From NCBI RefSeq assembly GCF_008180155.1, contig NZ_VSZS01000054.1, forward strand, positions 1 through 64,000: a stretch of DNA of 64,000 nucleotides, given 5' to 3'. Of this stretch, positions 1 through 64,000 are shown one piece after another. A program made the position numbers and the translations under genes. Under the pieces are notes generated by a model. It made no database searches, had not been told where the DNA came from, and saw only the letters and a program-made list of their open reading frames with translations. Within the stretch, counting starts at the first letter, position 1, and every line of letters begins with the position of its first letter. Source of the DNA: Neoaquamicrobium microcysteis. GTDB lineage: Bacteria; Pseudomonadota; Alphaproteobacteria; Rhizobiales; Rhizobiaceae.

Positions 1-113
1 TGATGTCGGTGACGCTGTCGACCGACCATCGCGCCGTCGACGGCGCACTCGGCGCCGAATTGCTCGCGGCGTTCAAAAAGACCGTCGAAAACCCGATGTC
101 GATGCTGGTCTGA
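1..113 (+). CDS. pdhC: Pyruvate dehydrogenase E2 subunit, C-terminal end only
   Basis: Only the last 36 residues lie in the window; the gene begins upstream. The tail carries DHRAVDG, the active-site motif of 2-oxo acid dehydrogenase acyltransferases, in which the His and Asp take part in transfer of the acetyl group from lipoamide to CoA. The ending ENPMSMLV is typical of alphaproteobacterial pyruvate E2 proteins. An acetoin or branched-chain E2 cannot be excluded from so short a piece. The usual downstream partner, lipoamide dehydrogenase, does not follow here. Confidence 0.75.
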
Positions 114-182
114 TCGCCGCATCTTGCCGTCAGTGGATGCCGGCTGCATGATGATGGCGGCTGCGTTTTACAGGAGGCCATG

Positions 183-551
183 ATGCCCGACTTCGCACCC
201 CCGGACATGCGCGCGCTGATAGGCAAGGTCATCAAGGCCTCGCCGTCCGACATCAGGTTCGTGGCGCAGCGCCTGCACGACCACGCGTTCGAGCCGCGCA
301 TGTCGCCCGAAGAGACGCGCGCCTTTGCCCGTGAACTTGGTCATGAAAACCTCGACGCATTGTGTGCCGCTGTCGGCCTGCCGCCGCATGTCGCCGAGCG
401 CTGGGAGCGGTTCGGCCTTTCGGCAGAGATGAAGCAGGTGTTCACGCTGATCGCGGATCAGCGTCGCAGGCTTGTGGAAGCCGTCGAGGAGTTCGAGACG
501 ATGACGCATGTCGGCATCGACGATTTCCTGCGCGAGCGTGGGCTGCTCTGA
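183..551 (+). CDS. Hypothetical protein, 122 aa
   Basis: A short soluble protein I do not recognise, rich in charged residues and probably mostly helical, with no signal peptide or membrane segment. Two adjacent ATG codons lie at 180 and 183. An AGGAGG at 172-177 stands only 2 bases before the first but 5 before the second, so 183 is preferred. It lies 69 bases after the pdhC stop on the same strand and could be read through from it. It converges with the SorC regulator gene, with only 3 bases between the two stops. Confidence 0.6.
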   Translation: MPDFAPPDMRALIGKVIKASPSDIRFVAQRLHDHAFEPRMSPEETRAFARELGHENLDALCAAVGLPPHVAERWERFGLSAEMKQVFTLIADQRRRLVEAVEEFETMTHVGIDDFLRERGLL

Positions 552-554
552 GGA

Positions 555-1514
555 TCAGGATCTGTCGATCAGCGTCTGTGCCGTTTCGCTGTCGGTGATG
601 AGGACGCCGGCGCGCACCGCCTTCAGCGCCGCGAGAATGGCGTCGACCTTGTGTTTTCCGCCTGCGGCCAGCACGACATTCGGCACGGACGCCACGGTTT
701 CAAGATCGATCGCCACGACGCGCTCGTTGACCTCATGGTCCACCATCTTACCTTCCGCATCGACGAAGTAGCATAGCAAATTGGCGACAGCGCCTCTGGC
801 CCTCAGCGGTGCCAGGAGCGAGGGCGGCGCGATGCGGTGGCGGAAGATGGTCGCATCCGGGCCCATCTCGCCCACGGTCAGGAGCGCGATGTCGGCATTG
901 GCGGCCCGCCGGCGCACGTCCTGCAACTCCGGCTGCTCCCACAGCAGCGAGCGCAGCACCGGATCGTGCACCATCACCGGTGCCGTTATCTGGTAGCTGT
1001 CGACCTCGAACATGTCGGCCACCTTGGCTGCGACGATGGACGGATTGACCCATTGCGAATGCGGCAGGCCGCCGACCAACCCCACCACCGAGCCGTCCTT
1101 TAGCCGGCGGCGGACGAGAAAGGCGAGGCTCGCGTGCAGCGTCGCGCCGCCGCCGATGGCCAGCGTCATGCCGTCCTGCATGACCTCGCCGAGATACAGC
1201 GCGACGGCGTGGCCGATTGCCTTTTCCAGATGCTCCGTACCCGACGGCGTCGGCACGACGACCGCGCCGTGCAGGCCGAACCGCGCCTCCAGTGCGCGTT
1301 CAAGTTCGATCTGGCCGCTCGTCGGCGCCGTTATGGTCGTGACGACGACGCCCTCCGCCACGCAGGCCGCCAGCGTGCGCATCACCTTGACGCGGCTGAC
1401 GTCGAGCTTTTCCGCGATCTGCTCCTGCGTAAGCCCCTCCACATAGTAGAGCCACGCAGTCTTCACATTGAGATCGGAGGAGACCATCGCCGCGCGGCGC
1501 TTCGTCGTGGACAT
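555..1514 (-). CDS. SorC/DeoR-type sugar-binding transcriptional regulator
   Basis: A 319-residue protein of normal SorC-family length. Residues about 18-60 form a helix-turn-helix of the sigma-70 region 4 type (AWLYYVEGLTQEQIAEKLDVS), followed by the sugar-phosphate-binding Rossmann-like domain (TLAIGGGATLHASL; DIALLTVGEMG; KVDAILAALK). Family members bind phosphorylated sugars or polyols as effectors. It is divergent from the ABC importer at 1754-5550, and a perfect inverted repeat with a sigma-70-like promoter lies between them, so control of that importer and of itself is likely. A second SorC homologue lies at 14588-15598. Confidence 0.88.
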   Translation of the reverse strand: MSTTKRRAAMVSSDLNVKTAWLYYVEGLTQEQIAEKLDVSRVKVMRTLAACVAEGVVVTTITAPTSGQIELERALEARFGLHGAVVVPTPSGTEHLEKAIGHAVALYLGEVMQDGMTLAIGGGATLHASLAFLVRRRLKDGSVVGLVGGLPHSQWVNPSIVAAKVADMFEVDSYQITAPVMVHDPVLRSLLWEQPELQDVRRRAANADIALLTVGEMGPDATIFRHRIAPPSLLAPLRARGAVANLLCYFVDAEGKMVDHEVNERVVAIDLETVASVPNVVLAAGGKHKVDAILAALKAVRAGVLITDSETAQTLIDRS

Positions 1515-1604
1515 GTTCAGGCTCCTCTTCCCTTGCAGCGAACCATTCGTAGGATGCCACCCGACCTGTCAACCCGAAAGGCGATGATGCGCCGGCTCAT
1601 GAAG

Positions 1605-1638
1605 TGTTCATTTGTATTTGACATCGAACAAATGAACA
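1605..1638. promoter_or_regulatory. Inverted repeat, candidate SorC operator
   Basis: Two perfect 11-base arms, TGTTCATTTGT (1605-1615) and ACAAATGAACA (1628-1638), separated by 12 bases. The repeat encloses a TTGACA -35 element, so bound protein would cover the promoter. Its position between the SorC gene and the ABC operon makes it the probable binding site of that regulator. Confidence 0.65.
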
Positions 1639-1646
1639 TATTTTAT
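1618..1646 (+). promoter_or_regulatory. Sigma-70-type promoter of the ABC operon
   Basis: A consensus -35 TTGACA at 1618-1623, a 17-base spacer, and TTTTAT at 1641-1646 as -10 (or TATTTT at 1639-1644 with a 15-base spacer). It reads toward the substrate-binding protein gene at 1754 and overlaps the inverted repeat at 1605-1638. Confidence 0.5.
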
Positions 1647-1753
1647 GGTAGCCAGCGCATTTGTCATCCAGCGGTCATGTGCGCCATGCAGGGAGGAGCT
1701 GGCAGGCCGTCTGTCTCAAGAGGCAGGCCACCAGTACGCAACAGGAGGTTCCT

Positions 1754-2740
1754 ATGAAATCGCTTTCCATTAAGCTGGCCGCAAGCCAGCTCGCGCTTGC
1801 ACTTTCGCTCTCGCTCGGCGCCGCTCATGCGGAGACGCTGATGCTTTACACCTCGCAGCCGGAAGCCGACGCGACCAAGACCGTGGAGGCCTTCAAGGAG
1901 GCCAATCCCGGCGTGGACGTCCAGATCTTCCGTTCCGGCACGAGCGACCTGATGACCAAGCTTGCGGCCGAGTTCGCCGCCGGCGCGCCGCAGCCCGACG
2001 TGCTTCTCATCGCCGACGCCGTCACGATGGAGTTGCTCAAGAAGGACGACCGCCTGCTCGCCTATCCCGAGGCCGATGTGGCCGGGCTGGCCGAAGGCTC
2101 CTACGACGCCGACCGGACCTATTTCGGCTCGAAGCTGATCACCACGGGCATCGCCTACAACACGGCCGCCGCCGAGAAGCCGGAGACCTGGAACGACCTT
2201 CTCAAGCCGGAATACAAGGATGGCGTGGTGCTGCCGAGCCCGCTCTATTCGGGTGCTGCGGCGTTCATGATGTCGGGCTTCTCGATGAACCCGGATATCG
2301 GCTGGGAGTTCTACACCGGCCTCAAGGACAACAACGCCATCACCGTGCAGGGCAACGGCGCGGTGCTGCGCTCGGTCGCCAACGGCGAGAAGCCCTACGG
2401 CATCCTCGTCGACTTCATGGCCATGAACGCGAAGGCGCAGGGCTCGCCGGTGGAGTTCGTGTTCCCGCCCGAAGGCGTGCCTGCCGTGACCGAGCCGGTG
2501 GCGATCATGTCCACCGCCAAGAATGTCGAGGGTGCCAAGCGCTTCGTCGACTTCATTCTGTCGGAAGACGGCCAGAAGCTCGCGCTCGACATGGGCTACC
2601 TGCCCGCCGATGCCTCCGTCGGCCGGCCGGCGTGGTTGCCTGAAGGTGTCGAGGTCACGGTGATGCCTGTGGACATCCAGGGTGTTGCCGAGCGTATCGA
2701 CGCCGACAAGGAGAAGTTCTCCGCACTGTTCGGCGGCTAA
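1754..2740 (+). CDS. Ferric-type ABC transporter substrate-binding protein (FbpA/AfuA-like)
   Basis: A 328-residue periplasmic solute-binding protein. The start at 1754 follows AGGAGG with good spacing and opens on a signal peptide ending LGAAHA. The mature part begins ETLMLYTSQPEADATK and contains TGIAYNTAA and VVLPSPLYSGAAA, typical of the FbpA/AfuA/PhnS group. It is the first gene of an operon with a fused permease (2780) and an ATPase (4471). Family members bind ferric iron, phosphonates or, in AfuA, hexose phosphates. The SorC regulator and downstream phosphatase-type enzymes favour a phosphorylated organic substrate over iron; this is inference. Confidence 0.85.
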   Translation: MKSLSIKLAASQLALALSLSLGAAHAETLMLYTSQPEADATKTVEAFKEANPGVDVQIFRSGTSDLMTKLAAEFAAGAPQPDVLLIADAVTMELLKKDDRLLAYPEADVAGLAEGSYDADRTYFGSKLITTGIAYNTAAAEKPETWNDLLKPEYKDGVVLPSPLYSGAAAFMMSGFSMNPDIGWEFYTGLKDNNAITVQGNGAVLRSVANGEKPYGILVDFMAMNAKAQGSPVEFVFPPEGVPAVTEPVAIMSTAKNVEGAKRFVDFILSEDGQKLALDMGYLPADASVGRPAWLPEGVEVTVMPVDIQGVAERIDADKEKFSALFGG

Positions 2741-2779
2741 GGACAGTCGGGCCGTAGACAAGCAGGCGGGACAGGCATC

Positions 2780-4483
2780 ATGGCGCAAGCTTTGAAGGAA
2801 TGGCGGGGCCAGGAGATGGCCCTGGCGGTGGCGGTCGCTGCGATCATCGCCGTCCTGTCCCTCCTGCCGATGGTGCGGCTGGTCTGGGAAATCGTCGCGC
2901 CGGGCGGCACGTTCTCGCTCTCTGCGATCAATGCGGGGCTTGCCAATCCGGCGACCCTGACGGCCACGATCAACACCCTCGTGGTCGGCATCGGCGGCAC
3001 GGTGGTGGCGGTCGTCGCCGGCACCGTCGTGGCGCTCGTGGTCGCGCTTACCGACATGCGCGGCCGCAACGCCTTCGTGCTGTGCTTCGTCATGCCGCTG
3101 ATGATCGCGCCGCAGGTGACGGCGCTGGCGTGGCTGCAGCTTTTCGGCCCGGCCAGCCCGTTTCTCAAGCTCATAGGCATGGCGCCGCCGCTGGGAAGCC
3201 GCAATCCGCTATATTCGCCGGAAGGCATCATCCTCCTGCTGGGCATCCAGTATGCTCCGCTGGTGTTCCTTTTGGTACGGGCGGGCCTGCGCAAGCTGCC
3301 GCGCGAGCTGGTTGAGGCGGCGCGGGCCGGCGGCGCGGGCTGGTTCACCGTGCTGCGCACCGTCGTCCTGCCGCTGATGACGCCCTCCATCGTTGCCGCC
3401 GCGGCGCTGGCTTTCGTATCGTCGGTCGGCAATTTCGGCATTCCCGCCTTCCTGGGCATCCCGGCAAACTATCTCGTGCTGCCGACGCTGATCTACCAGC
3501 GGCTGGCCGGCGGCGGGCCTGCAGTGCTGGGCGAGGTGGCGTTCCTGTCGGTGCTGATCGGCGTCATCGCCATGGCCGGCATTCTGGCGCAGGAGGCGAT
3601 GAGCCGTCGGCGCGACTATCGCATCAGCTCGACCTCGCTCCCGGCCGATCCCTATCCACTCGGCCGCTTTCGCCTGCCGCTGGAGATCGCGATGTGGGTG
3701 CTGATCGCGGGCATTCTCGTGCTGCCGCTGTTTGGGCTCATGCTCACTTCGCTGGTCCCCGGCCACGGCATTCCGCTGTCGTCGCAGACCGCTACGCTGG
3801 CCAACTACAAGTTCGTGCTGTTCGAGCATGCCGGCTCGCGGCGTGCCTTCGGCAACAGCATGATGCTGGCGCTCGGGGCAGCGATCTTCGCCGTGCTCGC
3901 CGCGCTGCCGGTGGCCTATCTCGTCGCATGGGGCAGGCAGAGATGGGTGCGGTTCGCCAATCTGATGATCGAGCTGCCCTACGCGCTGCCCGGCGTCGTG
4001 CTCGCGATCGCGTCGCTGCTGCTGTTCCTGCGGCCGATCCCGCTCACCGGCATCCACATCTACAACACGGTATGGATCATCCTCTACGCCTACCTCGCCC
4101 GCTTCCTGGTGCTGGCGCTGCGCCCGACGGTGAGCGGATATCACCAGGTCGATCGCGCTTTGGAAGAGGCCGCGCAGGTTACCGGTGCGGGCCTGTTCAT
4201 GCGGATGCGCACCGTCATCTTTCCGCTGGTCGCGCCGGCCGCGATGGCGGGCGGACTGCTGATCTTCATGACCGCGCTGAGCGAGCTGACGGTGTCGGCG
4301 CTGCTCTGGTCGTCGGGGTCTGAAACCATCGGCGTCGTCATGTTCTCGTTCGAGCAGGGCGGCGATTCGAAATATGCGGCGGCGCTGTCGATCATCACGG
4401 TCTCCATCACCTTCGGGCTGATGCTTGCGACCAACATGTTCGCGCGCCACCTGCCCAACGGAGTGCTCCCATGGCGGGATTGA
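2780..4483 (+). CDS. ABC transporter permease, fused two-domain type (FbpB-like)
   Basis: A 567-residue inner-membrane protein with about twelve hydrophobic segments arranged as two permease domains. Each half carries an EAA loop for docking the ATPase: LVEAARAGGAGWFTVLRTVVLP near residue 180 and LEEAAQVTGAGLFMRMRTVIFP near residue 465. Such fusion is normal for the ferric-type family. It starts 39 bases after the binding-protein gene and overlaps the ATPase gene by 13 bases, so the three are translated from one mRNA. Confidence 0.88.
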   Translation: MAQALKEWRGQEMALAVAVAAIIAVLSLLPMVRLVWEIVAPGGTFSLSAINAGLANPATLTATINTLVVGIGGTVVAVVAGTVVALVVALTDMRGRNAFVLCFVMPLMIAPQVTALAWLQLFGPASPFLKLIGMAPPLGSRNPLYSPEGIILLLGIQYAPLVFLLVRAGLRKLPRELVEAARAGGAGWFTVLRTVVLPLMTPSIVAAAALAFVSSVGNFGIPAFLGIPANYLVLPTLIYQRLAGGGPAVLGEVAFLSVLIGVIAMAGILAQEAMSRRRDYRISSTSLPADPYPLGRFRLPLEIAMWVLIAGILVLPLFGLMLTSLVPGHGIPLSSQTATLANYKFVLFEHAGSRRAFGNSMMLALGAAIFAVLAALPVAYLVAWGRQRWVRFANLMIELPYALPGVVLAIASLLLFLRPIPLTGIHIYNTVWIILYAYLARFLVLALRPTVSGYHQVDRALEEAAQVTGAGLFMRMRTVIFPLVAPAAMAGGLLIFMTALSELTVSALLWSSGSETIGVVMFSFEQGGDSKYAAALSIITVSITFGLMLATNMFARHLPNGVLPWRD

Positions 4484-5550
4484 CCATGCGCGGCGTCACC
4501 AAGACGTTCGGCGATTTCGATGCTGTGAAGGACGTGACGCTGGAGGTCGCCGACGGCGAGTTCCTGGCGGTGCTCGGCCCGTCGGGGTGCGGCAAGACCA
4601 CGCTGCTGCGGCTGGTGGCCGGCTTCGAGGGCGTCACCGGCGGCGAAATCGGCATCGGCGAAAGGGTGGTGTCGAACGCCGACGGCAACGTGCCGCCGGA
4701 AAAACGCCGCGTCGGTATCGTCTTCCAAAACTACGCGCTTTGGCCGCATATGACGGTGGCCGAGAATGTCGGCTACGCGCTCAAGGTCGCCAAGGTCGAA
4801 AAAACCGAGGCGAAGCGCAAGGTCGATGAGGCGCTCGCGCTGGTCAACCTTCAGGGCTTCGGCGACCGCTATCCGGCCAAGTTGTCCGGCGGGCAGCGTC
4901 AGCGCGTGGCGCTGGCGCGATGTCTCGTCGCCGCGCCTTCGCTGGTTCTGTTCGACGAGCCGCTGGCCAATCTCGACGTGCATCTGCGCGCGTCGATGGA
5001 GGACGAGTTCGCTGCCTTCCACAAGCGCACCGGCACCACCATCGTCTACATCACCCACGATCAGGCCGAGGCGATGGCGCTGGCCGACCGCATCGCGGTC
5101 ATGGATCAAGGGCGGCTGGTTCAGCTCGACGCGCCGCGCAAGCTCTACAGCGAACCGGCAACGGAGATGGTCGCTTCCTTCATCGCGCAGGGCATCGTGC
5201 TGCCGGCAAAAGTTCTGTCTGGCGAGGAGGGCGGCCATTGCCGCGTGAGCGTGCTGGGACAGGAGGCCGTGGTGCGCTGCCGGCCGGGCGAGCAGCCGCG
5301 TGAGGCGGCCAAGATTTGCTGCCGTGCGCAGGATATAGAGATGGCCGCCGCCGGGGAGCCGGGGCTCGACGGGACGGTTATCCGCGCCGTCTACAAGGGT
5401 GGATCGACGCGCATCGAGTTTGCGCCTGCCGCCGACCCCACCGTCCACCTGCATTTCGAGCTGCCGGATCCGAACCCGTTTCAGGAGGGTGCACAGGCGC
5501 GCATCCGCATCCGCTCCGGCTGGCTGATCCCGTCGGGGGCTGCGGCCTGA
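4471..5550 (+). CDS. ABC transporter ATP-binding protein (FbpC-like)
   Basis: A 359-residue ATPase energising the importer at 1754-4483. Visible motifs are Walker A GPSGCGKTT near residue 37, the signature LSGGQRQRVALAR near 137, Walker B VLFDEP near 157, and the H-loop His in YITHDQAEAMALADRI. About 120 residues after the nucleotide-binding domain form a TOBE-type regulatory tail, as in FbpC, PotA and MalK homologues. It begins inside the end of the permease gene and ends two bases before the hydrolase gene at 5553, so all lie in one operon. Confidence 0.88.
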   Translation: MAGLTMRGVTKTFGDFDAVKDVTLEVADGEFLAVLGPSGCGKTTLLRLVAGFEGVTGGEIGIGERVVSNADGNVPPEKRRVGIVFQNYALWPHMTVAENVGYALKVAKVEKTEAKRKVDEALALVNLQGFGDRYPAKLSGGQRQRVALARCLVAAPSLVLFDEPLANLDVHLRASMEDEFAAFHKRTGTTIVYITHDQAEAMALADRIAVMDQGRLVQLDAPRKLYSEPATEMVASFIAQGIVLPAKVLSGEEGGHCRVSVLGQEAVVRCRPGEQPREAAKICCRAQDIEMAAAGEPGLDGTVIRAVYKGGSTRIEFAPAADPTVHLHFELPDPNPFQEGAQARIRIRSGWLIPSGAAA

Positions 5551-5552
5551 CC

Positions 5553-6701
5553 ATGGAGATTGGGCTGTTCGGCGGTTTTGGCGAAAAGGGGCGCACCAGC
5601 ATCGGCGTGAAAAGCGGCGAAACCCGTCTCATGCTGGATGCCGGCATCAAGGTGGGTGCGGCTCTGGCGGACTATCACCCGAAGCTGCTGTGGCCCGCCG
5701 GCGAGATCGATGCGCTGCTGCTGACCCACGCCCATGAAGACCACGCGGGCGCGCTCTCGTGGCTGCTGGCTCAGGGCTTTCGTGGCCGCATCCTTATGAC
5801 GGCCGAAACGAGATCGGAAACGCCGGCGACGCTGGCCGGATACGCCGACGCAGCCGATCTCGCGGCCTGCCCTTTCCCGCGGGACAGGATCGAGATTTTC
5901 GAGCCGGGCGAAACGCTTTCCATCGGCGCCATGCGGATCGAGACGGGCCGGTCGGGCCACGTCGTTGGCGGGGTATGGTTCGCCGTCGATGACGGCTCGC
6001 GCCGCTTCGTCCATTGTGGTGATGTCGTGCCCGACAGCGGCGTCTTCGTCATGGACACGCTGCCTGAATGCGACCTGATCGCGCTCGATGCATCATATGG
6101 CGCCGATCCGATTTCGGGCGTCGAGCGCGCGCGCGCCATCGCCGCATGGGTGGATGCCCGCCCGGCAGGGTGCCTGCTGCCAACGCCGCTTTCCGGCAGG
6201 TCGCTCGAACTGATGGCGGCGCTTTCGGGCCCGTTCGCCATCCATACCAGCATGCGCGAGGCGCTCGCAGTACAGATCGATGCGGGAAGCGCGCTTGCGC
6301 CCGGCATGGCGGAGCGGCTTCACGCACGGCTTTCCGAAGCGCGCGACTGGTCCGACGGGGAAAGCCTGCCGGCCCTGCCGCTGCTGGCGGATGACGGCAT
6401 GGGCAAGGCCGGGCCGTCGGCGAGGCTGTTGCCGCGCGCCGCCGATGCCGGGTTTCCCATCCTGTTGAGCGGGCATCTGCCGGAAGGCTCGCCGGGCCAG
6501 TTGCTGCATGCTGCCGGCCGGGCGGACTGGATACGGATGCCGACCCATCCGACGCTGCCGGGAAACGTCGCGATATGGGAGGGGGCCGGCCGCCCCGCCG
6601 CGCTCGGACATTCGTGCGTGTCGGCCGAGCTCGTTCCGCTCGGCACGCATATTCCCGCCCTTCGCCTCGATAGCCGTACCGGCGATGTCCTGACCATTTG
6701 A
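5553..6701 (+). CDS. Metallo-beta-lactamase-fold hydrolase
   Basis: A 382-residue cytoplasmic protein. The start at 5553 lies two bases after the ATPase stop; the reading frame is open further upstream but only overlaps the ATPase gene. The N-terminal GGFGEKGRTSIGV is reminiscent of RNase J and related phosphodiesterases, and HAHEDH at residues 59-64 is the di-metal motif. Further metal-ligand candidates are the His in SGHVVGG and the Asp in HCGDVV. The beta-CASP motifs of RNase J were not recognised. Placement between an importer and SurE suggests action on the imported compound, perhaps a phosphodiester; the substrate is unknown. Confidence 0.8.
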   Translation: MEIGLFGGFGEKGRTSIGVKSGETRLMLDAGIKVGAALADYHPKLLWPAGEIDALLLTHAHEDHAGALSWLLAQGFRGRILMTAETRSETPATLAGYADAADLAACPFPRDRIEIFEPGETLSIGAMRIETGRSGHVVGGVWFAVDDGSRRFVHCGDVVPDSGVFVMDTLPECDLIALDASYGADPISGVERARAIAAWVDARPAGCLLPTPLSGRSLELMAALSGPFAIHTSMREALAVQIDAGSALAPGMAERLHARLSEARDWSDGESLPALPLLADDGMGKAGPSARLLPRAADAGFPILLSGHLPEGSPGQLLHAAGRADWIRMPTHPTLPGNVAIWEGAGRPAALGHSCVSAELVPLGTHIPALRLDSRTGDVLTI

Positions 6702-6713
6702 AGAGGAAGCGCG

Positions 6714-7457
6714 ATGAGGATTCTCGTCTGCAACGACGATGGCATCGAGGCTCCGGGCCTCGCATTTCTGGCCAAGACCGCCGCGCGCCTGAGCGACGAT
6801 GTATGGGTGGTCGCACCTGAGGTGAAGCACACGGCCGCGTCAGGCTCCATCACCATCGCCAAGCCGATCACGATGCGCAAGCTGGGCGAACAGCGCTATT
6901 CCTGTTCCGGCAAACCGGCAGATTGCATCGTCGCGTCCATGACGTGGCTGTTCGAAGGCGGCAAGAAGCCGGATCTGGTCATTGCAGGTGTCAACGACGG
7001 CCGCAACGTGGCCGAAGATCTCGCCTATTCCGGCACGCTGGCGATTGCCCGCGAGGCGTCTTTCTGGGGCGTGCCCTCCATCGGCTTTTCACGGGTCAAG
7101 AACCCGCAGATCGGCAATGACGATCATGAGTGGCTGGCGCGGCTGATCGGTACTTTGTTCGAGGCGCGGGCGGAGTGGGCCCTCGACGGACACTATCTTA
7201 GCGTCAACCTGCCCGACGCGTTGCCCGCTCAGGTCCGCCAGCCCCGCATCGGCCGGGACAAGATCGGCAGCCGTGCGGAGGTGGTGGAAAGCGATGGCGA
7301 CAGCACCGTCATCATCATACCGCGCGGTCGGCCCCACACCACCAAGGACGGCGACGAGAACAGCGCCATAGATGCCGGCTGCGTCACCATCAACCGGCTG
7401 AACTGGTTCGGCGGCGCGCCGCTCGGCGATGATCTTGTCGCGCGGCTTCAGGCGTAG
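6714..7457 (+). CDS. surE: SurE-like 5'/3'-nucleotidase (phosphomonoesterase)
   Basis: A 247-residue protein of SurE length. The N-terminus MRILVCNDDGIEAPG carries the metal-binding DD pair, and GVNDGRNVAEDLAYSGT matches the conserved SurE active-site loop except that Asp replaces the usual Ala in the N-A-G-x-N segment. SurE enzymes remove phosphate from nucleotides and short polyphosphates. It sits 12 bases after the hydrolase gene, last in the ABC operon. It is probably not the housekeeping surE, which normally lies beside pcm or serS, so a specialised phosphatase in a catabolic operon is likelier. Its end overlaps the convergent HAD gene by 10 bases. Confidence 0.85.
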   Translation: MRILVCNDDGIEAPGLAFLAKTAARLSDDVWVVAPEVKHTAASGSITIAKPITMRKLGEQRYSCSGKPADCIVASMTWLFEGGKKPDLVIAGVNDGRNVAEDLAYSGTLAIAREASFWGVPSIGFSRVKNPQIGNDDHEWLARLIGTLFEARAEWALDGHYLSVNLPDALPAQVRQPRIGRDKIGSRAEVVESDGDSTVIIIPRGRPHTTKDGDENSAIDAGCVTINRLNWFGGAPLGDDLVARLQA

Positions 7458-8119
7458 GCGCGCACCCGTTCGATCTCGCGCGACACGGCGTTCCAATCGG
7501 CACACGCCACAGCCGCGCCATGCTCGATCAGCCGTTCCGCATGGCCGGGATAGGTGTGGCCGCCGCCTGTAAAGCCGATGGCGACCATCCCCGCGGCGAC
7601 CGCCCCTTGCACGCCGAAGGGCGAATCTTCGATCACGACGCAGCCCGAAGGCTCGGCACCCATGCGCTCTGCGGCAAACAGGAAGATGTCGGGAGCGGGC
7701 TTGCCGCGCGCTACCATCGAAGACGAGAATATCGCGTCCCCGAAGTGATGCGCCAGTCTCGTCACGGCGAGGCTGTGGTGGATACGTTCCATCGACGAGG
7801 ACGACGCGACGCAGCGCGCCGCAGTCAGGTCGTCGAGGAACGCAGCGATCCCGTCGGTCGGCTCGAGCCGTTCCGTGAAGAGCTGCCTGGTTTCGAGCCA
7901 GATATCGTCCTGCCTGTCGTCCGATAGCAGGTGACCGGTAAGGCCGTGTATCTTCGCGATGATGTCGGCCTGCTTCATGCCGATGCACTGGGCGATGATG
8001 TCAGGCCCCACGCCCGCCATGCCGTGCCGCTCGTAGACGCGCTCGTAGGCCAGCGCGGCGAGAGGCTCGCTGTCGACGAGCACGCCGTCGCAGTCGAAAA
8101 TGATGAGGGATGGCTTCAA
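7448..8119 (-). CDS. HAD-family phosphatase, beta-phosphoglucomutase-like
   Basis: A 223-residue haloacid dehalogenase-superfamily enzyme. Motif I is DCDGVLVDSE (catalytic Asp at residues 9 and 11), motif II lies around VASSSSM, motif III is the Lys in GKPAPD, and motif IV is VIEDSPFG. The cap domain between motifs I and II is of the beta-phosphoglucomutase/sugar phosphatase type. It starts with TTG at 8119, preceded by GGAG at a seven-base distance. It lies 15 bases after the unknown gene 8135-8776 and is surely co-transcribed with it. A role on a hexitol phosphate made by the neighbouring PTS is possible but unproved. Confidence 0.85.
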   Translation of the reverse strand: MKPSLIIFDCDGVLVDSEPLAALAYERVYERHGMAGVGPDIIAQCIGMKQADIIAKIHGLTGHLLSDDRQDDIWLETRQLFTERLEPTDGIAAFLDDLTAARCVASSSSMERIHHSLAVTRLAHHFGDAIFSSSMVARGKPAPDIFLFAAERMGAEPSGCVVIEDSPFGVQGAVAAGMVAIGFTGGGHTYPGHAERLIEHGAAVACADWNAVSREIERVRAYA

Positions 8120-8134
8120 GCTGGAACTCCGGAT

Positions 8135-8776
8135 TTACGCGCGGTAGGCAAGCGCCGCATTGTCGCCGGGCACGGCCAGTGCCTCTCGCATCGCCTTGCG
8201 CGACTGCGCCATGTCCGGCACGACCCAGTTGGGCTCGCCGCCGAGGAAGCGGTCGAGGAAGGCGACCGCGGTCGCCGGCATCTCGGTGGCGTTCTCGCGG
8301 TAGGACCACCATAGCCGCAGGTCGTCGACGCACGCGTCGAGAGCGGGGGCGTGACCGAACTCCTGCTCGTGGATCGCCGCGATCGCCGAGATGCAATAGT
8401 TCGTGTAAAGGAAGCCCTCCGGCCAGAAGCGCGCGATCTCAAGAAGAGCCGGGTCACCGGATGCCGGTGCGTCGGCATCCTCGCCCGCATAGTGCGCCGG
8501 ATTCTGTCGAATCAGCTCCCGCAGAACCAGGCCGGCCGCGAAGACGATGAAGTCGCCGCGGTTCACGCGCGCGAAATCCTTCTGGCTTTCCACGGTCTCC
8601 ACCCAGTCGAGGAACACGCGCGTCAGCCGCGTCTCGTCGATCTCGTAGCGCAGGCCGCAGGCCGCCGTGACGGCCTTTGCGTTGGCGCGAAAGGTGGCGC
8701 GGAACCAGCGCAGCCGGCGCAGGCGATGGCGCAGGTCGGGCATGGTCGCCAGTTCGTCCTTGAACCGCAGGTCCAT
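8135..8776 (-). CDS. Hypothetical protein, 213 aa, divergent from the glucitol PTS
   Basis: I do not recognise the family. It is soluble with no signal peptide; the N-terminus is very basic (RHRLRRLRWFRATFRANAK), and the rest is helical with many aromatic residues (LWWSYREN, FWPEGFLYTNY). The start at 8776 begins MDLRFKDEL; the open frame reaches 8839 but the extra residues look non-coding. It is the first gene of a two-gene unit with the HAD phosphatase and shares about 140 bases of divergent control region with gutM, which suggests a link to PTS substrate metabolism. Confidence 0.6.
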   Translation of the reverse strand: MDLRFKDELATMPDLRHRLRRLRWFRATFRANAKAVTAACGLRYEIDETRLTRVFLDWVETVESQKDFARVNRGDFIVFAAGLVLRELIRQNPAHYAGEDADAPASGDPALLEIARFWPEGFLYTNYCISAIAAIHEQEFGHAPALDACVDDLRLWWSYRENATEMPATAVAFLDRFLGGEPNWVVPDMAQSRKAMREALAVPGDNAALAYRA

Positions 8777-8840
8777 TTGCTTCTCGGTCCTCCCGCTGCA
8801 GCATGACGCTGTCGGGTCTATACTGCAAGGATAATACATA

Positions 8841-8878
8841 TTGACACTACTGGAAACAAATGTTCTCTAAATGACACT
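8841..8878 (+). promoter_or_regulatory. Candidate promoter and repeat region before gutM
   Basis: TTGACA at 8841-8846 is followed after 17 bases by TCTCTA (8864-8869), a plausible sigma-70 promoter for the PTS operon. TGACACT occurs twice, at 8842-8848 and 8872-8878, exactly 30 bases apart. ACAAATG (8856-8862) resembles a half-site of the SorC repeat at 1605-1638. The regulator is not known; either SorC protein or GutM is a candidate. Confidence 0.4.
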
Positions 8879-8919
8879 TGCCGGCTGGAGGTTGCCGGTG
8901 TGTGACGGGAGGAGGCCGG

Positions 8920-9357
8920 ATGGCGATCTGGCAATGGGGATTGCTGCTCTTGGCGGCCGTCTGGGCGCTTCAGGCTCTGGGCGTCTGGATGCAGATGCAG
9001 CATTATTCCGGCGTCTTCAAAGGCATCACCGAAAAATACAAGGACGGGTTCGTCGGCGCGGGCAATTTCCGCGGCCGGTTCCAAAAGGGCACGATCGCGC
9101 TGGTCGTGGTCACGCCAGACCTCGTCGTGCGCCGGCTGCTTCTGATGAGCGGGCGCAGCGTGTTCACCAAGTTCAGGCGGCATGAGGAATTCGAGGGCAT
9201 GCCCCTCGATCGGCTGCGCTCCCAGCCGGCGATCATGGGAGACAAGGAGCCCGGTGTGACGGAGGCCGTCAAGCGGGCAATCGAGCAGATCGACCGTGCA
9301 CGGGCGGAGCCTGACAGGCAGCCCGGACTGTCGGGCATCAGCGCCACGCGCGCTTAA
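8920..9357 (+). CDS. gutM: GutM-type glucitol operon activator
   Basis: A 145-residue protein with one N-terminal membrane segment (WGLLLLAAVWALQALGVWM) followed by HYSGVFKGI, GRGRF-like residues and a small cytoplasmic domain, the layout of GutM/SrlM. In enterobacteria this protein helps activate the glucitol operon. The start at 8920 follows GGAGG; the frame is open upstream to 8878 but lacks a better site. It heads the PTS operon, with srlA 50 bases downstream, and is somewhat longer at the C-terminus than E. coli GutM. Confidence 0.8.
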   Translation: MAIWQWGLLLLAAVWALQALGVWMQMQHYSGVFKGITEKYKDGFVGAGNFRGRFQKGTIALVVVTPDLVVRRLLLMSGRSVFTKFRRHEEFEGMPLDRLRSQPAIMGDKEPGVTEAVKRAIEQIDRARAEPDRQPGLSGISATRA

Positions 9358-9407
9358 CGTGCCGAAGCCGTCGGGGGTCGCCGGCAGGCACTGAGGAGGG
9401 AGGAAGA

Positions 9408-10172
9408 ATGTCGGTAGTTTCTATGTTGGCGCAGCATGCCGACATGGCCGTCCAGAACCTGCATGTCGCAGGCTCGATGGTCACGGATGTTGCTTTGCAC
9501 GGCAGGCTCGCGCTCGAGCATGCCTCGAACGATTTCGTCGTCCTCGCGCAGGCCGCGACCGACGGCGACATCACGGTCGACGAGTTCCGCGAGAGGCTGG
9601 ACAACGTCGTGCAGGAAGAACAGCTCGGCTGGCTGACTGCCGCGGGCAAATACTTCATCGGTATCTTCCAGGAAGGCGGCAAGGTCTTCGCCGGCTTCGT
9701 CACCGGCATCATCCCGACGCTGGTGGTGCTGATGACGGCCTTCTACGCCGTCACCGAACTGGTGGGCGAGCAGCGCGTCCACGGGCTTGCACGCGGCGCC
9801 GGCCGCATCGCGCTTACCCGCTACACGGTGCTTCCGGTGCTGGCGGTCTTCTTCCTCACCAACCCGATGGCCTACACCTTCGGCTCGTTCCTTGAGGAAA
9901 AGCACAAGCCGGCCTTCTACGACGCGGCCGTGTCCTACGTGCATCCGCCGCTGGGTCTCTTCCCGCATGTCAATCCGGGCGAGTACTTCGTGTGGGGCGG
10001 CATCCTCGTGGCGCTGCTCGAACTCGAGCGCAACGGTTCCGTGGCGTCGGGCTATCACATCCAGGTGGCCATCTGGTACGCCCTCGTCGGTCTGGTCGTC
10101 ATCCTTCTCAAGGGCATCCTGACGGAGCGCATCACAGCCTTCATGGCGCGCCGCCAGGGCGTCGAGCTCTAG
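9408..10172 (+). CDS. srlA: PTS glucitol/sorbitol permease subunit IIC
   Basis: A 254-residue membrane protein of the Gut family. The N-terminal half is amphipathic, followed by hydrophobic segments (FVTGIIPTLVVLMTAFYAVTEL; LPVLAVFFLTNPMAYTFGSFLEEKHKPAFYDAAVSYVHPPLGLFPHVNPGEYFVWGGI, quoted here as family landmarks near residues 105-205). Together with SrlE it forms the membrane channel. A strong GGAGG precedes the start, and srlE follows after 16 bases. Glucitol-type PTS permeases are uncommon in alphaproteobacteria, where most PTS parts are regulatory. Confidence 0.9.
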   Translation: MSVVSMLAQHADMAVQNLHVAGSMVTDVALHGRLALEHASNDFVVLAQAATDGDITVDEFRERLDNVVQEEQLGWLTAAGKYFIGIFQEGGKVFAGFVTGIIPTLVVLMTAFYAVTELVGEQRVHGLARGAGRIALTRYTVLPVLAVFFLTNPMAYTFGSFLEEKHKPAFYDAAVSYVHPPLGLFPHVNPGEYFVWGGILVALLELERNGSVASGYHIQVAIWYALVGLVVILLKGILTERITAFMARRQGVEL

Positions 10173-10188
10173 GCCGGGAGGGAAGATC

Positions 10189-11190
10189 ATGATCACCAAG
10201 ACCTACAAGGCCGTACGCATCTCCCGTGGCTCCGGCGGCTGGGGCGGCCCGCTCGTCATCGAGCCGACCGCGCAGCGCAACAAGATCGTCTCCGTCACCG
10301 GCGGCGGCATTCACCCGGTCGCCCAGCACATCGCCAACCTGACCGGCGGCGAAGCTGTGGACGGCTTCCGCGCCCCGCCCATCGAAAGCGAGATGGCGGT
10401 TGTGGTGGTGGATTGCGGCGGCACCGCACGGTGCGGCGTCTATCCGCGCAAGCGCATCCCGACCGTCAACCTCACGCCCGTGGGGCAGGCCGGTCCGCTG
10501 GCCCAGTTCATCACGGAGGACATCTACGTTTCGGGCGTGAAGCCGGAGAACGTCGTCCTGGCTGACGGCAGCGAGCCGGTAACGGCCGCGGGGGGAGCGC
10601 AGGCAATGGAAGCCACCACCCCGGCGGCGTCCGCGCCGCCTGTCGAGAACGACGGCGGTATCGTCGGGCTCATCAGCTCGGTGGGCCGCGTCATGGGCCG
10701 GGTGGTCGGCATCTTCTTCAATGCCGGCCGCCGCACGATCGATCAGGTGGTGCGCAACGTGCTGCCGTTCATGGCCTTCGTGACCATGCTCATCGGCCTC
10801 ATTCTCTACACCGGCATCGGCGATCTTCTCGCCCAGCCGATGGGGCCGCTGGCCAACAACATCGTCGGCCTGCTGATCATTTCGGCCATCTGCGGCCTGC
10901 CGTTCCTCTCGCCCATACTCGGGCCGGGCGCGGTGATCGCACAGGTCATCGGTGTGGCCATCATAGGTCCGCAGATAGCCAACGGCACGATTTCGCCGGC
11001 CATGGCCCTGCCGGCGCTGTTCGCCTACAACACGCAGGTGGGCTGCGACTTCGTGCCGGTGGGTCTCGCACTCGGCGAGGCCAAGCCCAAGACCATCGAG
11101 ATCGGCGTGCCGGCGGTGCTCATCAGCCGCCAGATCATGGGCCCGGTCTCGGTTCTGATCGCCTGGGCGGTCAGCCTGGTCGTGCTCTAA
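10189..11190 (+). CDS. srlE: PTS glucitol/sorbitol subunit IIB (with C-terminal membrane domain)
   Basis: A 333-residue protein. The N-terminal IIB domain begins KAVRISRGSGGWGGPL and carries VVDCGGTARCGVYP near residue 75, containing the Cys residues of the family active site, then RIPTVNL. A low-complexity linker rich in Ala, Thr and Pro near residues 130-155 leads to five or six membrane segments. IIB takes phosphate from IIA and passes it to the sugar during transport. The gene lies between srlA and srlB with short gaps, as in the enterobacterial srlAEB order. Confidence 0.9.
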   Translation: MITKTYKAVRISRGSGGWGGPLVIEPTAQRNKIVSVTGGGIHPVAQHIANLTGGEAVDGFRAPPIESEMAVVVVDCGGTARCGVYPRKRIPTVNLTPVGQAGPLAQFITEDIYVSGVKPENVVLADGSEPVTAAGGAQAMEATTPAASAPPVENDGGIVGLISSVGRVMGRVVGIFFNAGRRTIDQVVRNVLPFMAFVTMLIGLILYTGIGDLLAQPMGPLANNIVGLLIISAICGLPFLSPILGPGAVIAQVIGVAIIGPQIANGTISPAMALPALFAYNTQVGCDFVPVGLALGEAKPKTIEIGVPAVLISRQIMGPVSVLIAWAVSLVVL

Positions 11191-11215
11191 ACTGAAAACA
11201 AGGAGGTTCGCCAAT

Positions 11216-11596
11216 ATGACGGTTCATCTGAAGACACGGGTCACCGCTGTTGGACCGGAAGTGGCGGACCTCGCCGAAGGCGGCGTGGTCATCCTGTTTG
11301 CCGATGGCTCGCCGCCCGAGCTCGCCGAAGTGTCTGTGCTGCACAGAGGCGAGCAGGAACCCAGCGACGACGCGCCGCAGGCCGGCGCGTCGATCGCCAT
11401 CGGCGGTGTGTCGGCAACCATCACGGCGATCGGCGACACCGCATGGAACAAGGTGCGCGAGATCGGCCATGTGGTGATCTCGTTCAACGGCGCCTCGCAG
11501 GCCGAGCGACCGGGCGAGATTTGCGCGACGGAGGTCGACACGCAGGCGCTGGTGGATGCGCTCGCCGTCGACGCCGTCATCACCATCGCCGCATAA
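11216..11596 (+). CDS. srlB: PTS glucitol/sorbitol subunit IIA
   Basis: A 126-residue soluble protein matching IIA-Gut in length. His43 in VSVLHRGE corresponds to the phosphorylated His of the family, and IGHVVISFNG matches the conserved C-terminal strand. It receives phosphate from HPr and hands it to SrlE. AAGGAGG lies just upstream of the start. The HPr-EI fusion gene follows after 41 bases, so all the PTS proteins needed for transport are made from one operon. Confidence 0.88.
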   Translation: MTVHLKTRVTAVGPEVADLAEGGVVILFADGSPPELAEVSVLHRGEQEPSDDAPQAGASIAIGGVSATITAIGDTAWNKVREIGHVVISFNGASQAERPGEICATEVDTQALVDALAVDAVITIAA

Positions 11597-11637
11597 GCCT
11601 CTAGCCAGGCGGCGCAAATTTGCTTCAGGATACTGCC

Positions 11638-13611
11638 ATGGAACGCTCCACTATCGTGCGAGTGCATGAAGGGCTTCACGCCCGCCCCGCGACACGCTTC
11701 GTCAAGCTCGCCAAGAGCTTCGAGTGCGACATCGAGATCGTGCGCGACGGCAAGGCGGTGAGCGCCAAGAGCCCGGTGAAGCTGATGCTGCTGGGCGTGA
11801 AGGAAAACCAGGAAGTCACAGTTCGTGCCGAAGGAGCCGATTCCATCGAGGCCGTCGAAGCGCTTATCGGCTATCTGGAAAACCCGCTTTCTGGTCTCGA
11901 CGACGAGCCGCAGGACGACGGCGCGCCTCAAGCCGAGCCCGTCGCCGCACCAGTGCCGGTGGCGCCCGCGTCTCTCGTCCAAACCCATCACGGCCTGCGC
12001 GGCGTTGCCGCCAGCGAAGGCGTGGCGATGGGGCCGGCGTTTCCCTATTTCCCCGCCGAGATAAATACCGATGGCCGCACTCTGGCACCCGACGAAACCG
12101 GTGCGGAGGTCGAGCGTTTGCGGCGCGCGGTGGCAACGGTCCAGCAGCGCATGGACGCGACGCTGGCCGACAGGTCGCTCGCGGAGGGCGACCGCGGCAT
12201 CGTTGCCGCGCTGCGCGACATAGCGGCCGACGAGGATCTGATCGGCGAGGCCGAGCGGACGGTGGCGGGCGGGCTGGACGCCGTCTCGGCGGTCATGGCC
12301 GCATCGGCGCAGGTGGCGGATGAGTTCGCCGGAATGGACGATCCCTATCTCAACGCCCGCGCCGACGATATCCGCGCCGTCGGCCGGCAGCTCTGCTTGG
12401 CGCTGCTCGGCGAGGAAGAGGCGGGGCTCGACGCGCTGCCCGAAGGCGCGATCCTCATTGCGGAAGACATCGGTGCGTGGGATCTGGCGCGCGCGCCGCT
12501 GAAGCGCATCGGCGGCATCGTGTGCGGCCATGGCGGCGCTACCTCTCACGTCGCCATCATCGCGCGCTCGCACGGCATTCCGGCCGTGCTCGGGCTTGGC
12601 GGTCAGGTCGATGCGCTGCGCGAGATCGGCGCGATTGCACTGGATGGATCGACCGGACACGTGCACCCCGATCCCGACGATGCGATCCGAGCCGATTTCG
12701 AGGCCCGGATCACCGCCGCCGGCAAGGAGCGGGAGGCGCTGACGGCCTATCGCGACATGGAGCCCCGCCGCGCCGACGGCACGGTGATCGAGGTCGCGGC
12801 CAATATCGGCTCGCTGGAAGAAATCGACGCGGCGCGCGAGGCGGGCGCCATGGGCGTCGGGCTGTTCCGCACCGAATTGCTATTCATGCGGCACATGCAC
12901 CTGCCGTCGGAGGACATGCAGGCCGAAACCTATGCCGCGCTGGCACAGGCTTTCGCGCCCCATCCGGTCATCGTGCGCACGCTGGACATCGGCGGCGACA
13001 AGCCGATTGCGGGGGTAGAGTTTCCGCAGGAGGAAAACCCGTTCCTGGGCTGGCGCGGCATTCGCATGTGCCTCGACCGGCCGGACATCTTCAAGCGCCA
13101 GCTCCGCGCGCTTCTGCGCGCGGCAGTCCACGGCAACATCAAGGTGATGCTGCCGATGGTTTCGGAACTGGACGAGGTTCGCCGCACGAGGGCACTGATC
13201 GAGGAATGCAAGGGCGAACTGGCGACGGAAGGAAAGTCGCATGCCGATTTCCCGCTCGGCGTCATGGTGGAAACGCCGGCTGCCGTATTCATCGCACGCG
13301 AACTGGCGAAGGAAGTCGCCTTCTTCTCGATCGGCACCAACGACCTGACGCAGTATGTGATGGCGGCCGACCGGCTCAATCCGGTGGTCGCCGGGCTCAA
13401 CCATGTCGAGAACCCCGCCGTCATGGGCGCGATCGAGATGACGGCCAGAGCTGGCGTCGAGGCCGGCATCATGGTCGGCATGTGCGGTGAGGCGGCAGGC
13501 CGACCGGACCTCATCCCCGCCTTCATCCGCATGGGCCTCACCGAACTGAGCATGAGCCCCGCGTCGATCCAGCGGGCCAAGAAGTGCATTGCCGAGATGA
13601 GCGCCGGATAA
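11638..13611 (+). CDS. ptsP: PTS HPr-enzyme I fusion (phosphoenolpyruvate-protein phosphotransferase)
   Basis: A 657-residue fusion. Residues 1-90 form an HPr domain with His14 in GLHARPATR; a Pro/Ala-rich linker follows, then a full enzyme I. His304 in GGATSHVAII is the phospho-histidine, and GLFRTELLFM, DIGGDKP and GTNDLTQYVMAADR form the PEP-binding barrel. The ATG at 11638 has AGGA seven bases upstream; a TTG at 11620 is a weaker alternative. No GAF domain is present, so this is not the nitrogen-PTS EI. It probably serves the adjacent glucitol PTS. The name ptsP is often used for such proteins; fruB-like FPr names would also be defensible. Confidence 0.88.
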   Translation: MERSTIVRVHEGLHARPATRFVKLAKSFECDIEIVRDGKAVSAKSPVKLMLLGVKENQEVTVRAEGADSIEAVEALIGYLENPLSGLDDEPQDDGAPQAEPVAAPVPVAPASLVQTHHGLRGVAASEGVAMGPAFPYFPAEINTDGRTLAPDETGAEVERLRRAVATVQQRMDATLADRSLAEGDRGIVAALRDIAADEDLIGEAERTVAGGLDAVSAVMAASAQVADEFAGMDDPYLNARADDIRAVGRQLCLALLGEEEAGLDALPEGAILIAEDIGAWDLARAPLKRIGGIVCGHGGATSHVAIIARSHGIPAVLGLGGQVDALREIGAIALDGSTGHVHPDPDDAIRADFEARITAAGKEREALTAYRDMEPRRADGTVIEVAANIGSLEEIDAAREAGAMGVGLFRTELLFMRHMHLPSEDMQAETYAALAQAFAPHPVIVRTLDIGGDKPIAGVEFPQEENPFLGWRGIRMCLDRPDIFKRQLRALLRAAVHGNIKVMLPMVSELDEVRRTRALIEECKGELATEGKSHADFPLGVMVETPAAVFIARELAKEVAFFSIGTNDLTQYVMAADRLNPVVAGLNHVENPAVMGAIEMTARAGVEAGIMVGMCGEAAGRPDLIPAFIRMGLTELSMSPASIQRAKKCIAEMSAG

Positions 13612-13620
13612 GGCCTCGCG

Positions 13621-14418
13621 TTAGGGCAGGTGCGCCAGCAGGGTTGCGAAGATACGGGTGAGTTCTGCCCGTGCGTCCGCCCCTGCACAGGCGTCAGCGA
13701 TACGGTCGAGCCGTGCTTCCGTGGCCAGAACCGTCAGGTCCAGGATATCGGGCTCGGGCGACGCATCCGGCTCAACGGTTGCGAACCCGCAGGCAAGCAC
13801 GACCGGCACCAGACACAGAAGCTCCAGCGTTCGTGCGTCCCTTGAAGACAGGGCCGCATCATCGAGCCGGATCGCGCGATGGTCGAGCATGGTCAGCAGC
13901 AGTGCCGCGCTGAATGCGGAGGCGGCCTCGATACGTGCCGCCCAGTCTGTCGCGCCGGCGATCCCGGCTATCAGGTCACCGTGGCGGGTACGCATCGTGG
14001 CATGGATGGCTGCAAGCTCGCTCTCGTGGATGCGCGCATCGGTGACGCGCCGGTTGGCCAGCACCTCGCGTGCCAGATAGTAGAGATCGCGCCGGTACGC
14101 GCGTGCGCCTTCGCGCGCCTCGCCCAGCGGAAAGTATGTCGCAAAGCCTTGCACCGCGCCGGCGGGTGGCGCAGACCTGCGCACGGGTGTAAGTCTCTCT
14201 GCCAGTGTCATCGCATCATCGAACGCGCTGACCGCATGGCCCACCAGGTGGTCTACCGCGGCGGGGGCGAATGGAGGTCGCGGCAGCGGAAGTATATCGC
14301 CCAGCCGCGCCGAAGGCGTGGCCGATCCGTCGTGCCGGTGCTGGCGGATGACGTGGCGGACATCGCGCAGCCGGTCCTTCAGCGCGACCCGAACCTCTTC
14401 GGAAATCTCTCGCAGCAT
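13621..14418 (-). CDS. Hypothetical protein, 265 aa
   Basis: Unrecognised. A soluble protein rich in Ala, Arg and Asp and mostly helical by composition. The start at 14418 begins MLREISEEVRVALKDRL, and the frame stays open upstream only because it opposes the regulator gene. It converges with the HPr-EI gene (9 bases between stops) and is divergent from the SorC regulator at 14588. A modest clue is the Arg-rich YRRDLYYLAREVLANRRVTDARIHESELAAIHA stretch around residues 115-150, described here only as a helical region. No function is proposed. Confidence 0.6.
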   Translation of the reverse strand: MLREISEEVRVALKDRLRDVRHVIRQHRHDGSATPSARLGDILPLPRPPFAPAAVDHLVGHAVSAFDDAMTLAERLTPVRRSAPPAGAVQGFATYFPLGEAREGARAYRRDLYYLAREVLANRRVTDARIHESELAAIHATMRTRHGDLIAGIAGATDWAARIEAASAFSAALLLTMLDHRAIRLDDAALSSRDARTLELLCLVPVVLACGFATVEPDASPEPDILDLTVLATEARLDRIADACAGADARAELTRIFATLLAHLP

Positions 14419-14587
14419 GATGGCGCTCCATCCCTTGTTTCTTTGCCGGCGAACGGCCTTCTCGCGTCCGCGCTCTTGTCTCAAGGGTGCGTCGCGGAGC
14501 CGGGATCGGTCAAGAGTCGATATTGCGTTCACATACAGAATCGTTGACGGTTGCGCCGCGCGAGGGGGAGCAGGGAAGGTACAGCTA

Positions 14588-15598
14588 TTGGCTAGGCGGC
14601 CGCGCAGGAACGTTGAAAGCGGAGACGCCGAAGCTGCGCTTCCGGCGGGCGACAGCCGGGCAGACCGGCTGCGGGTCCGTGCGGCGTGGATGTATTTCAT
14701 CGAGCAGATGACCCAGAACGAAATCGCCGACGTGCTTGGCGTCGGGCGGGTCAGCGTGGTGCGCATGCTGGCGGAAGCGCGTGCCCGCAACGAGGTGAAG
14801 ATAGGCATCGAGAGCGAGCTGGCGGAAACGGTGCGTCTGGAGCGGGCTCTGGAGCGCACCTTCGGCCTTCAGCAGGCGCTGATCGCTCCCTTGTCGTCGC
14901 CGGACGCCGATCCCATCCCCGCCATAAGCGCCAGAACCGGCAGCTATCTTTCCGATGCGATGCGGTCCGGCATGCGTGTGGGCGTGGGCTGGGGGCGTAC
15001 GCTGTTCAGCACGCTGCAATTCATCGGCGCCAAGCAGCTCAACGACTTTCAGGTCATTTCGCTGCTTGGCGGTGTCGGCGCGGCCAGGCGGTACAATCCA
15101 GCCGAGTTCGCATGGCGGTTCGCCCAGATATTCCAGGGTGAAGGTTACCTGATCCCGACGCCTGCCGTGGTCGACAGCATCGAGACGAAGATTGCGCTTG
15201 TGGAGCGCTGCGGGCTCAAGGACACGTTCGACATGACGAACGACCTCGACGCCGTGCTGCTCAGCGTGGGCGGGATCGCATCGGCCACGACCTTCTATCG
15301 CGGTGGGTTCCTCAAGGAGGAGGATCGCGAGGCGCTGGTGCGGCGAGGCGCCGTGGGCGACTTGCTGTTCCATTTCTACGACCGCGAGGGTGTTCTGGTC
15401 GATCATCCGGTCAACCAGCTGGTGATGTCGGTGGACGTGGATCGGCTTCGCAAGGCGCCTATCCGCATCCTGACTTCCGGCGGCGAGGACAAGATAGACG
15501 CGCTGCTTGGCGCGATGAGCCTGATCGCGCCGACGATCTTCATAACGGACGAGAACAGCGCTCGGCGCATGCTGGATGCGCGCGGCGTCGTCGCCTGA
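14588..15598 (+). CDS. SorC/DeoR-type sugar-binding transcriptional regulator
   Basis: A 336-residue SorC-family protein. TTG at 14588 is chosen because AGGGAAGG lies about eight bases upstream; the open frame extends to 14318 but that part overlaps the divergent gene. The HTH (MYFIEQMTQNEIADVLGVG) is followed by the effector domain with GVGWGRTLFSTL, SLLGGVG, LLSVGGIASATT and EDKIDALLGAM. It lies just beyond the glucitol PTS operon and is the natural candidate to control it, as SorC proteins sense phosphorylated sugars. It resembles, but is clearly not identical to, the regulator at 555-1514. Confidence 0.85.
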   Translation: MARRPRRNVESGDAEAALPAGDSRADRLRVRAAWMYFIEQMTQNEIADVLGVGRVSVVRMLAEARARNEVKIGIESELAETVRLERALERTFGLQQALIAPLSSPDADPIPAISARTGSYLSDAMRSGMRVGVGWGRTLFSTLQFIGAKQLNDFQVISLLGGVGAARRYNPAEFAWRFAQIFQGEGYLIPTPAVVDSIETKIALVERCGLKDTFDMTNDLDAVLLSVGGIASATTFYRGGFLKEEDREALVRRGAVGDLLFHFYDREGVLVDHPVNQLVMSVDVDRLRKAPIRILTSGGEDKIDALLGAMSLIAPTIFITDENSARRMLDARGVVA

Positions 15599-15602
15599 GT
15601 CG

Positions 15603-16022
15603 CTATTTCAGGACGCGACGGGTATCGCCGGTGATGTGCGGCTTGCAGCGCTGATGGGCCTTGTTGTCCCAAAGCCGGATCGGCGGCGCGAGGCTGACGA
15701 GCTGCGAATAGCCGCCCTGCAGCACCACGCGATAGGGCCGCATGCCCGGATAGCCGCCGTTGACGGCCTTGGAGTTGACCATGCCGCAGACGGTGACGTC
15801 GCCATAGGCCGAGTCGCGTACGGCCATCATGTGGGTCCAGTGCGCGGAACGCGGGTCGATCAGATGGGCCGACACCGTGTCCTTGGTGAGCTGGATGTCC
15901 TGCGCGGTCAGCTCGTGCATCCAGCCCTCGTCGGCCGTGGTCGAACAGCCGCTGGCCACCACCAGAATGGCGGCAAAGGCGGCGTTTCTTAAGCTTGCCA
16001 TCGTGACGAATCCCCGGAACAT
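15603..16022 (-). CDS. Small lipoprotein of unknown function
   Basis: A 139-residue protein with a lipoprotein signal: a hydrophobic stretch AAFAAILVVASGC ending in a lipobox whose Cys would be lipidated. Starts at 16022 (ATG) or 16001 (ATG) both give workable signals. The mature part has DPRSAHW...VCGMVNSKAVNGGYPGMRPY, a pattern seen in many short exported proteobacterial proteins with a conserved CGxVN and GGYxGxxP motif; their role is unknown. It converges with the SorC gene (4 bases) and stands alone. Confidence 0.7.
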   Translation of the reverse strand: MFRGFVTMASLRNAAFAAILVVASGCSTTADEGWMHELTAQDIQLTKDTVSAHLIDPRSAHWTHMMAVRDSAYGDVTVCGMVNSKAVNGGYPGMRPYRVVLQGGYSQLVSLAPPIRLWDNKAHQRCKPHITGDTRRVLK

Positions 16023-16149
16023 GAGCTCGGCGATCCTCTACCCAATGGCTTGCGCAAGGCTGGACGCATCGACTAACACGCGCTAAAGCAAGCTGCGGTC
16101 GGAGCCGGATTGCCCGGGGCAGGCACAATACTACTGCTATATTTTCGTA

Positions 16150-17376
16150 TTGGACTTGTCTTTGAAATACGCGAATGCATTCGAGCGTAACAATGCGATT
16201 TCCGTCTTTCTGATGGGCGCGATGCCGGCGGTTGCCGGCAGTGCGATCTCCGTTGCGCTGGGGATGTTCTTCGTCTGGGGCGTGATCTCGCTGGCGCTGC
16301 GGCGCTTCGAGTTCCGGCTGACCCGTCACGACAAGGCCATCGCCTGGACCTTCACCGTCTTCGTCGCCCTGATTTTGCTGACGGCGGTCATAGGCGAGAA
16401 TCCCGAACAGATACGCGGCCATATCCTGTGGCTGGCGCCGTTCCTGTCGGTCTGGGTCGTGATCCCGCGGCTGCGGGCGACGCCGGATCTGGACTATCTG
16501 ACGATCTTCATGATCGGAGCGGCGGTGGGTGCGATTGGCGCCCTTGCTATCGGTTTCGTACAGGTCGTCGGCCTCGACCAGCGCGCCGAAGGCGGCGCGG
16601 GCAACGCCGCAGTGTTCGGGATGATGGCGCTTTGCCTTGCGGGCGTCGCGGGGCTCAACATCACCGACGAACGGCGCAACTATCGCATGCTGGCGATCGC
16701 CGGCACCGTGGCAGGCCTGCTGGCGGTCGTTCTCTCGCTGACCCGCGGGGTGGCGATGGTCGCCGTTTTCACCGTGCTGGTGCTGGTGATCTATGCGCCG
16801 CGCAGGTGGATGCCGACCTCCATGCGGTTCGCCTGGATCGTGCTGGCGGGTGTCGTTGCGGTGGCGCTTTACGGCGCGGCCGACCTGATTTCGGCGCGTT
16901 TCATGCTCACGGTCGATGAGATCGGCAAGGTGATGGATGGCGAAAACTCGGCCAATGTGGGGGAAAGGCTGCGGCTCTGGGGCGCGGGGTGGACCGCCAT
17001 CCTCGAATCGCCGGTCTGGGGACACGGCATCCAGAATCGCATGGCGAAGGTCGCCGAAGTGCTGGCCCTGGACGGGGGGCATATGCGCGATTTCACCCAT
17101 GCGCACAACGCCTTCATCACCTTCGCCATCGACGGCGGGATCATTGTTTTCGTTGCGGTTCTGGCGGTTCTGGCGGTTCCGGTAGCGGTTGCGTGGAAGG
17201 CTCCGCAGGACGAAAACCACCGGCGGCGGTTCTTTCTGGCGCTGCAGGTTTGCTCGATCTACGCGCTGTGTGGGCTGAGCCAGATCATGTTCAAACACGA
17301 CATCATGGACGCGTTTTTCGTATTTTCCGCCATTCTGGTGGCGGCGAGCATACCGGGTCGAGATCAGCAAAAGTAA
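16150..17376 (+). CDS. O-antigen ligase/polymerase-like membrane protein
   Basis: A protein of about 408 residues with ten to twelve membrane segments and a large periplasmic loop near residues 265-325. The loop holds GERLRLWGAGWTAILESPVWGHG and HAHNAFITFAIDGG, the Wzy_C/O-antigen ligase signature with its conserved Arg and His. It would join or polymerise polysaccharide on the periplasmic side of the inner membrane. The start is unsure: TTG codons at 16150, 16156 and 16162 and ATG at 16213 are possible, and none has a strong ribosome site. It converges with the epimerase gene 17 bases away. Confidence 0.8.
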   Translation: MDLSLKYANAFERNNAISVFLMGAMPAVAGSAISVALGMFFVWGVISLALRRFEFRLTRHDKAIAWTFTVFVALILLTAVIGENPEQIRGHILWLAPFLSVWVVIPRLRATPDLDYLTIFMIGAAVGAIGALAIGFVQVVGLDQRAEGGAGNAAVFGMMALCLAGVAGLNITDERRNYRMLAIAGTVAGLLAVVLSLTRGVAMVAVFTVLVLVIYAPRRWMPTSMRFAWIVLAGVVAVALYGAADLISARFMLTVDEIGKVMDGENSANVGERLRLWGAGWTAILESPVWGHGIQNRMAKVAEVLALDGGHMRDFTHAHNAFITFAIDGGIIVFVAVLAVLAVPVAVAWKAPQDENHRRRFFLALQVCSIYALCGLSQIMFKHDIMDAFFVFSAILVAASIPGRDQQK

Positions 17377-17393
17377 AGTCGGTTCCGGGTTTT

Positions 17394-18350
17394 CTACTTC
17401 CAGGTCGCCGCGTAGGCCGCAAGACGCTCAAAAGTATCCTTCGGGGACTGCCATCCGGTCGCTTCAAGACTTGCGGGAGAGGCTTGCATACTTCCGGAAA
17501 GTCTTTGCCACAGAGCCCGTCGACCCGCCAGAATCAGGGGTGCGGAGAGCAGTCTATCCGAGGTTACAAAAAGGCCCGGCGGGCGGCCCAGCCCGTGGCG
17601 CATCGAAGCGAGAATGGCGGCCACCGAGAGAGGTTCGCGGTCGCACACGGTGAAGGTGCCGCCACCGGTCGAAGGCGCCTCGATCGCATGCACTGCGGCG
17701 GCCGCAAGCCCTTGAATATCAATTAGAGATCGCGGCGCGTCGAGGCCGCCGAGCGGCAGCGGCAGAGGCAGGCGGGCAAGCCTGAACAGCGTCGCCAGAT
17801 GGCCCTTGGCCTCGCCGCCATAGACCAGCACAGGCCTGAGAATAACGGCCCGGCTAGCGTCATTTTCGGCTGAAAACGCCTCTTTTACCCTATCCTCCCC
17901 AGCAAGCTTCGATCGACCATACTCGTCTTCGGGTTTTGGGGGGGTATCCTCGGATACGACCGTCGCCGATATCGGGCCGCTGACGGCGCGCACCGACGAC
18001 ATGAATACGAAGCGTCCGGAGCAATGCCGGCGGGCGGAATGCGCGAGCTTCTCCGTCAGTTCGACGTTTGCGATCCTGTATGCCGATGCCGGGATGCCGG
18101 ATGCGGCTTCGGCGATTGCCGCGCAATGAACGACGTGGTCCACGCCGCTGACGAAGGCGTCCCATTCCTGCGGCCCGGCATCGGGAGCAGGCATCCGCAC
18201 ACGTTCACTAACGGCGGCAGGCAGGTTTTCTGGCGTCCGGGAAGCGGCGCGGACCCGGTAGCCCCCGGCCATCAACCTTTGCGAGACGACCCTGCCGACA
18301 AACCCGCTTGCGCCGGTGACCAGCACCGTATCCGGCGGGCCGGCGGTCAT
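17394..18350 (-). CDS. NAD-dependent epimerase/dehydratase (extended SDR)
   Basis: A 318-residue nucleotide-sugar enzyme. The N-terminal VTGASGFVGR is the Rossmann GxxGxxG motif; HCAA, the Ser in FMSSVRAVSG, and YGRSK (Tyr and Lys at residues about 146 and 150) complete the SDR catalytic set. WbpV/GalE-like homologues in polysaccharide clusters make or modify UDP-sugars. The start ATG overlaps the stop of the upstream dehydratase gene by 4 bases (ATGA), so the two are translationally coupled. The substrate cannot be told from sequence. Confidence 0.82.
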   Translation of the reverse strand: MTAGPPDTVLVTGASGFVGRVVSQRLMAGGYRVRAASRTPENLPAAVSERVRMPAPDAGPQEWDAFVSGVDHVVHCAAIAEAASGIPASAYRIANVELTEKLAHSARRHCSGRFVFMSSVRAVSGPISATVVSEDTPPKPEDEYGRSKLAGEDRVKEAFSAENDASRAVILRPVLVYGGEAKGHLATLFRLARLPLPLPLGGLDAPRSLIDIQGLAAAAVHAIEAPSTGGGTFTVCDREPLSVAAILASMRHGLGRPPGLFVTSDRLLSAPLILAGRRALWQRLSGSMQASPASLEATGWQSPKDTFERLAAYAATWK

Positions 18351-20236
18351 CTTTCGGTATGCTTGAAGAGGAGTTTGACGGCCTCGGCGGTGTCGGCCCT
18401 GTCGGTCGCCTCGCGCAGCCTGCGCAGCATGGCCGGCAGATCGGCGCCGTTGCCATTGGCGCGGCGCGCCCGCAATATCTTGGAGTGGGCCGTCGCCGAT
18501 ACGCCGTCGGGATCGTAGAACAGCTCCTCGTGCAGCTTCTCGCCCTCGCGCATGCCGATGGTGACGATCTCGATATCGCCCTCCGGATTGCGCGCATCGC
18601 GCACGGTCAGCCCTGCCAGCGCGATCATGTCCTCCGCCAGATCCCGGATACGGATCGGCTGGCCCATCTCGAGCAGCAGGATGTCGCCGCTCTGGGAAAG
18701 GCCGCCGGCCTGCACGATGAGTTCGGCCGCCTCGCGCACCGACATGAAGTAGCGCGTCATCTGCTCGTCGGTGATGGTGACAGGTCCGCCATTGGCGATC
18801 TGTTCCTTGAACAGCGGAATGACGGAGCCGCTGGAGCCGATGACGTTGCCGAAGCGCACGCAGGCGAAATTGCGCTCGTAGGGATCGTCCAGCTGACGGG
18901 TGCCGTGATGGCGCACGATCTTCTCCGACCATCTCTTGGTCGCGCCCATGACGTTGGCGGGGCGGACGGCCTTGTCGGAGGAGATGAGGATGAAGTTCGG
19001 CACGCGGCACTCGGTGGCGGCAGCAGCCAGCGTATCGGTGCCGAACACGTTGTTGCGAATGCCTTCCAGCGGGTTCAGCTCGACGAGATGCACATGCTTG
19101 TAGGCGGCGCAGTGGTAGATAGTCTCGATGCCGTTCTCGACCAGCACGCGTCGAATCAGCTCTGCGTCGGTGACCGAACCGAGCACCGGCACGAGCGGGA
19201 AGGAAGCGTCGGGGTGAAGCTCACGTCCGATCTGATAGAGGCCGTGCTCGTTTGTGTCGAACAGCACCAATCGCGCGGGCTTCATGCGCGCAATAATGCG
19301 GCAGAGCGCCGAGCCGATGGAACCGGCCGCCCCCGTGACCATGATCGAGCGGCCCTCGATCATCTTGCGCAGCAGGGCTGGATCGGCCGGGACGGGCGAA
19401 CGGCCCAGCAGATCGTCGATGTCGATGTCGCGGACGTGGCTGACGATGTATTTGCCTTCCGCGAGATCGACGATGGAAGGAAGAATGCGCACATTGACCG
19501 GCGCATTGCCGATCTCGGCGAGCAGTTCGCGTTCGCCGGCGCCACCCAGCGAGGGCGTCGTGATGATGATCTCCTCGACGCCCATGTTCTGGATCAGGCG
19601 CTTCAGCTCGCTGGGCGCGTAGACGCGGATGCCCAGTATGTCCATGCCGTAGAGCGACTGGTCCTTGGTGAGGAAGCCGACCACCTCGCGCTCGCTGGTC
19701 GAGCGCAGCGCGCCGGCCAGCTGCGTCGCCGCGTCGCCGGTACCGTAGATGAGCGTCTTGGTGAGCCCGCTTCGCTCGCGCATGTTGCGCCACAGCAGCC
19801 ACTTCGCGCCGAAGCGGCTGCCGGTGATGACAAGCACGGAAAGCACCCAGAAGATCGCCGGGATGCTTCGCGGCACGCCGGGCGCGCCCGTCATCGCCGT
19901 GAGGAAGGCGAGGGCCACCCAGGTGAGCACGGCAAGGCTGACGACCTGCAGGATGGTCCATACCGCGCGGTCTGGCAGATATTTCAGCACCGCCCGGTAA
20001 AGGCCCATGCGCGCGAAGATGGGAATCGCGATGGCCGGCGCCGCCAGGATGATGAACACCTGCGAAGCGTTGGGGACGAAAGGCTGGCCGAAACGCATCG
20101 AGAAGCTGAGCCAGCACAGGAAGGAGAGCGCCACCGCGTCGAAGACGATCAGCACCCAGCGCTTGCGGTTGCGCGAGCTTCTGAGGACCCGCTCCCGGAG
20201 GCGGGTGAGCGTTGGCAGTGGCGACGACATCTTCAT
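18347..20236 (-). CDS. Membrane-bound nucleotide-sugar dehydratase (CapD/WbpM-like)
   Basis: A 629-residue protein with four N-terminal membrane segments (to about residue 140), a CoA-binding-like Rossmann domain (about 145-270) and a C-terminal SDR domain starting near MVTGAAGSIGSALCRI. SSDKAVRPANVMGATKR contains the Lys of the catalytic pair; the usual Tyr is replaced by Met, as in the WbpM/PglF family. Such enzymes convert UDP-GlcNAc to a 4-keto-6-deoxy sugar for O-antigen, capsule or bacillosamine-type sugars. A 338-base gap separates it from the divergent sugar transferase. Confidence 0.88.
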   Translation of the reverse strand: MKMSSPLPTLTRLRERVLRSSRNRKRWVLIVFDAVALSFLCWLSFSMRFGQPFVPNASQVFIILAAPAIAIPIFARMGLYRAVLKYLPDRAVWTILQVVSLAVLTWVALAFLTAMTGAPGVPRSIPAIFWVLSVLVITGSRFGAKWLLWRNMRERSGLTKTLIYGTGDAATQLAGALRSTSEREVVGFLTKDQSLYGMDILGIRVYAPSELKRLIQNMGVEEIIITTPSLGGAGERELLAEIGNAPVNVRILPSIVDLAEGKYIVSHVRDIDIDDLLGRSPVPADPALLRKMIEGRSIMVTGAAGSIGSALCRIIARMKPARLVLFDTNEHGLYQIGRELHPDASFPLVPVLGSVTDAELIRRVLVENGIETIYHCAAYKHVHLVELNPLEGIRNNVFGTDTLAAAATECRVPNFILISSDKAVRPANVMGATKRWSEKIVRHHGTRQLDDPYERNFACVRFGNVIGSSGSVIPLFKEQIANGGPVTITDEQMTRYFMSVREAAELIVQAGGLSQSGDILLLEMGQPIRIRDLAEDMIALAGLTVRDARNPEGDIEIVTIGMREGEKLHEELFYDPDGVSATAHSKILRARRANGNGADLPAMLRRLREATDRADTAEAVKLLFKHTER

Positions 20237-20574
20237 GCCCGGGCTTCAGCTACTCGAATGGCGAGACCGGATCGCGGATGCATCATCATGGCAACATACA
20301 TCACATCGTTCCGATATCACGGGAGCAGCTTCCGGCCGGCCCGAACGCCCGGTTCGAGCCACCATGCCTGCGGTCAGCGCCACCAAGCAGGAAGCGCGTG
20401 TCGCCGAGCGCGGTGCGTAACTTCCCCGTGGCAAGGCAGATAGCCAATTCACGCCATGATGGCAACAATGTGCGATCCGGGGGCTTTTCCACCGGCGGCG
20501 AGCTTGGAAAATCGGCGGAAGGGCGCACGATCTCCCCCTGTGCGGCGTGCGCCAATGCTGCTAAGCCCCGGGCG
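20237..20574. other. 338-base gap between divergent polysaccharide genes
   Basis: No convincing gene, terminator or operator was found. The frame of the sugar transferase stays open across the whole gap to 20212, but the implied residues are of low quality and no ribosome site supports an early start. It probably holds the promoters of both flanking genes. Confidence 0.5.
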
Positions 20575-21138
20575 ATGGACGAAAGCGCAGCACACACGAC
20601 CCGGCACCGACCCGGCAAGCGGATGTTCGATCTGGCCGTGGCGCTTCCGTGCCTTCTGGTTGCAGCGCCCGTGATCCTTGCGGCGATGCTGGTGGTGCGG
20701 GCGACATCGCCCGGACCGGCGATCTTCGCGCAGCCGCGCGTTGGGCGCGATGAGCGTCCATTCGTCTGCTACAAGTTGCGCACCATGCATGAAAGCACGC
20801 CCGACCTGCCGACGCATGAGGCGCCCGCCGCCGCGATCACGCCGGTAGGCTCCTTCCTGCGGCGCACCAAGATCGACGAGCTGCCGCAGCTTTGGAACGT
20901 GGTGACGGGCCAGATGAGCATCGTAGGGCCGCGGCCCTGCCTGCCGGGACAGAGGGAACTGATCGAGCATCGCCGCAGGCTGGGCGTGTTCGCGCTGCGG
21001 CCCGGCATAACGGGTCTGGCGCAGGTGCACGGCATCGACATGTCCGATCCCAAACGCTGCGCGGAGACGGACGCCGAGTATATGGGCGCGATTTCGATCG
21101 CGGAGGATCTGCGACTCGTGGTTCGTACCTTCGTTTAG
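20575..21138 (+). CDS. Initiating sugar transferase (bacterial sugar transferase family)
   Basis: A 187-residue phosphoglycosyltransferase of the small, PglC-like type. [21 protein letters not shown] is the membrane-embedded helix, then [31 protein letters not shown] and [13 protein letters not shown], all family hallmarks including the catalytic Asp-Glu region. It transfers a sugar phosphate to undecaprenyl phosphate to begin a repeat unit; the product of the CapD-like dehydratase is the probable donor. ATG at 20575 was chosen because it starts just before the membrane helix; no clear ribosome site is visible. Confidence 0.85.
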
Positions 21139-21185
21139 GGTTCGACGCCCGGCGCCCTGCCTTTCACGAGTGAACCCGAACCGCT

Positions 21186-21401
21186 CTAGGTCTGGCTCTC
21201 GTCGCGTTCGCTCCAGAGCTCGGTGAGCGACTTGCCCTTGCGGCCCCAGTTGTCGGTGTCCACCTCGTCGATGACGACGAAGATGTACTCCGGATCACGT
21301 CCCAGTTGCGTGACGAGCACGTCAGTGATGCCACGAATGACGGCTCGCTTCTGCTCCACCGACGCGATGCCCTTGGCGATTTCCAGCTTGACGTATGGCA
21401 A
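21186..21401 (-). CDS. 4-oxalocrotonate tautomerase-family protein
   Basis: A 71-residue protein. A TTG start at 21401, five bases after GGGAGG, makes the sequence begin Met-Pro-Tyr-Val-Lys-Leu, which after Met removal exposes the catalytic Pro1 of this family. An upstream ATG at 21425 would bury that proline and is rejected. The rest (KRAVIRGITDVLVTQLGRDPEYIFVVIDE, about residues 18-47, and NWGRKGKSL) matches 4-OT homologues. Such enzymes tautomerise enol acids; the substrate here is unknown. It lies between two genes of the opposite strand. Confidence 0.85.
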   Translation of the reverse strand: MPYVKLEIAKGIASVEQKRAVIRGITDVLVTQLGRDPEYIFVVIDEVDTDNWGRKGKSLTELWSERDESQT

Positions 21402-21574
21402 GTCGACCTCCCTGCTTTGGCGCAAAGCATATGGACGTCAGGAGAGGGCGACAACGGCTTTGGCGCTGCCGGGTATTCCTGCGGATGAGAACGAGTGAAA
21501 TTTTCCTATGGTTAGCGAAGCGTTAAGCCTTGCCGGGCAGACTGGAGGTTGCATGATTCTGCGCGGGGAGAGCA

Positions 21575-24500
21575 TTGCCGGTGACAATGCGGGAGGGGCG
21601 GACCGCACCTGGGTCGAGGGAAACCGAGGACGGTCGTGGAAAAGCAGCGTTGGGAAAACGGAGCGGCGGGCACGCGGCCGTGACCTGTCATGGCCGAACG
21701 CTCGACGGCAGCGAGGCTGCGGCCCTGCTGCAATGCGATGCCGACTGGCTGTGGGAATCGGATGCGCAGCACCGCATCGTCAGCCTGTCGGAAAATTTCT
21801 TCGCGGTAACGGGCATGGACCCGAAACGCGTCGTCGGCAACTCGCGTCTCGAACTGCTGCTGAGAACGTCGCTGGACGACGACAAGGCCTCCGCCCATCT
21901 GGAAGAACTCGAAGCGCACCGCCCCTTTCGCGATTTCGTCTATGAGGCGCGCAATGGCAGCGAGAGCTGCCGCTGGGTGTCGATTTCAGGCGTGCCCCGG
22001 TTCGACGGCAAGGGCGCGTTCACCGGCTATTCGGGCATCGGACGCAATGTCACGCACCTGCTGTCTGTCGTCGACGAACTGAACGAGGCCCGCCGCCAGC
22101 TCGCGCTGCGCGAACGCCGCGACCGGCTTGTGGAAGACGAAATCTCCGGCGAGAGCCATGCCTTCCGGCTGATATCGGCGCTCGACGTCATCCAGGACGC
22201 ATTCTGCTACTACGACGCAAGCGACCGGCTGGTGCTGTTCAACGATGCGATGACGCGCATCTATGGCGGGCTGCAAGACGTGATCCGCCCGGGATGCACG
22301 TTCGAACAGCTTATCGATGCCGGGCTGGACCGCGGGATCTGGTCGACCGGGGAAACGGGCCGCGACGGATTCCGAACGCATGTGCTGGACAAGCGGCGCA
22401 ACGAAAGCAGTTCGGAATCGCTGCTGGGACTGACCGACGGCCGCTGGATCATGCATCGAGAGATGCGCACGGACGACGGCGGCACCGTCGCGCTGTGCAC
22501 CGACATCACCGCGATCAAGCAGAACGAGGAGGGGCTGGAGCGAGCCCATGCGGAGGCCGAGGAAGCCAAGGAGCGGCTGCAGGCGGCGATCGACGCGCTG
22601 CATGATGGCTTCGTGCTGTGGGACAAGGACGACCGGCTGCTGGCCTTCAACAGCGCGTTTGCCGCGCAATTTTCCTTCCTGCCCGAATTGCGGCCGGGCC
22701 GCAGCTTCAGGGAGCTTTTCCTCGATTTCGCGCATAGCGGCGTGGTGGCAGAGGCCGTCGGACGCGAGGAGGAGTGGGTGGAGATCCACGCCGCCAACCG
22801 CGCGGCCGAGCTCGGCCAGGACATCGAGTTCGAAACCCATGACGGCCGCTGGATGCTGCGGCGCGACCTTTTGACGGACAATGGCGACAGGGTGGGGATC
22901 CGCAAGGACATCACCGAATACAAGCAGCGCCAAAGCGAGCTGGCCGGCGCCAAGCAGCAGGCCGAGCTGTTGCTGACGGACCTGCAGCGCACGCTCGATT
23001 CCATGGATCTCGGCGTGGTGCTGCTGGACGGCAATCTCGACGCCGAAATGATAAACCAGGCCTTCTACGACATATGGAAGGTGACGGCCGAAGACGTGGC
23101 GGTCGGCAGCCCGTTCCGCGCGCTGATGGACGTGAACCGCCACAACGGCATCTACGAAGTGGCCGATGAGGAGTGGGAAGACTACGTCGGGAAGCGGCTG
23201 GACGAGATTCGCGGCGACGGCATCGCGGCGCGCGAGTTCCACCGCGCCGACGGTCGTACGCTGATCTATTCGGTGACGGCGCTGACGGGCAGCAAGCGCC
23301 TCGTGTGCTATTACGACATCACCACGATGAAGGAGCGCGAGGAGCAGCTGGCGGAAGCGCTGGAGAAGGCGCGGCTGGCGGAAGCGGTCTTCAACAGCCT
23401 GCCCAGCCCGATGTTCGTGAAGGACGCCCAGCTCAACTTCGTGATGGCCAACCAGGCGTTCGCGAACTTCTTCGGCACGACGCCGGACGGCGTCGTCGGC
23501 AAGCGGGACGCCGATCTGGTGCCGGCCGAGGAAGTCGGCACCTTCGAGGCGCTGGAACAGAAGGTGCTGGATACGGGCCAGGTCTACGAGAACGAGGCCG
23601 CCTATGTGGAGGACGGCGTCACCGGCTGGCGGATCGTGCGCAAGAACCGGGTGCAGACGGCAAGCGACACGCACTATGTGGCATGCTCGATCTTCGACGC
23701 CAGCGAGCTGAAGCGCCGCGAGATGGAAAGCAAGCGGGCGCGCGACCATCTGGCCGGCGTGCTCGAATCGCTGCCGGCCGGCGTCATCATCTACGACAGC
23801 GACGACCGGTTCCTGCTGGCAAACAGGAAGCTGCAGGACATGCTGCCCGAGCTGGTGCCCGTGTGGCACAGGCGCTGCACCTATCGCGAGGCGATCGAGC
23901 ACGGATACAAGGTCGGCTATTTCCGCAAGTGCGGCGACCCGGCCATCGATGCGCTTTACGACACCGACTACGACGCGTGGATCGAGGCGTATATGGAGCG
24001 CCACAAGCTGCCCTATTCGGTCTTCGAACGGCAGCATCCGGACGGGCGGTGGTATCAGGCGTTCGACGTGCGCACGCCGGATGGATCGTTCATCGGCATT
24101 CGCCTCGACATTACCGAGCTGAAGCAGCGCGAGGAAGCGCTGCAGGCGAGCATGGAGCAGATCGAGCTCTACAAGCACGTGCTCGACGAGCTCCCCGTCT
24201 CCACCTACGTGAAATCGGACGCGCTGGCCTTCGAGTTCGTCAACAAGATGTGGTGCGAGATCAGCGGCATCGACAAGGAAGAGGCGATCGGCAAGACGGA
24301 TCGCGACTTCTTCGGCGATGAGGGCGAAGGCTTCGCCGACCGCGACCGGGCCGTGCTGGCGAGCGGAAAGCTGGACGAGACGGAAGAGACGCTGACGCAC
24401 CGCGACGGGACCGTGCGCGCGCTCATCGCCAAGAAGAGCCGGCTTATCGGGGCCAACGGTGCGGTGCACCTGATCGGGTCGAGCACCGACATCACCGAAC

Positions 24501-26197
24501 TCAAGCAGCGCGAGGCCGAGCTTCAGGAAGCGCAGCGCAAGGCGGTACTGGCCGACCGCGCGAAGTCGGAATTCCTGGCCAATATGAGCCACGAGATACG
24601 CACGCCGATGAACGGCGTGCTGGGAATGGCCGAACTGCTGGCCAAGTCGGAGCTCGATTCGCGCCAGCGCACGTTCACCGACATCATCGTGAAGTCGGGC
24701 AACGCGCTTCTGACGATCATCAACGACATCCTAGACTTCTCGAAGATCGACGCGGGCCAGCTCGTGCTGGACCCGGTGCCGTTCCATCTGGCCGAGGCCA
24801 TCGAGGACGTGGCGACGCTGGTTTCCACGCGCGCCAAAGAAAAGGACCTCGAACTGATCGTGCGGGTGCAGCCGGGGCTGCACGACCACTATCTAGGCGA
24901 TGTCGGTCGTATCCGGCAGATCATCACCAACCTGCTCGGCAATGCGGTGAAGTTCACCGATTCGGGTCATGTGCTGGTTGACGTGACGGGCGAGGCGCAG
25001 GGCCTGGAGACGGTTTTGCGGGTGTCGGTGACGGATACCGGCATCGGCATACCGGAAGACAAGCTTGCGCAGGTGTTCGACAAGTTCAGCCAGGTCGATG
25101 CGTCCTCCACCAGACGGCATGAGGGAACGGGGCTCGGCCTCGCCATCACGTCACGGCTGGTGGGGCTGATGGGCGGCGACATGGGCGTTCAGAGCAGGGA
25201 AGGCGAAGGGTCAACATTCTGGTTCACGATCGTACTGCCGTGGGCCGGAGCATCCGAAAGGGAGAGGACCATGCCGATCGACGTTTCGGGTTCCAGAATT
25301 CTGGTGATCGACGACAATGCCGTGAACCGCGCGATCCTGATCGAGCAGATGACCAACTGGGGCTTCGACGCCTGCGCGGCCGAAAGCGGGCCGGAAGGCA
25401 TCGCGGTGCTGAAGGCCGTGGTCGCGCACGGGCTGAAGGTGGATTGCGTCATCCTCGACTACCAGATGCCGGGGATGACGGGCGCGGACGTGGCGCGTGT
25501 GGTGCGGGCCACGCCGGGCATCGCGCACACGCCGATCATCATGCTGACCTCGGTGGACCAGACGCTCGGCCAGCCTAGCTTCCGCAGCCTCGACATCGAC
25601 GCCCATCTCATCAAGCCGGCGCGGTCTTCCGCGCTGCTGGAGGCGCTGGTTTCCACGATCCAGAAGCATCGCGGCGTCCTGGTGTCGGACGAGCCGATGC
25701 AGAGCGCGCCGAAGGTGGAGGCCGAGCCGCCGGCAGCACAGCCCGCGCCCGCCCGGCCCGAGCTGCGCATATCGCCGCGCGCTACGGCCCAGAAGCACCG
25801 CGTCGATATACTGGTTGCCGAGGACAATGAGGTGAATCAGCTGGTCTTTACCCAGATACTTGGGGAGACGGGGCTTACCTACGAGATCGTCGGCAACGGT
25901 AGGCTGGCGGTCGAGGCGCACAGGACGATGACGCCGCGCATGATCCTGATGGACGTTTCCATGCCCGAGATGAACGGGCTCGAGGCGACGGCCAAGATCC
26001 GCGAGGCGGAGGGACTGACGGGCGGCCACGTGCCGATCGTCGGCGTGACGGCCCATGCGCTGAAGGGCGACCGCGAGCGCTGCCTGGATGCGGGTATGGA
26101 CGACTACCTCTCCAAGCCCATCAGTCCCAAGGCGCTCACGCAGAAGATCGAACGCTGGATCAAGGAGAGCGAGGAAGACGGCCGCGTAGCCGGCTAG
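21575..26197 (+). CDS. Hybrid histidine kinase with seven PAS domains and two receivers
   Basis: A soluble sensor kinase of 1540 residues without membrane segments. Seven PAS-like repeats start near residues 50, 201, 337, 470, 603, 727 and 867, several joined by ITELKQRE-type PAC linkers. HisKA carries SHEIRTPMNG with the phospho-His at residue 1006, then an HATPase domain (NLLGNAVKF; GTGLGLAI). Two receivers follow with phospho-Asp 1295 (ILDYQMPG) and 1460 (LMDVSMPE). No HPt domain is present, so a separate phosphotransfer protein would be needed. TTG at 21575 follows GGGGAG; ATG at 21587 is the alternative. It lies 158 bases before pstS, but a functional tie is not shown. Confidence 0.9.
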   Translation: MPVTMREGRTAPGSRETEDGRGKAALGKRSGGHAAVTCHGRTLDGSEAAALLQCDADWLWESDAQHRIVSLSENFFAVTGMDPKRVVGNSRLELLLRTSLDDDKASAHLEELEAHRPFRDFVYEARNGSESCRWVSISGVPRFDGKGAFTGYSGIGRNVTHLLSVVDELNEARRQLALRERRDRLVEDEISGESHAFRLISALDVIQDAFCYYDASDRLVLFNDAMTRIYGGLQDVIRPGCTFEQLIDAGLDRGIWSTGETGRDGFRTHVLDKRRNESSSESLLGLTDGRWIMHREMRTDDGGTVALCTDITAIKQNEEGLERAHAEAEEAKERLQAAIDALHDGFVLWDKDDRLLAFNSAFAAQFSFLPELRPGRSFRELFLDFAHSGVVAEAVGREEEWVEIHAANRAAELGQDIEFETHDGRWMLRRDLLTDNGDRVGIRKDITEYKQRQSELAGAKQQAELLLTDLQRTLDSMDLGVVLLDGNLDAEMINQAFYDIWKVTAEDVAVGSPFRALMDVNRHNGIYEVADEEWEDYVGKRLDEIRGDGIAAREFHRADGRTLIYSVTALTGSKRLVCYYDITTMKEREEQLAEALEKARLAEAVFNSLPSPMFVKDAQLNFVMANQAFANFFGTTPDGVVGKRDADLVPAEEVGTFEALEQKVLDTGQVYENEAAYVEDGVTGWRIVRKNRVQTASDTHYVACSIFDASELKRREMESKRARDHLAGVLESLPAGVIIYDSDDRFLLANRKLQDMLPELVPVWHRRCTYREAIEHGYKVGYFRKCGDPAIDALYDTDYDAWIEAYMERHKLPYSVFERQHPDGRWYQAFDVRTPDGSFIGIRLDITELKQREEALQASMEQIELYKHVLDELPVSTYVKSDALAFEFVNKMWCEISGIDKEEAIGKTDRDFFGDEGEGFADRDRAVLASGKLDETEETLTHRDGTVRALIAKKSRLIGANGAVHLIGSSTDITELKQREAELQEAQRKAVLADRAKSEFLANMSHEIRTPMNGVLGMAELLAKSELDSRQRTFTDIIVKSGNALLTIINDILDFSKIDAGQLVLDPVPFHLAEAIEDVATLVSTRAKEKDLELIVRVQPGLHDHYLGDVGRIRQIITNLLGNAVKFTDSGHVLVDVTGEAQGLETVLRVSVTDTGIGIPEDKLAQVFDKFSQVDASSTRRHEGTGLGLAITSRLVGLMGGDMGVQSREGEGSTFWFTIVLPWAGASERERTMPIDVSGSRILVIDDNAVNRAILIEQMTNWGFDACAAESGPEGIAVLKAVVAHGLKVDCVILDYQMPGMTGADVARVVRATPGIAHTPIIMLTSVDQTLGQPSFRSLDIDAHLIKPARSSALLEALVSTIQKHRGVLVSDEPMQSAPKVEAEPPAAQPAPARPELRISPRATAQKHRVDILVAEDNEVNQLVFTQILGETGLTYEIVGNGRLAVEAHRTMTPRMILMDVSMPEMNGLEATAKIREAEGLTGGHVPIVGVTAHALKGDRERCLDAGMDDYLSKPISPKALTQKIERWIKESEEDGRVAG

Positions 26198-26268
26198 CCG
26201 TCGCCGAAGCCGGCTGCCGGGTACAGGTTGCGGGCATATACAGAGCTCGTAACCCGGCTGACGCAAAA

Positions 26269-26286
26269 CTGTCATCTGACTGTCAT
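26269..26286 (+). promoter_or_regulatory. Pho box (PhoB binding site) before pstS
   Basis: CTGTCAT-CTGA-CTGTCAT: two identical 7-base PhoB half-sites with the standard 4-base spacer (11-base period). It ends 69 bases before the pstS start. The site predicts induction of pstSCAB-phoU-phoB by phosphate starvation through the PhoB encoded at 31845. Confidence 0.9.
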
Positions 26287-26355
26287 GCAGGGCCGCTATT
26301 GCCACTCCCGACGCAACAAGGCGTCGCATCCGAATTCCGGACAGGAGTAGGCTCA

Positions 26356-27396
26356 ATGAACAGATATTCGCTTGCGGCGACGGTCGCTTCCGCCGCACTT
26401 GCCGCCTCGCTCGGCACCGCCGCCGCGCAGTCGCGCGACACCATCCAGATCGCCGGTTCGTCCACCGTCCTGCCCTTCGCCAGCATCGTGGCCGAAGAGT
26501 TCGGCAACGCGTTCCCCGAGTTCAAGACCCCGGTCGTCGGTTCCGGCGGCTCGTCGGGCGGCCTGCGCCAGTTCTGCGGCGGCGTCGGCGAAAACACCAT
26601 CGACATCGCCAACTCGTCGCGCCGCATCCGTGCCGGCGAGATCGAGGCCTGCAACGCAGCCGGCGTGAACGATATCCGCGAAATCCAGATCGGCTATGAC
26701 GGCATCGTGTTCGCCACCGGCGCCGACAAGGAAGACTTCGCGCTCGAGCCGGTGCACGTGTTCAAGGCGATCGCCGCGCAGGTGCCGGTCGATGGCGAGC
26801 TCGTCGCCAACTCCTACACGACGTGGAACGAGATCGACGAAACCCTGCCGAACCAGCCGATCTCGCTGGCCATTCCCGCTTCCAACCACGGCACGCGCGA
26901 AGTGTTCGAAGAGCGCGTCCTGCACGAGGGCTGCAAGAATGCTGGTATGCCCGAGATGGAAAAGGAAGCGCTGGACGCCGCCTGCCTCGCGCTGCGCCAG
27001 GACGTCGTCGTCGAGATCGCCGGCGACTACACCGAGACGCTGGCCCGCCTGCAGTCGAACCCCGACACTGTCGGCGTGTTCGGCCTCTCCTTCTACGACC
27101 AGAACCGCGACACGCTGAAGGTTGCGACCATGTCCGGCGTCACGCCGTCGCTCGAGACCATCGCCGCCGGTGAATATCCGGTGTCGCGCCCGCTGTTCTT
27201 CTACGTGAAGGGCGAGCACATCGGCGTCATCCCCGGCATCGAGGAATATGTGCAGTTCTTCCTCTCCGACCAGATGGCCGGTGCGGGCGGCACGCTCGAG
27301 GCTGCCGGCCTGATCCCGGCCCCGACCGAGGAGACCGCCGACGTTCTGGCGGAATTCGAGGAAGGCAAGGCGCTGACCGCGGCCGACCTGCAGTAG
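26356..27396 (+). CDS. pstS: Phosphate ABC transporter substrate-binding protein
   Basis: A 346-residue periplasmic protein. The ATG at 26356 follows AGGAG and opens on a signal peptide ending GTAAAQ; the open frame to 26299 is not used. IAGSSTVLPF and GGSSGGLRQFCGG hold the Ser/Gly phosphate-binding loops, and SRRIRAGE supplies an Arg typical of the group. It is the longer alphaproteobacterial PstS form. First gene of the pst operon, directly behind a Pho box; a GC-rich hairpin separates it from pstC. Confidence 0.92.
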   Translation: MNRYSLAATVASAALAASLGTAAAQSRDTIQIAGSSTVLPFASIVAEEFGNAFPEFKTPVVGSGGSSGGLRQFCGGVGENTIDIANSSRRIRAGEIEACNAAGVNDIREIQIGYDGIVFATGADKEDFALEPVHVFKAIAAQVPVDGELVANSYTTWNEIDETLPNQPISLAIPASNHGTREVFEERVLHEGCKNAGMPEMEKEALDAACLALRQDVVVEIAGDYTETLARLQSNPDTVGVFGLSFYDQNRDTLKVATMSGVTPSLETIAAGEYPVSRPLFFYVKGEHIGVIPGIEEYVQFFLSDQMAGAGGTLEAAGLIPAPTEETADVLAEFEEGKALTAADLQ

Positions 27397-27409
27397 TCAC
27401 CGACAGGCG

Positions 27410-27436
27410 GGCAGGGGCCGAAAGCCGGCCCCTGCC
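27410..27436 (+). terminator. GC-rich stem-loop between pstS and pstC
   Basis: Ten-base perfect arms GGCAGGGGCC (27410-27419) and GGCCCCTGCC (27427-27436) around a 7-base loop. No T-run follows, so it is better seen as a mRNA-stabilising or partial-termination structure that would raise PstS over the membrane subunits. Confidence 0.55.
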
Positions 27437-27475
27437 GCTGCAATTCCTAGTGGGCGATAGTTCGAGGCGAAACCG

Positions 27476-28849
27476 GTGAACACTGCTCTCGTTGCTGCCT
27501 TGCTGCTCTTGCTGCTGGGCTTTGCCTACCAGGCAGGGTGGTCGCGCAGCCGCTCGCTTGCCACCACCGGCGGCAGGCTTCACTCGCGCCCCGTCTATCA
27601 CGGATCGCTCGCCGCGATCTGGGCGCTGGTTCCCGCACTCCTCGTGCTCGCGCTGTGGACGCTGTTCGGCACCACCGCGACCAGAGCCTACATCATCGCG
27701 CAACTGCCTGCGGAAATAGCCTCGCAGACCGGCGCGGCGCTCGAAGGGGCGATAGCGCGCATACGCCAGATCGAATCCGGCTTCGGCGTCGTGGGCGAGA
27801 CCGCGCCATATGAGAACGCCGCCGCACAGGCGCTGCGCGAATTTCGTCTGCTGACCTTCGCAGTCGTGCTGGCTTCTGCCGCCGGCACCGGCGCCATCGG
27901 CCTGTGGCTGGCGCGGCGTCGCATCACGACGGCGCTGCGGGCACGCAACGAAGTGGAAAAGGCGGTCCGCATCGTGCTGATCGCCTGCTCCGTCGTCGCC
28001 ATCCTCACCACGGTCGGCATCGTCGCCTCGCTGCTTTCGGAAGCCATCCGCTTCTTCACCTTCGTCAGCCCCGCCGACTTCTTCTTCGGCACTGTCTGGA
28101 ACCCGCGCTTTTCTACCACCGGCTCCGGGCCCAGCGGCGAATACGGCCTGCTGCCGTTGCTTTGGGGCACGCTGATGGTCGCGGGCATCGCCATAGCGGT
28201 TGCGCTGCCGATCGGCCTGATGACGGCGATCTACCTCTCGCAATACGCCAGGCCGCGTGTGCGCAGCACGATCAAGCCGATCGTTGAGGTGCTGGCCGGC
28301 ATTCCCACCATCGTCTACGGCTTCTTCGCGCTTGTGACGGTCGGCCCGTTTCTGGCCACGCTTGGCCAGTCGCTCGGGCTCCAGATACGCGCCACCAGCG
28401 CGCTCACGGCCGGCGTGGTGATGGGCATCATGATCATTCCCTTCATCTCGTCCCTGTCCGACGACGTGATCCGGCAGGTGCCGCGCGCCATGCGCGACGG
28501 CTCGCTCGGCCTCGGCGCGACCAAGTCGGAGACGATCAAGCGCGTCATCCTGCCGGCGGCGCTACCCGGTATCGTCGGCGCCTTCCTGCTGGCGGTAAGC
28601 CGCGCCATCGGCGAAACCATGATCGTCGTGCTTGCAGCCGGCAACAGCCCCTATCTGCGCCTCAACCCTGGCGAGCCGGTCTCGACCGTGACCGTCACCA
28701 TCGTCAACCAGCTGACCGGTGACACCGACTTCGCATCGCCGCAGTCGCTGGTGGCCTTCGCGCTGGGCCTGACCCTGTTTGCAATGACGCTCGTCCTCAA
28801 CGTCGCCGCGCTCTACATCGTGCGCCGCTATCGGGAGCAGTACGAATAA
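27476..28849 (+). CDS. pstC: Phosphate ABC transporter permease
   Basis: A 457-residue inner-membrane protein, longer than E. coli PstC because of an N-terminal region with two or three extra membrane segments (to residue about 195). The permease domain follows, with the EAA loop in MRDGSLGLGATKSETIKRVILPAALPG and family motifs IVYGFFAL and AIGETMIV. It starts with GTG at 27476. The stop codon overlaps the pstA ATG by one base (TAATG), so the two subunits are coupled. Confidence 0.9.
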   Translation: MNTALVAALLLLLLGFAYQAGWSRSRSLATTGGRLHSRPVYHGSLAAIWALVPALLVLALWTLFGTTATRAYIIAQLPAEIASQTGAALEGAIARIRQIESGFGVVGETAPYENAAAQALREFRLLTFAVVLASAAGTGAIGLWLARRRITTALRARNEVEKAVRIVLIACSVVAILTTVGIVASLLSEAIRFFTFVSPADFFFGTVWNPRFSTTGSGPSGEYGLLPLLWGTLMVAGIAIAVALPIGLMTAIYLSQYARPRVRSTIKPIVEVLAGIPTIVYGFFALVTVGPFLATLGQSLGLQIRATSALTAGVVMGIMIIPFISSLSDDVIRQVPRAMRDGSLGLGATKSETIKRVILPAALPGIVGAFLLAVSRAIGETMIVVLAAGNSPYLRLNPGEPVSTVTVTIVNQLTGDTDFASPQSLVAFALGLTLFAMTLVLNVAALYIVRRYREQYE

Positions 28850-30216
28850 TGGCCGAGACTCTCGTCCCACAGCCCGCTTCGGACGGATCGGCGGAACGGC
28901 TTGCCCGGATACGCGCGGGCCTTTCCGCGCGGCATTCCCGCGAGCGCCGCTTCCGCTTCTACGGCATCGCCGCCATCGCCGCCGCGCTCGGCTTCGTGGC
29001 CATCCTGTTCACGATGATCCTCTACAAGGGCCTGCCCGCCTTCACGCAGGCGACGCTCGAGGTCGAGGTGTTCTTCGACCCCGAGGTGATCTCGGTCGAT
29101 CCCATGCCGGTGCAGCAGCAGGGCCAGTCGCAGGCCGAATTCAGGCGGGCGATGACCGACTGGCAGCGCCAGGCGACCATGGTGAACTGGAACCGGATCG
29201 TGGAAGCCGCCGTGCGCAACGCCGCGCCCGGCACCGAGGCCGACTCGCGCCAGCTTCTCTCGATCGTCGAGACGAATGCGCGGTTCGAGCTGCGCGACCG
29301 CTTCGTCGCCGATCCCGGCATCCTGGGCTCAACGGCACGTGTGAAGATGCTGGCCTCAGCCAATGCCGACAACTGGCTGAAGGGCAACATCAACCGCGAC
29401 CTGCCGGACGCACAGCAGCAGCTTGCCGCCCCCGCGCGCGAGCTGGCGGACCGGCTATATGAGAACGGCCATATCCGCTTCGCCTTCGCCTCGCACATCT
29501 TCACCAATGTGGACTCGCGGTCCGCGCCCGCATCGGCGGGCCTCGCCGGTGCGTTCGTCGGCTCGCTCTACATGATGCTGGTGGTCATCGTGCTGGCGGT
29601 GCCGATCGGCGTGATGAGCGCCGTGTATCTTGAAGAGTTCGCGCCGAAGAACCGGCTGACCGACCTGATCGAGGTCAACATCAACAACCTCGCGGCGGTG
29701 CCGTCGATCGTGTTCGGCCTGCTGGGCGCGGCGGTCTTCATCAACTATTTCCGCCTGCCTTTGTCGGCCCCGCTGGTAGGCGGCCTCGTGCTGACCCTGA
29801 TGACGCTGCCGACCGTCATCATCGCCACGCGGTCGGCCCTGCGCGCCGTGCCGCCATCGCTGAGGCAGGCGGCGCTGGGGCTGGGAGCTTCCAAGACGCA
29901 GACCGTCTTCCACCACGTGCTGCCCGTGACCTATCCCGGCATCCTGACGGCGACCATCATCGGCGTCGCGCAGGCGCTGGGCGAAACCGCGCCGCTGCTG
30001 CTGATCGGCATGAACGCCTTCGTCGCGCAGATACCCGGGACGCCGCTCGACCAGTCGAGCGCGCTGCCGGTGCAGATCTATCTGTGGCAGGGCAACGAGA
30101 ACAGAAACTTCTTCGAGGCCCGCACGTCGGCCGCGATCATCGTCCTGCTCGGCCTGATGCTGACGCTCAACGCCATCGCGATCTTCCTGCGCTCGAGACT
30201 GGAGCGCCGCAAGTGA
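28849..30216 (+). CDS. pstA: Phosphate ABC transporter permease
   Basis: A 455-residue partner of PstC. After one membrane segment near residues 40-60 comes a periplasmic insertion of about 150 residues, the DUF3333-like part found in alphaproteobacterial PstA, then the permease domain with [13 protein letters not shown], the EAA loop [23 protein letters not shown] and [14 protein letters not shown]. It begins on the last base of pstC, and its end abuts or overlaps pstB depending on the start of the latter. Confidence 0.9.
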
Positions 30217-30245
30217 ACAATCAGACCCAGCCGGAGGCTTCGACC

Positions 30246-31091
30246 ATGCACATGCCGTCCGAGAAAATCGTCCCCAGCTCCGACCTTTACGCGATCTCGT
30301 CGTCCACTGTGCGCACGCCCGACGAGAGCCCGCGCCCGGTGCGCGTGACGGCGCGCGATGTCAGCGTGTTCTACGGAGCCAAGCAGGCGCTGTTCGACGT
30401 GTCGATCGACATTCCCGAAAAGGCGGTTACCGCCTTCATCGGTCCGTCGGGCTGCGGCAAATCCACCTTCCTGCGTTGCCTGAACCGGATGAACGATACG
30501 ATCGAGGATTGCCGCGTGAACGGCCGGATCGAACTCGACGGCCAGAACATCTACGACGCGGCGCTGGACGTGGTGGAACTGCGTGCGCGTGTCGGCATGG
30601 TGTTCCAGAAGCCGAACCCGTTCCCGAAGTCGATCTACGAGAACGTCGCCTACGGCCCGCGCATCCACGGGCTGGCGAAGAACAAGGCCGAACTCGACGC
30701 CATCGTCGAAGCCAGCCTGCACAAGGCAAGCCTGTGGAGCGAGGTGAAGGATCGGCTCAACGAGCCCGGCACCGGGCTTTCGGGCGGTCAGCAGCAGCGG
30801 CTGTGCATCGCGCGCGCCATCGCGGTGTCGCCCGAGGTGATCCTGATGGACGAGCCGTGCTCGGCGCTGGACCCCATCGCGACCGCCAAGATCGAGGAGC
30901 TGATCGACGAGCTGAAGCAGAACTTCACCATCGTCATCGTGACGCACTCGATGCAGCAGGCGGCCCGCGTCTCGCAGCGCACCGCGTTCTTCCACCTCGG
31001 CAATCTGGTCGAGGAAGGCCCGACCGACATGATCTTCACCAGTCCCGGCGAAAAGCGGACGCAGGACTACATCACCGGCCGCTTCGGCTGA
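30246..31091 (+). CDS. pstB: Phosphate ABC transporter ATP-binding protein
   Basis: A 281-residue ATPase. Walker A is GPSGCGKST, followed by [10 protein letters not shown] typical of PstB, then [16 protein letters not shown], signature [16 protein letters not shown] and Walker [16 protein letters not shown] at 30246 has GGAGG eight bases upstream; a GTG at 30213 overlapping the pstA stop is the alternative. The N-terminus before the domain is about 25-35 residues longer than in E. coli. It powers the PstCA channel. Confidence 0.92.
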
Positions 31092-31118
31092 TGCGTCGAA
31101 GGCCGCGAGGAGGCAAGC

Positions 31119-31826
31119 ATGGGTGAGCATACGGTTACGTCGTTCGATGAGGATCTCGGCCACATCGACAGGCTGATCCGCGACATGGGCGACCTGGCGG
31201 GCGCGATGGTGGCGGCCTCGACGCGGTCGCTGCTGGAGAACGACACCGCGATGGCGCAGCGGGTGATTTCGGACGACGCGCTGATGGATGCGCGCCAGCG
31301 CGAGCTGGACGACCGCGCCATCACGCTGATCGCCAAGCGCCAGCCGATGGCGCAGGACCTACGCCGGGTGGTGGGCGCGATCCGCATGGCGGCAGACCTG
31401 GAGCGGATCGGCGACCTCGCCAAGAACATCGCCAAGCGCGTCAGCGCGGTGGGCGAAGGCGCGGCACCCCGCTCGCTGTCGCACTCCATCGACGCGATGG
31501 CGCAGATGGTGATGGCGCAGGTGGGCGCGGTGATCGCCGGCTACGAGGGACGCGACGCACGCGGGCTGGTGCAACTGCGCGACGACGACCGCCAGATCGA
31601 CGTGCAATACACGGCCGTGTTCCGCGAGCTTCTGACCTACATGATGGAAGACCCGCGCAACATCACTGCCTGCACGCATCTGCTGTTTTGCGCCAAGAAC
31701 CTGGAGCGCATCGGCGACCATGTGACGAACATCGCCGAAAATGCCTATTATGTCGTGACGGGGCAGCAGCTTCCCCTGAACCGGCCGAAGACCGACGAGA
31801 CGTCGGTGACGGTCGAAGCGGACTGA
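31119..31826 (+). CDS. phoU: Phosphate signalling protein PhoU
   Basis: A 235-residue all-helical protein with the two PhoU repeats: each carries the E/D-x-x-x-D metal motif, as in DLERIGDLAKNIAKR (about residue 90) and NLERIGDHVTNIAE (about residue 195). PhoU links the Pst transporter state to the Pho kinase and restrains uptake. It lies 27 bases after pstB and 18 before phoB, the standard order. Confidence 0.92.
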   Translation: MGEHTVTSFDEDLGHIDRLIRDMGDLAGAMVAASTRSLLENDTAMAQRVISDDALMDARQRELDDRAITLIAKRQPMAQDLRRVVGAIRMAADLERIGDLAKNIAKRVSAVGEGAAPRSLSHSIDAMAQMVMAQVGAVIAGYEGRDARGLVQLRDDDRQIDVQYTAVFRELLTYMMEDPRNITACTHLLFCAKNLERIGDHVTNIAENAYYVVTGQQLPLNRPKTDETSVTVEAD

Positions 31827-31844
31827 GCGCGGAAGAGACGGCTG

Positions 31845-32534
31845 ATGATTGCACCGAAGATCATGGTGGTAGAGGACGAGGAGCCTCTGGGCGTGCTGCT
31901 CAAGTACAACCTCGAATCCGAAGGTTACCAGGTCGAGGTCGTGCCGCGCGGCGACGAGGCCGAAATCCGGCTGCGCGAGAGCCCGCCGGACCTTTTGGTG
32001 CTCGACTGGATGATGCCCGGCATCTCGGGGATCGAGCTGTGCCGCAGGCTGCGCATGCGGCCGGAGACGGAGCGCCTGCCGGTCATCATGCTCACCGCAC
32101 GCGGCGAGGAAAGCGACAGGGTGCGCGGGCTTTCGACGGGGGCGGACGACTATCTGGTCAAGCCGTTCTCGACGCCGGAGTTCATCGCACGCGTCAAGGC
32201 GCTGCTGCGGCGCGCGCGGCCTGAAGTGCTGTCCTCGGTGCTCAAGGTGGGCGACATCATGCTCGACCGCGAGACGCACCGGGTGCATCGCGGCAAGTCC
32301 GAGATAAGGCTGGGGCCGACCGAGTTCCGGCTGCTGGAATTCATGATGCAGTATCCCGGCCGCGTGTTCTCGCGCGGTCAACTGCTCGACAATGTCTGGG
32401 GCGAGACGATCTACATCGACGAGCGTACGGTGGACGTGCATGTCGGCCGGCTGCGCAAGGCGGTGAACAACGGCCGCCAGCCGGACGTGATCCGCACCAT
32501 ACGCGGCGCCGGCTACGCGATCAGGGAAGCCTGA
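31845..32534 (+). CDS. phoB: Phosphate regulon response regulator PhoB
   Basis: A 229-residue OmpR/PhoB-type regulator. The receiver has the acidic pair in VVEDEEPLG, the phospho-Asp in LVLDWMMPG (about residue 53) and the Lys in YLVKPFS. The winged-helix DNA-binding domain ends VDVHVGRLRKAVN and RTIRGAGYAI. It should bind the Pho box at 26269-26286. The cognate kinase PhoR is not in the window, although in many relatives it sits just before pstS. Confidence 0.93.
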   Translation: MIAPKIMVVEDEEPLGVLLKYNLESEGYQVEVVPRGDEAEIRLRESPPDLLVLDWMMPGISGIELCRRLRMRPETERLPVIMLTARGEESDRVRGLSTGADDYLVKPFSTPEFIARVKALLRRARPEVLSSVLKVGDIMLDRETHRVHRGKSEIRLGPTEFRLLEFMMQYPGRVFSRGQLLDNVWGETIYIDERTVDVHVGRLRKAVNNGRQPDVIRTIRGAGYAIREA

Positions 32535-32613
32535 GCACACTTGCAGGCGGCCCTGCGGCCATGCTTTGCTGCGCGCAAAGGGAGGGCCGGGGCGAAAGCC
32601 CCGCTGCGTGGCG

Positions 32614-33936
32614 ATGCGAGCATTCACACAGGCGCTGGCGACGATGATCGTGGTGGCGTGCGCGCTGGCGTGGCAGCCGGCGCGGGCGCAGACGGACGGC
32701 GACGCCGTGGAGGTGGTGCAGACCTGGTACAGGCTGACTCTGGAGCTGGTGCGCCACACGCCGACCTATTCCCCGCCCGTCGCCAGCCGCGCCTTCGCCT
32801 ATCTCGGCGTCACGGCCTATGAGGCGGCAGCCGGCGGCTCGGACGACCTCGTCTCCTTTGCCGGCCAGCTCAACGCACTCTCGCCCCTGCCTGAAAGGCA
32901 GGAAGGCCAGGACTATGCCGATGCGGCGGTGGTTCACGCGGCGATGGCGAAGGCGGTGCGCGAACTCTTCGGCAATACCGGGCCCACCGGCCAGCGCGCG
33001 ATGGATGCCATCGAGCGGCGGCTGGGCGAGCGGGTTTCGGAAGGCCTCGATGCGGAGGTGCTGGCCAGAAGCACGGCGCATGGCGAGACGATAGCCGCCC
33101 ACATTCTCGAATGGTCGCAGAGCGATCGCGGCGCGGTGGTGGAGAACATGGGCTTTCCCCATGTCCATGAACTCACAGCCGGTGGAGCGCACTGGACGCC
33201 CACCAGCCTGATCGCGCAGCAGCAGAAGCCGCTTCTGCCCGACTGGGGCAACAACCGCACCTTCGCCATGCCGAACGGCGCGTCGTGCGACCTGCCGCCG
33301 CCGCCGGCCTACAGCGAGGAGGAAGATTCGGAATTCTACCGCGAGGCCAGGGAGGTCTACGACACGGTCAAGGACCTTACGCCCGAGCAGCGGGCGATCG
33401 CCCGGTTCTGGTCTGACGATCCGATGCTGTCTCCCACGCCGCCGGGGCACTGGATTTCCATCGCCATGAAGGTGCTGGAGGAAGAGGGGGCCGACCTCGA
33501 CCGCAGCGTCGAGGCGCTGTCGCTGCTGGGGGTGACGCTGGCCGATTCCTTCATCGGATGCTGGGAGGCCAAGTACCGCTTCGACCTCGTGCGCCCGATC
33601 ACCTATATCCGCCGGCTGATGGACCCCAAGTGGGAGCCGCCGCTGAACACGCCGCCGTTCCCCGAATATCCGAGCGGGCACAGCACGCAGTCGGGCGCGG
33701 CGGCGGTGGTGCTGGCGAAGCTGTTCGGCGAGACCTTCGCCTTTGAGGACGACACCCATGTCGACGACGGGCTGCCGGCGCGCAGCTACGCAAGTTTCCA
33801 TGCCGCGGCGGAGGAAGCGGCGATGTCGCGGCTCTATGGCGGCATTCATTTCCGCGCCGCGATAGAGCGGGGGCTGGAGCAGGGACACTGCATCGGCGAT
33901 CATGCCAATGCGTTGCGGACCCGGAGACAGCCATGA
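32614..33936 (+). CDS. Vanadium haloperoxidase/acid phosphatase-like (PAP2) exported protein
   Basis: A 440-residue protein with a signal peptide ending PARAQ. The chloroperoxidase-type active site is visible: Lys320 and Arg327 in KYRFDLVRP, PSGHS with His356, and SRLYGGIH with Arg406 and His412. The Asp normally four residues after the last His is Ala416. The family uses vanadate for halide oxidation or acts as a phosphatase through the same pocket. Position after phoB hints at a phosphate role, but a GAAA-loop hairpin (32588-32603) lies between. ATG at 32614 precedes the signal peptide; TTG at 32566 is unlikely. Confidence 0.82.
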   Translation: MRAFTQALATMIVVACALAWQPARAQTDGDAVEVVQTWYRLTLELVRHTPTYSPPVASRAFAYLGVTAYEAAAGGSDDLVSFAGQLNALSPLPERQEGQDYADAAVVHAAMAKAVRELFGNTGPTGQRAMDAIERRLGERVSEGLDAEVLARSTAHGETIAAHILEWSQSDRGAVVENMGFPHVHELTAGGAHWTPTSLIAQQQKPLLPDWGNNRTFAMPNGASCDLPPPPAYSEEEDSEFYREAREVYDTVKDLTPEQRAIARFWSDDPMLSPTPPGHWISIAMKVLEEEGADLDRSVEALSLLGVTLADSFIGCWEAKYRFDLVRPITYIRRLMDPKWEPPLNTPPFPEYPSGHSTQSGAAAVVLAKLFGETFAFEDDTHVDDGLPARSYASFHAAAEEAAMSRLYGGIHFRAAIERGLEQGHCIGDHANALRTRRQP

Positions 33937-35513
33937 TGCGGGCAACGTCGGCGGCGATCTTGCTGCTTGCCCTGACTGCGCAGGCGATGGCGCAGGCGTC
34001 GCCCGTCGTACCGACCTTCATCGAGGAAACGCAGGCAGCCGGCATCAATGCCGTATTCGACGGCGACTGGGAATACATGGTCGGCGGCGGCGTCGCGACG
34101 TTCGATTGCAACGATGACGGCTTTGCCGACATGCTGATCGCCGGCGGCTCGGCAAAGGCAACGTTCTATCGGAATGCCAGCGAGCGCGGCGGAAGCCTGC
34201 GTTTCGAAAAGCAAGACAGCGGCCTCGAACTCGATGCCGTCGCGGGAGCCTATCCGCTGGACGTCGACGGTGACGGCGTAACCGATCTCGTATTGCTGCG
34301 GGTGGGCGAAAACGTCGTGATGCGCGGGCTTGGCAGCTGCCGGTTCGAGCGCGCCAACGAAGAATGGAGCTTCGATGGCGGCGATGCGTGGTCGACCGCC
34401 TTCTCGGCGACATGGGAGCGCGGCGCGCAATGGCCGACGCTGGCGGTCGGCAATTACATCGACCGGCGCGAGGAAGGGTTCCCGTGGGGCTCGTGCACCG
34501 ACAACTGGCTGCACCGGCCGGAGGGCGGCGACCAATTCGCGCCGCCGCTGGCGCTCAAGCCCAGCCACTGTGCGCTTTCCATCCTGTTCACCGACTGGAA
34601 CCGCTCCGGAACGCCGGCACTGCGGGTTTCCAACGATCGCGAATACTACAAGGGCGGGCAGGAACAGCTCTGGCGCATCGAGCTGGGGCAGGTGCCGGCA
34701 CGCTACACGGCCGAAGAAGGCTGGAAGCCGCTGCGCATCTGGGGCATGGGCATTGCCGGCTACGACCTCGATTTCGACGGCTACCCCGAATATTTCCTCA
34801 CCAGCATGGCCGACAACAAGCTCCAGAAGCTGAGCGGCGACGCGTCACGTCCGGATTATGCAGACGTCGCTTTCGCCAAGGGCGTGACCGCGCATCGGCC
34901 CTATGTCGGCGATAATCTGCGACCCAGCACGGCGTGGCATGTGCAGTTCGAGGACGTGAACAATGACGGGCTTGCCGACCTTTTCGTGGTCAAGGGCAAC
35001 GTCGCGAAGATGCCGGACTTCGCCGAGCACGACCCCAACAACCTGCTGCTCCAGCGCCCCGACGGCACGTTCGAGGAAGCCGGCGACCGGGCAGGCGTGG
35101 CCAGCACAGCGATCGGCCGGGGCGGTGCGCTGGCAGACTTCAACCTCGACGGGCTGCTGGACATGGTCGTCGTCAATCGCTGGGAAAGCGCGCAGCTATG
35201 GCGCAACGCCAGCGAAGATGCCGGCCGGTGGATGCAGGTGAGGCTCGTGCAGGACGGCCCCAACCGCGACGCCGTTGGCGCGTGGATCGAAATCCGCTGC
35301 GCAGGCGAAGTGATGCGGCGCGAGGTGACGGTGGGCGGCGGCCACGCGAGCGGGCAGAGCGGCTGGCACCATTTCGGGCTGGGCGAGGAGGCCGAGGCCG
35401 AAATCCGCGTCATCTGGCCGGACGGGGAAGAAGGCGACTGGCAGCGTTTCGACTCGGACGGGTTCTACATGCTGGAGCGCGGGGCCGCACTGGCGGCATG
35501 GACGCCGGGGTAG
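33933..35513 (+). CDS. CRTAC1-like exported FG-GAP repeat protein
   Basis: A 526-residue secreted protein with a signal peptide ending QAMAQA. Repeats of the FG-GAP/VCBS type with calcium-loop motifs (DCNDDGFADML, DVDGDGVTDLV, DLDFDGYPEYF, DVNNDGLADLF, DFNLDGLLDMV) suggest a beta-propeller. The last 90 residues form an ASPIC/UnbV domain (VGAWIEIRCAGE...GWHHFGLG). Its ATG overlaps the stop of the haloperoxidase-like gene (ATGA), so the two are made together and may act together in the periplasm or outside. Function unknown. Confidence 0.82.
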   Translation: MMRATSAAILLLALTAQAMAQASPVVPTFIEETQAAGINAVFDGDWEYMVGGGVATFDCNDDGFADMLIAGGSAKATFYRNASERGGSLRFEKQDSGLELDAVAGAYPLDVDGDGVTDLVLLRVGENVVMRGLGSCRFERANEEWSFDGGDAWSTAFSATWERGAQWPTLAVGNYIDRREEGFPWGSCTDNWLHRPEGGDQFAPPLALKPSHCALSILFTDWNRSGTPALRVSNDREYYKGGQEQLWRIELGQVPARYTAEEGWKPLRIWGMGIAGYDLDFDGYPEYFLTSMADNKLQKLSGDASRPDYADVAFAKGVTAHRPYVGDNLRPSTAWHVQFEDVNNDGLADLFVVKGNVAKMPDFAEHDPNNLLLQRPDGTFEEAGDRAGVASTAIGRGGALADFNLDGLLDMVVVNRWESAQLWRNASEDAGRWMQVRLVQDGPNRDAVGAWIEIRCAGEVMRREVTVGGGHASGQSGWHHFGLGEEAEAEIRVIWPDGEEGDWQRFDSDGFYMLERGAALAAWTPG

Positions 35514-35517
35514 GGGT

Positions 35518-36768
35518 TCAGGCGACTTCCTTGCCGGCGATCGTGGTCGTCAGGACGCCTGCTGCAAAGATTTCCAGATCGACGTGGGCCAGGGCCTGCC
35601 GCGCGCAGCCGTCGCGTATCAGCGGCATCTCGTCGGGTTCGAGGTCGAAGGAGATTGCGGCATTGTGCTGGCCGCCGGCGGTGCGCGAAATCGCGTCGCG
35701 CATGGCGGGCTCGATCACGTCGAAGGCCGAGGTGCCGAGGCCGACGATGGCGACGGGTGCGGGGTCGAACAGCGCAAACAGGCTGCCGAGCCCGAAGCCG
35801 ATGGCCTCGCCCGCCTTCTGGAAGGCTTCTCGTTCCCTGCCTTCATGGTCGCGGGCGGCGGCGGCCAGCGCCAGCATCGTGGCGTCGTCGATGTCGGCTG
35901 CGGGCTGGGCGCGCTCGCTTTCGCCCCGCGCGTGGCGCAGGATGGCGTAGTTGCCGGCATAGGCCTCGATGCAGCCGCGCCGTCCGCAGCGGCACTGCGC
36001 ACCGTCCGGGATATGCACCATGTGACCGAACTCGCCGCCCGAAGAATGCGAGCCGGTGAAAAGCTCGCCTCGCAGCACCAGCCCCATGCCGATGCCGTTG
36101 GACAGGAGGATGGTGAAGAAGTTGTCGGAGTAGCGCTCCGGCGCGCGGCTGCGCAAGGCGACCGCGATCATGTTGCAGTCGTTCTCCACCGTGACCGGAA
36201 TGGTGAAGATCGCCTCGAGCGCATCGGCGAAGGCGATGTCGCTGTGAGGCGTGATCGGCGACCACAGCAGCTTGCGCGCGTCGGAATCGGTTATGCCCTG
36301 AACGGCGAGCGTCATGCGCAGCAACGGGCCGTGCTCGGGCTGGACGCGCGCCAGCAGGCGGCGCACCGATGCCGTCACCGCCTCGACCAGATCGCCCTCG
36401 TTCATGGTAAGGGTGGGTGGGCGCGAGATGTCGTGGGCGATGGCCCGCCCTGAATAGTCGATCAGCGAGGCCGACAGCGAGTTGAGCGAGAGCACCACGG
36501 AGACGACCGTCGCCGCCCTAGGGTTGAGGCCCAGCGCCACCTGCGGGCGGCCGCGCTTTGCGGCGATGGTTTCGCCGCTGCGCACCTCCGCCAGAATGCC
36601 TTCCTCGATCAGATCGGCCGCGATGGTGGAGATGGTGGAATTGCTGAGGCCGGTGACGGCCGCGATCTCGGTGCGCGACGGCTGGCCTGCGCGGCGGACC
36701 GCGGCGATAACCATCGCGCGGTTCTTGCGGCGCAGATCGTCGTGGCGCACGCCGATCGTCATATGCAT
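35518..36768 (-). CDS. ROK-family transcriptional regulator (XylR-like)
   Basis: A 416-residue repressor. Residues about 15-75 form a winged HTH (RTEIAAVTGLSNSTISTIAADLIEEG), followed by the ROK fold with VENDCNMIA, SSGGEFGHM and the zinc motif CRCGRRGCIEAYAG. Family members such as XylR and NagC bind free or phosphorylated sugars. It is divergent from the xylF-like importer gene, and a 27-base palindrome in the 202-base gap is its probable operator. Confidence 0.87.
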   Translation of the reverse strand: MHMTIGVRHDDLRRKNRAMVIAAVRRAGQPSRTEIAAVTGLSNSTISTIAADLIEEGILAEVRSGETIAAKRGRPQVALGLNPRAATVVSVVLSLNSLSASLIDYSGRAIAHDISRPPTLTMNEGDLVEAVTASVRRLLARVQPEHGPLLRMTLAVQGITDSDARKLLWSPITPHSDIAFADALEAIFTIPVTVENDCNMIAVALRSRAPERYSDNFFTILLSNGIGMGLVLRGELFTGSHSSGGEFGHMVHIPDGAQCRCGRRGCIEAYAGNYAILRHARGESERAQPAADIDDATMLALAAAARDHEGREREAFQKAGEAIGFGLGSLFALFDPAPVAIVGLGTSAFDVIEPAMRDAISRTAGGQHNAAISFDLEPDEMPLIRDGCARQALAHVDLEIFAAGVLTTTIAGKEVA

Positions 36769-36854
36769 ATTCCTCCCTGCAATGCTGCCGGTCTAGTCCG
36801 GATGAGGTGGGTCTAGCCGTCTTCTGCGGGCTTCGCCAGCATCGCAGGAAGATA

Positions 36855-36883
36855 TTGACACAGAGCTTCCGGTGAGTCATTCT
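36855..36883 (+). promoter_or_regulatory. Sigma-70-type promoter of the sugar ABC operon
   Basis: TTGACA at 36855-36860, a 17-base spacer and CATTCT at 36878-36883. The -10 element touches the palindrome that begins at 36881, so a bound repressor would block transcription start. Confidence 0.5.
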
Positions 36884-36907
36884 TTTTTTCGAGGCTCGAA
36901 AAAAAGA
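36881..36907. promoter_or_regulatory. 27-base perfect palindrome, candidate ROK operator
   Basis: Left arm TCTTTTTTTCGAG (36881-36893), one central G, and the exact reverse complement CTCGAAAAAAAGA (36895-36907). It overlaps the -10 of the xylF promoter and lies between the ROK gene and its presumed target. Formation of an RNA hairpin is also possible, but the location argues for a protein-binding site. Confidence 0.65.
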
Positions 36908-36970
36908 GCTTCGCATCTGTTGTAGAGCTAGTGTCATCAAGCGCTCCAACGGGGCGCAGGGAGGAACATC

Positions 36971-38014
36971 ATGAAGAGATTTGCAACCGCCATGCTGGCC
37001 GGCGTCGCCATGTCGCTCACGCTGTCGGCAGCGGCCCATGCCGAAGGCAAGACCATCGGCGTTTCCTGGTCGAACTTCCAGGAAGAGCGCTGGAAGACCG
37101 ACGAAGCCGCGATGAAGGCGGCGATCGAGGCCGCCGGCAACACCTATATCTCCGCCGACGCGCAGTCTTCCGCCGCCAAGCAGCTGACGGACGTGGAGGC
37201 GCTGATTTCGCAGGGCGCCAACGCGCTCATCATCCTTGCCCAGGACTCCAGCGCCATCGGGCCGGCCGTCGAGAACGCCGTGGCCGAGGGCATTCCGGTC
37301 GTCGGTTATGACCGCCTGATCGAGAACGCCGACGCGTTCTACCTGACCTTCGACAACAAGGAAGTGGGCCGCATGCAGGCGCGCGCCGTGTTCGAGGCCC
37401 AGCCGGAAGGCAACTACGCCTTCATCAAGGGCTCTTCGGCCGACCCGAACGCCGACTTCCTGTTCTCGGGCCAGATGGAAGTGCTGAAGGAAGCCATCGA
37501 CAGCGGCGCGATCAAGAATGTCGGCGAGGCCTATACCGATGGCTGGCTGCCCGCCAACGCGCAGCGCAACATGGAGCAGATCCTGACCCAGAACAACAAC
37601 GACGTCGATGCGGTCGTGGCGTCCAACGACGGCACCGCCGGCGGCGTTGTCGCGGCGCTGGAAGCGCAGGGTCTTGCCGGAACCGTTCCGGTATCCGGCC
37701 AGGACGGCGACCATGCCGCGCTGAACCGCATCGCGCTGGGTACGCAGACCGTTTCGGTGTGGAAGGACTCGCGCGAGCTGGGCAAGGCTGCGGCCGAGAT
37801 CGCCAACCAGCTGGCGGAAGGCACCGCCATGGATGCCGTGGACGGCGCGTCCAAGTGGGCCGACGGCCCCAACGGCGTCGAGATGAACGCGATCTTCCTG
37901 ACGCCGAACCCGATCACGCGCGACAACCTCAACGAGGTGATCGAGGCGGGCTGGGTGACCAAGGAAGTGGTCTGCCAGGGCGTCGCTGCCGGCACCGTCG
38001 CCGCCTGCGACTAA
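36971..38014 (+). CDS. xylF: Sugar ABC transporter substrate-binding protein (XylF-like)
   Basis: A 347-residue periplasmic protein with a signal peptide ending [50 protein letters not shown] and VSGQDGD match the XylF/RbsB type I fold, with best resemblance to xylose-binding proteins (YDRLI and the late conserved Asp). GGGAGG precedes the start. First gene of an operon with a permease and an ATPase; xylose as substrate is likely but not certain. Confidence 0.8.
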
Positions 38015-38036
38015 GGCTGAACTGAACGCACATGAG

Positions 38037-38063
38037 CGCCGCGGTTTGACGAAAGCCGCGGCG
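38037..38063 (+). terminator. GC-rich stem-loop between xylF and xylH
   Basis: Arms CGCCGCGG (38037-38044) and CCGCGGCG (38056-38063) around an 11-base loop. There is no T-run. As with pstS, it may protect the mRNA of the binding-protein gene from 3' decay or cause partial termination. Confidence 0.5.
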
Positions 38064-38177
38064 TTCACTTACCTCGAACGCGCATCGCAACGGGCCTGAA
38101 CCGGATACCAAGTTCGGCCCAGATGCACTAAGCTTGGCCAGCCGGCGCCTCCGGGCGCCCGGACGGGGAGGACGATC

Positions 38178-39488
38178 ATGTCGGATGCGACCACACATGC
38201 GCCGGCGGACAGGGCACGCGCAAGCGAACTCGGCCCGGTAGCCCGGTTTCTCAAGGCAACCGAACTCGACACACGCATGCTCGGCATGGTGGGCGCGCTG
38301 ATCCTGATCTGGGGCGTGTTCCACGTGCTGTCCGGCGGGCTGTTCCTGACCCCGCGAAACCTCTGGAACCTGTCGGTCCAGTCGTCCTCGATCGCGGTCA
38401 TGGCGACCGGCATGGTGCTGGTGATCGTGACGCGCAACATCGACCTTTCGGTCGGCTCCATACTGGGCTTCGTGGGCATGATAATGGGCGTCACGCAGGC
38501 CGAGATCATGCCGGCGATCATCGGCTTCGGCCATCCGGCGATGTGGCTGATCGCCGCTTTCGTCGGCCTTGTCGTCGGCGTGTCGATCGGCGCGCTGCAC
38601 GGCTTCATCATCGCCTATCTGGGCGTGCCGGCCTTCATCGTGACGCTCGGCGGCCTGCTGGTTTGGCGCGGGGCGGCATGGTGGGTGACGAGCGGCCGCA
38701 CGGTCGCGCCCATGGACGCCACGTTCCGCCTGATGGGCGGCGGCCCCGACGGCGCGATAGGCTCGACATGGAGCTGGGTGGTCGGCATCGTCGCCTGCGT
38801 CGCCGTCATCGTGATGCTGATGAACGCGCGGGCGCAGCGCAAGCGCTTCAATTTTCCGCAGCGGCCGCTATGGGCCGAAGGCTTCCTCGGCACACTCGTC
38901 TGCGCGATCATCCTGGGCGCGGTGGCCGTCGCCAATTCCTATGCGTGGCCCATCGGCATCGTGCGCCGCTACTATGAAGCGCTGGGCCAGGAAGTGCCGG
39001 AGAACGCATTCATCGCGCACGGCATCGCCATTCCGGTGCTGATCGCGCTGGCCGTGGGCATCGCCATGACGTTCGTGGCCACGCGCACGCGGTTCGGCCG
39101 CTACGTGTTCGCCATCGGCGGCAACCCGGAGGCCGCCACGCTGGCCGGCATCAACACGCGCTGGGTGACGATGAAGATCTTCATGCTGATGGGTGGGCTT
39201 GCCGCCATCGGCGCGATGATCTCGACGGCGCGCCTGAACGCGGCCACCAACGCGCAGGGCACGCTGGACGAGTTGCTGGTGATCGCCGCGGCGGTGATCG
39301 GCGGCACGTCATTGTCGGGCGGCGTCGGCACGATCGCGGGCGCAATGCTAGGCGCGGTGCTGATGCAGTCGCTGGCGTCGGGCATGATCCTGCTGGGCGT
39401 GGACACGCCGCTGCAGAACATCGTCGTCGGCCTGGCGCTCGTCGTCGCCGTATGGCTCGACACCGTCTATCGCCGCAGGATCGGTTGA
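38178..39488 (+). CDS. xylH: Sugar ABC transporter permease (XylH-like)
   Basis: A 436-residue membrane protein with about twelve hydrophobic segments. [54 protein letters not shown] and [23 protein letters not shown] are RbsC/XylH motifs. Its length is closer to XylH than to RbsC. GGGGAGG lies upstream; the ATPase gene follows after 11 bases. Confidence 0.82.
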
Positions 39489-39499
39489 GGAGAAGCGCC

Positions 39500-40285
39500 A
39501 TGACACATGCAGCACCCCTCGTCGAGATGCGCAACATCTCGATCTCGTTCGGCGGCATCCATGCGGTGGACGACGCTTCCATCGACCTTCACGAAGGCGA
39601 AGTCGTCGCGCTCCTGGGCCACAACGGCGCGGGCAAGTCGACGCTCATCAAGATCCTGTCGGGCGCCTACAAGCGCGACGCGGGCGAAATCTTCGTCAAT
39701 GGCGAAGAAGCCACCATCAACAACCCGCGCGACGCCAAGAAGTACGGCATCGAGACGATCTACCAGACGCTGGCGCTGGCGGACAATGTGGACGCAGCTG
39801 CGAACCTTTTCCTCGGGCGCGAACTGCGCACCGCGTGGGGCACGCTGGACGACGTGGCGATGGAATCGGAAACCCGCAAGGTGATGGGCCGTCTCAACCC
39901 GCGCTTCCAGCGTTTCAAGGAGCCGGTGGTGAAGCTTTCGGGCGGCCAGCGCCAGTCGGTCGCGATCGCGCGCGCCATCCACTTCAACGCCCGCATCCTC
40001 ATCATGGACGAGCCGACGGCGGCGCTGGGGCCTCAGGAGACCGCGCAGGTGGGCGAGTTGGTCAAGCAGCTCAAGGATGACGGCATCGGCATCTTCCTCA
40101 TCAGCCACGACATCCACGACGTGTTCGACCTGGCCGACCGGGTCTGCGTGATGAAGAACGGACAGGTCGTCGGCACGGCGCGTACCGAGGACGTGACCAA
40201 GGACGAGGTGCTGGGGATGATCATTCTGGGCAAATGCCCGCCCGGCGCGATTCCGGGTCCGGGCGCGATGCGCGACGCGGCCTGA
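39500..40285 (+). CDS. Sugar ABC transporter ATP-binding protein, single-domain (XylG/FrcA-like)
   Basis: A 261-residue protein with one nucleotide-binding domain: [36 protein letters not shown] and the H-loop ISHDIHDVF. Most RbsA/XylG proteins carry two such domains (about 500 residues), so this is the half-size form known from rhizobial FrcA. GAGGAGAAG precedes ATG 39500. The coding end shows a 12-base tandem duplication including the stop codon. Confidence 0.82.
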
Positions 40286-40297
40286 GACGCGGCCTGA
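40274..40297. repeat. 12-base tandem duplication at the ATPase stop codon
   Basis: GACGCGGCCTGA occurs twice in a row (40274-40285 and 40286-40297). The first copy ends the coding sequence with TGA; the second is non-coding. It looks like a recent slippage event. Confidence 0.8.
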
Positions 40298-40313
40298 GCG
40301 GAAGCCCGCGCAA

Positions 40314-40342
40314 CAAAAAAGGGGCCGCGAAGGCCCCTTTTT
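40314..40342. terminator. Bidirectional intrinsic terminator
   Basis: GGGGCC (40321-40326), loop GCGAA, GGCCCC (40332-40337), flanked by A6 on the left and T5 on the right, so it can end transcription from both sides. It lies between the sugar ABC operon and the convergent small lipoprotein gene. Confidence 0.9.
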
Positions 40343-40358
40343 CTCGACATGTCGCCGA

Positions 40359-40616
40359 TCAGCAGCGGTCGGTGTAGACTTGGCCGTACTGGTCGCGATA
40401 GCGGCAGTAGCCCGGACGGTCGGCAGCGCGGCCGATCAGATAGCCGCTGGCGCCGCCGATGGCAGCACCGGCAAGTGCACCCTCGACGCGGCCCGTGGCC
40501 AGACCACCGACAGCGGCACCGACGGCTGCGCCGCCAACACCGGTCTGCTCGGCGGTGGTGCAGCCAGCCGCACCCAGAGTTGCGATGACTGCGGCCGCCA
40601 ACATCAATTTCTTCAT
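40359..40616 (-). CDS. Small glycine-zipper lipoprotein
   Basis: An 85-residue protein. [19 protein letters not shown] is a lipoprotein signal with its lipidation Cys; the body has Gly/Ala zippers ([28 protein letters not shown]) that could pack in a membrane, and ends with Tyr, Arg and a last Cys. The start at 40616 has GGAGG five bases upstream; the frame is open to 40685 but without need. Similar small envelope lipoproteins are common in Hyphomicrobiales; the function is unknown. Confidence 0.75.
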
Positions 40617-40714
40617 TCCTGCCTCCATAGCGCTTAAAAAATAACCCTTCCACCGTACCATGCCGAGAGGATGTGGCGTTATCAAGCCGTCCGCCCCCTC
40701 CGCATAATCCTGCG

Positions 40715-41047
40715 TTACCGCATAAGCGGCTCGTCCGACGCGCCGGCATCGTGCGATGCGACAGAAACACCTGAATCGTCAAACGGTTCCACAGAGGCTA
40801 CCAGACGGCCTTCCGGAAGCACGTCCCAGACGAGCTCGGCGTCCATTTCCTCCATGGCGGGGTCCACGAAAACGCAGCTGGCGAAGACGCGCTCGCCCTG
40901 CGGGCGGGCATTCTCGAATTCGGCGGGAAGCACGGCGTCACATTCTTCCATGGTCTCGAAAACCGGTACGGGAGCGGGAAGCTCGCGGCATTCGCCGAGG
41001 TCGCCGGAGCAGCCCACGATCAGAAGCAGTGCAGCAATGTGTTCCAC
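40715..41047 (-). CDS. Hypothetical small lipoprotein
   Basis: A 110-residue protein. [15 protein letters not shown] gives a short hydrophobic signal with a lipobox-like Cys13, unusually short and lacking the normal basic n-region, so lipidation is uncertain. The mature part is acidic with three more Cys ([22 protein letters not shown]). ATG at 41047 follows an AAGGAGC sequence. I do not recognise a family. Confidence 0.55.
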
Positions 41048-41205
41048 GACGTGCTCCTTTCGCTATGAGGCAGGTTATTCGTCGTCGTTCAGCTAAAATA
41101 CGTTTGAGACGCGTTTCGGTTTCATCGGGCCGCGCTTCATCTTTTGAAAAGCATGCGGCGATAGGCTCGGCGCGGCTGTGGGACGATGCGACCCAGAGGA
41201 CGAAC

Positions 41206-42120
41206 ATGAACGGCGCGGCGAGGCTTGAAGCCTTCCTGGAAATGATGAGTGCGGAGCGTGGTGCGAGCGCCAACACGCTCGACGCCTACCGGCGCGACCT
41301 CGAGGATGCCTCGGCTTTCATCGGCGGTGGGCTTGCCGCAGCTTCCACCGCCGACATCCGCGCATGGCTCGACGATGTGGCCGGGCGCGGCTTCGCGCCG
41401 ACATCGCAGGCTCGCAAGCTCTCCGCCGTGCGGCAGTTCTTCAAGTTCCTCTATGCCGAAGGGCTGCGCCAGGACGACCCCACCGGCATCATCGACGCGC
41501 CGAAGAAGGATCGACCGCTACCCAAGACAATGCGGGAAGACGCGGTGACGCGGCTGCTGGACCGCGCGGAGATCGAAAAGCGCGAGGCTGCGGACGATGC
41601 GGAACGGCTGGCGGCCTGCCGGCTGAACGCGCTGGTGGAGACGCTCTACGCCACCGGGTTGCGCGTGTCAGAACTCGTGGCGCTGCCCGTGACAGTCGCG
41701 CTTCGCGACGAGCGCTTCTTCGTCGTTCGCGGCAAGGGCGGCAAGGAACGCATGGTGCCGCTGTCGCCGAAGGCGCGCGCTGCCATGAAGGAGTGGCTTG
41801 CCGCGCGCGCAGGCGTCGCGAGGCTGAAGGAGAGCCCGTTCCTGTTTCCCGCGTCATCGGAAAGCGGCCACCTGCCGCGGCAGGTCTTCGCCCGCGACCT
41901 CAAGGCTCTGGCCGGACGCGCCGGCGTTCCAGTTGCGAAGGTGTCGCCCCACGTGCTGCGCCATGCTTTCGCCAGCCACCTGTTGCAGAACGGGGCCGAC
42001 CTGCGCGCGGTACAGCAGCTTCTCGGCCATGCGGACATTTCGACCACGCAAATCTACACCCACGTGCTTGAAAACCGGCTGGTGGAGCTGGTCAGCAGGC
42101 ATCACCCGCTTGCCGACTAG
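41206..42120 (+). CDS. xerD: Site-specific tyrosine recombinase XerD
   Basis: A 304-residue recombinase. The N-terminal SAM-like domain ([20 protein letters not shown]) is followed by the catalytic domain with Arg in [12 protein letters not shown], Lys in [38 protein letters not shown] and the nucleophile Tyr. The start at 41206 follows AGAGGA; the long open frame upstream to 40756 overlaps the opposite lipoprotein gene and is not used. With XerC it resolves chromosome dimers at dif. accA follows 83 bases later. Confidence 0.9.
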
Positions 42121-42203
42121 CGCTCGTATCGTTATGTGAAGCCCCCAGCAGCGCATATTTCGCGCCTTTCGACCGCTCAATCACCCCGGATACAGTAGGG
42201 CGA

Positions 42204-43154
42204 ATGTTCAACTATCTCGATTTCGAAAAACCCGTCGCAGACCTCGAAGGCAAAATCCTCGAGCTGAAGAAGCTCTCCGAGAACGGCGAGGCGGTGGATG
42301 TCGGTGACGAGATCGCCCGGCTGGAAAAGCGCTCGCAGGACGCGCTTCGAGAGGCCTATCGCCAGCTCACCCCATGGCAGAAGGTACAGGTCGCGCGCCA
42401 CCCCGACCGGCCGCATTGCCTCGACTATGTGCGCACGCTCTTCACCGACTTCACCCAGCTTGCCGGCGACCGCGCCTTTGGCGAGGACAATGCCGTCATC
42501 GCCGGCTTCGCGCGTTTTCGCGGCGATGCCGTAGCCGTGCTGGGGCTGGAGAAGGGCAACGACACGCAGACGCGCCTCAAGCACAATTTCGGCAGCGCGC
42601 GCCCGGAAGGCTACCGCAAGGCGGTGCGCGTGATGGAGATGGCAGACCGGTTCGGCATTCCCGTCGTCAGCCTCGTCGATACGGCCGGCGCCTATCCCGG
42701 CATCGGCGCGGAGGAACGCGGACAGGCGGAAGCCATCGCCCGGTCGACATCTGCATGTCTCTCGCTGCGCTCGCCCAATGTCTCGGTCATCATCGGCGAG
42801 GGCGGTTCGGGCGGCGCGATCGCCATAGCGGTCGCCAACCAGGTCTACATGCTGGAGCACTCCATCTATTCTGTGATCTCGCCCGAAGGCGCAGCTTCGA
42901 TCCTCTGGCGCGACACGACGCGCTCGAAGGATGCCGCGACCAACATGAAGATCACCGCGCAGGACCTTCTGGAGCTGAAGATCATCGACGGCGTGATCGC
43001 CGAGCCGCTGGGCGGCGCGCATCGCGGGGCCGAGCAGGTCATCAACGCGGCAGGCGACCAGATCGCCAAGGGCTTCTCCGATCTTGCCGGCCAGAACATG
43101 GACTATCGCGAACATCGCCGCGAAAAGTTCCTCGCCATGGGCCGCAACCTCTAG
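42204..43154 (+). CDS. accA: Acetyl-CoA carboxylase carboxyltransferase subunit alpha
   Basis: A 316-residue protein of normal AccA length. The N-terminal helical part (DFEKPVADLEGKILELKK) leads to the crotonase-like domain with VSLVDTAGAYPGIGAEERGQAEAIARS (about residues 152-178) and GEGGSGGAIAIA, the CoA and oxyanion-hole regions. With AccD it transfers carboxyl from biotin to acetyl-CoA, the first step in fatty acid synthesis. The gap of 206 bases after it has only a weak hairpin near 43279-43294. Confidence 0.93.
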   Translation: MFNYLDFEKPVADLEGKILELKKLSENGEAVDVGDEIARLEKRSQDALREAYRQLTPWQKVQVARHPDRPHCLDYVRTLFTDFTQLAGDRAFGEDNAVIAGFARFRGDAVAVLGLEKGNDTQTRLKHNFGSARPEGYRKAVRVMEMADRFGIPVVSLVDTAGAYPGIGAEERGQAEAIARSTSACLSLRSPNVSVIIGEGGSGGAIAIAVANQVYMLEHSIYSVISPEGAASILWRDTTRSKDAATNMKITAQDLLELKIIDGVIAEPLGGAHRGAEQVINAAGDQIAKGFSDLAGQNMDYREHRREKFLAMGRNL

Positions 43155-43360
43155 CTTCAGCCGTACAGTTCCGCCACAAAATCGCCTTGTGTCTTCTTTC
43201 AATGGGAAAAGACGCTGCGATGACTTTCGCGTGAGTGCGAAAGGGTAAAGATTGCGGTAAGGATTTTTCAAGGTTAACCGACCTATTGTCGGTGTGGGGC
43301 ACAGGTAATTTCGGGGACGGACGGCCTCGTCATTCACAACCAGAGTAAGATCCGCGATCC

Positions 43361-44683
43361 ATGACGACCAGCATCGCACGCGCCGGCCTGTTGATTACCG
43401 CCTTGTTCATAGCAGGGTGCAACGGCTCGCTCGAAGATATCGCGCCGACGAGCGGCCCGGCCAAGGCCACGCGGCCCCTGCCGGACAAGATCGTACAGTC
43501 GATGCGCGCCAAGGGCATGTCGACGACCGCGCCGATCATGGTGCGCATCTTCAAGGAAGAGGCGACCCTCGAGGTCTGGAAGCAGAAGACCAACGGCCGC
43601 TACGACCTCGTCACCAACTACGACATCTGCAAATGGTCGGGTAAGCTCGGGCCGAAATTCACGGAAGGCGACCGGCAGGCGCCCGAGGGTTTCTACATGG
43701 TGCGGCCGCACCAGATGAATCCGCAGTCGCAGTATCACCTGGCGTTCAATATCGGCTTCCCCAACTCCTATGACCGCGCACACGGCCGTACGGGGCAGCA
43801 TCTGATGGTACACGGAGCGTGCTCGTCGGCGGGCTGCTACTCGATGACCGACGCGCAGATGGAGCAGATCTACGCATTCGCCCGCGACGCCTTCAAAGGC
43901 GGGCAGACCGAATTTCAGGTCCAGGCTTTCCCCTTCCGCATGACGGCGGCCAACATGGCGCGCTACCAGGACGACCCGAACTACGAGTTCTGGACGATGC
44001 TGAAGGAAGGCTACGACCATTTCGAGATCACCAAGAGCCCGCCCAAGGTGGACGTTTGCGGCAGGCGCTACGTGTTCAACCAGATCGCCCAGCCGGGGCA
44101 GGCGTTCTCGCCGACGGCGGCCTGCCCGGTGACCACGCAGCCGGAGACGCTGCAGGTGGCCTACAGGAGCTACCAGGCGACCTACGACGCGGCGTTCTCG
44201 GCGGCGGCCGGGAAGGGCTCTTCCAAGAGCACACCTGCGCCGTCCATCGCCGGCCTCAAGGAAGCAGCGCTCGTGGCCGACTGGTCGCGCAGGCGCGCCC
44301 GTGGCGAGCGCGTGACGCGCGAGCCGCCTTCGCTCGACCGGCCCGACGTGCTGATGGCAGAAGAACGCCCGGCAGCGCCGGCAGCTGCGCCGCGGCTCGA
44401 AACCACGGTTGCAGCCGTGCCGACGCCCGCACCGGCCGAGCAGCAGGCCGCTGCGCCCGCGGCCACCACCAGCGCGTCGCCGCTTGCCTCGCTGTTCCCG
44501 CCCCGCCGTACTGCAGCTCCGGCTGTCGCACCTGCCGCCGAGCCCGAAACAGCCGCTGCGGCCGACGGCGCACCCATTCCTCCGGCAAGCCCACAGGGCG
44601 AGGCGGCAGCCGCGGCAGCGGCCCAGCCCGCGCCTGCGAAGCCCGGCCTGCGCAGCCGCCTGCTCGGCATGTTCGGCGGCTGA
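43361..44683 (+). CDS. L,D-transpeptidase-family (YafK-like) lipoprotein
   Basis: A 440-residue exported protein with signal LLITALFIAGC ending in a lipidation Cys near residue 20. The L,D-transpeptidase domain of YkuD/YafK type lies at about 55-240 and holds VHGACSSAGCYSM, with the catalytic Cys in the S-x-G-C motif. The last 170 residues are low in complexity, rich in Ala and Pro, and probably cross the periplasm or cell wall. It may modify peptidoglycan crosslinks or attach a protein to them. Confidence 0.82.
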   Translation: MTTSIARAGLLITALFIAGCNGSLEDIAPTSGPAKATRPLPDKIVQSMRAKGMSTTAPIMVRIFKEEATLEVWKQKTNGRYDLVTNYDICKWSGKLGPKFTEGDRQAPEGFYMVRPHQMNPQSQYHLAFNIGFPNSYDRAHGRTGQHLMVHGACSSAGCYSMTDAQMEQIYAFARDAFKGGQTEFQVQAFPFRMTAANMARYQDDPNYEFWTMLKEGYDHFEITKSPPKVDVCGRRYVFNQIAQPGQAFSPTAACPVTTQPETLQVAYRSYQATYDAAFSAAAGKGSSKSTPAPSIAGLKEAALVADWSRRRARGERVTREPPSLDRPDVLMAEERPAAPAAAPRLETTVAAVPTPAPAEQQAAAPAATTSASPLASLFPPRRTAAPAVAPAAEPETAAAADGAPIPPASPQGEAAAAAAAQPAPAKPGLRSRLLGMFGG

Positions 44684-44689
44684 GCTGGC

Positions 44690-44929
44690 TTGGACGATAC
44701 GATCGAGGTCTATGATCTGAGGGGGCTGAACTGCCCCCTCCCGGTCCTGCGCGCCAGAAAGCGGCTTGCCGGGATGGCGCCGGGGGCGCGGCTATGGGTG
44801 GAGACCACCGATCCGCTGGCCGTGATAGACGTGCCCGCCTTCTGCACCGAGAGCGGCCACAGCCTTGTGCAGAGCGAGGCTTTCGACGGCGGTCACAGGT
44901 TCCTGATCGAGCGCGGCGTCAGCCCTTGA
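44690..44929 (+). CDS. TusA-family sulfurtransferase-like protein
   Basis: A 79-residue protein with the TusA signature DLRGLNCPLPVLRARKRLAG; the Cys of CPxP (residue 15) would carry persulfide sulfur. TTG at 44690 is the only suitable start, six bases after the L,D-transpeptidase stop and without a strong ribosome site, so coupling with that gene is possible. The end overlaps the convergent COG0523 gene by 11 bases. Members deliver sulfur for tRNA thiolation or other pathways; the role here is unknown. Confidence 0.8.
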   Translation: MDDTIEVYDLRGLNCPLPVLRARKRLAGMAPGARLWVETTDPLAVIDVPAFCTESGHSLVQSEAFDGGHRFLIERGVSP

Positions 44930-46022
44930 AGCCGGCGATGGCGAGAGGGTTGTGCTCGACGGCAGCGCGGTCGGGCGTGTCGAGCACCGGCTCGCCCATG
45001 AATGCCGAAAACAGACGCCGCAGATAATCCTCCGGCAAATCCTGCGCGATGATGACGATGCGCGTGCCGCGCGCGCCGTCGGGCCAGCCCGGCAGGCGCG
45101 CGGGCGGATGCAGCAGTTTCTGCACGCCATGAATGACGAGGGGACGCTCCGGGTCCTCAGCCAGTTCGACGACGCCTTTCATGCGCAGCAGCTTTTCGCC
45201 CTGCGTCGAGCGCAGCAGGTCGAGAAAGCTTTCGATGGTCGACCAGGACACCGGGCGCTCATGCGTCAGCGACACCGTGCGGATGCGATTGTCGTGGCCA
45301 TGGTTGTGATGGTCGTGGGCATGATCGTCATCGTGGTGGTGGTGGTGATGCTCATGGGCGGCCGCACCCAGCCAACGGCGCACGTCGGCGGTCTTCGTCT
45401 CCGGGTTGTAGACGCCGCAATCGACCAGCGCGGTCGCAGGCGCGTCGGCGGCGTCGAGAACCGTGGCGCCGGGATTGAGGCTCGCAAGCCTGCGCGACAG
45501 CGCGGCAAGCTGTTGCTCTTCCGCCAGATCGGCCTTGGCAAGCACGATGCGGTCGGCAACGGCGGCCTGGCGCACCGCTTCCTCGTGGGCGTCGAGCGTC
45601 GAAAGGCCGTTCACCGCATCGACCACGCAGACGACGCCGTCGAGCCGCAGCGCCTGCACGAGTGCGGGATGGCCCATCACCGCCTGAAGCACGGGAACCG
45701 GATCGGCCAGGCCGGTCGTTTCGACCACGATGCGCTTGAGCGGCGCGATGCGGCCGGTGTGCATCCGGTCGACGAGGTCGGCCAGCGTGTCCACCAGTTC
45801 GCCGCGCACGGTGCAGCAAAGGCAGCCGTCGGCAAGCTGGATCACGCCGTCGGATGCGGCCTGCTCGACCAGCATGTGGTCTATGGAGACCTCGCCATAC
45901 TCGTTGATGATGACGGCGGTGTTTTCCAGCGCCGGGTCCTTCAGCAGCCGGTTGAGCAGCGTCGTCTTGCCGGCGCCGAGGAAGCCGGTGAGGATGGAAA
46001 CCGCAATGGGGGGATGCTGCAC
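44919..46022 (-). CDS. CobW/COG0523-family GTPase, putative metallochaperone
   Basis: A 367-residue GTPase. Walker A is LTGFLGAGKTTLLNRL, the metal site is GCLCC (the CxCC motif), and ETTGLADP and the AKAD guanine motif follow. A His-rich stretch near residues 225-250 (repeated His with Asp) would bind zinc or another metal, and a CobW_C domain ends the protein. Zinc-transfer chaperones (ZNG1/YeiR-like) share this layout. GTG at 46022, four bases after the upstream stop and behind a GAAGGCGG, is preferred; the open frame continues into the carboxypeptidase gene. Confidence 0.85.
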   Translation of the reverse strand: MQHPPIAVSILTGFLGAGKTTLLNRLLKDPALENTAVIINEYGEVSIDHMLVEQAASDGVIQLADGCLCCTVRGELVDTLADLVDRMHTGRIAPLKRIVVETTGLADPVPVLQAVMGHPALVQALRLDGVVCVVDAVNGLSTLDAHEEAVRQAAVADRIVLAKADLAEEQQLAALSRRLASLNPGATVLDAADAPATALVDCGVYNPETKTADVRRWLGAAAHEHHHHHHDDDHAHDHHNHGHDNRIRTVSLTHERPVSWSTIESFLDLLRSTQGEKLLRMKGVVELAEDPERPLVIHGVQKLLHPPARLPGWPDGARGTRIVIIAQDLPEDYLRRLFSAFMGEPVLDTPDRAAVEHNPLAIAGFKG

Positions 46023-46026
46023 AGGA

Positions 46027-47127
46027 TCAGCCGCCTTCGGCCACGGCTGCGGGCGTATAGGCAGGCCGCGGCGTGGGAATGGGCACGTCGGCATAGCGCG
46101 GCGCGGTCGATTCGGGCCCCGTCGCGCCGCCCAGCGAAACGGCGACGACCGTCGGCTCACGCGTCGGTTCCGACAGGTAGGGCGAGGTATAGAGCGGCTT
46201 GCCGGCCGGGCCGCGCGCCTCGGTCACCGCCTTCCAGTGCGCCTCGGTGCAGATGACCGGCCGCAGGTTGACCGCGCCCGCCGCCTCGCGGCCGGTGGGC
46301 CGAAGCTGGCCGAGATAGGGCGCGGTGTCGCCAGATGTGGCGAAGCCGCGCTCCAGCAGGTTGGCCGCCTTGTCGGCGCGCGCCTCCACCGTGGGCTCGC
46401 CGATGACGACGGCCATCAGGCTGCGGCCGCCTCGGGTTGCCGTCGCGATGAGGTTGAACCCGGAAGGGCAGGTGTAGCCGGTCTTCATGCCGTTGGCGCC
46501 CGCAAAGCGCATCATCAGGTCGTTGTGGTTCTCCATCACCGTGTTGCCGGACTGGAGCGCCTCGAGCGAGAAATAGTGCGCGTATTGCGGAAACTCGTTG
46601 CGCAGCGCCATGGCCAGCACGGCGAGGTCGCGCGCGGTGGTGACCTGCTCTTCTGCGTGGAGGCCGTGGGCATTGGCGAACCGCGTCCTCGACATGCCCA
46701 GCCGCAGGGCCTCGCCGTTCATGCGCGCGACGAAGGCGTTGCGCGAGCCCGCCACGCTCTCGGCCAGCGCGGTCGCTACGTCGTTGGCCGACTTGACCAT
46801 CAGGATCTTGACGGCGTTGTCCACGGTCAGCACCGAGCCGGGCTTGTAGCCCATCTTGCTCGGCGGCTCCTTCGAGGCGCGCTCGGACACGCGGACGGGC
46901 GAATCCAGCGCGATCTCGCCGGCCTTGATCGCGCGGAAGGTGACCATGACTGTCATCAGCTTGGTGAGCGAGGCGGGATACCACGGATCGAACGCGTCCT
47001 GCTGCTCCAGCACCTTGCCGGTGGCCAGATCGATGAGCACCGAAGGGCCGGCCTGCGCCGCCGCGATGGTGAAGAGTGACGAGACGGCACCCGCCAGAAG
47101 AGCCGTCGAGAAAAGCATCCGCCGCAT
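46027..47127 (-). CDS. D-alanyl-D-alanine carboxypeptidase (DacA-like, PBP5/6 family)
   Basis: A 366-residue exported serine peptidase. The signal peptide ends AAAQAGP. The three active-site motifs are SLTK (Ser near residue 53), SAN (near 114) and KTG (near 215). Enzymes of this family trim the terminal D-Ala of peptidoglycan stem peptides. The C-terminal 110 residues have Pro-rich ends rather than a clear amphipathic membrane anchor. ATG at 47127 gives the best signal peptide; TTG at 47133 is an alternative. The COG0523 gene follows directly. Confidence 0.87.
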   Translation of the reverse strand: MRRMLFSTALLAGAVSSLFTIAAAQAGPSVLIDLATGKVLEQQDAFDPWYPASLTKLMTVMVTFRAIKAGEIALDSPVRVSERASKEPPSKMGYKPGSVLTVDNAVKILMVKSANDVATALAESVAGSRNAFVARMNGEALRLGMSRTRFANAHGLHAEEQVTTARDLAVLAMALRNEFPQYAHYFSLEALQSGNTVMENHNDLMMRFAGANGMKTGYTCPSGFNLIATATRGGRSLMAVVIGEPTVEARADKAANLLERGFATSGDTAPYLGQLRPTGREAAGAVNLRPVICTEAHWKAVTEARGPAGKPLYTSPYLSEPTREPTVVAVSLGGATGPESTAPRYADVPIPTPRPAYTPAAVAEGG

Positions 47128-47337
47128 GGTCAAACCGAAATCGCCTCTTGCCGTGATCGCCCGTGGGTCATTAAGGTCGCTTCAAAGGGGGCACAGCCTC
47201 CCTTGGACAGCCGAAACACCAGGGCCCCCTTAACGTTCGCCCCTGCTATTTAGCCTATGTGACGCCAAGATGGCAAAGCCGTCATGGGTTCACAATCGCG
47301 GCAGACGGGGAGGGGACCTGCCAGCAAGGACCGACCG

Positions 47338-48507
47338 ATGCCCGTACTGAACCGCGTTGCCGAGATGCATGACGAAGTGACGGGGTGGCGCCGCCATCTC
47401 CATACCATTCCCGAGCTTCTCTACGACGTGCACCAGACGGCAGCCTTCGTCGAGGAGAAGCTGCGCTCGTTCGGCTGCGACGAGGTGGTGCCCGGCATCG
47501 GCAAGACCGGCGTCGTGGGCATCATTCGCGGCAATCTGGGTGCGGGGCCGACCATCGGCCTGCGCGCCGACATGGATGCGCTGCCGCTCGACGAGATCAC
47601 CGGCAAGCCCTACGCCTCGCAGACGCCGGGCAAGATGCACGCCTGCGGGCATGACGGCCACACGGCGATGCTGCTGGGGGCAGCGAAGTATCTCGCCGAG
47701 ACCCGAAACTTCGCAGGCTCGGTGGCGGTGGTGTTCCAGCCGGCCGAGGAAGGCGGGGCGGGCGGCAAGGCGATGGTGGATGACGGGCTGATGGACCGCT
47801 TCGGCATTTCGCGCGTGTTCGGCATGCACAACATGCCGGGGCTTCCCGTCGGCCAGTTCGCCATCCGGCCGGGACCGATCATGGCGGCGACGGCCGAGTT
47901 CACCATCACGGTCAAGGGCAAGGGCGGGCATGCGGCGATGCCGCACGGGACCATCGACCCGATCGTGATCGCCAGCCAGATGGTGCTGGCGCTGCAGACG
48001 ATCGTGGCGCGCACGATAGACCCGATCGACTCCATCGTGGTCTCCGTCACCAAGTTCAACGCGGGCGACGCCTACAACATCATCCCCCAGGAGGCGGTGT
48101 TCGCGGGCACGATCCGCACGTTGCGCACGGAAGTGGGCGAAGCCTCGCGCGCGCGGATGCGCACCATCTGCGAAGGCATCGCGGCCGCGCACGGCGCGAG
48201 CGTCGACGTGCATATCGACGTGAACTATCCCGTCACCCACAACAATCCCGACGAGACCGACTTCGCCTCGGGCGTGGCGCGCGAGATCGCGGGCGAGCCC
48301 AACGTGCACGGGTCGATCAACCCGGTGATGGGCGGCGAGGATTTCTCCTACATGCTGGAAGCGCGCCCCGGCGCGTTCATCTTCGCGGGCAATGGCGACA
48401 CGGCCAATCTCCACAACCCGGCCTATGACTTCAACGACGAGCTGATACCGCACGGCATCTCGTACTGGGTGCGGCTGACGGAAACCGCGCTCGGCCGCGC
48501 GGCCTGA
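47338..48507 (+). CDS. M20-family amidohydrolase (N-acyl-amino-acid/hippurate hydrolase type)
   Basis: A 389-residue cytoplasmic metallopeptidase-like enzyme. RRHLHTIPEL, GLRADMDALPL, MHACGHDGHTAMLLG (metal-binding Cys and His near 100), PAEEGGAGGKAM (catalytic Glu) and GGEDFSYML are the M20D motifs. Relatives cleave N-acetyl or N-acyl amino acids and IAA conjugates. ATG at 47338 has AGGA nearby; ATG at 47284 would add 18 poorly conserved residues. It lies directly before the tRNA that hosts the island. Confidence 0.87.
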   Translation: MPVLNRVAEMHDEVTGWRRHLHTIPELLYDVHQTAAFVEEKLRSFGCDEVVPGIGKTGVVGIIRGNLGAGPTIGLRADMDALPLDEITGKPYASQTPGKMHACGHDGHTAMLLGAAKYLAETRNFAGSVAVVFQPAEEGGAGGKAMVDDGLMDRFGISRVFGMHNMPGLPVGQFAIRPGPIMAATAEFTITVKGKGGHAAMPHGTIDPIVIASQMVLALQTIVARTIDPIDSIVVSVTKFNAGDAYNIIPQEAVFAGTIRTLRTEVGEASRARMRTICEGIAAAHGASVDVHIDVNYPVTHNNPDETDFASGVAREIAGEPNVHGSINPVMGGEDFSYMLEARPGAFIFAGNGDTANLHNPAYDFNDELIPHGISYWVRLTETALGRAA

Positions 48508-48576
48508 TCCACACCCTTTCGCCAGCCGCCAAAACGGTTGGCGAACGCCCGCTAAACGTCTATATCGCGGCTTAGC

Positions 48577-48653
48577 GGTCCCGTAGCTCAGCAGGATAGA
48601 GCACCAGATTCCTAATCTGGGGGTCACAGGTTCGAATCCTGTCGGGATCGCCA
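48577..48653 (+). tRNA. tRNA-Arg, anticodon CCT
   Basis: A 77-base cloverleaf with CCA encoded. The acceptor arm GGTCCCG pairs with CGGGATC, the anticodon stem CCAGA/TCTGG encloses loop TTCCTAA (anticodon CCT, reads AGG), and the T-arm is ACAGG-TTCGAAT-CCTGT. The 3' 46 bases are the left attachment site of the island. The gene is left complete by the insertion. Confidence 0.95.
48608..48653 (+). repeat. attL, left attachment site (46-base direct repeat)
   Basis: Begins ATTCCTAATCTGGGGG and ends GGGATCGCCA, covering the anticodon loop to the CCA end of the tRNA. Identical to 60141-60186. Confidence 0.93.
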
Positions 48654-48910
48654 TAAAAAAGCATTTAAAATCAATACCTTAATCTCATCAATGAATTGTG
48701 TGCCAGTCACTTTTGGTGCGAATAACTACTATAGCAATACCATGCGGGGTAGACGATCCATGCAAGCGCCGGGGCTCCTGGGCCGGTTCTCGCTGGCGAT
48801 CCTTTCAGATTGAAGCTCCAACAATGCTGTGTGTCGATGGAAATTGAGCGCCCATACGAGGGACAAGGCGCCACGTGTGGTGTAGCCTTCCATTATTTGG
48901 GAGGGTGACA

Positions 48911-51073
48911 ATGGATAGGCTGGAAGTCGATCTGGAGCATTGTTACGGAATCAAAGCTCTAAAGACATCATTCGACTTCGAAAAGTCGAAAGCTTACGCC
49001 ATTTATGCACCGAATGGTGCGATGAAGACCTCCTTCGCCAAAACGTTCCAGGATGTTGCGAAGGGTCTGGCATCAGGGGATCGCATATTTCCTGCTCGGA
49101 TAGGCAAGCGGACCATTTTAGATGAGACCGGCGCAGCCTTGGATGCGGAAAACGTGCTGGTCGTACAGCCTTATGATGAAGTCTTCGGTCATACTGAAAA
49201 GACCTCCACTTTGCTCGTCAATTCCGACCTCCGGTTGGAGTACGAACGCCTCCATGTCGAAACGGAGGATGCGAAAGAGGTGCTCCTCAAGGCGTTGAAG
49301 AAACAGTCCGGATCGAAGAGAGATCTAGAGAACGAGATATCTAGGGCGTTTACCGCGAGTGACAACCAGTTCTTTAAAGCATTGCTAAGAGTTGAGTCGG
49401 AAATACTCGAACAAAAAGATATGCCGTTCGCCGACCTTAAGTACGATATATTATTCGATGAGAAAGCAGTTGAGTTCCTGTCGACGCCCGATGTGCGCTC
49501 TGTTATTAAGGAATACATTGAGAAATACAATGAGCTTATAGCTGCCTCAGTTTATTTTAAGAAGGGAGTTTTCAATTACTATAACGCAGGAGCTATCGCA
49601 AAGAGCCTGGCTGATAACGGCTTTTTCAAAGCCAAACACTCGCTACGACTTCATTCCGATGCTCCGAAAGACATATCGACCCGAGAGGAACTTGAAGAGC
49701 TTATCGCGAAGGAAAAGGAAGCGATAAGCGAAGATGCCGAGCTTAGGAAAAAGTTCGCGGAAATTGAGAACCTGCTGCAGAAAAACGCGGGCATGCGCAC
49801 ATTTGACGCGTACCTATCGGAGCATGAGGACATCCTGCCATTTCTAGAAAATATGGCGAGTTTCCGTGAAGAGGTGTGGAAGTCATATTTAAAGACACAC
49901 CAGGACAAATATGCCGATTTGATCGGGAAATATCGGGCCGCACAAAAGCGACGCGGTGAAATCGAGGTGGAGGCTGCCAAAGAAAGGACCCAATGGGAGG
50001 AAGTAATTGATATTTTCAATGATCGTTTCTTTGTCCCATTCAAGCTTGTTGCCAAAAACCGGGTCGAAGTCATACTAGGACAGCAACCCATGCTGAGCCT
50101 AGGATTCACGTTTGAAGATGGCGAGGAGTCGGCTAGTGTAGATAGGCTGGCTTTGATGGCGGCTCTAAGCACTGGCGAGAAAAAGGCCCTCTATGTCCTG
50201 AATATAATCTTTGAAATACAGGCTAGGCAGAAGGCCGGGACCAAGACGCTAGTGGTAGTCGACGATATCGCCGATTCATTCGACTACAAGAACAAATACG
50301 CAATAATCCAGTATCTTAAGGATGTTTCCGAAGGCGATAATTTCCGCCAAATTATTCTGACACACAATTTCGACTTTTTCCGCACCGTCAAGGGCCGTTT
50401 CGTCGGCTACGCGAACTGCCTGATGGTGTCAAAGAGCGCCGCCGGCATCACACTGAACAAAGCGGCTGGTATCGACAACGTTTTTATAAAGGATTGGAAA
50501 CAGAATTTCTTTACGGACAACAAGAAACGAATCGCGTCAATCCCGTTTATGCGAAACTTGCTGGAATTTACAAAGGGGGAGGCGCATCCGGAGTATGTAA
50601 GATTAACTTCGCTTCTACATTGGAAAGCGGATTCACCGATCATTACGCAGAATGATCTATGTAGTGTGTACGATGGGCTTTTTGGCACGACCACGTCACC
50701 GGCAAACGGGACTGCATTCGTGGTAGACATGATATTTCAAGTGGCGGAAGATTGCCTAGTAGCTGGCGCGGGTGCCAATTTTGAGAACAAGATTGCCCTG
50801 TCAATCGCAATTCGTCTCAAAGCCGAGCAATATATGGTCGACAAAATTGCCGATCAGGCCTTCGTTAATGGCATTACCAGCACTCAAACCCCGCGCCTCT
50901 TAGAAAGATTCAAAAATGATTATCCCGGGAGCGCCGCAGGACCGATACTGGATCGCGTCATGCTCATGACCCCGGAGAACATACATTTGAACGCATTCAT
51001 GTACGAACCAATTATCGACATGTCGGATGAGCATTTGCGCAAGCTCTACGTCGACGTGAAGGCCTTGGCATAG
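48911..51073 (+). CDS. ABC/SMC-like AAA ATPase, defence candidate
   Basis: A 720-residue protein of the AAA_13/RloC-like ATPase type. The Walker A is altered (APNGAMKTSFAKTF, near residues 33-46: Ala and Met stand where Gly residues are normal). A coiled-coil region lies about residues 210-370 (EELEELIAKEKEAISEDAE). An ABC signature LSTGEKKAL, Walker B VVVDDIADSFD and H-loop ILTHNFDFF follow; the C-terminal 200 residues are unrecognised and could hold an effector. ATG at 48911 follows GGGAGG. As first gene in a tRNA island, beside an AbiTii gene, phage defence is a reasonable guess, not a finding. Confidence 0.75.
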   Translation: MDRLEVDLEHCYGIKALKTSFDFEKSKAYAIYAPNGAMKTSFAKTFQDVAKGLASGDRIFPARIGKRTILDETGAALDAENVLVVQPYDEVFGHTEKTSTLLVNSDLRLEYERLHVETEDAKEVLLKALKKQSGSKRDLENEISRAFTASDNQFFKALLRVESEILEQKDMPFADLKYDILFDEKAVEFLSTPDVRSVIKEYIEKYNELIAASVYFKKGVFNYYNAGAIAKSLADNGFFKAKHSLRLHSDAPKDISTREELEELIAKEKEAISEDAELRKKFAEIENLLQKNAGMRTFDAYLSEHEDILPFLENMASFREEVWKSYLKTHQDKYADLIGKYRAAQKRRGEIEVEAAKERTQWEEVIDIFNDRFFVPFKLVAKNRVEVILGQQPMLSLGFTFEDGEESASVDRLALMAALSTGEKKALYVLNIIFEIQARQKAGTKTLVVVDDIADSFDYKNKYAIIQYLKDVSEGDNFRQIILTHNFDFFRTVKGRFVGYANCLMVSKSAAGITLNKAAGIDNVFIKDWKQNFFTDNKKRIASIPFMRNLLEFTKGEAHPEYVRLTSLLHWKADSPIITQNDLCSVYDGLFGTTTSPANGTAFVVDMIFQVAEDCLVAGAGANFENKIALSIAIRLKAEQYMVDKIADQAFVNGITSTQTPRLLERFKNDYPGSAAGPILDRVMLMTPENIHLNAFMYEPIIDMSDEHLRKLYVDVKALA

Positions 51074-51244
51074 AGAGGCCTGAAACCCCATTGATGCCGT
51101 TTTACCAGCATTAGCCTGCGACGAAAAAGCGACCGATGCGCAGCTTTTGGGACCGTTAACATGTAGCTCGAACAGATTCGAAGGTACGTTGCCTTAGGTG
51201 GGTTTGTATGTACGAAGTATATTCTGGGTAATGCCCTTTTCCGC

Positions 51245-52078
51245 CTAGAACCTTACCTTCTCGATCTCGCCCAGAACGATTTGATCGTCTCGTCTATCAT
51301 ATAATTGCGTGGTACGCGTCGAGGCATGGTTGGCCATCTTCGCAGCCTTCTCCAATGTCCCGCCATTAAGAAGATATGCCGTAATGCCGGTTGCTCGGAA
51401 GCTGTGATTGTTTATCTGGGTTTCGATGCCAGCCGCGCGTGCCCTACGCTTGACCATCACAAAGGCATTTGGATGAGCAAGTCGGTTTGATCCTAGGGAA
51501 CCGCTCTCCCTGTCCCACGATGGAAACAGCCAGCCATGCGGGTCGGGAAGCAAACTACAGCGCTCAATGTACTCGGAAAGCCATTCTTCAAGCTCATGGT
51601 GGCAAGGCATGTCGTGAAGTTTGCCCCCCTTTTCATGCAGGCGAACCCAGAGCCGGCGATTTTGGGGATAGACGTCCCGAACCCGCATCATCAGGACGGC
51701 CCCGATGCGCCCGAAAGTGTACAGCATTGTTCCAATAAGTGCCCGGTCCCGTAGGCCGATGTCGGTTGATACATCTATTGCCGCTATTAGCCGGCGAGCT
51801 TCGGAAGGATCGAGAACCGGGGCTTTTCCCTTGCCGATTGTTTGTCGTGGGCTTCGAACCGATTGGGCTGGGTTGACGTTGATCACCCGACGGACGACGA
51901 GCCAGTCAAAGAGCATCTTCAATCCTGCCAATCGCTGCTTCACAGTGGCGATTGCGTGGGATTGGAGGTTCAATTCGACCCAAGCAGCTACATGAACGGG
52001 CTCAACAGATGACAATGTTCTAACGCCAAAGCCCTCGGCCCACGTCAAAAACCGAATTGCCGATTGGTAATAGGCCAA
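51245..52078 (-). CDS. Tyrosine recombinase, possibly 5'-defective
   Basis: The 277 residues from a TTG at 52078 hold an intact catalytic domain: Arg in YTFGRIGAV, Lys in EKGGKLHDMP, HSFRATGI, NHASTRTTQLYD with the nucleophile Tyr. The frame stays open upstream to 52234, and these residues (IAKEPAAARHFVEFFSATIR) look like a real integrase N-terminus, yet there is no ATG, GTG or TTG before 52078. The gene thus either uses a rare start (ATT at 52195) or has lost its start. It differs from the island integrase at 58712 and may be a passenger recombinase. Confidence 0.7.
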   Translation of the reverse strand: MAYYQSAIRFLTWAEGFGVRTLSSVEPVHVAAWVELNLQSHAIATVKQRLAGLKMLFDWLVVRRVINVNPAQSVRSPRQTIGKGKAPVLDPSEARRLIAAIDVSTDIGLRDRALIGTMLYTFGRIGAVLMMRVRDVYPQNRRLWVRLHEKGGKLHDMPCHHELEEWLSEYIERCSLLPDPHGWLFPSWDRESGSLGSNRLAHPNAFVMVKRRARAAGIETQINNHSFRATGITAYLLNGGTLEKAAKMANHASTRTTQLYDRRDDQIVLGEIEKVRF

Positions 52079-52199
52079 TCGTGTGTTCGGATTTCGGATT
52101 GTCGCGGAAAAGAACTCAACAAAGTGCCGAGCGGCGGCCGGCTCCTTGGCAATCAGGCTTGGAACGAACCTAATTGAAGCGGGGGTAGTTTCAATGCGG

Positions 52200-52583
52200 T
52201 TAGAGCTTGTGAGTATGGGCTGGACACCGTGGTTTTAGAAGTTGGATTGGCGTAAGTGGTCGCGCACACACATCGCATATCGACTGGCTTGCGATCGAGT
52301 GTCGGAGAATGAGGTCTTCGATGGCCCGACGCTCGACGATAAGAAGCTCGTTTGGGGTCACCCATCGGACCCGCATTGCACCTAGATGGCTTGAAATTCT
52401 CGAAACAAAGATTGTGATGTCGGTTTGGCGGGCAAGGATGGTAAGATCACGACCCAAGCCGTCAATCAAGTCATACCAGCCATCGCCGCATTCTATGGAA
52501 ATAGTTTGATGCGCCGTCCTGAGCATCCTCCAAAATACTCTTGGATTATTCATGACAATCTGCTGATATAGGCGCTCGTTCAT
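52200..52583 (-). CDS. Hypothetical protein, 127 aa
   Basis: Contains IECGDGWYDLIDGL and a late Cys pair (ICDVCARP), a pattern I associate with a widespread family of small proteins (usual form IECGDGW...FGxLR...CEVCG) of unknown role. It lies just upstream of the recombinase frame; its stop (52200-52202) falls inside that open frame, so the two could be coupled. The gene begins behind an A+T-rich stretch. Confidence 0.6.
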   Translation of the reverse strand: MNERLYQQIVMNNPRVFWRMLRTAHQTISIECGDGWYDLIDGLGRDLTILARQTDITIFVSRISSHLGAMRVRWVTPNELLIVERRAIEDLILRHSIASQSICDVCARPLTPIQLLKPRCPAHTHKL

Positions 52584-52722
52584 AATCGCATTTTTATTAA
52601 TAATTGGTATTATATAATAAAATATGCAATTGTATTGGAAATTTTAAAATCTTCTTTCGAGGGTTGAGTGGCATACGGGTGATAAAAAATCAAACGTATG
52701 CTCTAGAACTGAACGTTCGTTT

Positions 52723-53436
52723 TTATCCGCGCGGTTTGAAAGTTTGCATTTGCATCAGTAGAGGGCGATATGCGGGCAGGCTAGTTATCTCTGAAGGCGG
52801 CGCAACCAAGATCGTGACATCTTTACTTCGCCCCGCGTCTGCGGCTTCCCACTCAGCAGGCCAGGCCTGTCCACTGATCCTCACGACACATGCCAACGAG
52901 CCGAAGTCGAATTTCCATACTGTAGCCCCTCTCAGCCTTGCCTTGGTCGGCTCCATTGCAATATCCATCGGCTCACCTTTGGCGACGATATTGGGCTGGA
53001 TGAATATAACTGGGGCATCAATAAACCTGTCCTCGAAAATTGCTTCGCGAATTGCCTGCTCGTACGGGCCGAGAGAGGATGAGCGGCCATCTACCCGTTC
53101 TGCGGCGTCGAACCGCCAGACAACAGACAATGCAAACTTCTTGAGTAAGGCGGGCATCGGGTTGGAGACGGTGAAATCCATCCGCTGACGCTCTCGAGCG
53201 CGCCGAACGAATCTCACACCATAGTCATCAACCTTTCGCAGTTTGCCCTCGTGGGAGGAACAAAGAAAACTTCTCCATCGTCCGCTTTGAAGGAACTCCA
53301 AGCGCGAGTCGCCTACGCGCCCCGAAATGAGATGAGTTTCCCCGCGACGTAAATCATGTGACAGCGCCCTCGGCCAAAGATGCGACCGAACCGTCGGTGA
53401 CACGCCGCAAATTATGCAGCTATTGCTTTTCCCCAT
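52723..53436 (-). CDS. Hypothetical protein with N-terminal CxxC...H motif, 237 aa
   Basis: Starts MGKSNSCIICGVSPTVRSH, then LWPRALSHDLRRGE and FLCSSHEGKL: Cys-x2-Cys, His, and a later Cys-x2-His form a possible zinc site like that of HNH-type or related zinc-binding proteins, but no clear HNH catalytic set is visible. The C-terminal half (ALVW-type aromatic and hydrophobic residues) is unrecognised. It is divergent from the AbiTii gene with a 75-base gap, suggesting shared control. A defence or nuclease role is only a guess. Confidence 0.6.
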   Translation of the reverse strand: MGKSNSCIICGVSPTVRSHLWPRALSHDLRRGETHLISGRVGDSRLEFLQSGRWRSFLCSSHEGKLRKVDDYGVRFVRRARERQRMDFTVSNPMPALLKKFALSVVWRFDAAERVDGRSSSLGPYEQAIREAIFEDRFIDAPVIFIQPNIVAKGEPMDIAMEPTKARLRGATVWKFDFGSLACVVRISGQAWPAEWEAADAGRSKDVTILVAPPSEITSLPAYRPLLMQMQTFKPRG

Positions 53437-53511
53437 CCCTCGCCCTTTTGACGTTCCGCCTTGTGATTATCTCCATGCTCGGCGAAGCTCTACATTGTGG
53501 GAGGCGTGTGC

Positions 53512-54420
53512 ATGTCTAAACTGATCGAATCAATTCAACACGACGCTATTGACCCAACCGTGCGTGTCTCAACGCTTCTGAGGAAGGTGAAGCTAGCAGC
53601 AGCTAAACTTCAACTTCCGGAGGTTGAGGAATGGGTTGAGAATGAACTCAACGGCTACAAAGGCAAAGTACCCCCATATAGGCAGATCAGGGGATCGCCG
53701 CGAGCGTTCAATCCCTACAACGGCTGGATACCAATAGGCGGCGATCCAAAGACCGTCAAAGCAATCTCGACGGCTTCCACGAAACAGTCCGTGGCCGCCA
53801 TAGAGGAGCTGATAACGTCCACGAAAAGTGGTGATGCTCTGCAGCAGCCTCTTCCCCCCGAGGTCATAAACGCCCTCAACCGGAACGCGGAGTTTGGGGG
53901 CTTTGGTGACATGGCCATCTTCGTTGGAAGAGCAGACGTTGCTGCTATCCTTGATGTCGTCAGGAACAAGGTTCTAGATTGGGCTATAGCGCTCGAGAGA
54001 CGTGGCATTACCGGAGAAGGGATGTCTTTCACAGCGAAAGAACGAGAAGAAGCGAAGCAGGTTATGGCGAACTTCACGATCGGAAGCATCGGCAACTTCA
54101 TCGGCAATATGGGTAGTGGGAACACGTCTGGCGACATAAACACGTCTGACGTTTCAGCCCCTCAAATTTTGGAAGTCACCAATAAGATTAAGGCCGCCCT
54201 GCCGGAGTTGGAGCGTGCTGGCGTTGATGCGGTGTTACTGACTGCGACGATAGAGGCAATCGAGCAAGCGACCGCTCGTGAGTCTACTGACAAAGGAAAG
54301 CTTCAGGGCCTACTTACAGATGCGCGGAATGCTCTTGTGGGGGCTGCGGGCAATCTCACCGCAGACGGTGCCGTGGCCGCCATTACAGGTTTAATTCGGG
54401 GGCTTGGAGGTGGCGCGTGA
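53512..54420 (+). CDS. AbiTii-domain protein, abortive-infection candidate
   Basis: A 302-residue protein. Residues 1-65 (SKLIESIQHDAI, VSTLLRKVKLAAAKL, LPEVEEWVENELNGYKG) match the AbiTii domain, known from predicted abortive infection proteins. A Gly/Asn/Ser segment near 190-215 (IGSIGNFIGNMGSGN) resembles beta-helix or amyloid-like linkers, and the C-terminal part is helical and Ala-rich. ATG at 53512 has GGGAGG six bases upstream; ATG at 53497 is less well placed. No adjacent antitoxin is obvious. Confidence 0.75.
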   Translation: MSKLIESIQHDAIDPTVRVSTLLRKVKLAAAKLQLPEVEEWVENELNGYKGKVPPYRQIRGSPRAFNPYNGWIPIGGDPKTVKAISTASTKQSVAAIEELITSTKSGDALQQPLPPEVINALNRNAEFGGFGDMAIFVGRADVAAILDVVRNKVLDWAIALERRGITGEGMSFTAKEREEAKQVMANFTIGSIGNFIGNMGSGNTSGDINTSDVSAPQILEVTNKIKAALPELERAGVDAVLLTATIEAIEQATARESTDKGKLQGLLTDARNALVGAAGNLTADGAVAAITGLIRGLGGGA

Positions 54421-54604
54421 AATTGAGCCTTACTAAATAAAGACCAACTCCAATTTTCCACATAAAATGGGTGAGAACGCGAATCCATATATATAATAAT
54501 AAAGTAATATAACGTATTTTATATTATACTGTTGTTCTAGCGCAGGCGCCAATGTGGGCTTCTACGCGTGCTGCGAAGCGGTAACTGGCAAGGCTTCTCC
54601 TTGC

Positions 54605-54883
54605 CTAGCCCCGTCGAGGTTGTATCTGAGAACGTCTCCCCCCCTTGAGTGGCGGGGGTAGCGACGCCTCCTCGGGAGGGTCTTTGAACAACTCCGTCAG
54701 GTGGCATTCAAGAGCGCCGGCCAATTTCGCCAACGTAGTTGCAGTTGGGTTTTTCTTGCCGCGTTCGAGGTGGCCTACGTAGGCACGTTCAATGTCTGCT
54801 GCGAGGGCTAGGTCATCCTGTGAAAGCCCCTTGGCTACACGAAGCGATCTAACGTTCCATCCGATAAGTAATTGTATCTCCAT
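54605..54883 (-). CDS. XRE-family HTH regulator
   Basis: A 92-residue repressor-like protein with a Cro/CI helix-turn-helix: LRVAKGLSQDDLALAADIERAYVGHLERGKKNPT. The C-terminal tail is Pro- and Arg-rich. Its 5' region holds a 16-base palindrome and a related half-site (54919-54946), suggesting self-regulation and control of the divergent gene at 54995. Likely the island's switch protein or a controller of its cargo. Confidence 0.85.
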   Translation of the reverse strand: MEIQLLIGWNVRSLRVAKGLSQDDLALAADIERAYVGHLERGKKNPTATTLAKLAGALECHLTELFKDPPEEASLPPPLKGGRRSQIQPRRG

Positions 54884-54918
54884 TGCAGGAGAACGATCAC
54901 CTAGCCACGCAAGAAACC

Positions 54919-54948
54919 ACGTATTATAATACGTCGGTTAATACGACG
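54919..54948. promoter_or_regulatory. Palindrome and half-site, candidate XRE operator
   Basis: ACGTATTATAATACGT (54919-54934) is a perfect palindrome. TAATACG recurs at 54940-54946, 13 bases after its first occurrence (54927-54933), each followed by a CG. The site lies in the 111-base gap between the XRE gene and the divergent gene at 54995. Confidence 0.6.
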
Positions 54949-54994
54949 AGAAGGCCGACACGAAAGCTATGGTCGGATCGCATTTGGGGGCACA

Positions 54995-55420
54995 ATGAAA
55001 ACAGCAGCAATTGTGGTGATCACGGCAATCTCTACCGCAATACTCACGACGCTTGTGCATGAAGTTAATTCGGTAGATGTGCTAAAAACGGAAACCTCGA
55101 TGGCTACGCGATTTGACCGCCTAGAGATCAACGTGGAGGTCGATGGAGAGCAAATAAAATTCTACGACCTCATTGAGATAAAGAACACGGAGAAGGCATA
55201 CATATATTGGGAGACGAAATTCATTCATGATGGCGACTATACATTATATTTCCAGTGTATAGATTTGAACACTATGGATAGCGATAGGCTTTTTATATTG
55301 GCTGTTAATCATGAGGATAATACTGAACTAAAAAACTATCACAACCTTAAAGTTGACAGCAGATATATTAACGGAATTGTTTCTAGATTATGCAATATCA
55401 GTGATGCTTTGCATAAGTAG
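54995..55420 (+). CDS. Hypothetical exported or membrane-anchored protein, 141 aa
   Basis: Begins with a hydrophobic stretch (AAIVVITAISTAILTTLV) that may be a signal anchor, followed by a domain of mixed strands with many Asp, Asn and Tyr. A+T-rich and unlike the host genes in codon use. I do not recognise it. It is divergent from the XRE gene and may be followed by the gene at 55459 in one unit (gap 38 bases). Confidence 0.6.
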   Translation: MKTAAIVVITAISTAILTTLVHEVNSVDVLKTETSMATRFDRLEINVEVDGEQIKFYDLIEIKNTEKAYIYWETKFIHDGDYTLYFQCIDLNTMDSDRLFILAVNHEDNTELKNYHNLKVDSRYINGIVSRLCNISDALHK

Positions 55421-55458
55421 ACATTAAACTATAGGTGTGTTGGCGGTGGGGGCGATAT

Positions 55459-55839
55459 ATGAGAATTCTGATATCTTTTCTAGTAGTGATCTTTCCTTTG
55501 TCTGTCAGCGCGGCCAGCAGAGAAATCAATCCTTATCTTGCAGAAGCTCCTTTTTCGTACGACCTGATAGGCCAGCCGAAAGGGTGGGAGGGCGAAGGAT
55601 CGAGGGGCTACGAGGCAAAAATACGAGTTCACGGACGAGTGTTTGATATACTCGTCACCTGCGCCCATGATGGAGGTGATAGTTGGTACCCCGTGCGAGA
55701 GGTGACCGTTTACTTTGGCGACGAGTTTTCGGTTTTCGATCTTTCTGGGCCGGGTGAACTAAATCAGGATCTACGGATGCCGTTGATTAATTCGGAGATC
55801 ATCCCTCACGACTTTTATCGGAAGACGTGTGGCGAATAA
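55459..55839 (+). CDS. Hypothetical secreted protein, 126 aa
   Basis: MRILISFLVVIFPLSVSAAS is a clear signal peptide. The mature part is about 105 residues with one Cys pair (TCAHDGG and KTCGE), which may form a disulfide. No family recognised. ATG at 55459 follows a GGGGG-rich ribosome site; TTG at 55435 is less suitable because it would break the signal peptide. Confidence 0.6.
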   Translation: MRILISFLVVIFPLSVSAASREINPYLAEAPFSYDLIGQPKGWEGEGSRGYEAKIRVHGRVFDILVTCAHDGGDSWYPVREVTVYFGDEFSVFDLSGPGELNQDLRMPLINSEIIPHDFYRKTCGE

Positions 55840-55857
55840 CCCGCAGTCAGCTATCGG

Positions 55858-56151
55858 CTACTGCTCCTGCTTCCTCATCTCTCGCACGTACATCAAGGCG
55901 CCATGGAGCGTCATGTCGGGGTGAGGGTTCAGCTTTTCAACATACGACAGGTAGACCGGCTGGGCGTTGGGTGTGAGAAAGAGGGGATTCGGACCGGGGC
56001 CGGTGATAATCAGAGCACCATTGGGAAGAAACCTAGCGGTGAAGTCGCGCTCGCTTTCTCCTTGGCCAGCTTGCCAAGCACTGTAGATGTTCTCGATATC
56101 GTCATCGACGTTGTCTCCCAGCCATTGATCTATGTTGGTTATCGTCTTCAT
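55858..56151 (-). CDS. Hypothetical protein, 97 aa
   Basis: An acidic protein beginning MKTITNIDQWLGDNVDDDIENIY, with GNGPNPLFLT-like turns and a helical C-terminus. ATG at 56151 has GAGGAG six bases upstream; the open frame to 56175 is unnecessary. The size and acidity resemble small phage or plasmid accessory proteins, but no family was recognised. It is divergent from the HUH-like gene at 56208. Confidence 0.6.
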   Translation of the reverse strand: MKTITNIDQWLGDNVDDDIENIYSAWQAGQGESERDFTARFLPNGALIITGPGPNPLFLTPNAQPVYLSYVEKLNPHPDMTLHGALMYVREMRKQEQ

Positions 56152-56207
56152 ACTGTTCTCCTCTCGGGCGTTCACCTGCGATCAGCAATATCATTAGGCA
56201 AATAAGC

Positions 56208-57215
56208 ATGGCATCGGATTCTGAGTCCGAAACTGACTTTACCGATGTATTCCGTGAGCTGTCGCAGCGCAGGAAGGCCTCGACTGGGATGAGGGCGATC
56301 CGTAAAGCTCAAAAGCAAGCCGCGTCGATTCCCGATTCACGAGCCATTTTCCAACCCGGTATCAGAGTTACGAAACGCGTTACACTGGCTTTAGCTGCCT
56401 CGGGGCATCAGGGTCTGGCTGAGAAGATTGCGAAGTGTGACCGGAAGAAAGGTATTTGCGGAAGCATTTATTGCCAAAAATGTCGCGAAGGACTCTCAAC
56501 CAGCCTTCTAAAGCGAACAAAGAAAAACCTCTTGCACAAGTTCCAAGACAACGAAGAGGGGCTCTTCACGGAGTTAAGGCATGTTAGCGGACTTGTAGAT
56601 ATTACAGCGCTTCAACCAAGCGATATTCGGTTCGCCATCAAGCAGGCGAGGGAGGTGTTTGAAAGAGCTGCGCACCGTCGCCCTTGGTTCAAGGCGGAAG
56701 GAGCATTTGAGCTTGAACTTGTTGACTTCAAGCACATGGATCGGATGAGCCCCCTCTATTCTCCCGAGAAGAAGACCTCATTGGAGGATTTACTCAGTGG
56801 GACACTTACTCGCCCGATGTACGGTGATGACGAGATGGTCGTTCTCGTCCACTGGCATGCGTTGATGGTTGGATTGGACGACACGACCGGCCTCACCAGG
56901 GAAGGTGGCCGTCAATCAACGAGAGGAAGCGCCTTCTCGGTTCTTCGCAAACACTATCACCGGCATCGCCAGCTATACGTCCAGCCTCTCAGGCGGCCGA
57001 AAGTGAGCAGTACGATAGCCAAGGACATTTCGAAGATATGCAGTTATCCGTTCAAAAACGCGTATCGCTTGAAATACACGTTCGAAGGGTCAGATTACCA
57101 AAACGGGGAGTACGTGGACTTTAAGACGCTTGGCGAGTTCATTCACGTCTACAGGCAGATCGGCAGACACGGTAACAAAGGACTCCAGATATCTTACGGT
57201 AGCAGGCCCTCCTAG
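56208..57215 (+). CDS. HUH-motif replication initiator/nicking protein candidate (1)
   Basis: A 335-residue protein. Cys residues in CDRKKGICGSIYCQKC form a possible zinc site near residues 85-102. HWHALMVGL (about residue 220) is a His-x-His motif preceded by hydrophobics, as in rolling-circle Rep motif 2, and a later YPFK (Tyr-x2-Lys, about 285) could be motif 3. Motif 1 is weak (FELELVDF). It may therefore be a divergent Rep or relaxase. It is the only larger plus-strand gene at the right of the island. Confidence 0.5.
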   Translation: MASDSESETDFTDVFRELSQRRKASTGMRAIRKAQKQAASIPDSRAIFQPGIRVTKRVTLALAASGHQGLAEKIAKCDRKKGICGSIYCQKCREGLSTSLLKRTKKNLLHKFQDNEEGLFTELRHVSGLVDITALQPSDIRFAIKQAREVFERAAHRRPWFKAEGAFELELVDFKHMDRMSPLYSPEKKTSLEDLLSGTLTRPMYGDDEMVVLVHWHALMVGLDDTTGLTREGGRQSTRGSAFSVLRKHYHRHRQLYVQPLRRPKVSSTIAKDISKICSYPFKNAYRLKYTFEGSDYQNGEYVDFKTLGEFIHVYRQIGRHGNKGLQISYGSRPS

Positions 57216-57351
57216 CTACTTTATAAAGAGCGACGTCGTTCGGAGCGTCCAAATTCAAGCTTTAAATAATCCTTGTTTCATAAGGGTTTGCGCAACCCAG
57301 AAATCCTCTGGAGCGCGCAATGCTTTGAAAGTGTAGGGCCGAGATTCCCGG

Positions 57352-57546
57352 TCAGTACTCGGAGGTTGACCGGAAGGAGTGGTCGTTCAGAAAGGCATCA
57401 ATGTCCTTCGTTGCGTACAGGACCCGACGGCCAAATTTGCGGTAGATCGGACCAGTTCCCTTTTGTCGCATGGCTTCCAAAGTCTTCGGGGAGATTTTAA
57501 TGACGTCAGCGAGTTCTAATTGAGTGAGATATGTATTTTCTTTCAT
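57352..57546 (-). CDS. AlpA/excisionase-type HTH protein
   Basis: A 64-residue MerR-like winged HTH: YLTQLELADVIKISPKTLEAMRQKGTGP followed by YRKFGRRVLYATKDIDAFL, the usual AlpA layout. In islands and prophages such proteins act as excisionases or activators of the integrase. It lies between the HUH candidate genes and 1.2 kb from the integrase on the same strand. Confidence 0.85.
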   Translation of the reverse strand: MKENTYLTQLELADVIKISPKTLEAMRQKGTGPIYRKFGRRVLYATKDIDAFLNDHSFRSTSEY

Positions 57547-57677
57547 GGCGCCTCCTTTGGTTGCCGGTTGATATGTAAAAGTACCTGGCAGTGACCCAGA
57601 AGGCTATGTTTCGTAAAATGTTTCCTGAAAAATCCTATTTCTAACGGCTGATTTACAGCGTAGGCAGTCGCGGTAGG

Positions 57678-58502
57678 TCATCTGTGAGAGCCCGAGTTGG
57701 ACCGATACCCAGCATTGATACGTCTCATAAGCTCTAGGATTTTGTTTGTACGCCCGTATTTGTGCTGGGCTTGGTAAGGCTTCCCGCCATAGTTTGAATT
57801 CGGGTATATCCTCAGGAGGTCAGCCGCTCCATTGGGTAGGCTCGCCATTTTGATCCACGTCTTGGCCGCATAGCCTCCCCATCGGCCCTTTTTGTCTTTT
57901 CTCTCAAGATATGGATCGAACCGGATGCGGTCGGTATGCAGTCCGTTCTGGAATTTCAGCTTGAACCACGCTCCGTTGATGATCTTGAGGAACTCATCAA
58001 TCTCTTCGGGATGTACAACCCATATAGCATGTACATGGATGTTCTTAGGGTTCTCAGGTATTTCGTTATAGTACCTCGAACCCTCGTAATCGATGCAGGC
58101 GATCGCCAAAGGCAACTTCTTTTCGAACTTCGATAAGTTATATCCAGAGCCAAACTGCTTTCGGGCGAGGCCGTTATAGAGTTTTTGAAAATTATCCATT
58201 TCCACGGAGAAGTCATTCTTTGCCAGCCCCAGCTTTCGTTTCTCGCGTTCAACGCGGTAGGTCGAAAACGTCATCGTGGTAAAGAACGCGCAGGATTCTA
58301 GAAAATCAACTTGGTTAGCATACTTCGAGGTGTTATTACGTCTGTAAAAGGCCGCGATCAGGTCTCGAAACCATTTTTCAGAGGCTGACCGCTGCTCAAA
58401 ACTTAGTCGATAAGCAGACTTCTTTGGGAACATCAACTCGGATATTCGTAGGTTGGATCTTTCAGGGAGATTTGTTTTCCGTTCTCCGGTTGGAATTTTC
58501 AT
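57678..58502 (-). CDS. HUH-motif replication initiator candidate (2)
   Basis: A 274-residue protein with the three rolling-circle Rep motifs in order: FFTTMTFS (motif 1, about residue 72), NIHVHAIWVV (motif 2 His-x-His, about 155), and GGYAAKTWIK (motif 3 Tyr-x2-Lys, about 210). This supports a DNA-nicking replication initiator. The start at 58502 begins MKIPTGERKT. It is co-oriented with the AlpA-like and integrase genes. Confidence 0.6.
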   Translation of the reverse strand: MKIPTGERKTNLPERSNLRISELMFPKKSAYRLSFEQRSASEKWFRDLIAAFYRRNNTSKYANQVDFLESCAFFTTMTFSTYRVEREKRKLGLAKNDFSVEMDNFQKLYNGLARKQFGSGYNLSKFEKKLPLAIACIDYEGSRYYNEIPENPKNIHVHAIWVVHPEEIDEFLKIINGAWFKLKFQNGLHTDRIRFDPYLERKDKKGRWGGYAAKTWIKMASLPNGAADLLRIYPNSNYGGKPYQAQHKYGRTNKILELMRRINAGYRSNSGSHR

Positions 58503-58711
58503 GTTTTTCGTTCTCCTCTTTTGTCAAAACGAACCTACCCCGGTTGCAAATGCAACCAGAGAAGAAATGCTGATTTGGCATGGTAGGCGCGCTCGGATTA
58601 CCGTCTCACGCCAGTGCTTCAACCTATATAGGCTCCGGCATTCACCGGCTCGTTGAAGCTTGCTCTTTTAGCAGCGGGAAGGTGACTGGCGGAGCAATCA
58701 ACCAGAGCCCT

Positions 58712-59974
58712 TCACTGCTTCGGCTGGTCTTCGGTTGGCAACGGCTCCGTCCTGCCGCCCACGACACCCTTCATTCGCGCCCCAAGCTCATCGTTGGCCT
58801 TCTGAAGATACTGGTCGGTCAGATGCACGTACCGAGATGTTGTTCCGTCATTCAGGTGGCCCATAAGCGCCCCGATTGTCTTCAGCGGCATGCCTTGGGC
58901 GGCAGCGAAAGAAGCAAAGCTATGGCGAAGGTCATGAAGCCGCACATCGTCTAGCCCGACAGCCTTCCTGATAGCTACCCAAGGCTTCCTGACGTTCTGG
59001 AGGGGCTTTCCAAGCTTAGCGCCTACTATAACGTACCCGTTGCCTGTGACCTGTGGAAGGGCCTCCAAAACCCCCACAGCAACGTCAGACAGGTGGATGG
59101 TTTTCTTGCCGGTCTTGGAGTCTGAAAGTATAAGCCGCTTGGCTGACAGATCGACGGAAGACCACTTCAACGTCCTGATTTCCGAACTTCTCGCACCCGT
59201 CAGGATTAGCAATCGAAAGAAGGCGATGGCATAGACATCAGCACCCTTCTCGGCTTCCATCCTATCGAGGTGCGACCAGAGGTTTTTCAGCTCCTCGTCA
59301 GACAAGTAGCGCTCTTTCGCATTCTCCCTGTACTTCGATATCCCGACCGTAGGATTGGTACGCTGAGGCCGGTACCCCCACTTCTCCGCGAGATTGAACA
59401 TCTTCGACAAGAGGGCAAGGCACCGGTTGGCAACTCCCTTTCCTCCCCTGACCGGAGATCCACCCTTCTGGGCTTTCTGGACATCTTTGGGGTTGGTCGG
59501 GGCCGTCTTGCCCGTCTCAACCTTGATCTTGAACTCATCAATCTCCTTTGAGGTCACGTCGGCAACCGCCATCTTCCCAAGGAGCGGCTTTAAGTGGTTC
59601 TTTATGTTGCTGGCATCCTGAGCGGCGCTTGAGGCTTTCTTCGTTACCTTAGCGTGCTTCTGCATGTACTCGTTGCAGAGGTCCGCGACTGTGAAGGCTA
59701 GGTTGACCTTCTTAGTGGCGGGATCAACATTCGCGTTCAACTCCGCCAGGTATGTAATGGCCTGCTTACGGGCTGCATCTACCGTCAATGGGCCATATCG
59801 GCCGATGGTTAGCATTCGTTGACGGCCCTTGTATCGATACTTCAGCTTGAACGTTTTCGAGTGTGCATTCGCAACAACCCCAAAACCAATAGTGCCGGCG
59901 TCCCACAACTGTTGACCGATAGTAAGTGCGTCCACACGAGATTTCGTGATTGTAATTGAGCTTCGTTTTGGCAT
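58712..59974 (-). CDS. int: Island integrase (tyrosine recombinase)
   Basis: A 420-residue integrase with an N-terminal arm-binding domain of the DUF4102 type (KTFKLKYRYKGRQRMLTIGRYGPLTVDAARKQA, about residues 45-75), a core-binding domain, and a catalytic domain: Arg in TGARSSEIRTLKW, HDLRHSFAS, and GHLNDGTTSRYVH with the Tyr nearby. ATG at 59974 is preceded by GAGGGTGA. It lies 166 bases from attR and reads into the island, the normal arrangement for tRNA-targeting integrases, so it probably catalyses integration at tRNA-Arg(CCT). Confidence 0.93.
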   Translation of the reverse strand: MPKRSSITITKSRVDALTIGQQLWDAGTIGFGVVANAHSKTFKLKYRYKGRQRMLTIGRYGPLTVDAARKQAITYLAELNANVDPATKKVNLAFTVADLCNEYMQKHAKVTKKASSAAQDASNIKNHLKPLLGKMAVADVTSKEIDEFKIKVETGKTAPTNPKDVQKAQKGGSPVRGGKGVANRCLALLSKMFNLAEKWGYRPQRTNPTVGISKYRENAKERYLSDEELKNLWSHLDRMEAEKGADVYAIAFFRLLILTGARSSEIRTLKWSSVDLSAKRLILSDSKTGKKTIHLSDVAVGVLEALPQVTGNGYVIVGAKLGKPLQNVRKPWVAIRKAVGLDDVRLHDLRHSFASFAAAQGMPLKTIGALMGHLNDGTTSRYVHLTDQYLQKANDELGARMKGVVGGRTEPLPTEDQPKQ

Positions 59975-60140
59975 GGTCACCCTCAATATGCCGTTAAACC
60001 TATTTAGTATTTTCCAATACCAAAGAGCTACCATATCATCTAAAAATAGCTCGTGCTACAGTATGTTCAATGTGGCTCATCAATAGGTTTTTCAATGCGT
60101 TATAGGGTTTCTTGGTGCCGAATAGGGTATAGGAACTAAT

Positions 60141-60186
60141 ATTCCTAATCTGGGGGTCACAGGTTCGAATCCTGTCGGGATCGCCA
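60141..60186 (+). repeat. attR, right attachment site (46-base direct repeat)
   Basis: Exact copy of 48608-48653, the 3' part of tRNA-Arg(CCT), without the 5' half of the tRNA, so it is not a tRNA gene. Host sequence resumes directly after it. Confidence 0.93.
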
Positions 60187-60318
60187 GCGTTTCGCAGTCT
60201 GGCCATAGCTGGCGAGCCCCGCCATAAGCGACGCACGCAAAGTGCGGCGCGCGACCTCTGGCACGGATCGGCGGTGAAAAGTTCGGGCGGACTATCTGCT
60301 GGAAAACGGACCGGTCGG

Positions 60319-60765
60319 TCACGAGGTGTCTGGCGCGGGGCTGAGATGCGGTGCGCCAAGGGCTGCCGCCGCGAGCCTGAGCAGGGAGCCCAAAGCATCG
60401 CGCAGCGCCGGCATACGGACGAACGGCGATGCGGCGGCTTCGCAGTTGGCCAGCCTGCATGATGCGAAAAACAGCCTTGCCTGCCTGTCCAGTTGCCGGG
60501 CCAGCGCGCGAAGGCTTGCGGCGAGCCTCATGGCATCCGCCGGGCCTGTGCCTGCCCGCACTACCGGCATCGCGCCGCATACCGTGTCGCCTTCGACGAA
60601 ATCACGCGCCACGGCCTCGGCCCGCCGCAGCAACCACAGGACAACGCTGCGGACTACGGGCGACCGCCCGGCGGCGCGCTCGGCCAGAACCGCAAGCGCA
60701 CAGAGCAGGGCGACGATGCGGCCAAGCGCCGCCCGCTCCTCCTCCAGTGCCTCGTTCCAGTCCAT
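60319..60765 (-). CDS. Hypothetical protein, 148 aa
   Basis: A helical Ala/Arg-rich protein (RIVALLCALAVLAERAAGRSP, LRALARQLDRQARLFF) with a few Cys. The start at 60765 gives MDWNEALEEERAALG, a natural N-terminus; the open frame to 60957 adds Ser/Pro-rich residues that look non-coding. High G+C, so host rather than island. I do not recognise the family. Confidence 0.55.
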   Translation of the reverse strand: MDWNEALEEERAALGRIVALLCALAVLAERAAGRSPVVRSVVLWLLRRAEAVARDFVEGDTVCGAMPVVRAGTGPADAMRLAASLRALARQLDRQARLFFASCRLANCEAAASPFVRMPALRDALGSLLRLAAAALGAPHLSPAPDTS

Positions 60766-61002
60766 TGCCGCCGCTCCGTTGTCCGGCGGGCATTGTCCGT
60801 GAGGGGCGGAGGGAGGTGGACAGGATACCTGGCGCGCTGCTGACCGATGCTGACAAGGGGATGTGTCCGGCTGCGAGCGGAAGCGACGCGGGGACGGGGA
60901 GTGTTGGGTGGGGTGCAGAATGTCGGCTTTCAGCAAATGCCCCGCGTTAGCGGCCATTTCAGCTGGCGGAGCCCGGAACGGATATGTCCCGGGCCCCTGA
61001 CA

Positions 61003-61794
61003 TTAGAGCTCCATCCCAATGGCCTTGCGGATGGCTGTTTGCACCGCAGACGGTGGTAGTGACGGGTCAAATTCACCCTTAGGCAGGAGCGGTGGCTGAG
61101 CCATGAAACGAGGCCTGGAGCCTCGATGCGGCTGTGCGGAGTGAACTAGGAAAGGGTGGCAGAGATAAACTGTTCCAGCCTCCCCGGTTGCCAGCACTTC
61201 TTCGCAGTTCGCAGTGGAAGCGAAGTCATCAGCGGCCAGCTCGCCAAGCGTGAGACCGCTCTCTCCGGCCGGTAGCAACTGCTTGGCAATAGCGCGGTGC
61301 GAGCCTTTGCGGATTTTCGTCGGTGCATCCAATTCCCCAACGTCGGAGAACAGGAACAACATCAGCAGAGCGCGGCCGCTGCTTTTCACATTGGCCCGCC
61401 ACTGCATGAAGTCGAGATTGTCGGTGCCGAAGCTAACATCGACGTGCCATCCCACATCGCCCGGATCATTTGGCGACGGAAAACGCACCGGGAAAGTGCC
61501 GAGACCATTGGGCCTCACCCAGCGGCCCTCGCCGACCAAGGCATCGTACGATGCGTGCAGCATCGGAGTGTTGGCGGCCTCTACGAAAGGCCCGCCAGTC
61601 ATGAAGCCCAACCGGATAACAGGCTGTGTCCATGTCTCTGGCGCGTCAGGGGAAAGCCCCATGGCTTGCCAAAGCTGGTCTCGCCCTTGTTGGGCTAAAT
61701 CGCCATCAAAGGCGCCTTTCAGTTTTACATAACCTTGATCAATGAATTGCTCGATCTGAGCCGGGCTCAGACCGGAATGAGAAGCTTCCGACAT
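61003..61794 (-). CDS. Phytanoyl-CoA dioxygenase (PhyH)-family protein
   Basis: A 263-residue Fe(II)/2-oxoglutarate oxygenase-like protein. GWHVDVSFGT supplies the His-x-Asp pair, HSAQPHRGSRPRF the distal His and the Arg that binds 2-oxoglutarate, and KIRKGSHR a typical PhyH loop. Members hydroxylate varied small molecules (phytanoyl-CoA, ectoine, secondary metabolites); the substrate here is unknown. It stands alone with 237 unassigned bases downstream and 317 upstream. Confidence 0.8.
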   Translation of the reverse strand: MSEASHSGLSPAQIEQFIDQGYVKLKGAFDGDLAQQGRDQLWQAMGLSPDAPETWTQPVIRLGFMTGGPFVEAANTPMLHASYDALVGEGRWVRPNGLGTFPVRFPSPNDPGDVGWHVDVSFGTDNLDFMQWRANVKSSGRALLMLFLFSDVGELDAPTKIRKGSHRAIAKQLLPAGESGLTLGELAADDFASTANCEEVLATGEAGTVYLCHPFLVHSAQPHRGSRPRFMAQPPLLPKGEFDPSLPPSAVQTAIRKAIGMEL

Positions 61795-62111
61795 TCAATA
61801 AATCTCCGCACGGCCTCCACGCAGGACGGGCCGTTATGCTCTGAGTGGCACCAAGGTGCCGCGACGACACTGGCCGTCAGATCAGCGGAAAGGATGTGGA
61901 CTTAAACATCATCATGACCCGAAACTAGCTGTCGAGCTTCTTGGTGGCAAGGCATCCCCCTGAACAACCGGAAAACCGGCTTGCCATGTCCGCTTTACTG
62001 AATGCTTCGGAACAAATCGGATGGCAGAAATTGGGTCGAAAGCTGCCATTGCCTACGGGGGGCGGCAAGCTGCGCATATAGCGCGACATCGCTGGCGCGC
62101 GGCGGCTGCGG
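61795..62111. other. 317-base gap without a supported gene
   Basis: Lies between the PhyH-family start and the end of the TetR gene, both on the minus strand. An open frame at 62021-62251 on the plus strand overlaps the TetR gene and is not convincing. The promoter of the PhyH gene should be here; no clear operator was seen. Confidence 0.5.
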
Positions 62112-62741
62112 CTAGCCGCCGGCGCCTTCGAGATAGGTCAGGCACATGGCGACGAGCTGTTTTCGGATGGCGGCCTGGGCTTTTGCCGGCAGGTTTCGCT
62201 CGAAGACGTTGCGCACGGTGCCGAAGATCACCGAGAGCAGCGTGGCGTTGACCAGATCCAGGTTCGCATAGGCTGCATTGGGGGCCGTGGCGAGCATTGC
62301 CGCCGTCGCCTTGTCCATGCGGTGGGCGAAGGCCTCGATCAGCGCTTCGTTGTCGAGTTCGACGGCCGAACTGTAGAGCACGCGCGTGACATCGCTGCGC
62401 TCCGTCTTGGCGTCCCAATAGGCTTCGATCAGGGCTGCGACCATCGCGGCGGTCGGCCTGCCGTGGTGGCTGAGGCAGACCGCTTCAATGCGGTCGGCCA
62501 GCCGATCGAGGTAGCGTTCGTTGAGGGCGTAGAGCAGAGCCTGCTTGTGCGGGAAATACTGATACATCGTGCCCACCGATACGCCGGCACGTTCGGCCAC
62601 GCGCGTGGTGGTCAAACGGTGCACGCCTTCGGCCAGCAAAACCTGAATGGTCGCCTCGAAAATGGCGTCGACCGTGACCGCCGAGCGGGCCTGGCGCGGC
62701 CTTTTGCGGGCATTCAGGTGCCTGGGTGCTGGAACGTCCAT
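62112..62741 (-). CDS. TetR-family transcriptional regulator
   Basis: A 209-residue repressor. The N-terminal HTH reads TTTRVAERAGVSVGTMYQYFPHKQALLYAL, a textbook TetR domain; the ligand-binding part is mostly helical. ATG at 62741 is preferred over TTG at 62753. It is divergent from the SDR gene, with only 72 bases between and a GTCAG/CTGAC repeat in it, so it most likely represses that gene and itself. Confidence 0.88.
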   Translation of the reverse strand: MDVPAPRHLNARKRPRQARSAVTVDAIFEATIQVLLAEGVHRLTTTRVAERAGVSVGTMYQYFPHKQALLYALNERYLDRLADRIEAVCLSHHGRPTAAMVAALIEAYWDAKTERSDVTRVLYSSAVELDNEALIEAFAHRMDKATAAMLATAPNAAYANLDLVNATLLSVIFGTVRNVFERNLPAKAQAAIRKQLVAMCLTYLEGAGG

Positions 62742-62780
62742 ATGCGAATCCAAAACACGAATGATCCTTCATATATTCTC

Positions 62781-62794
62781 GTCAGGCATCTGAC
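62781..62794. promoter_or_regulatory. Short inverted repeat, candidate TetR operator
   Basis: GTCAG-GCAT-CTGAC: perfect 5-base arms around 4 bases, in the gap between the TetR gene and the SDR gene. The arms are short, so the assignment is tentative. Confidence 0.4.
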
Positions 62795-62813
62795 CAGTTT
62801 TTGAAGGAATTCG

Positions 62814-63545
62814 ATGATGACGACGCAGAGAATCGCACTGGTGACCGGCGCGAACAAGGGAATAGGGCTGGAGATCGCCCGCCAGCTGGCGCAGACCGGC
62901 GTCCACGTGCTGCTCGGGGCGCGAGATGTCGCCCGCGGGCGCCAGGCGGTCGCATCGCTCGCCTCGGCTGGGCTCGATGTCGAGGCGATCGAGATCGACC
63001 TCAACGACCAGAAGACGATCGAGGCGGCGGCGGAGGCGATCGGCCGTCGCCATGGCGGGCTCGATATCCTGGTGAACAATGCCGGCATCGTCGATGCGGA
63101 AGACGGCCCGCCATCGGTCGCGACCGCCGCCGCCGCCCGCCGGCTGATGGAGACGAACTTCATCGGCACGCTCGCCGTGACGCAGGCCATGCTGCCGCTG
63201 TTGCGACGGTCATCGGCCGGCCGCATCGTCAACCTGGCCACGACGCTGGGATCGCTCTCGATCAATGGCGATCCGACCTCGCCTTACTATGATGCGCGGC
63301 TGATCGGCTACAACGCGTCGAAGGCCGCGCTCAACATGCTGACCGTGCAACTGGCCGCGGAGCTGAAGGACACCTCCATTGCGGTCAACTCGGTGGCGCC
63401 GGGGTACGTGAAAACCGACCTGACCGGCAATAACGGGTTCATGACCGCGGAGGAGGGTGCGCGCCTGCCGGTGGAGTATGCCTTGCTGGGCGATGGTGCC
63501 GTGTCGGGCCGTTTCGTCGAGCCGGCCGGAAACGCGCCGTGGTAG
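62814..63545 (+). CDS. Short-chain dehydrogenase/reductase (SDR)
   Basis: A 243-residue NAD(P)-dependent oxidoreductase. TGANKGIG binds the cofactor near residue 12, NNAG follows near residue 89, and YNASKAAL holds the catalytic Tyr and Lys; the Thr-Thr-Leu-Gly-Ser stretch supplies the Ser. Carbonyl-reductase-like members act on varied ketones or aldehydes. Probably controlled by the divergent TetR protein, perhaps in response to a xenobiotic. Two start codons overlap (ATGATG at 62814). Confidence 0.87.
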   Translation: MMTTQRIALVTGANKGIGLEIARQLAQTGVHVLLGARDVARGRQAVASLASAGLDVEAIEIDLNDQKTIEAAAEAIGRRHGGLDILVNNAGIVDAEDGPPSVATAAAARRLMETNFIGTLAVTQAMLPLLRRSSAGRIVNLATTLGSLSINGDPTSPYYDARLIGYNASKAALNMLTVQLAAELKDTSIAVNSVAPGYVKTDLTGNNGFMTAEEGARLPVEYALLGDGAVSGRFVEPAGNAPW

Positions 63546-63555
63546 CTCGCGCCGG

Positions 63556-64000
63556 TTACAGGCGATCGGCGGCGATCCAGAGGCCGGCCGCCACGATGGC
63601 GAGAGCCAGCAGGAACTTCCATGCCCGGACGACGATGATTGCGGGGATGATGGCGGATGCGAGCCACCACCCGGCGACCTCCATATATGCGTGGAGGGCA
63701 GCGGCGCTCACGCCGAAGGCCGGAACGAGCGCGTAGAGTTCGTTTCTCGTCCACGGGCGAGGAGGCGGCGCGGGCTTGCGGCGGGACGGGGCGGCCGGTG
63801 CGGATCGTGCGGCGGTCGATGACGACGCAGCCCAGCTTTCCGTGCCGGGGATCGTCCCCGAGCCGCCGCAGCCGATGCAGGTGTTCTGCTGGCGGCTGGA
63901 ACCTCGCCCGCTGCCGCCGCAGGCCGCGCAGGCGATGTGCGTGAAACCGCCGGTTCCGCTGCCTCCGCACGAATAGCAGGGCGGGTAGTCGCCATAGGTC
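63556..64000 (-). CDS. CxxCGGSG zinc-motif membrane protein, partial
   Basis: The frame on the minus strand ends with TAA at 63556-63558 and runs past the right edge, so the start is not in the window. The visible 147 or so residues begin with DnaJ-like zinc repeats CYSCGGSGTGG, CAACGGSGRG and CIGCGGSGT, then an Ala/Pro-rich basic linker, and two C-terminal membrane segments (AIIPAIIVV; FLLALAIVAAGLWIA). It may be a small membrane protein with a DnaJ-type zinc ribbon. High G+C. Confidence 0.6.
   Translation of the reverse strand, partial: TYGDYPPCYSCGGSGTGGFTHIACAACGGSGRGSSRQQNTCIGCGGSGTIPGTESWAASSSTAARSAPAAPSRRKPAPPPRPWTRNELYALVPAFGVSAAALHAYMEVAGWWLASAIIPAIIVVRAWKFLLALAIVAAGLWIAADRL

Follow-up and report, generated by a model that had tools for sequence, protein, structure and literature searches.

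A glucitol-type phosphotransferase block of Neoaquamicrobium microcysteis linked to type II DXP reductoisomerase, and its possible role in 2-C-methyl-D-erythritol catabolism

The closest described relatives of the block studied here are the glucitol/sorbitol phosphotransferase systems (PTS; srlAEB/gutM) of enterobacteria and Firmicutes, which are built from the same EIIA, EIIB(C), EIIC and GutM families and whose enterobacterial SrlE copies are about 50% identical to the one in the block. Unlike these systems, the block has its own HPr-EI, a SorC regulator and a SrlA extension of about 75 aa, is linked to a type II DXP reductoisomerase (DXR-II) and an E1/E2 set, and has no adjoining SDR annotated in five relatives. 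The nitrogen PTS (PtsP, NPr, EIIA-Ntr) shares its EI and HPr domain families with the block, whose EI, however, carries no GAF domain, is fused to HPr and is encoded with a membrane EII.

The linked enzymes also have described counterparts. DXR-II (DRL) is represented by the Brucella MEP synthase (PDB 3upl/3upy), with which there is full-length homology (seen for the relative L117) and agreement in five substrate-site or signature residues, but here the enzyme lies in a transport/catabolic-looking module with E1/E2. Acetoin dehydrogenase complexes (acoABC) apply thiamine-diphosphate and lipoyl chemistry to acyloins, and the module E1-alpha is nearer in identity to the aco-operon E1-alpha than to the PdhA type; it differs in forming its own clade, in lying adjacent to DXR-II and in its proposed substrate, DXP. 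The same DXR-II, E1 and E2 core, mostly with a SorC regulator, is found in ABC-transporter and sugar-kinase operons of rhizobia (S. meliloti Rm41, L205; A. tumefaciens CFBP7129, L206; Rhizobium N324, L208), where, unlike in the PTS loci, transport and phosphorylation are carried out by unrelated proteins.

Gene content of the phosphotransferase block

The window, a stretch of 64,000 nucleotides from N. microcysteis, contains a five-gene PTS block at 8920-13611. The original prediction of gutM-srlA-srlE-srlB followed by a fused HPr-EI without GAF is borne out by Pfam and NCBIfam matches and by the coordinates, and the contiguous genes for EIIA, EIIB/C and EIIC of the Gut family, together with GutM, identify a Gut-family sugar PTS. 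The features of the window, and the linked genes on another contig of the same genome, are as follows.

1..113, plus strand: 3' end of E2 (dihydrolipoyl acyltransferase) of an E1-E2 complex; 89% match to Aminobacter E2
180..551, plus strand: conserved hypothetical protein after E2; 67% match to an Aminobacter protein, no Pfam match; also in Aminobacter L121 and locus L051
555..1514, minus strand: SorC/DeoR-type sugar-phosphate regulator 1; Pfam Sugar-bind 5e-58
1661..5550, plus strand: ABC transporter (binding protein, double permease, ATPase); Pfam and synteny
7448..8119, minus strand: HAD phosphatase, often adjoining the PTS; Pfam HAD_2 1e-23 and synteny
8135..8776, minus strand: orphan protein family 1; tblastn and HMM
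8920..9357, plus strand: gutM; Pfam GutM 1.1e-20; ATG at 8920 preceded by GGGAGGAGG
9408..10172, plus strand: srlA, EIIC of the Gut family; Pfam EII-GUT 1.7e-62, NCBIfam SrlA above cut-off
10189..11190, plus strand: srlE, EIIB(C) of the Gut family; Pfam EIIBC-GUT_N 3.5e-70 and C-terminus 4.2e-40
11216..11596, plus strand: srlB, EIIA of the Gut family; Pfam PTSIIA_gutA 3.4e-27
11638..13611, plus strand: HPr-EI fusion, 657 aa, no GAF; ATG at 11638, end at 13611, four Pfam domains
13621..14418, minus strand: orphan protein family 2; alignment and HMM matches, E 1e-13
14606..15598 (start approximate), plus strand: SorC-type regulator 2, recurring with the module; Pfam Sugar-bind 2e-52 and synteny
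G000:C34:150775-154972, end of contig C34 of the same genome: DXR-II, E1-alpha, E1-beta and the 5' part of E2

SrlE scores 444.9 bits against the NCBIfam SrlE model (cut-off 400), and the SrlA extension, which is N-terminal, recurs in L121-L124 and L126. The fusion comprises the Pfam domains HPr, PEP-utilisers_N, mobile and PEP-utilizers_C, and the N-terminal GAF domain that characterises the EI of the nitrogen PTS is absent. Phosphorylation motifs around the HPr His, the EI His and the SrlE Cys were counted across 100 loci, some of which contain the same gene twice. The SrlE motif CGGTxRCG, which we take to be the active site, is present in 100/100 loci and the HPr motif HxRPA in 97/99 (exceptions L080 and L115), while the EI motif SH is found in 92/99 under a strict pattern, with TSH visible by eye in six of the seven failures (the seventh is L115). 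A synteny search returned relatives of SrlE in related genera, flanked there by the same genes, and on this basis the block is far beyond chance.

Among the neighbouring genes, regulator 1 is closest to the NCBIfam models DeoR and LsrR, both under cut-off, and the ABC transporter at 1661..5550 is a near neighbour in many Mesorhizobium-type loci, its link to the pathway being putative. Neither orphan family has a Pfam or NCBIfam match, and neither predicted structure has a fold match at E<=0.001. Family 1 is found by tblastn in PTS-type loci and in 7/8 ABC-type loci, and its HMM matches the S. meliloti Rm41 locus (E 1.5e-55); family 2 has weak relatives in L122 and in L205, the sole ABC-type locus tested.

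Three proteins of the genome carry PEP-utilizers_C (the HPr-EI of the block, a 756-aa EI with GAF and a 927-aa frame) and two HPr domains are present, one of them in the fusion. Profile searches of the same genome found neither a PTS_EIIC (PF02378) nor an EIIC-GAT (PF03611) permease. With one other EI, which has a GAF domain, one other HPr and no such permease, the PTS chain looks self-contained, in agreement with the suggestion of a private phosphorelay beside the usual nitrogen PTS. A second PTS that could share its EI and HPr was thus not found in this genome for the two permease families searched. In some relatives sharing is possible: a galactitol-type EII lies near the block in Ochrobactrum/Brucella haematophila, Rhizobium K1/93 and Pseudoroseomonas. 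We also observe that in L111 a gatB match is accompanied by a second EI match.

The block occurs in 20/397 species of the order, and this genome is the sole carrier among the 385 species of a class-wide sample. The claim that the block is rare thus stands at the level of the order; it fails closer by, since among the 21 family members listed 10 have it, as do all eight sampled species of genus g3, and 213 related stretches were found in GTDB contigs.

Linkage to DXR-II and an E1/E2 set

The recurrent partners of the block are DXR-II and an E1-alpha/E1-beta/E2 set. They are invisible from the window alone because they are located across a contig break in the assembly: the window starts inside an E2, and on the other contig (L133) DXR-II begins at 6776, E1-alpha at 8104, E1-beta at 9138 and E2 at 10140, the last running to the contig end, an arrangement that would make contigs C34 and C33 adjoin. 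Across the 20 SrlE genomes of the order, DXR-II lies within 15 kb of SrlE on the same contig in 13. Among the others, one has a truncated DXR-II copy at a contig edge (G162), the DXR-II contig ends inside E2 in three (G000, the genome studied here, G209 and G248), two have E1-alpha within 12 kb of srlE and the PTS without linked DXR-II (G155 and G210), and one shows fragments only (G104). DXR-II is present in 18/20 SrlE genomes vs 60/377 others (Fisher p 5e-12, uncorrected for kinship).

The linkage extends beyond the order. Of the 46 best-ranking DXR-II records of a plasmid collection, 24 have SrlE no more than 14 kb from DXR-II, Listeria, Enterococcus, Ligilactobacillus and Priestia among them, and each of the 16 alphaproteobacterial SrlE records among the matches listed has DXR-II nearby. 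The Listeria, Ligilactobacillus and E. raffinosus loci show DXR-II and the PTS with no E1/E2 in view. In 41/80 GTDB loci no E1, E2 or DXR-II falls within the stretch fetched, a count to be read beside the copies of the present genome, which sit just beyond 10 kb of srlE.

The uptake system itself is exchangeable. Eight rows, including two near-identical pairs, have an ABC transporter and a kinase instead of the PTS and keep DXR-II, E1 and E2, and on the DXR-II tree these rows fall close to PTS rows. This tree comprises 75 rows, Brucella included. Matches of less than about 380 residues and loci under 9 kb were left out of it, as were L134, L135, L202 and L203 and most of the near-identical Mesorhizobium loci. 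Its labels follow the stretch fetched, so that L133 is marked 'E1only' although its PTS lies beyond the contig break, and L210 (Priestia) is marked solo despite a PTS about 10 kb off; numbers of changes along the tree are for this reason approximate. In 33/74 rows DXR-II is labelled solo, two of the labels being limited by the stretch fetched.

The substrate of the original prediction, glucitol or sorbitol, fares less well. No sorbitol-6-phosphate dehydrogenase is annotated beside the PTS in five alphaproteobacterial records (L121-L124 and L126, gene table incomplete), and no SDR was found by Pfam and NCBIfam among the window genes scanned (180-15598). Because the SDR is missing and the linkage is instead to DXR-II and E1/E2, sorbitol was set aside as substrate, and that reading is, on comparative grounds, probably wrong.

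DXR-II and E1-alpha of the module

Full-length matches to the Brucella structure 3upl were obtained for the DXR-II of L117 (E 6e-218) and for that of L200, which also fits DRL_cat; the copy in the present genome is 90% identical to L117 and has a DRL_cat domain (7e-68). Residues K191, K193, T229, H250 and R320 are conserved in 132/132 DXR-II rows, a set that includes this copy and some genes twice. PMC3847144 reports that DLO relatives differ at positions 229 and 250 and that Mesorhizobium loti has two functional DXR-II paralogs. The present genome has one DXR-II and no match to DXR-I; as the sole DXR found, this enzyme probably also serves isoprenoid synthesis. Elsewhere a second DXR-II occurs in all eight sampled g3 genomes, in two of which (L198 and L199) it is seen without E1/E2. 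Five ABC-type genomes were checked: four (G023, G300, G116 and G172) also have DXR-I, and the fifth (G068) has no DXR-I but a second DXR-II.

The module E1-alpha has a mean identity of 47% to two aco-operon E1-alphas vs 39% to the second E1-alpha present in the same genomes (11 sequences). For the module copy of the present genome the best NCBIfam model is PDH E1-alpha, at 382.9 bits and so below the cut-off (393.85); on this model the copies from aco operons reach 342, a lower score, and the PTS-module copy of Priestia exceeds the cut-off (396.7). The second E1-alpha of the present genome is the housekeeping pdhA (context eno-pdhA-pdhB; NCBIfam 518.6). A duplication of PDH was considered as the meaning of E1/E2 and rejected, this pdhA being 40% identical to the module copy and the PdhA-type rows forming their own clade in both tree runs (39 rows in the first; the second omits the overlong, long-branched L228 and L241 and the fragment L121). 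Module, aco-type and PdhA sequences fall into three separate groups. The tree, being unrooted, cannot on its own tie the module to acetoin dehydrogenase, and their putative kinship is drawn from identity and branch length.

A proposed catabolic route and its alternatives

We lean, with some reserve, towards the block being the uptake arm of a route that breaks down 2-C-methyl-D-erythritol (ME) or a closely similar 2-C-methyl-tetritol. The HPr-EI protein would draw phosphate from PEP and pass it via SrlB to SrlE, and ME would be imported and phosphorylated to MEP. DXR-II would then work in reverse, from MEP to DXP; the normal direction of DXR is towards MEP, which the equilibrium favours. DXP is an acyloin, as is acetoin, and its cleavage by the E1-alpha/E1-beta/E2 complex would give acetyl-CoA, D-glyceraldehyde 3-phosphate and NADH; the SorC regulators may respond to a phosphorylated intermediate. 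According to the title of a cited paper, the sorbitol PTS of Salmonella transports ME. Besides the normal direction of DXR and the single DXR of the present genome, several observations weigh against the route: the PTS loci with no linked DXR-II (G155 and G210) or with fragments only (G104), the 41 GTDB loci showing none of the three partners in the stretch fetched, the Listeria, Ligilactobacillus and E. raffinosus loci showing no E1/E2, and the PDH model as best match of the module E1-alpha.

The same core could serve another substrate, such as 1-deoxy-D-xylulose imported as DXP, 2-C-methyl-threitol or another branched tetritol suited to DXR-II and an acyloin-cleaving complex. E1/E2 alone would be enough for DXP, and the galactitol-type EII near the module in some taxa hints at related substrates; yet DXP as the PTS product would make DXR-II superfluous in the module, and no row departs from the five signature residues of DXR-II; we regard this reading as unlikely. 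It is distinctly improbable that imported ME is salvaged as MEP for isoprenoid synthesis, with DXR-II running in its normal direction and the E1/E2 neighbour having another task. The single DXR of the present genome and the Salmonella report agree with salvage, but salvage needs no E1/E2, which accompany DXR-II in most PTS-type and 8/8 ABC-type loci, and the additional DXR-II of the g3 genomes and DXR-I or second DXR-II of the ABC-type genomes also argue against it. An ordinary sorbitol/hexitol PTS, linked to DXR-II and E1/E2 by accident or for another pathway, is very doubtful even though SrlE and SrlA exceed the NCBIfam glucitol/sorbitol cut-offs and Gut-type PTSs with an adjoining SDR resemble known sorbitol systems (Priestia megaterium L131, Ligilactobacillus L211), given the missing dehydrogenase annotation in the five neighbourhoods, the recurrence of the DXR-II/E1/E2 linkage in several families and of the DXR-II linkage in two phyla, and the separate SDR-bearing and DXR-II-bearing PTS loci of L. 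salivarius strain S01.

Isoprenoid synthesis has an essential, drug-targeted step for which DXR-II is a second solution, unrelated to the first. PMC3847144 asks how DXR-II arose beside DXR-I, redundancy being unfavoured, proposes gene dosage or fosmidomycin tolerance, and describes an active DXR-II in Finegoldia magna, a species that otherwise lacks genes of the MEP and mevalonate pathways. Among the matches listed in the open-licence literature (glucitol PTS, DXR-II, ME uptake or use, acetoin dehydrogenase), we found no published link between DXR-II and a PTS. A catabolic module with uptake by PTS or by ABC transporter and kinase offers a concrete, testable reason for DXR-II beside DXR-I.

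ME is a plant isoprenoid by-product whose proposed importer resembles a sorbitol PTS, and 2-C-methyl-tetritols are supplied by plants and by isoprene oxidation. We put forward tentatively, at slightly less than even confidence, that the module encodes complete catabolism of ME, perhaps of other 2-C-methyl-tetritols, with the committed step of the MEP pathway reversed and DXP oxidatively cleaved to acetyl-CoA and glyceraldehyde-3-phosphate, and that DXR-II is catabolic in origin and was recruited to isoprenoid synthesis where DXR-I was lost. If true, this origin would explain the scattered distribution of DXR-II, and the module would bring to light a carbon source available in soil and on plants, together with a reaction new to lipoyl dehydrogenase complexes.

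The PTS block and its distribution

The five-gene block of the original prediction is confirmed in the window, which opens contig C33 of a draft genome of 4.84 Mb (99.99% complete).

Window 8920-13611, + strand: closely spaced gutM, srlA, srlE, srlB and an HPr-EI fusion (657 residues)

Its interpretation as a self-contained, rare transport system is partly supported. Besides the fusion, the genome encodes a single further EI, which bears a GAF domain, and a single further HPr, and a domain search of the genome for other PTSs that might share these components found no PF02378 or PF03611 permease. The picture of a private sugar phosphorelay next to a nitrogen-type EI is thus borne out. The block is indeed scarce across the order, where SrlE (PF03612) was found in 20 of 397 sampled species, own genome counted, but it is common in a limited part of it: of the 21 family members listed, 10 carry it, as do all eight species sampled from one genus, g3. 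These 20 genomes are spread over six families. A class-wide sample of 385 genomes gave a SrlE match in the own genome alone, and in the plasmid collection the block is also borne by plasmids of Pseudoroseomonas and Paracoccus. Among GTDB contigs, 213 related stretches were detected and the best 80 retained; these come chiefly from Mesorhizobium, and also from Nitratireductor, Ochrobactrum/Brucella, Aminobacter and allies.

Synteny places a HAD phosphatase, two different orphan proteins and a SorC regulator around the PTS in most GTDB loci. The two orphan families that recur with the module (window 8135-8776 and 13621-14418, both on the - strand) have no Pfam or NCBIfam match and no fold match at E<=0.001. 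Alphaproteobacterial SrlA carries an N-terminal extension of about 75 residues (window 9408-9630), and its length is 249-256 aa in five annotated alphaproteobacterial records, compared with 173-181 aa for Listeria and for two records from Priestia. Galactitol-type EII genes lie near the module in six fetched loci (L063, L070, L083, L122, L124 and L111) and may use the module HPr-EI. The first five each have one visible EI match, and L111 has a gatB match plus a second EI match.

Linkage to DXR-II and the E1/E2 genes

In annotated plasmid relatives, a gene labelled 'NAD(P)H-dependent oxidoreductase' or 'homoserine dehydrogenase' adjoins E1-alpha, E1-beta and E2. By sequence similarity this oxidoreductase is a type II DXP reductoisomerase (DXR-II), since the copy in locus L117 aligns with Brucella 3upl/3upy along its entire length (6e-218) and that in locus L200 contains a DRL_cat domain. 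Residues K191, K193, T229, H250 and R320 are present in 132/132 DXR-II rows, some of which are the same gene fetched twice. As described in PMC3847144, DXR-II catalyzes the interconversion of DXP and MEP, its DLO relatives are altered at positions 229 (Thr) and 250 (His), four of these DLOs did not complement, and the two DXR-II paralogs of M. loti are both functional. All eight sampled g3 genomes likewise hold two copies, one near the module E1 genes or PTS and the other about 65% identical, with no E1/E2 nearby in both genomes inspected (L198, L199); the M. loti pair probably represents these same two copies. A gatB-like match (70% identity) adjoins the second DXR-II in L199 at about 10350, with no other EII match in view.

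In the own genome, the partner genes lie on another contig, C34.

C34:150775-152091: sole DXR-II of the genome, followed by E1-alpha, E1-beta and an E2 running off the contig end

The window opens with the final 36 codons of an E2, and about 130 residues are absent between the two E2 ends with L117 as reference, which suggests that C34 and C33 most likely adjoin within E2. The same E2 gene is the break point of three draft genomes (contig ends of L202, L203 and the own C34 locus, L133), perhaps because a housekeeping E2 has a stretch in common with the module E2.

DXR-II neighbourhoods were covered in the order and class of the window and in the plasmid collection, and the linkage of the PTS with the DXR-II module is firm. 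DXR-II is present in 18 of the 20 SrlE genomes versus 60 of the 377 others (Fisher p 5e-12, kinship ignored), and in 13 of the 20 it lies on the same contig at most 15 kb away. The DXR-II copy of genome G162 is cut off by a contig edge, the contig with DXR-II stops within E2 in G209, G248 and the own genome, and the PTS contig of G248 begins immediately before the HAD gene. G155 and G210 have DXR-II located elsewhere, but their E1-alpha and srlE lie no more than 12 kb apart. G104 has just short DXR-II and E2 matches beside its PTS block (L108), a pattern that looks like decay of the downstream pathway. All 16 alphaproteobacterial SrlE records listed from the plasmid collection have DXR-II within 14 kb. 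Among the best 46 plasmid records for the Listeria DXR-II (at least 36.8% identity), 24 carry SrlE no more than 14 kb away; Listeria, Enterococcus raffinosus, Ligilactobacillus salivarius and Priestia are among them. DXR-II occurs in just 3 of 29 SrlE-bearing records of L. salivarius; in strain S01, the SrlE linked to DXR-II and the SrlE beside an SDR are separate loci. No link of DXR-II with a PTS was found in the open-licence literature, among the matches listed.

No DXR-II, E1 or E2 lies within the stretch fetched for 41 of the 80 GTDB loci. Fetch length may be the cause, since in the own layout the intervening ABC, MBL and SurE genes put DXR-II/E1/E2 just beyond the 10-kb flank. These intervening genes (binding protein, double permease, ATPase, MBL hydrolase and SurE; window 1661-7457) form one block that accompanies the PTS in numerous loci of the Mesorhizobium type; in Aminobacter it lies on the opposite side of the PTS.

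Exchange of the probable uptake arm

Eight DXR-II rows without SrlE (L192-L195, L200, L205, L206 and L208, with near-identical pairs L192/L193 and L200/L208) combine the DXR-II-E1-E2 set with genes for an ABC transporter and for a kinase, which proved to be PfkB in L200 and carries that annotation in L206. A SorC regulator is in view in seven of the eight, as is orphan family 1, and the sole ABC-type locus tested encodes weak relatives of orphan family 2. The loci of S. meliloti Rm41 (L205; the strain's ABC-type module is on plasmid pRM41A) and A. tumefaciens CFBP7129 (L206) additionally hold lpdA and lipA. On the DXR-II tree, PTS and ABC rows are interspersed as near neighbours (L122 PTS, L206 ABC, L082 PTS, L205 ABC). 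The PTS label requires 10 changes, at least seven of them forced by well-supported branches; these counts are approximate because for two rows the label depends on how much of the locus was fetched. The replacement of one machine by an unrelated one that shares with it only import and phosphorylation is the strongest argument that the PTS gives DXR-II a phosphorylated substrate.

Proposed fate of DXP and direction of the pathway

DXP is an acyloin, and its cleavage would give acetyl-CoA and glyceraldehyde-3-phosphate. The own second E1-alpha is the housekeeping PdhA, given its position between enolase and pdhB and its PDH-model score of 518.6 bits, against a cut-off of 393.85. On this model the own module E1-alpha falls below the cut-off (382.9), two aco-operon copies score about 342, and the Priestia PTS-module sequence is barely above it (396.7). 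The module E1-alpha clade takes in this Priestia sequence together with one from a C. difficile plasmid (support 96/90), and is separate from the aco-type and from the second E1-alphas of the same genomes (100/100 clade). On average, the 16 module rows share 47% identity with the two aco-operon copies and 39% with the 11 PdhA-type rows. Kinship of the module E1-alpha with acetoin dehydrogenase is likely, though not proven, as the tree is unrooted. Firmicute DXR-II/PTS loci with no E1/E2 in view (Listeria, Ligilactobacillus, E. raffinosus) must have a different final step or another role. One of these, Ligilactobacillus locus L130, encodes a fructose-6-phosphate aldolase and a transketolase, possibly an alternative route for splitting DXP.

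DXR-I, an enzyme unrelated to DXR-II, was found in 8 of 42 chosen genomes. It had no match in the own genome (the control matched in 10 of 14 genomes), so the single DXR-II there probably works in both directions. Four of five genomes with the ABC-type module (G023, G300, G116 and G172) do have DXR-I, and DXR-II is therefore not needed for isoprenoids in them; the fifth, G068, is without DXR-I and has two DXR-II.

DXR-II interconverts DXP and MEP, and 2-C-methyl-D-erythritol is the polyol that the PTS would convert to MEP. Testa, Cornish and Poulter reportedly found in 2004 that this polyol enters Salmonella via the sorbitol PTS. The best interpretation of the block is that it serves as uptake arm for a catabolic module, for which methylerythritol would be the substrate and breakdown through DXP the direction.
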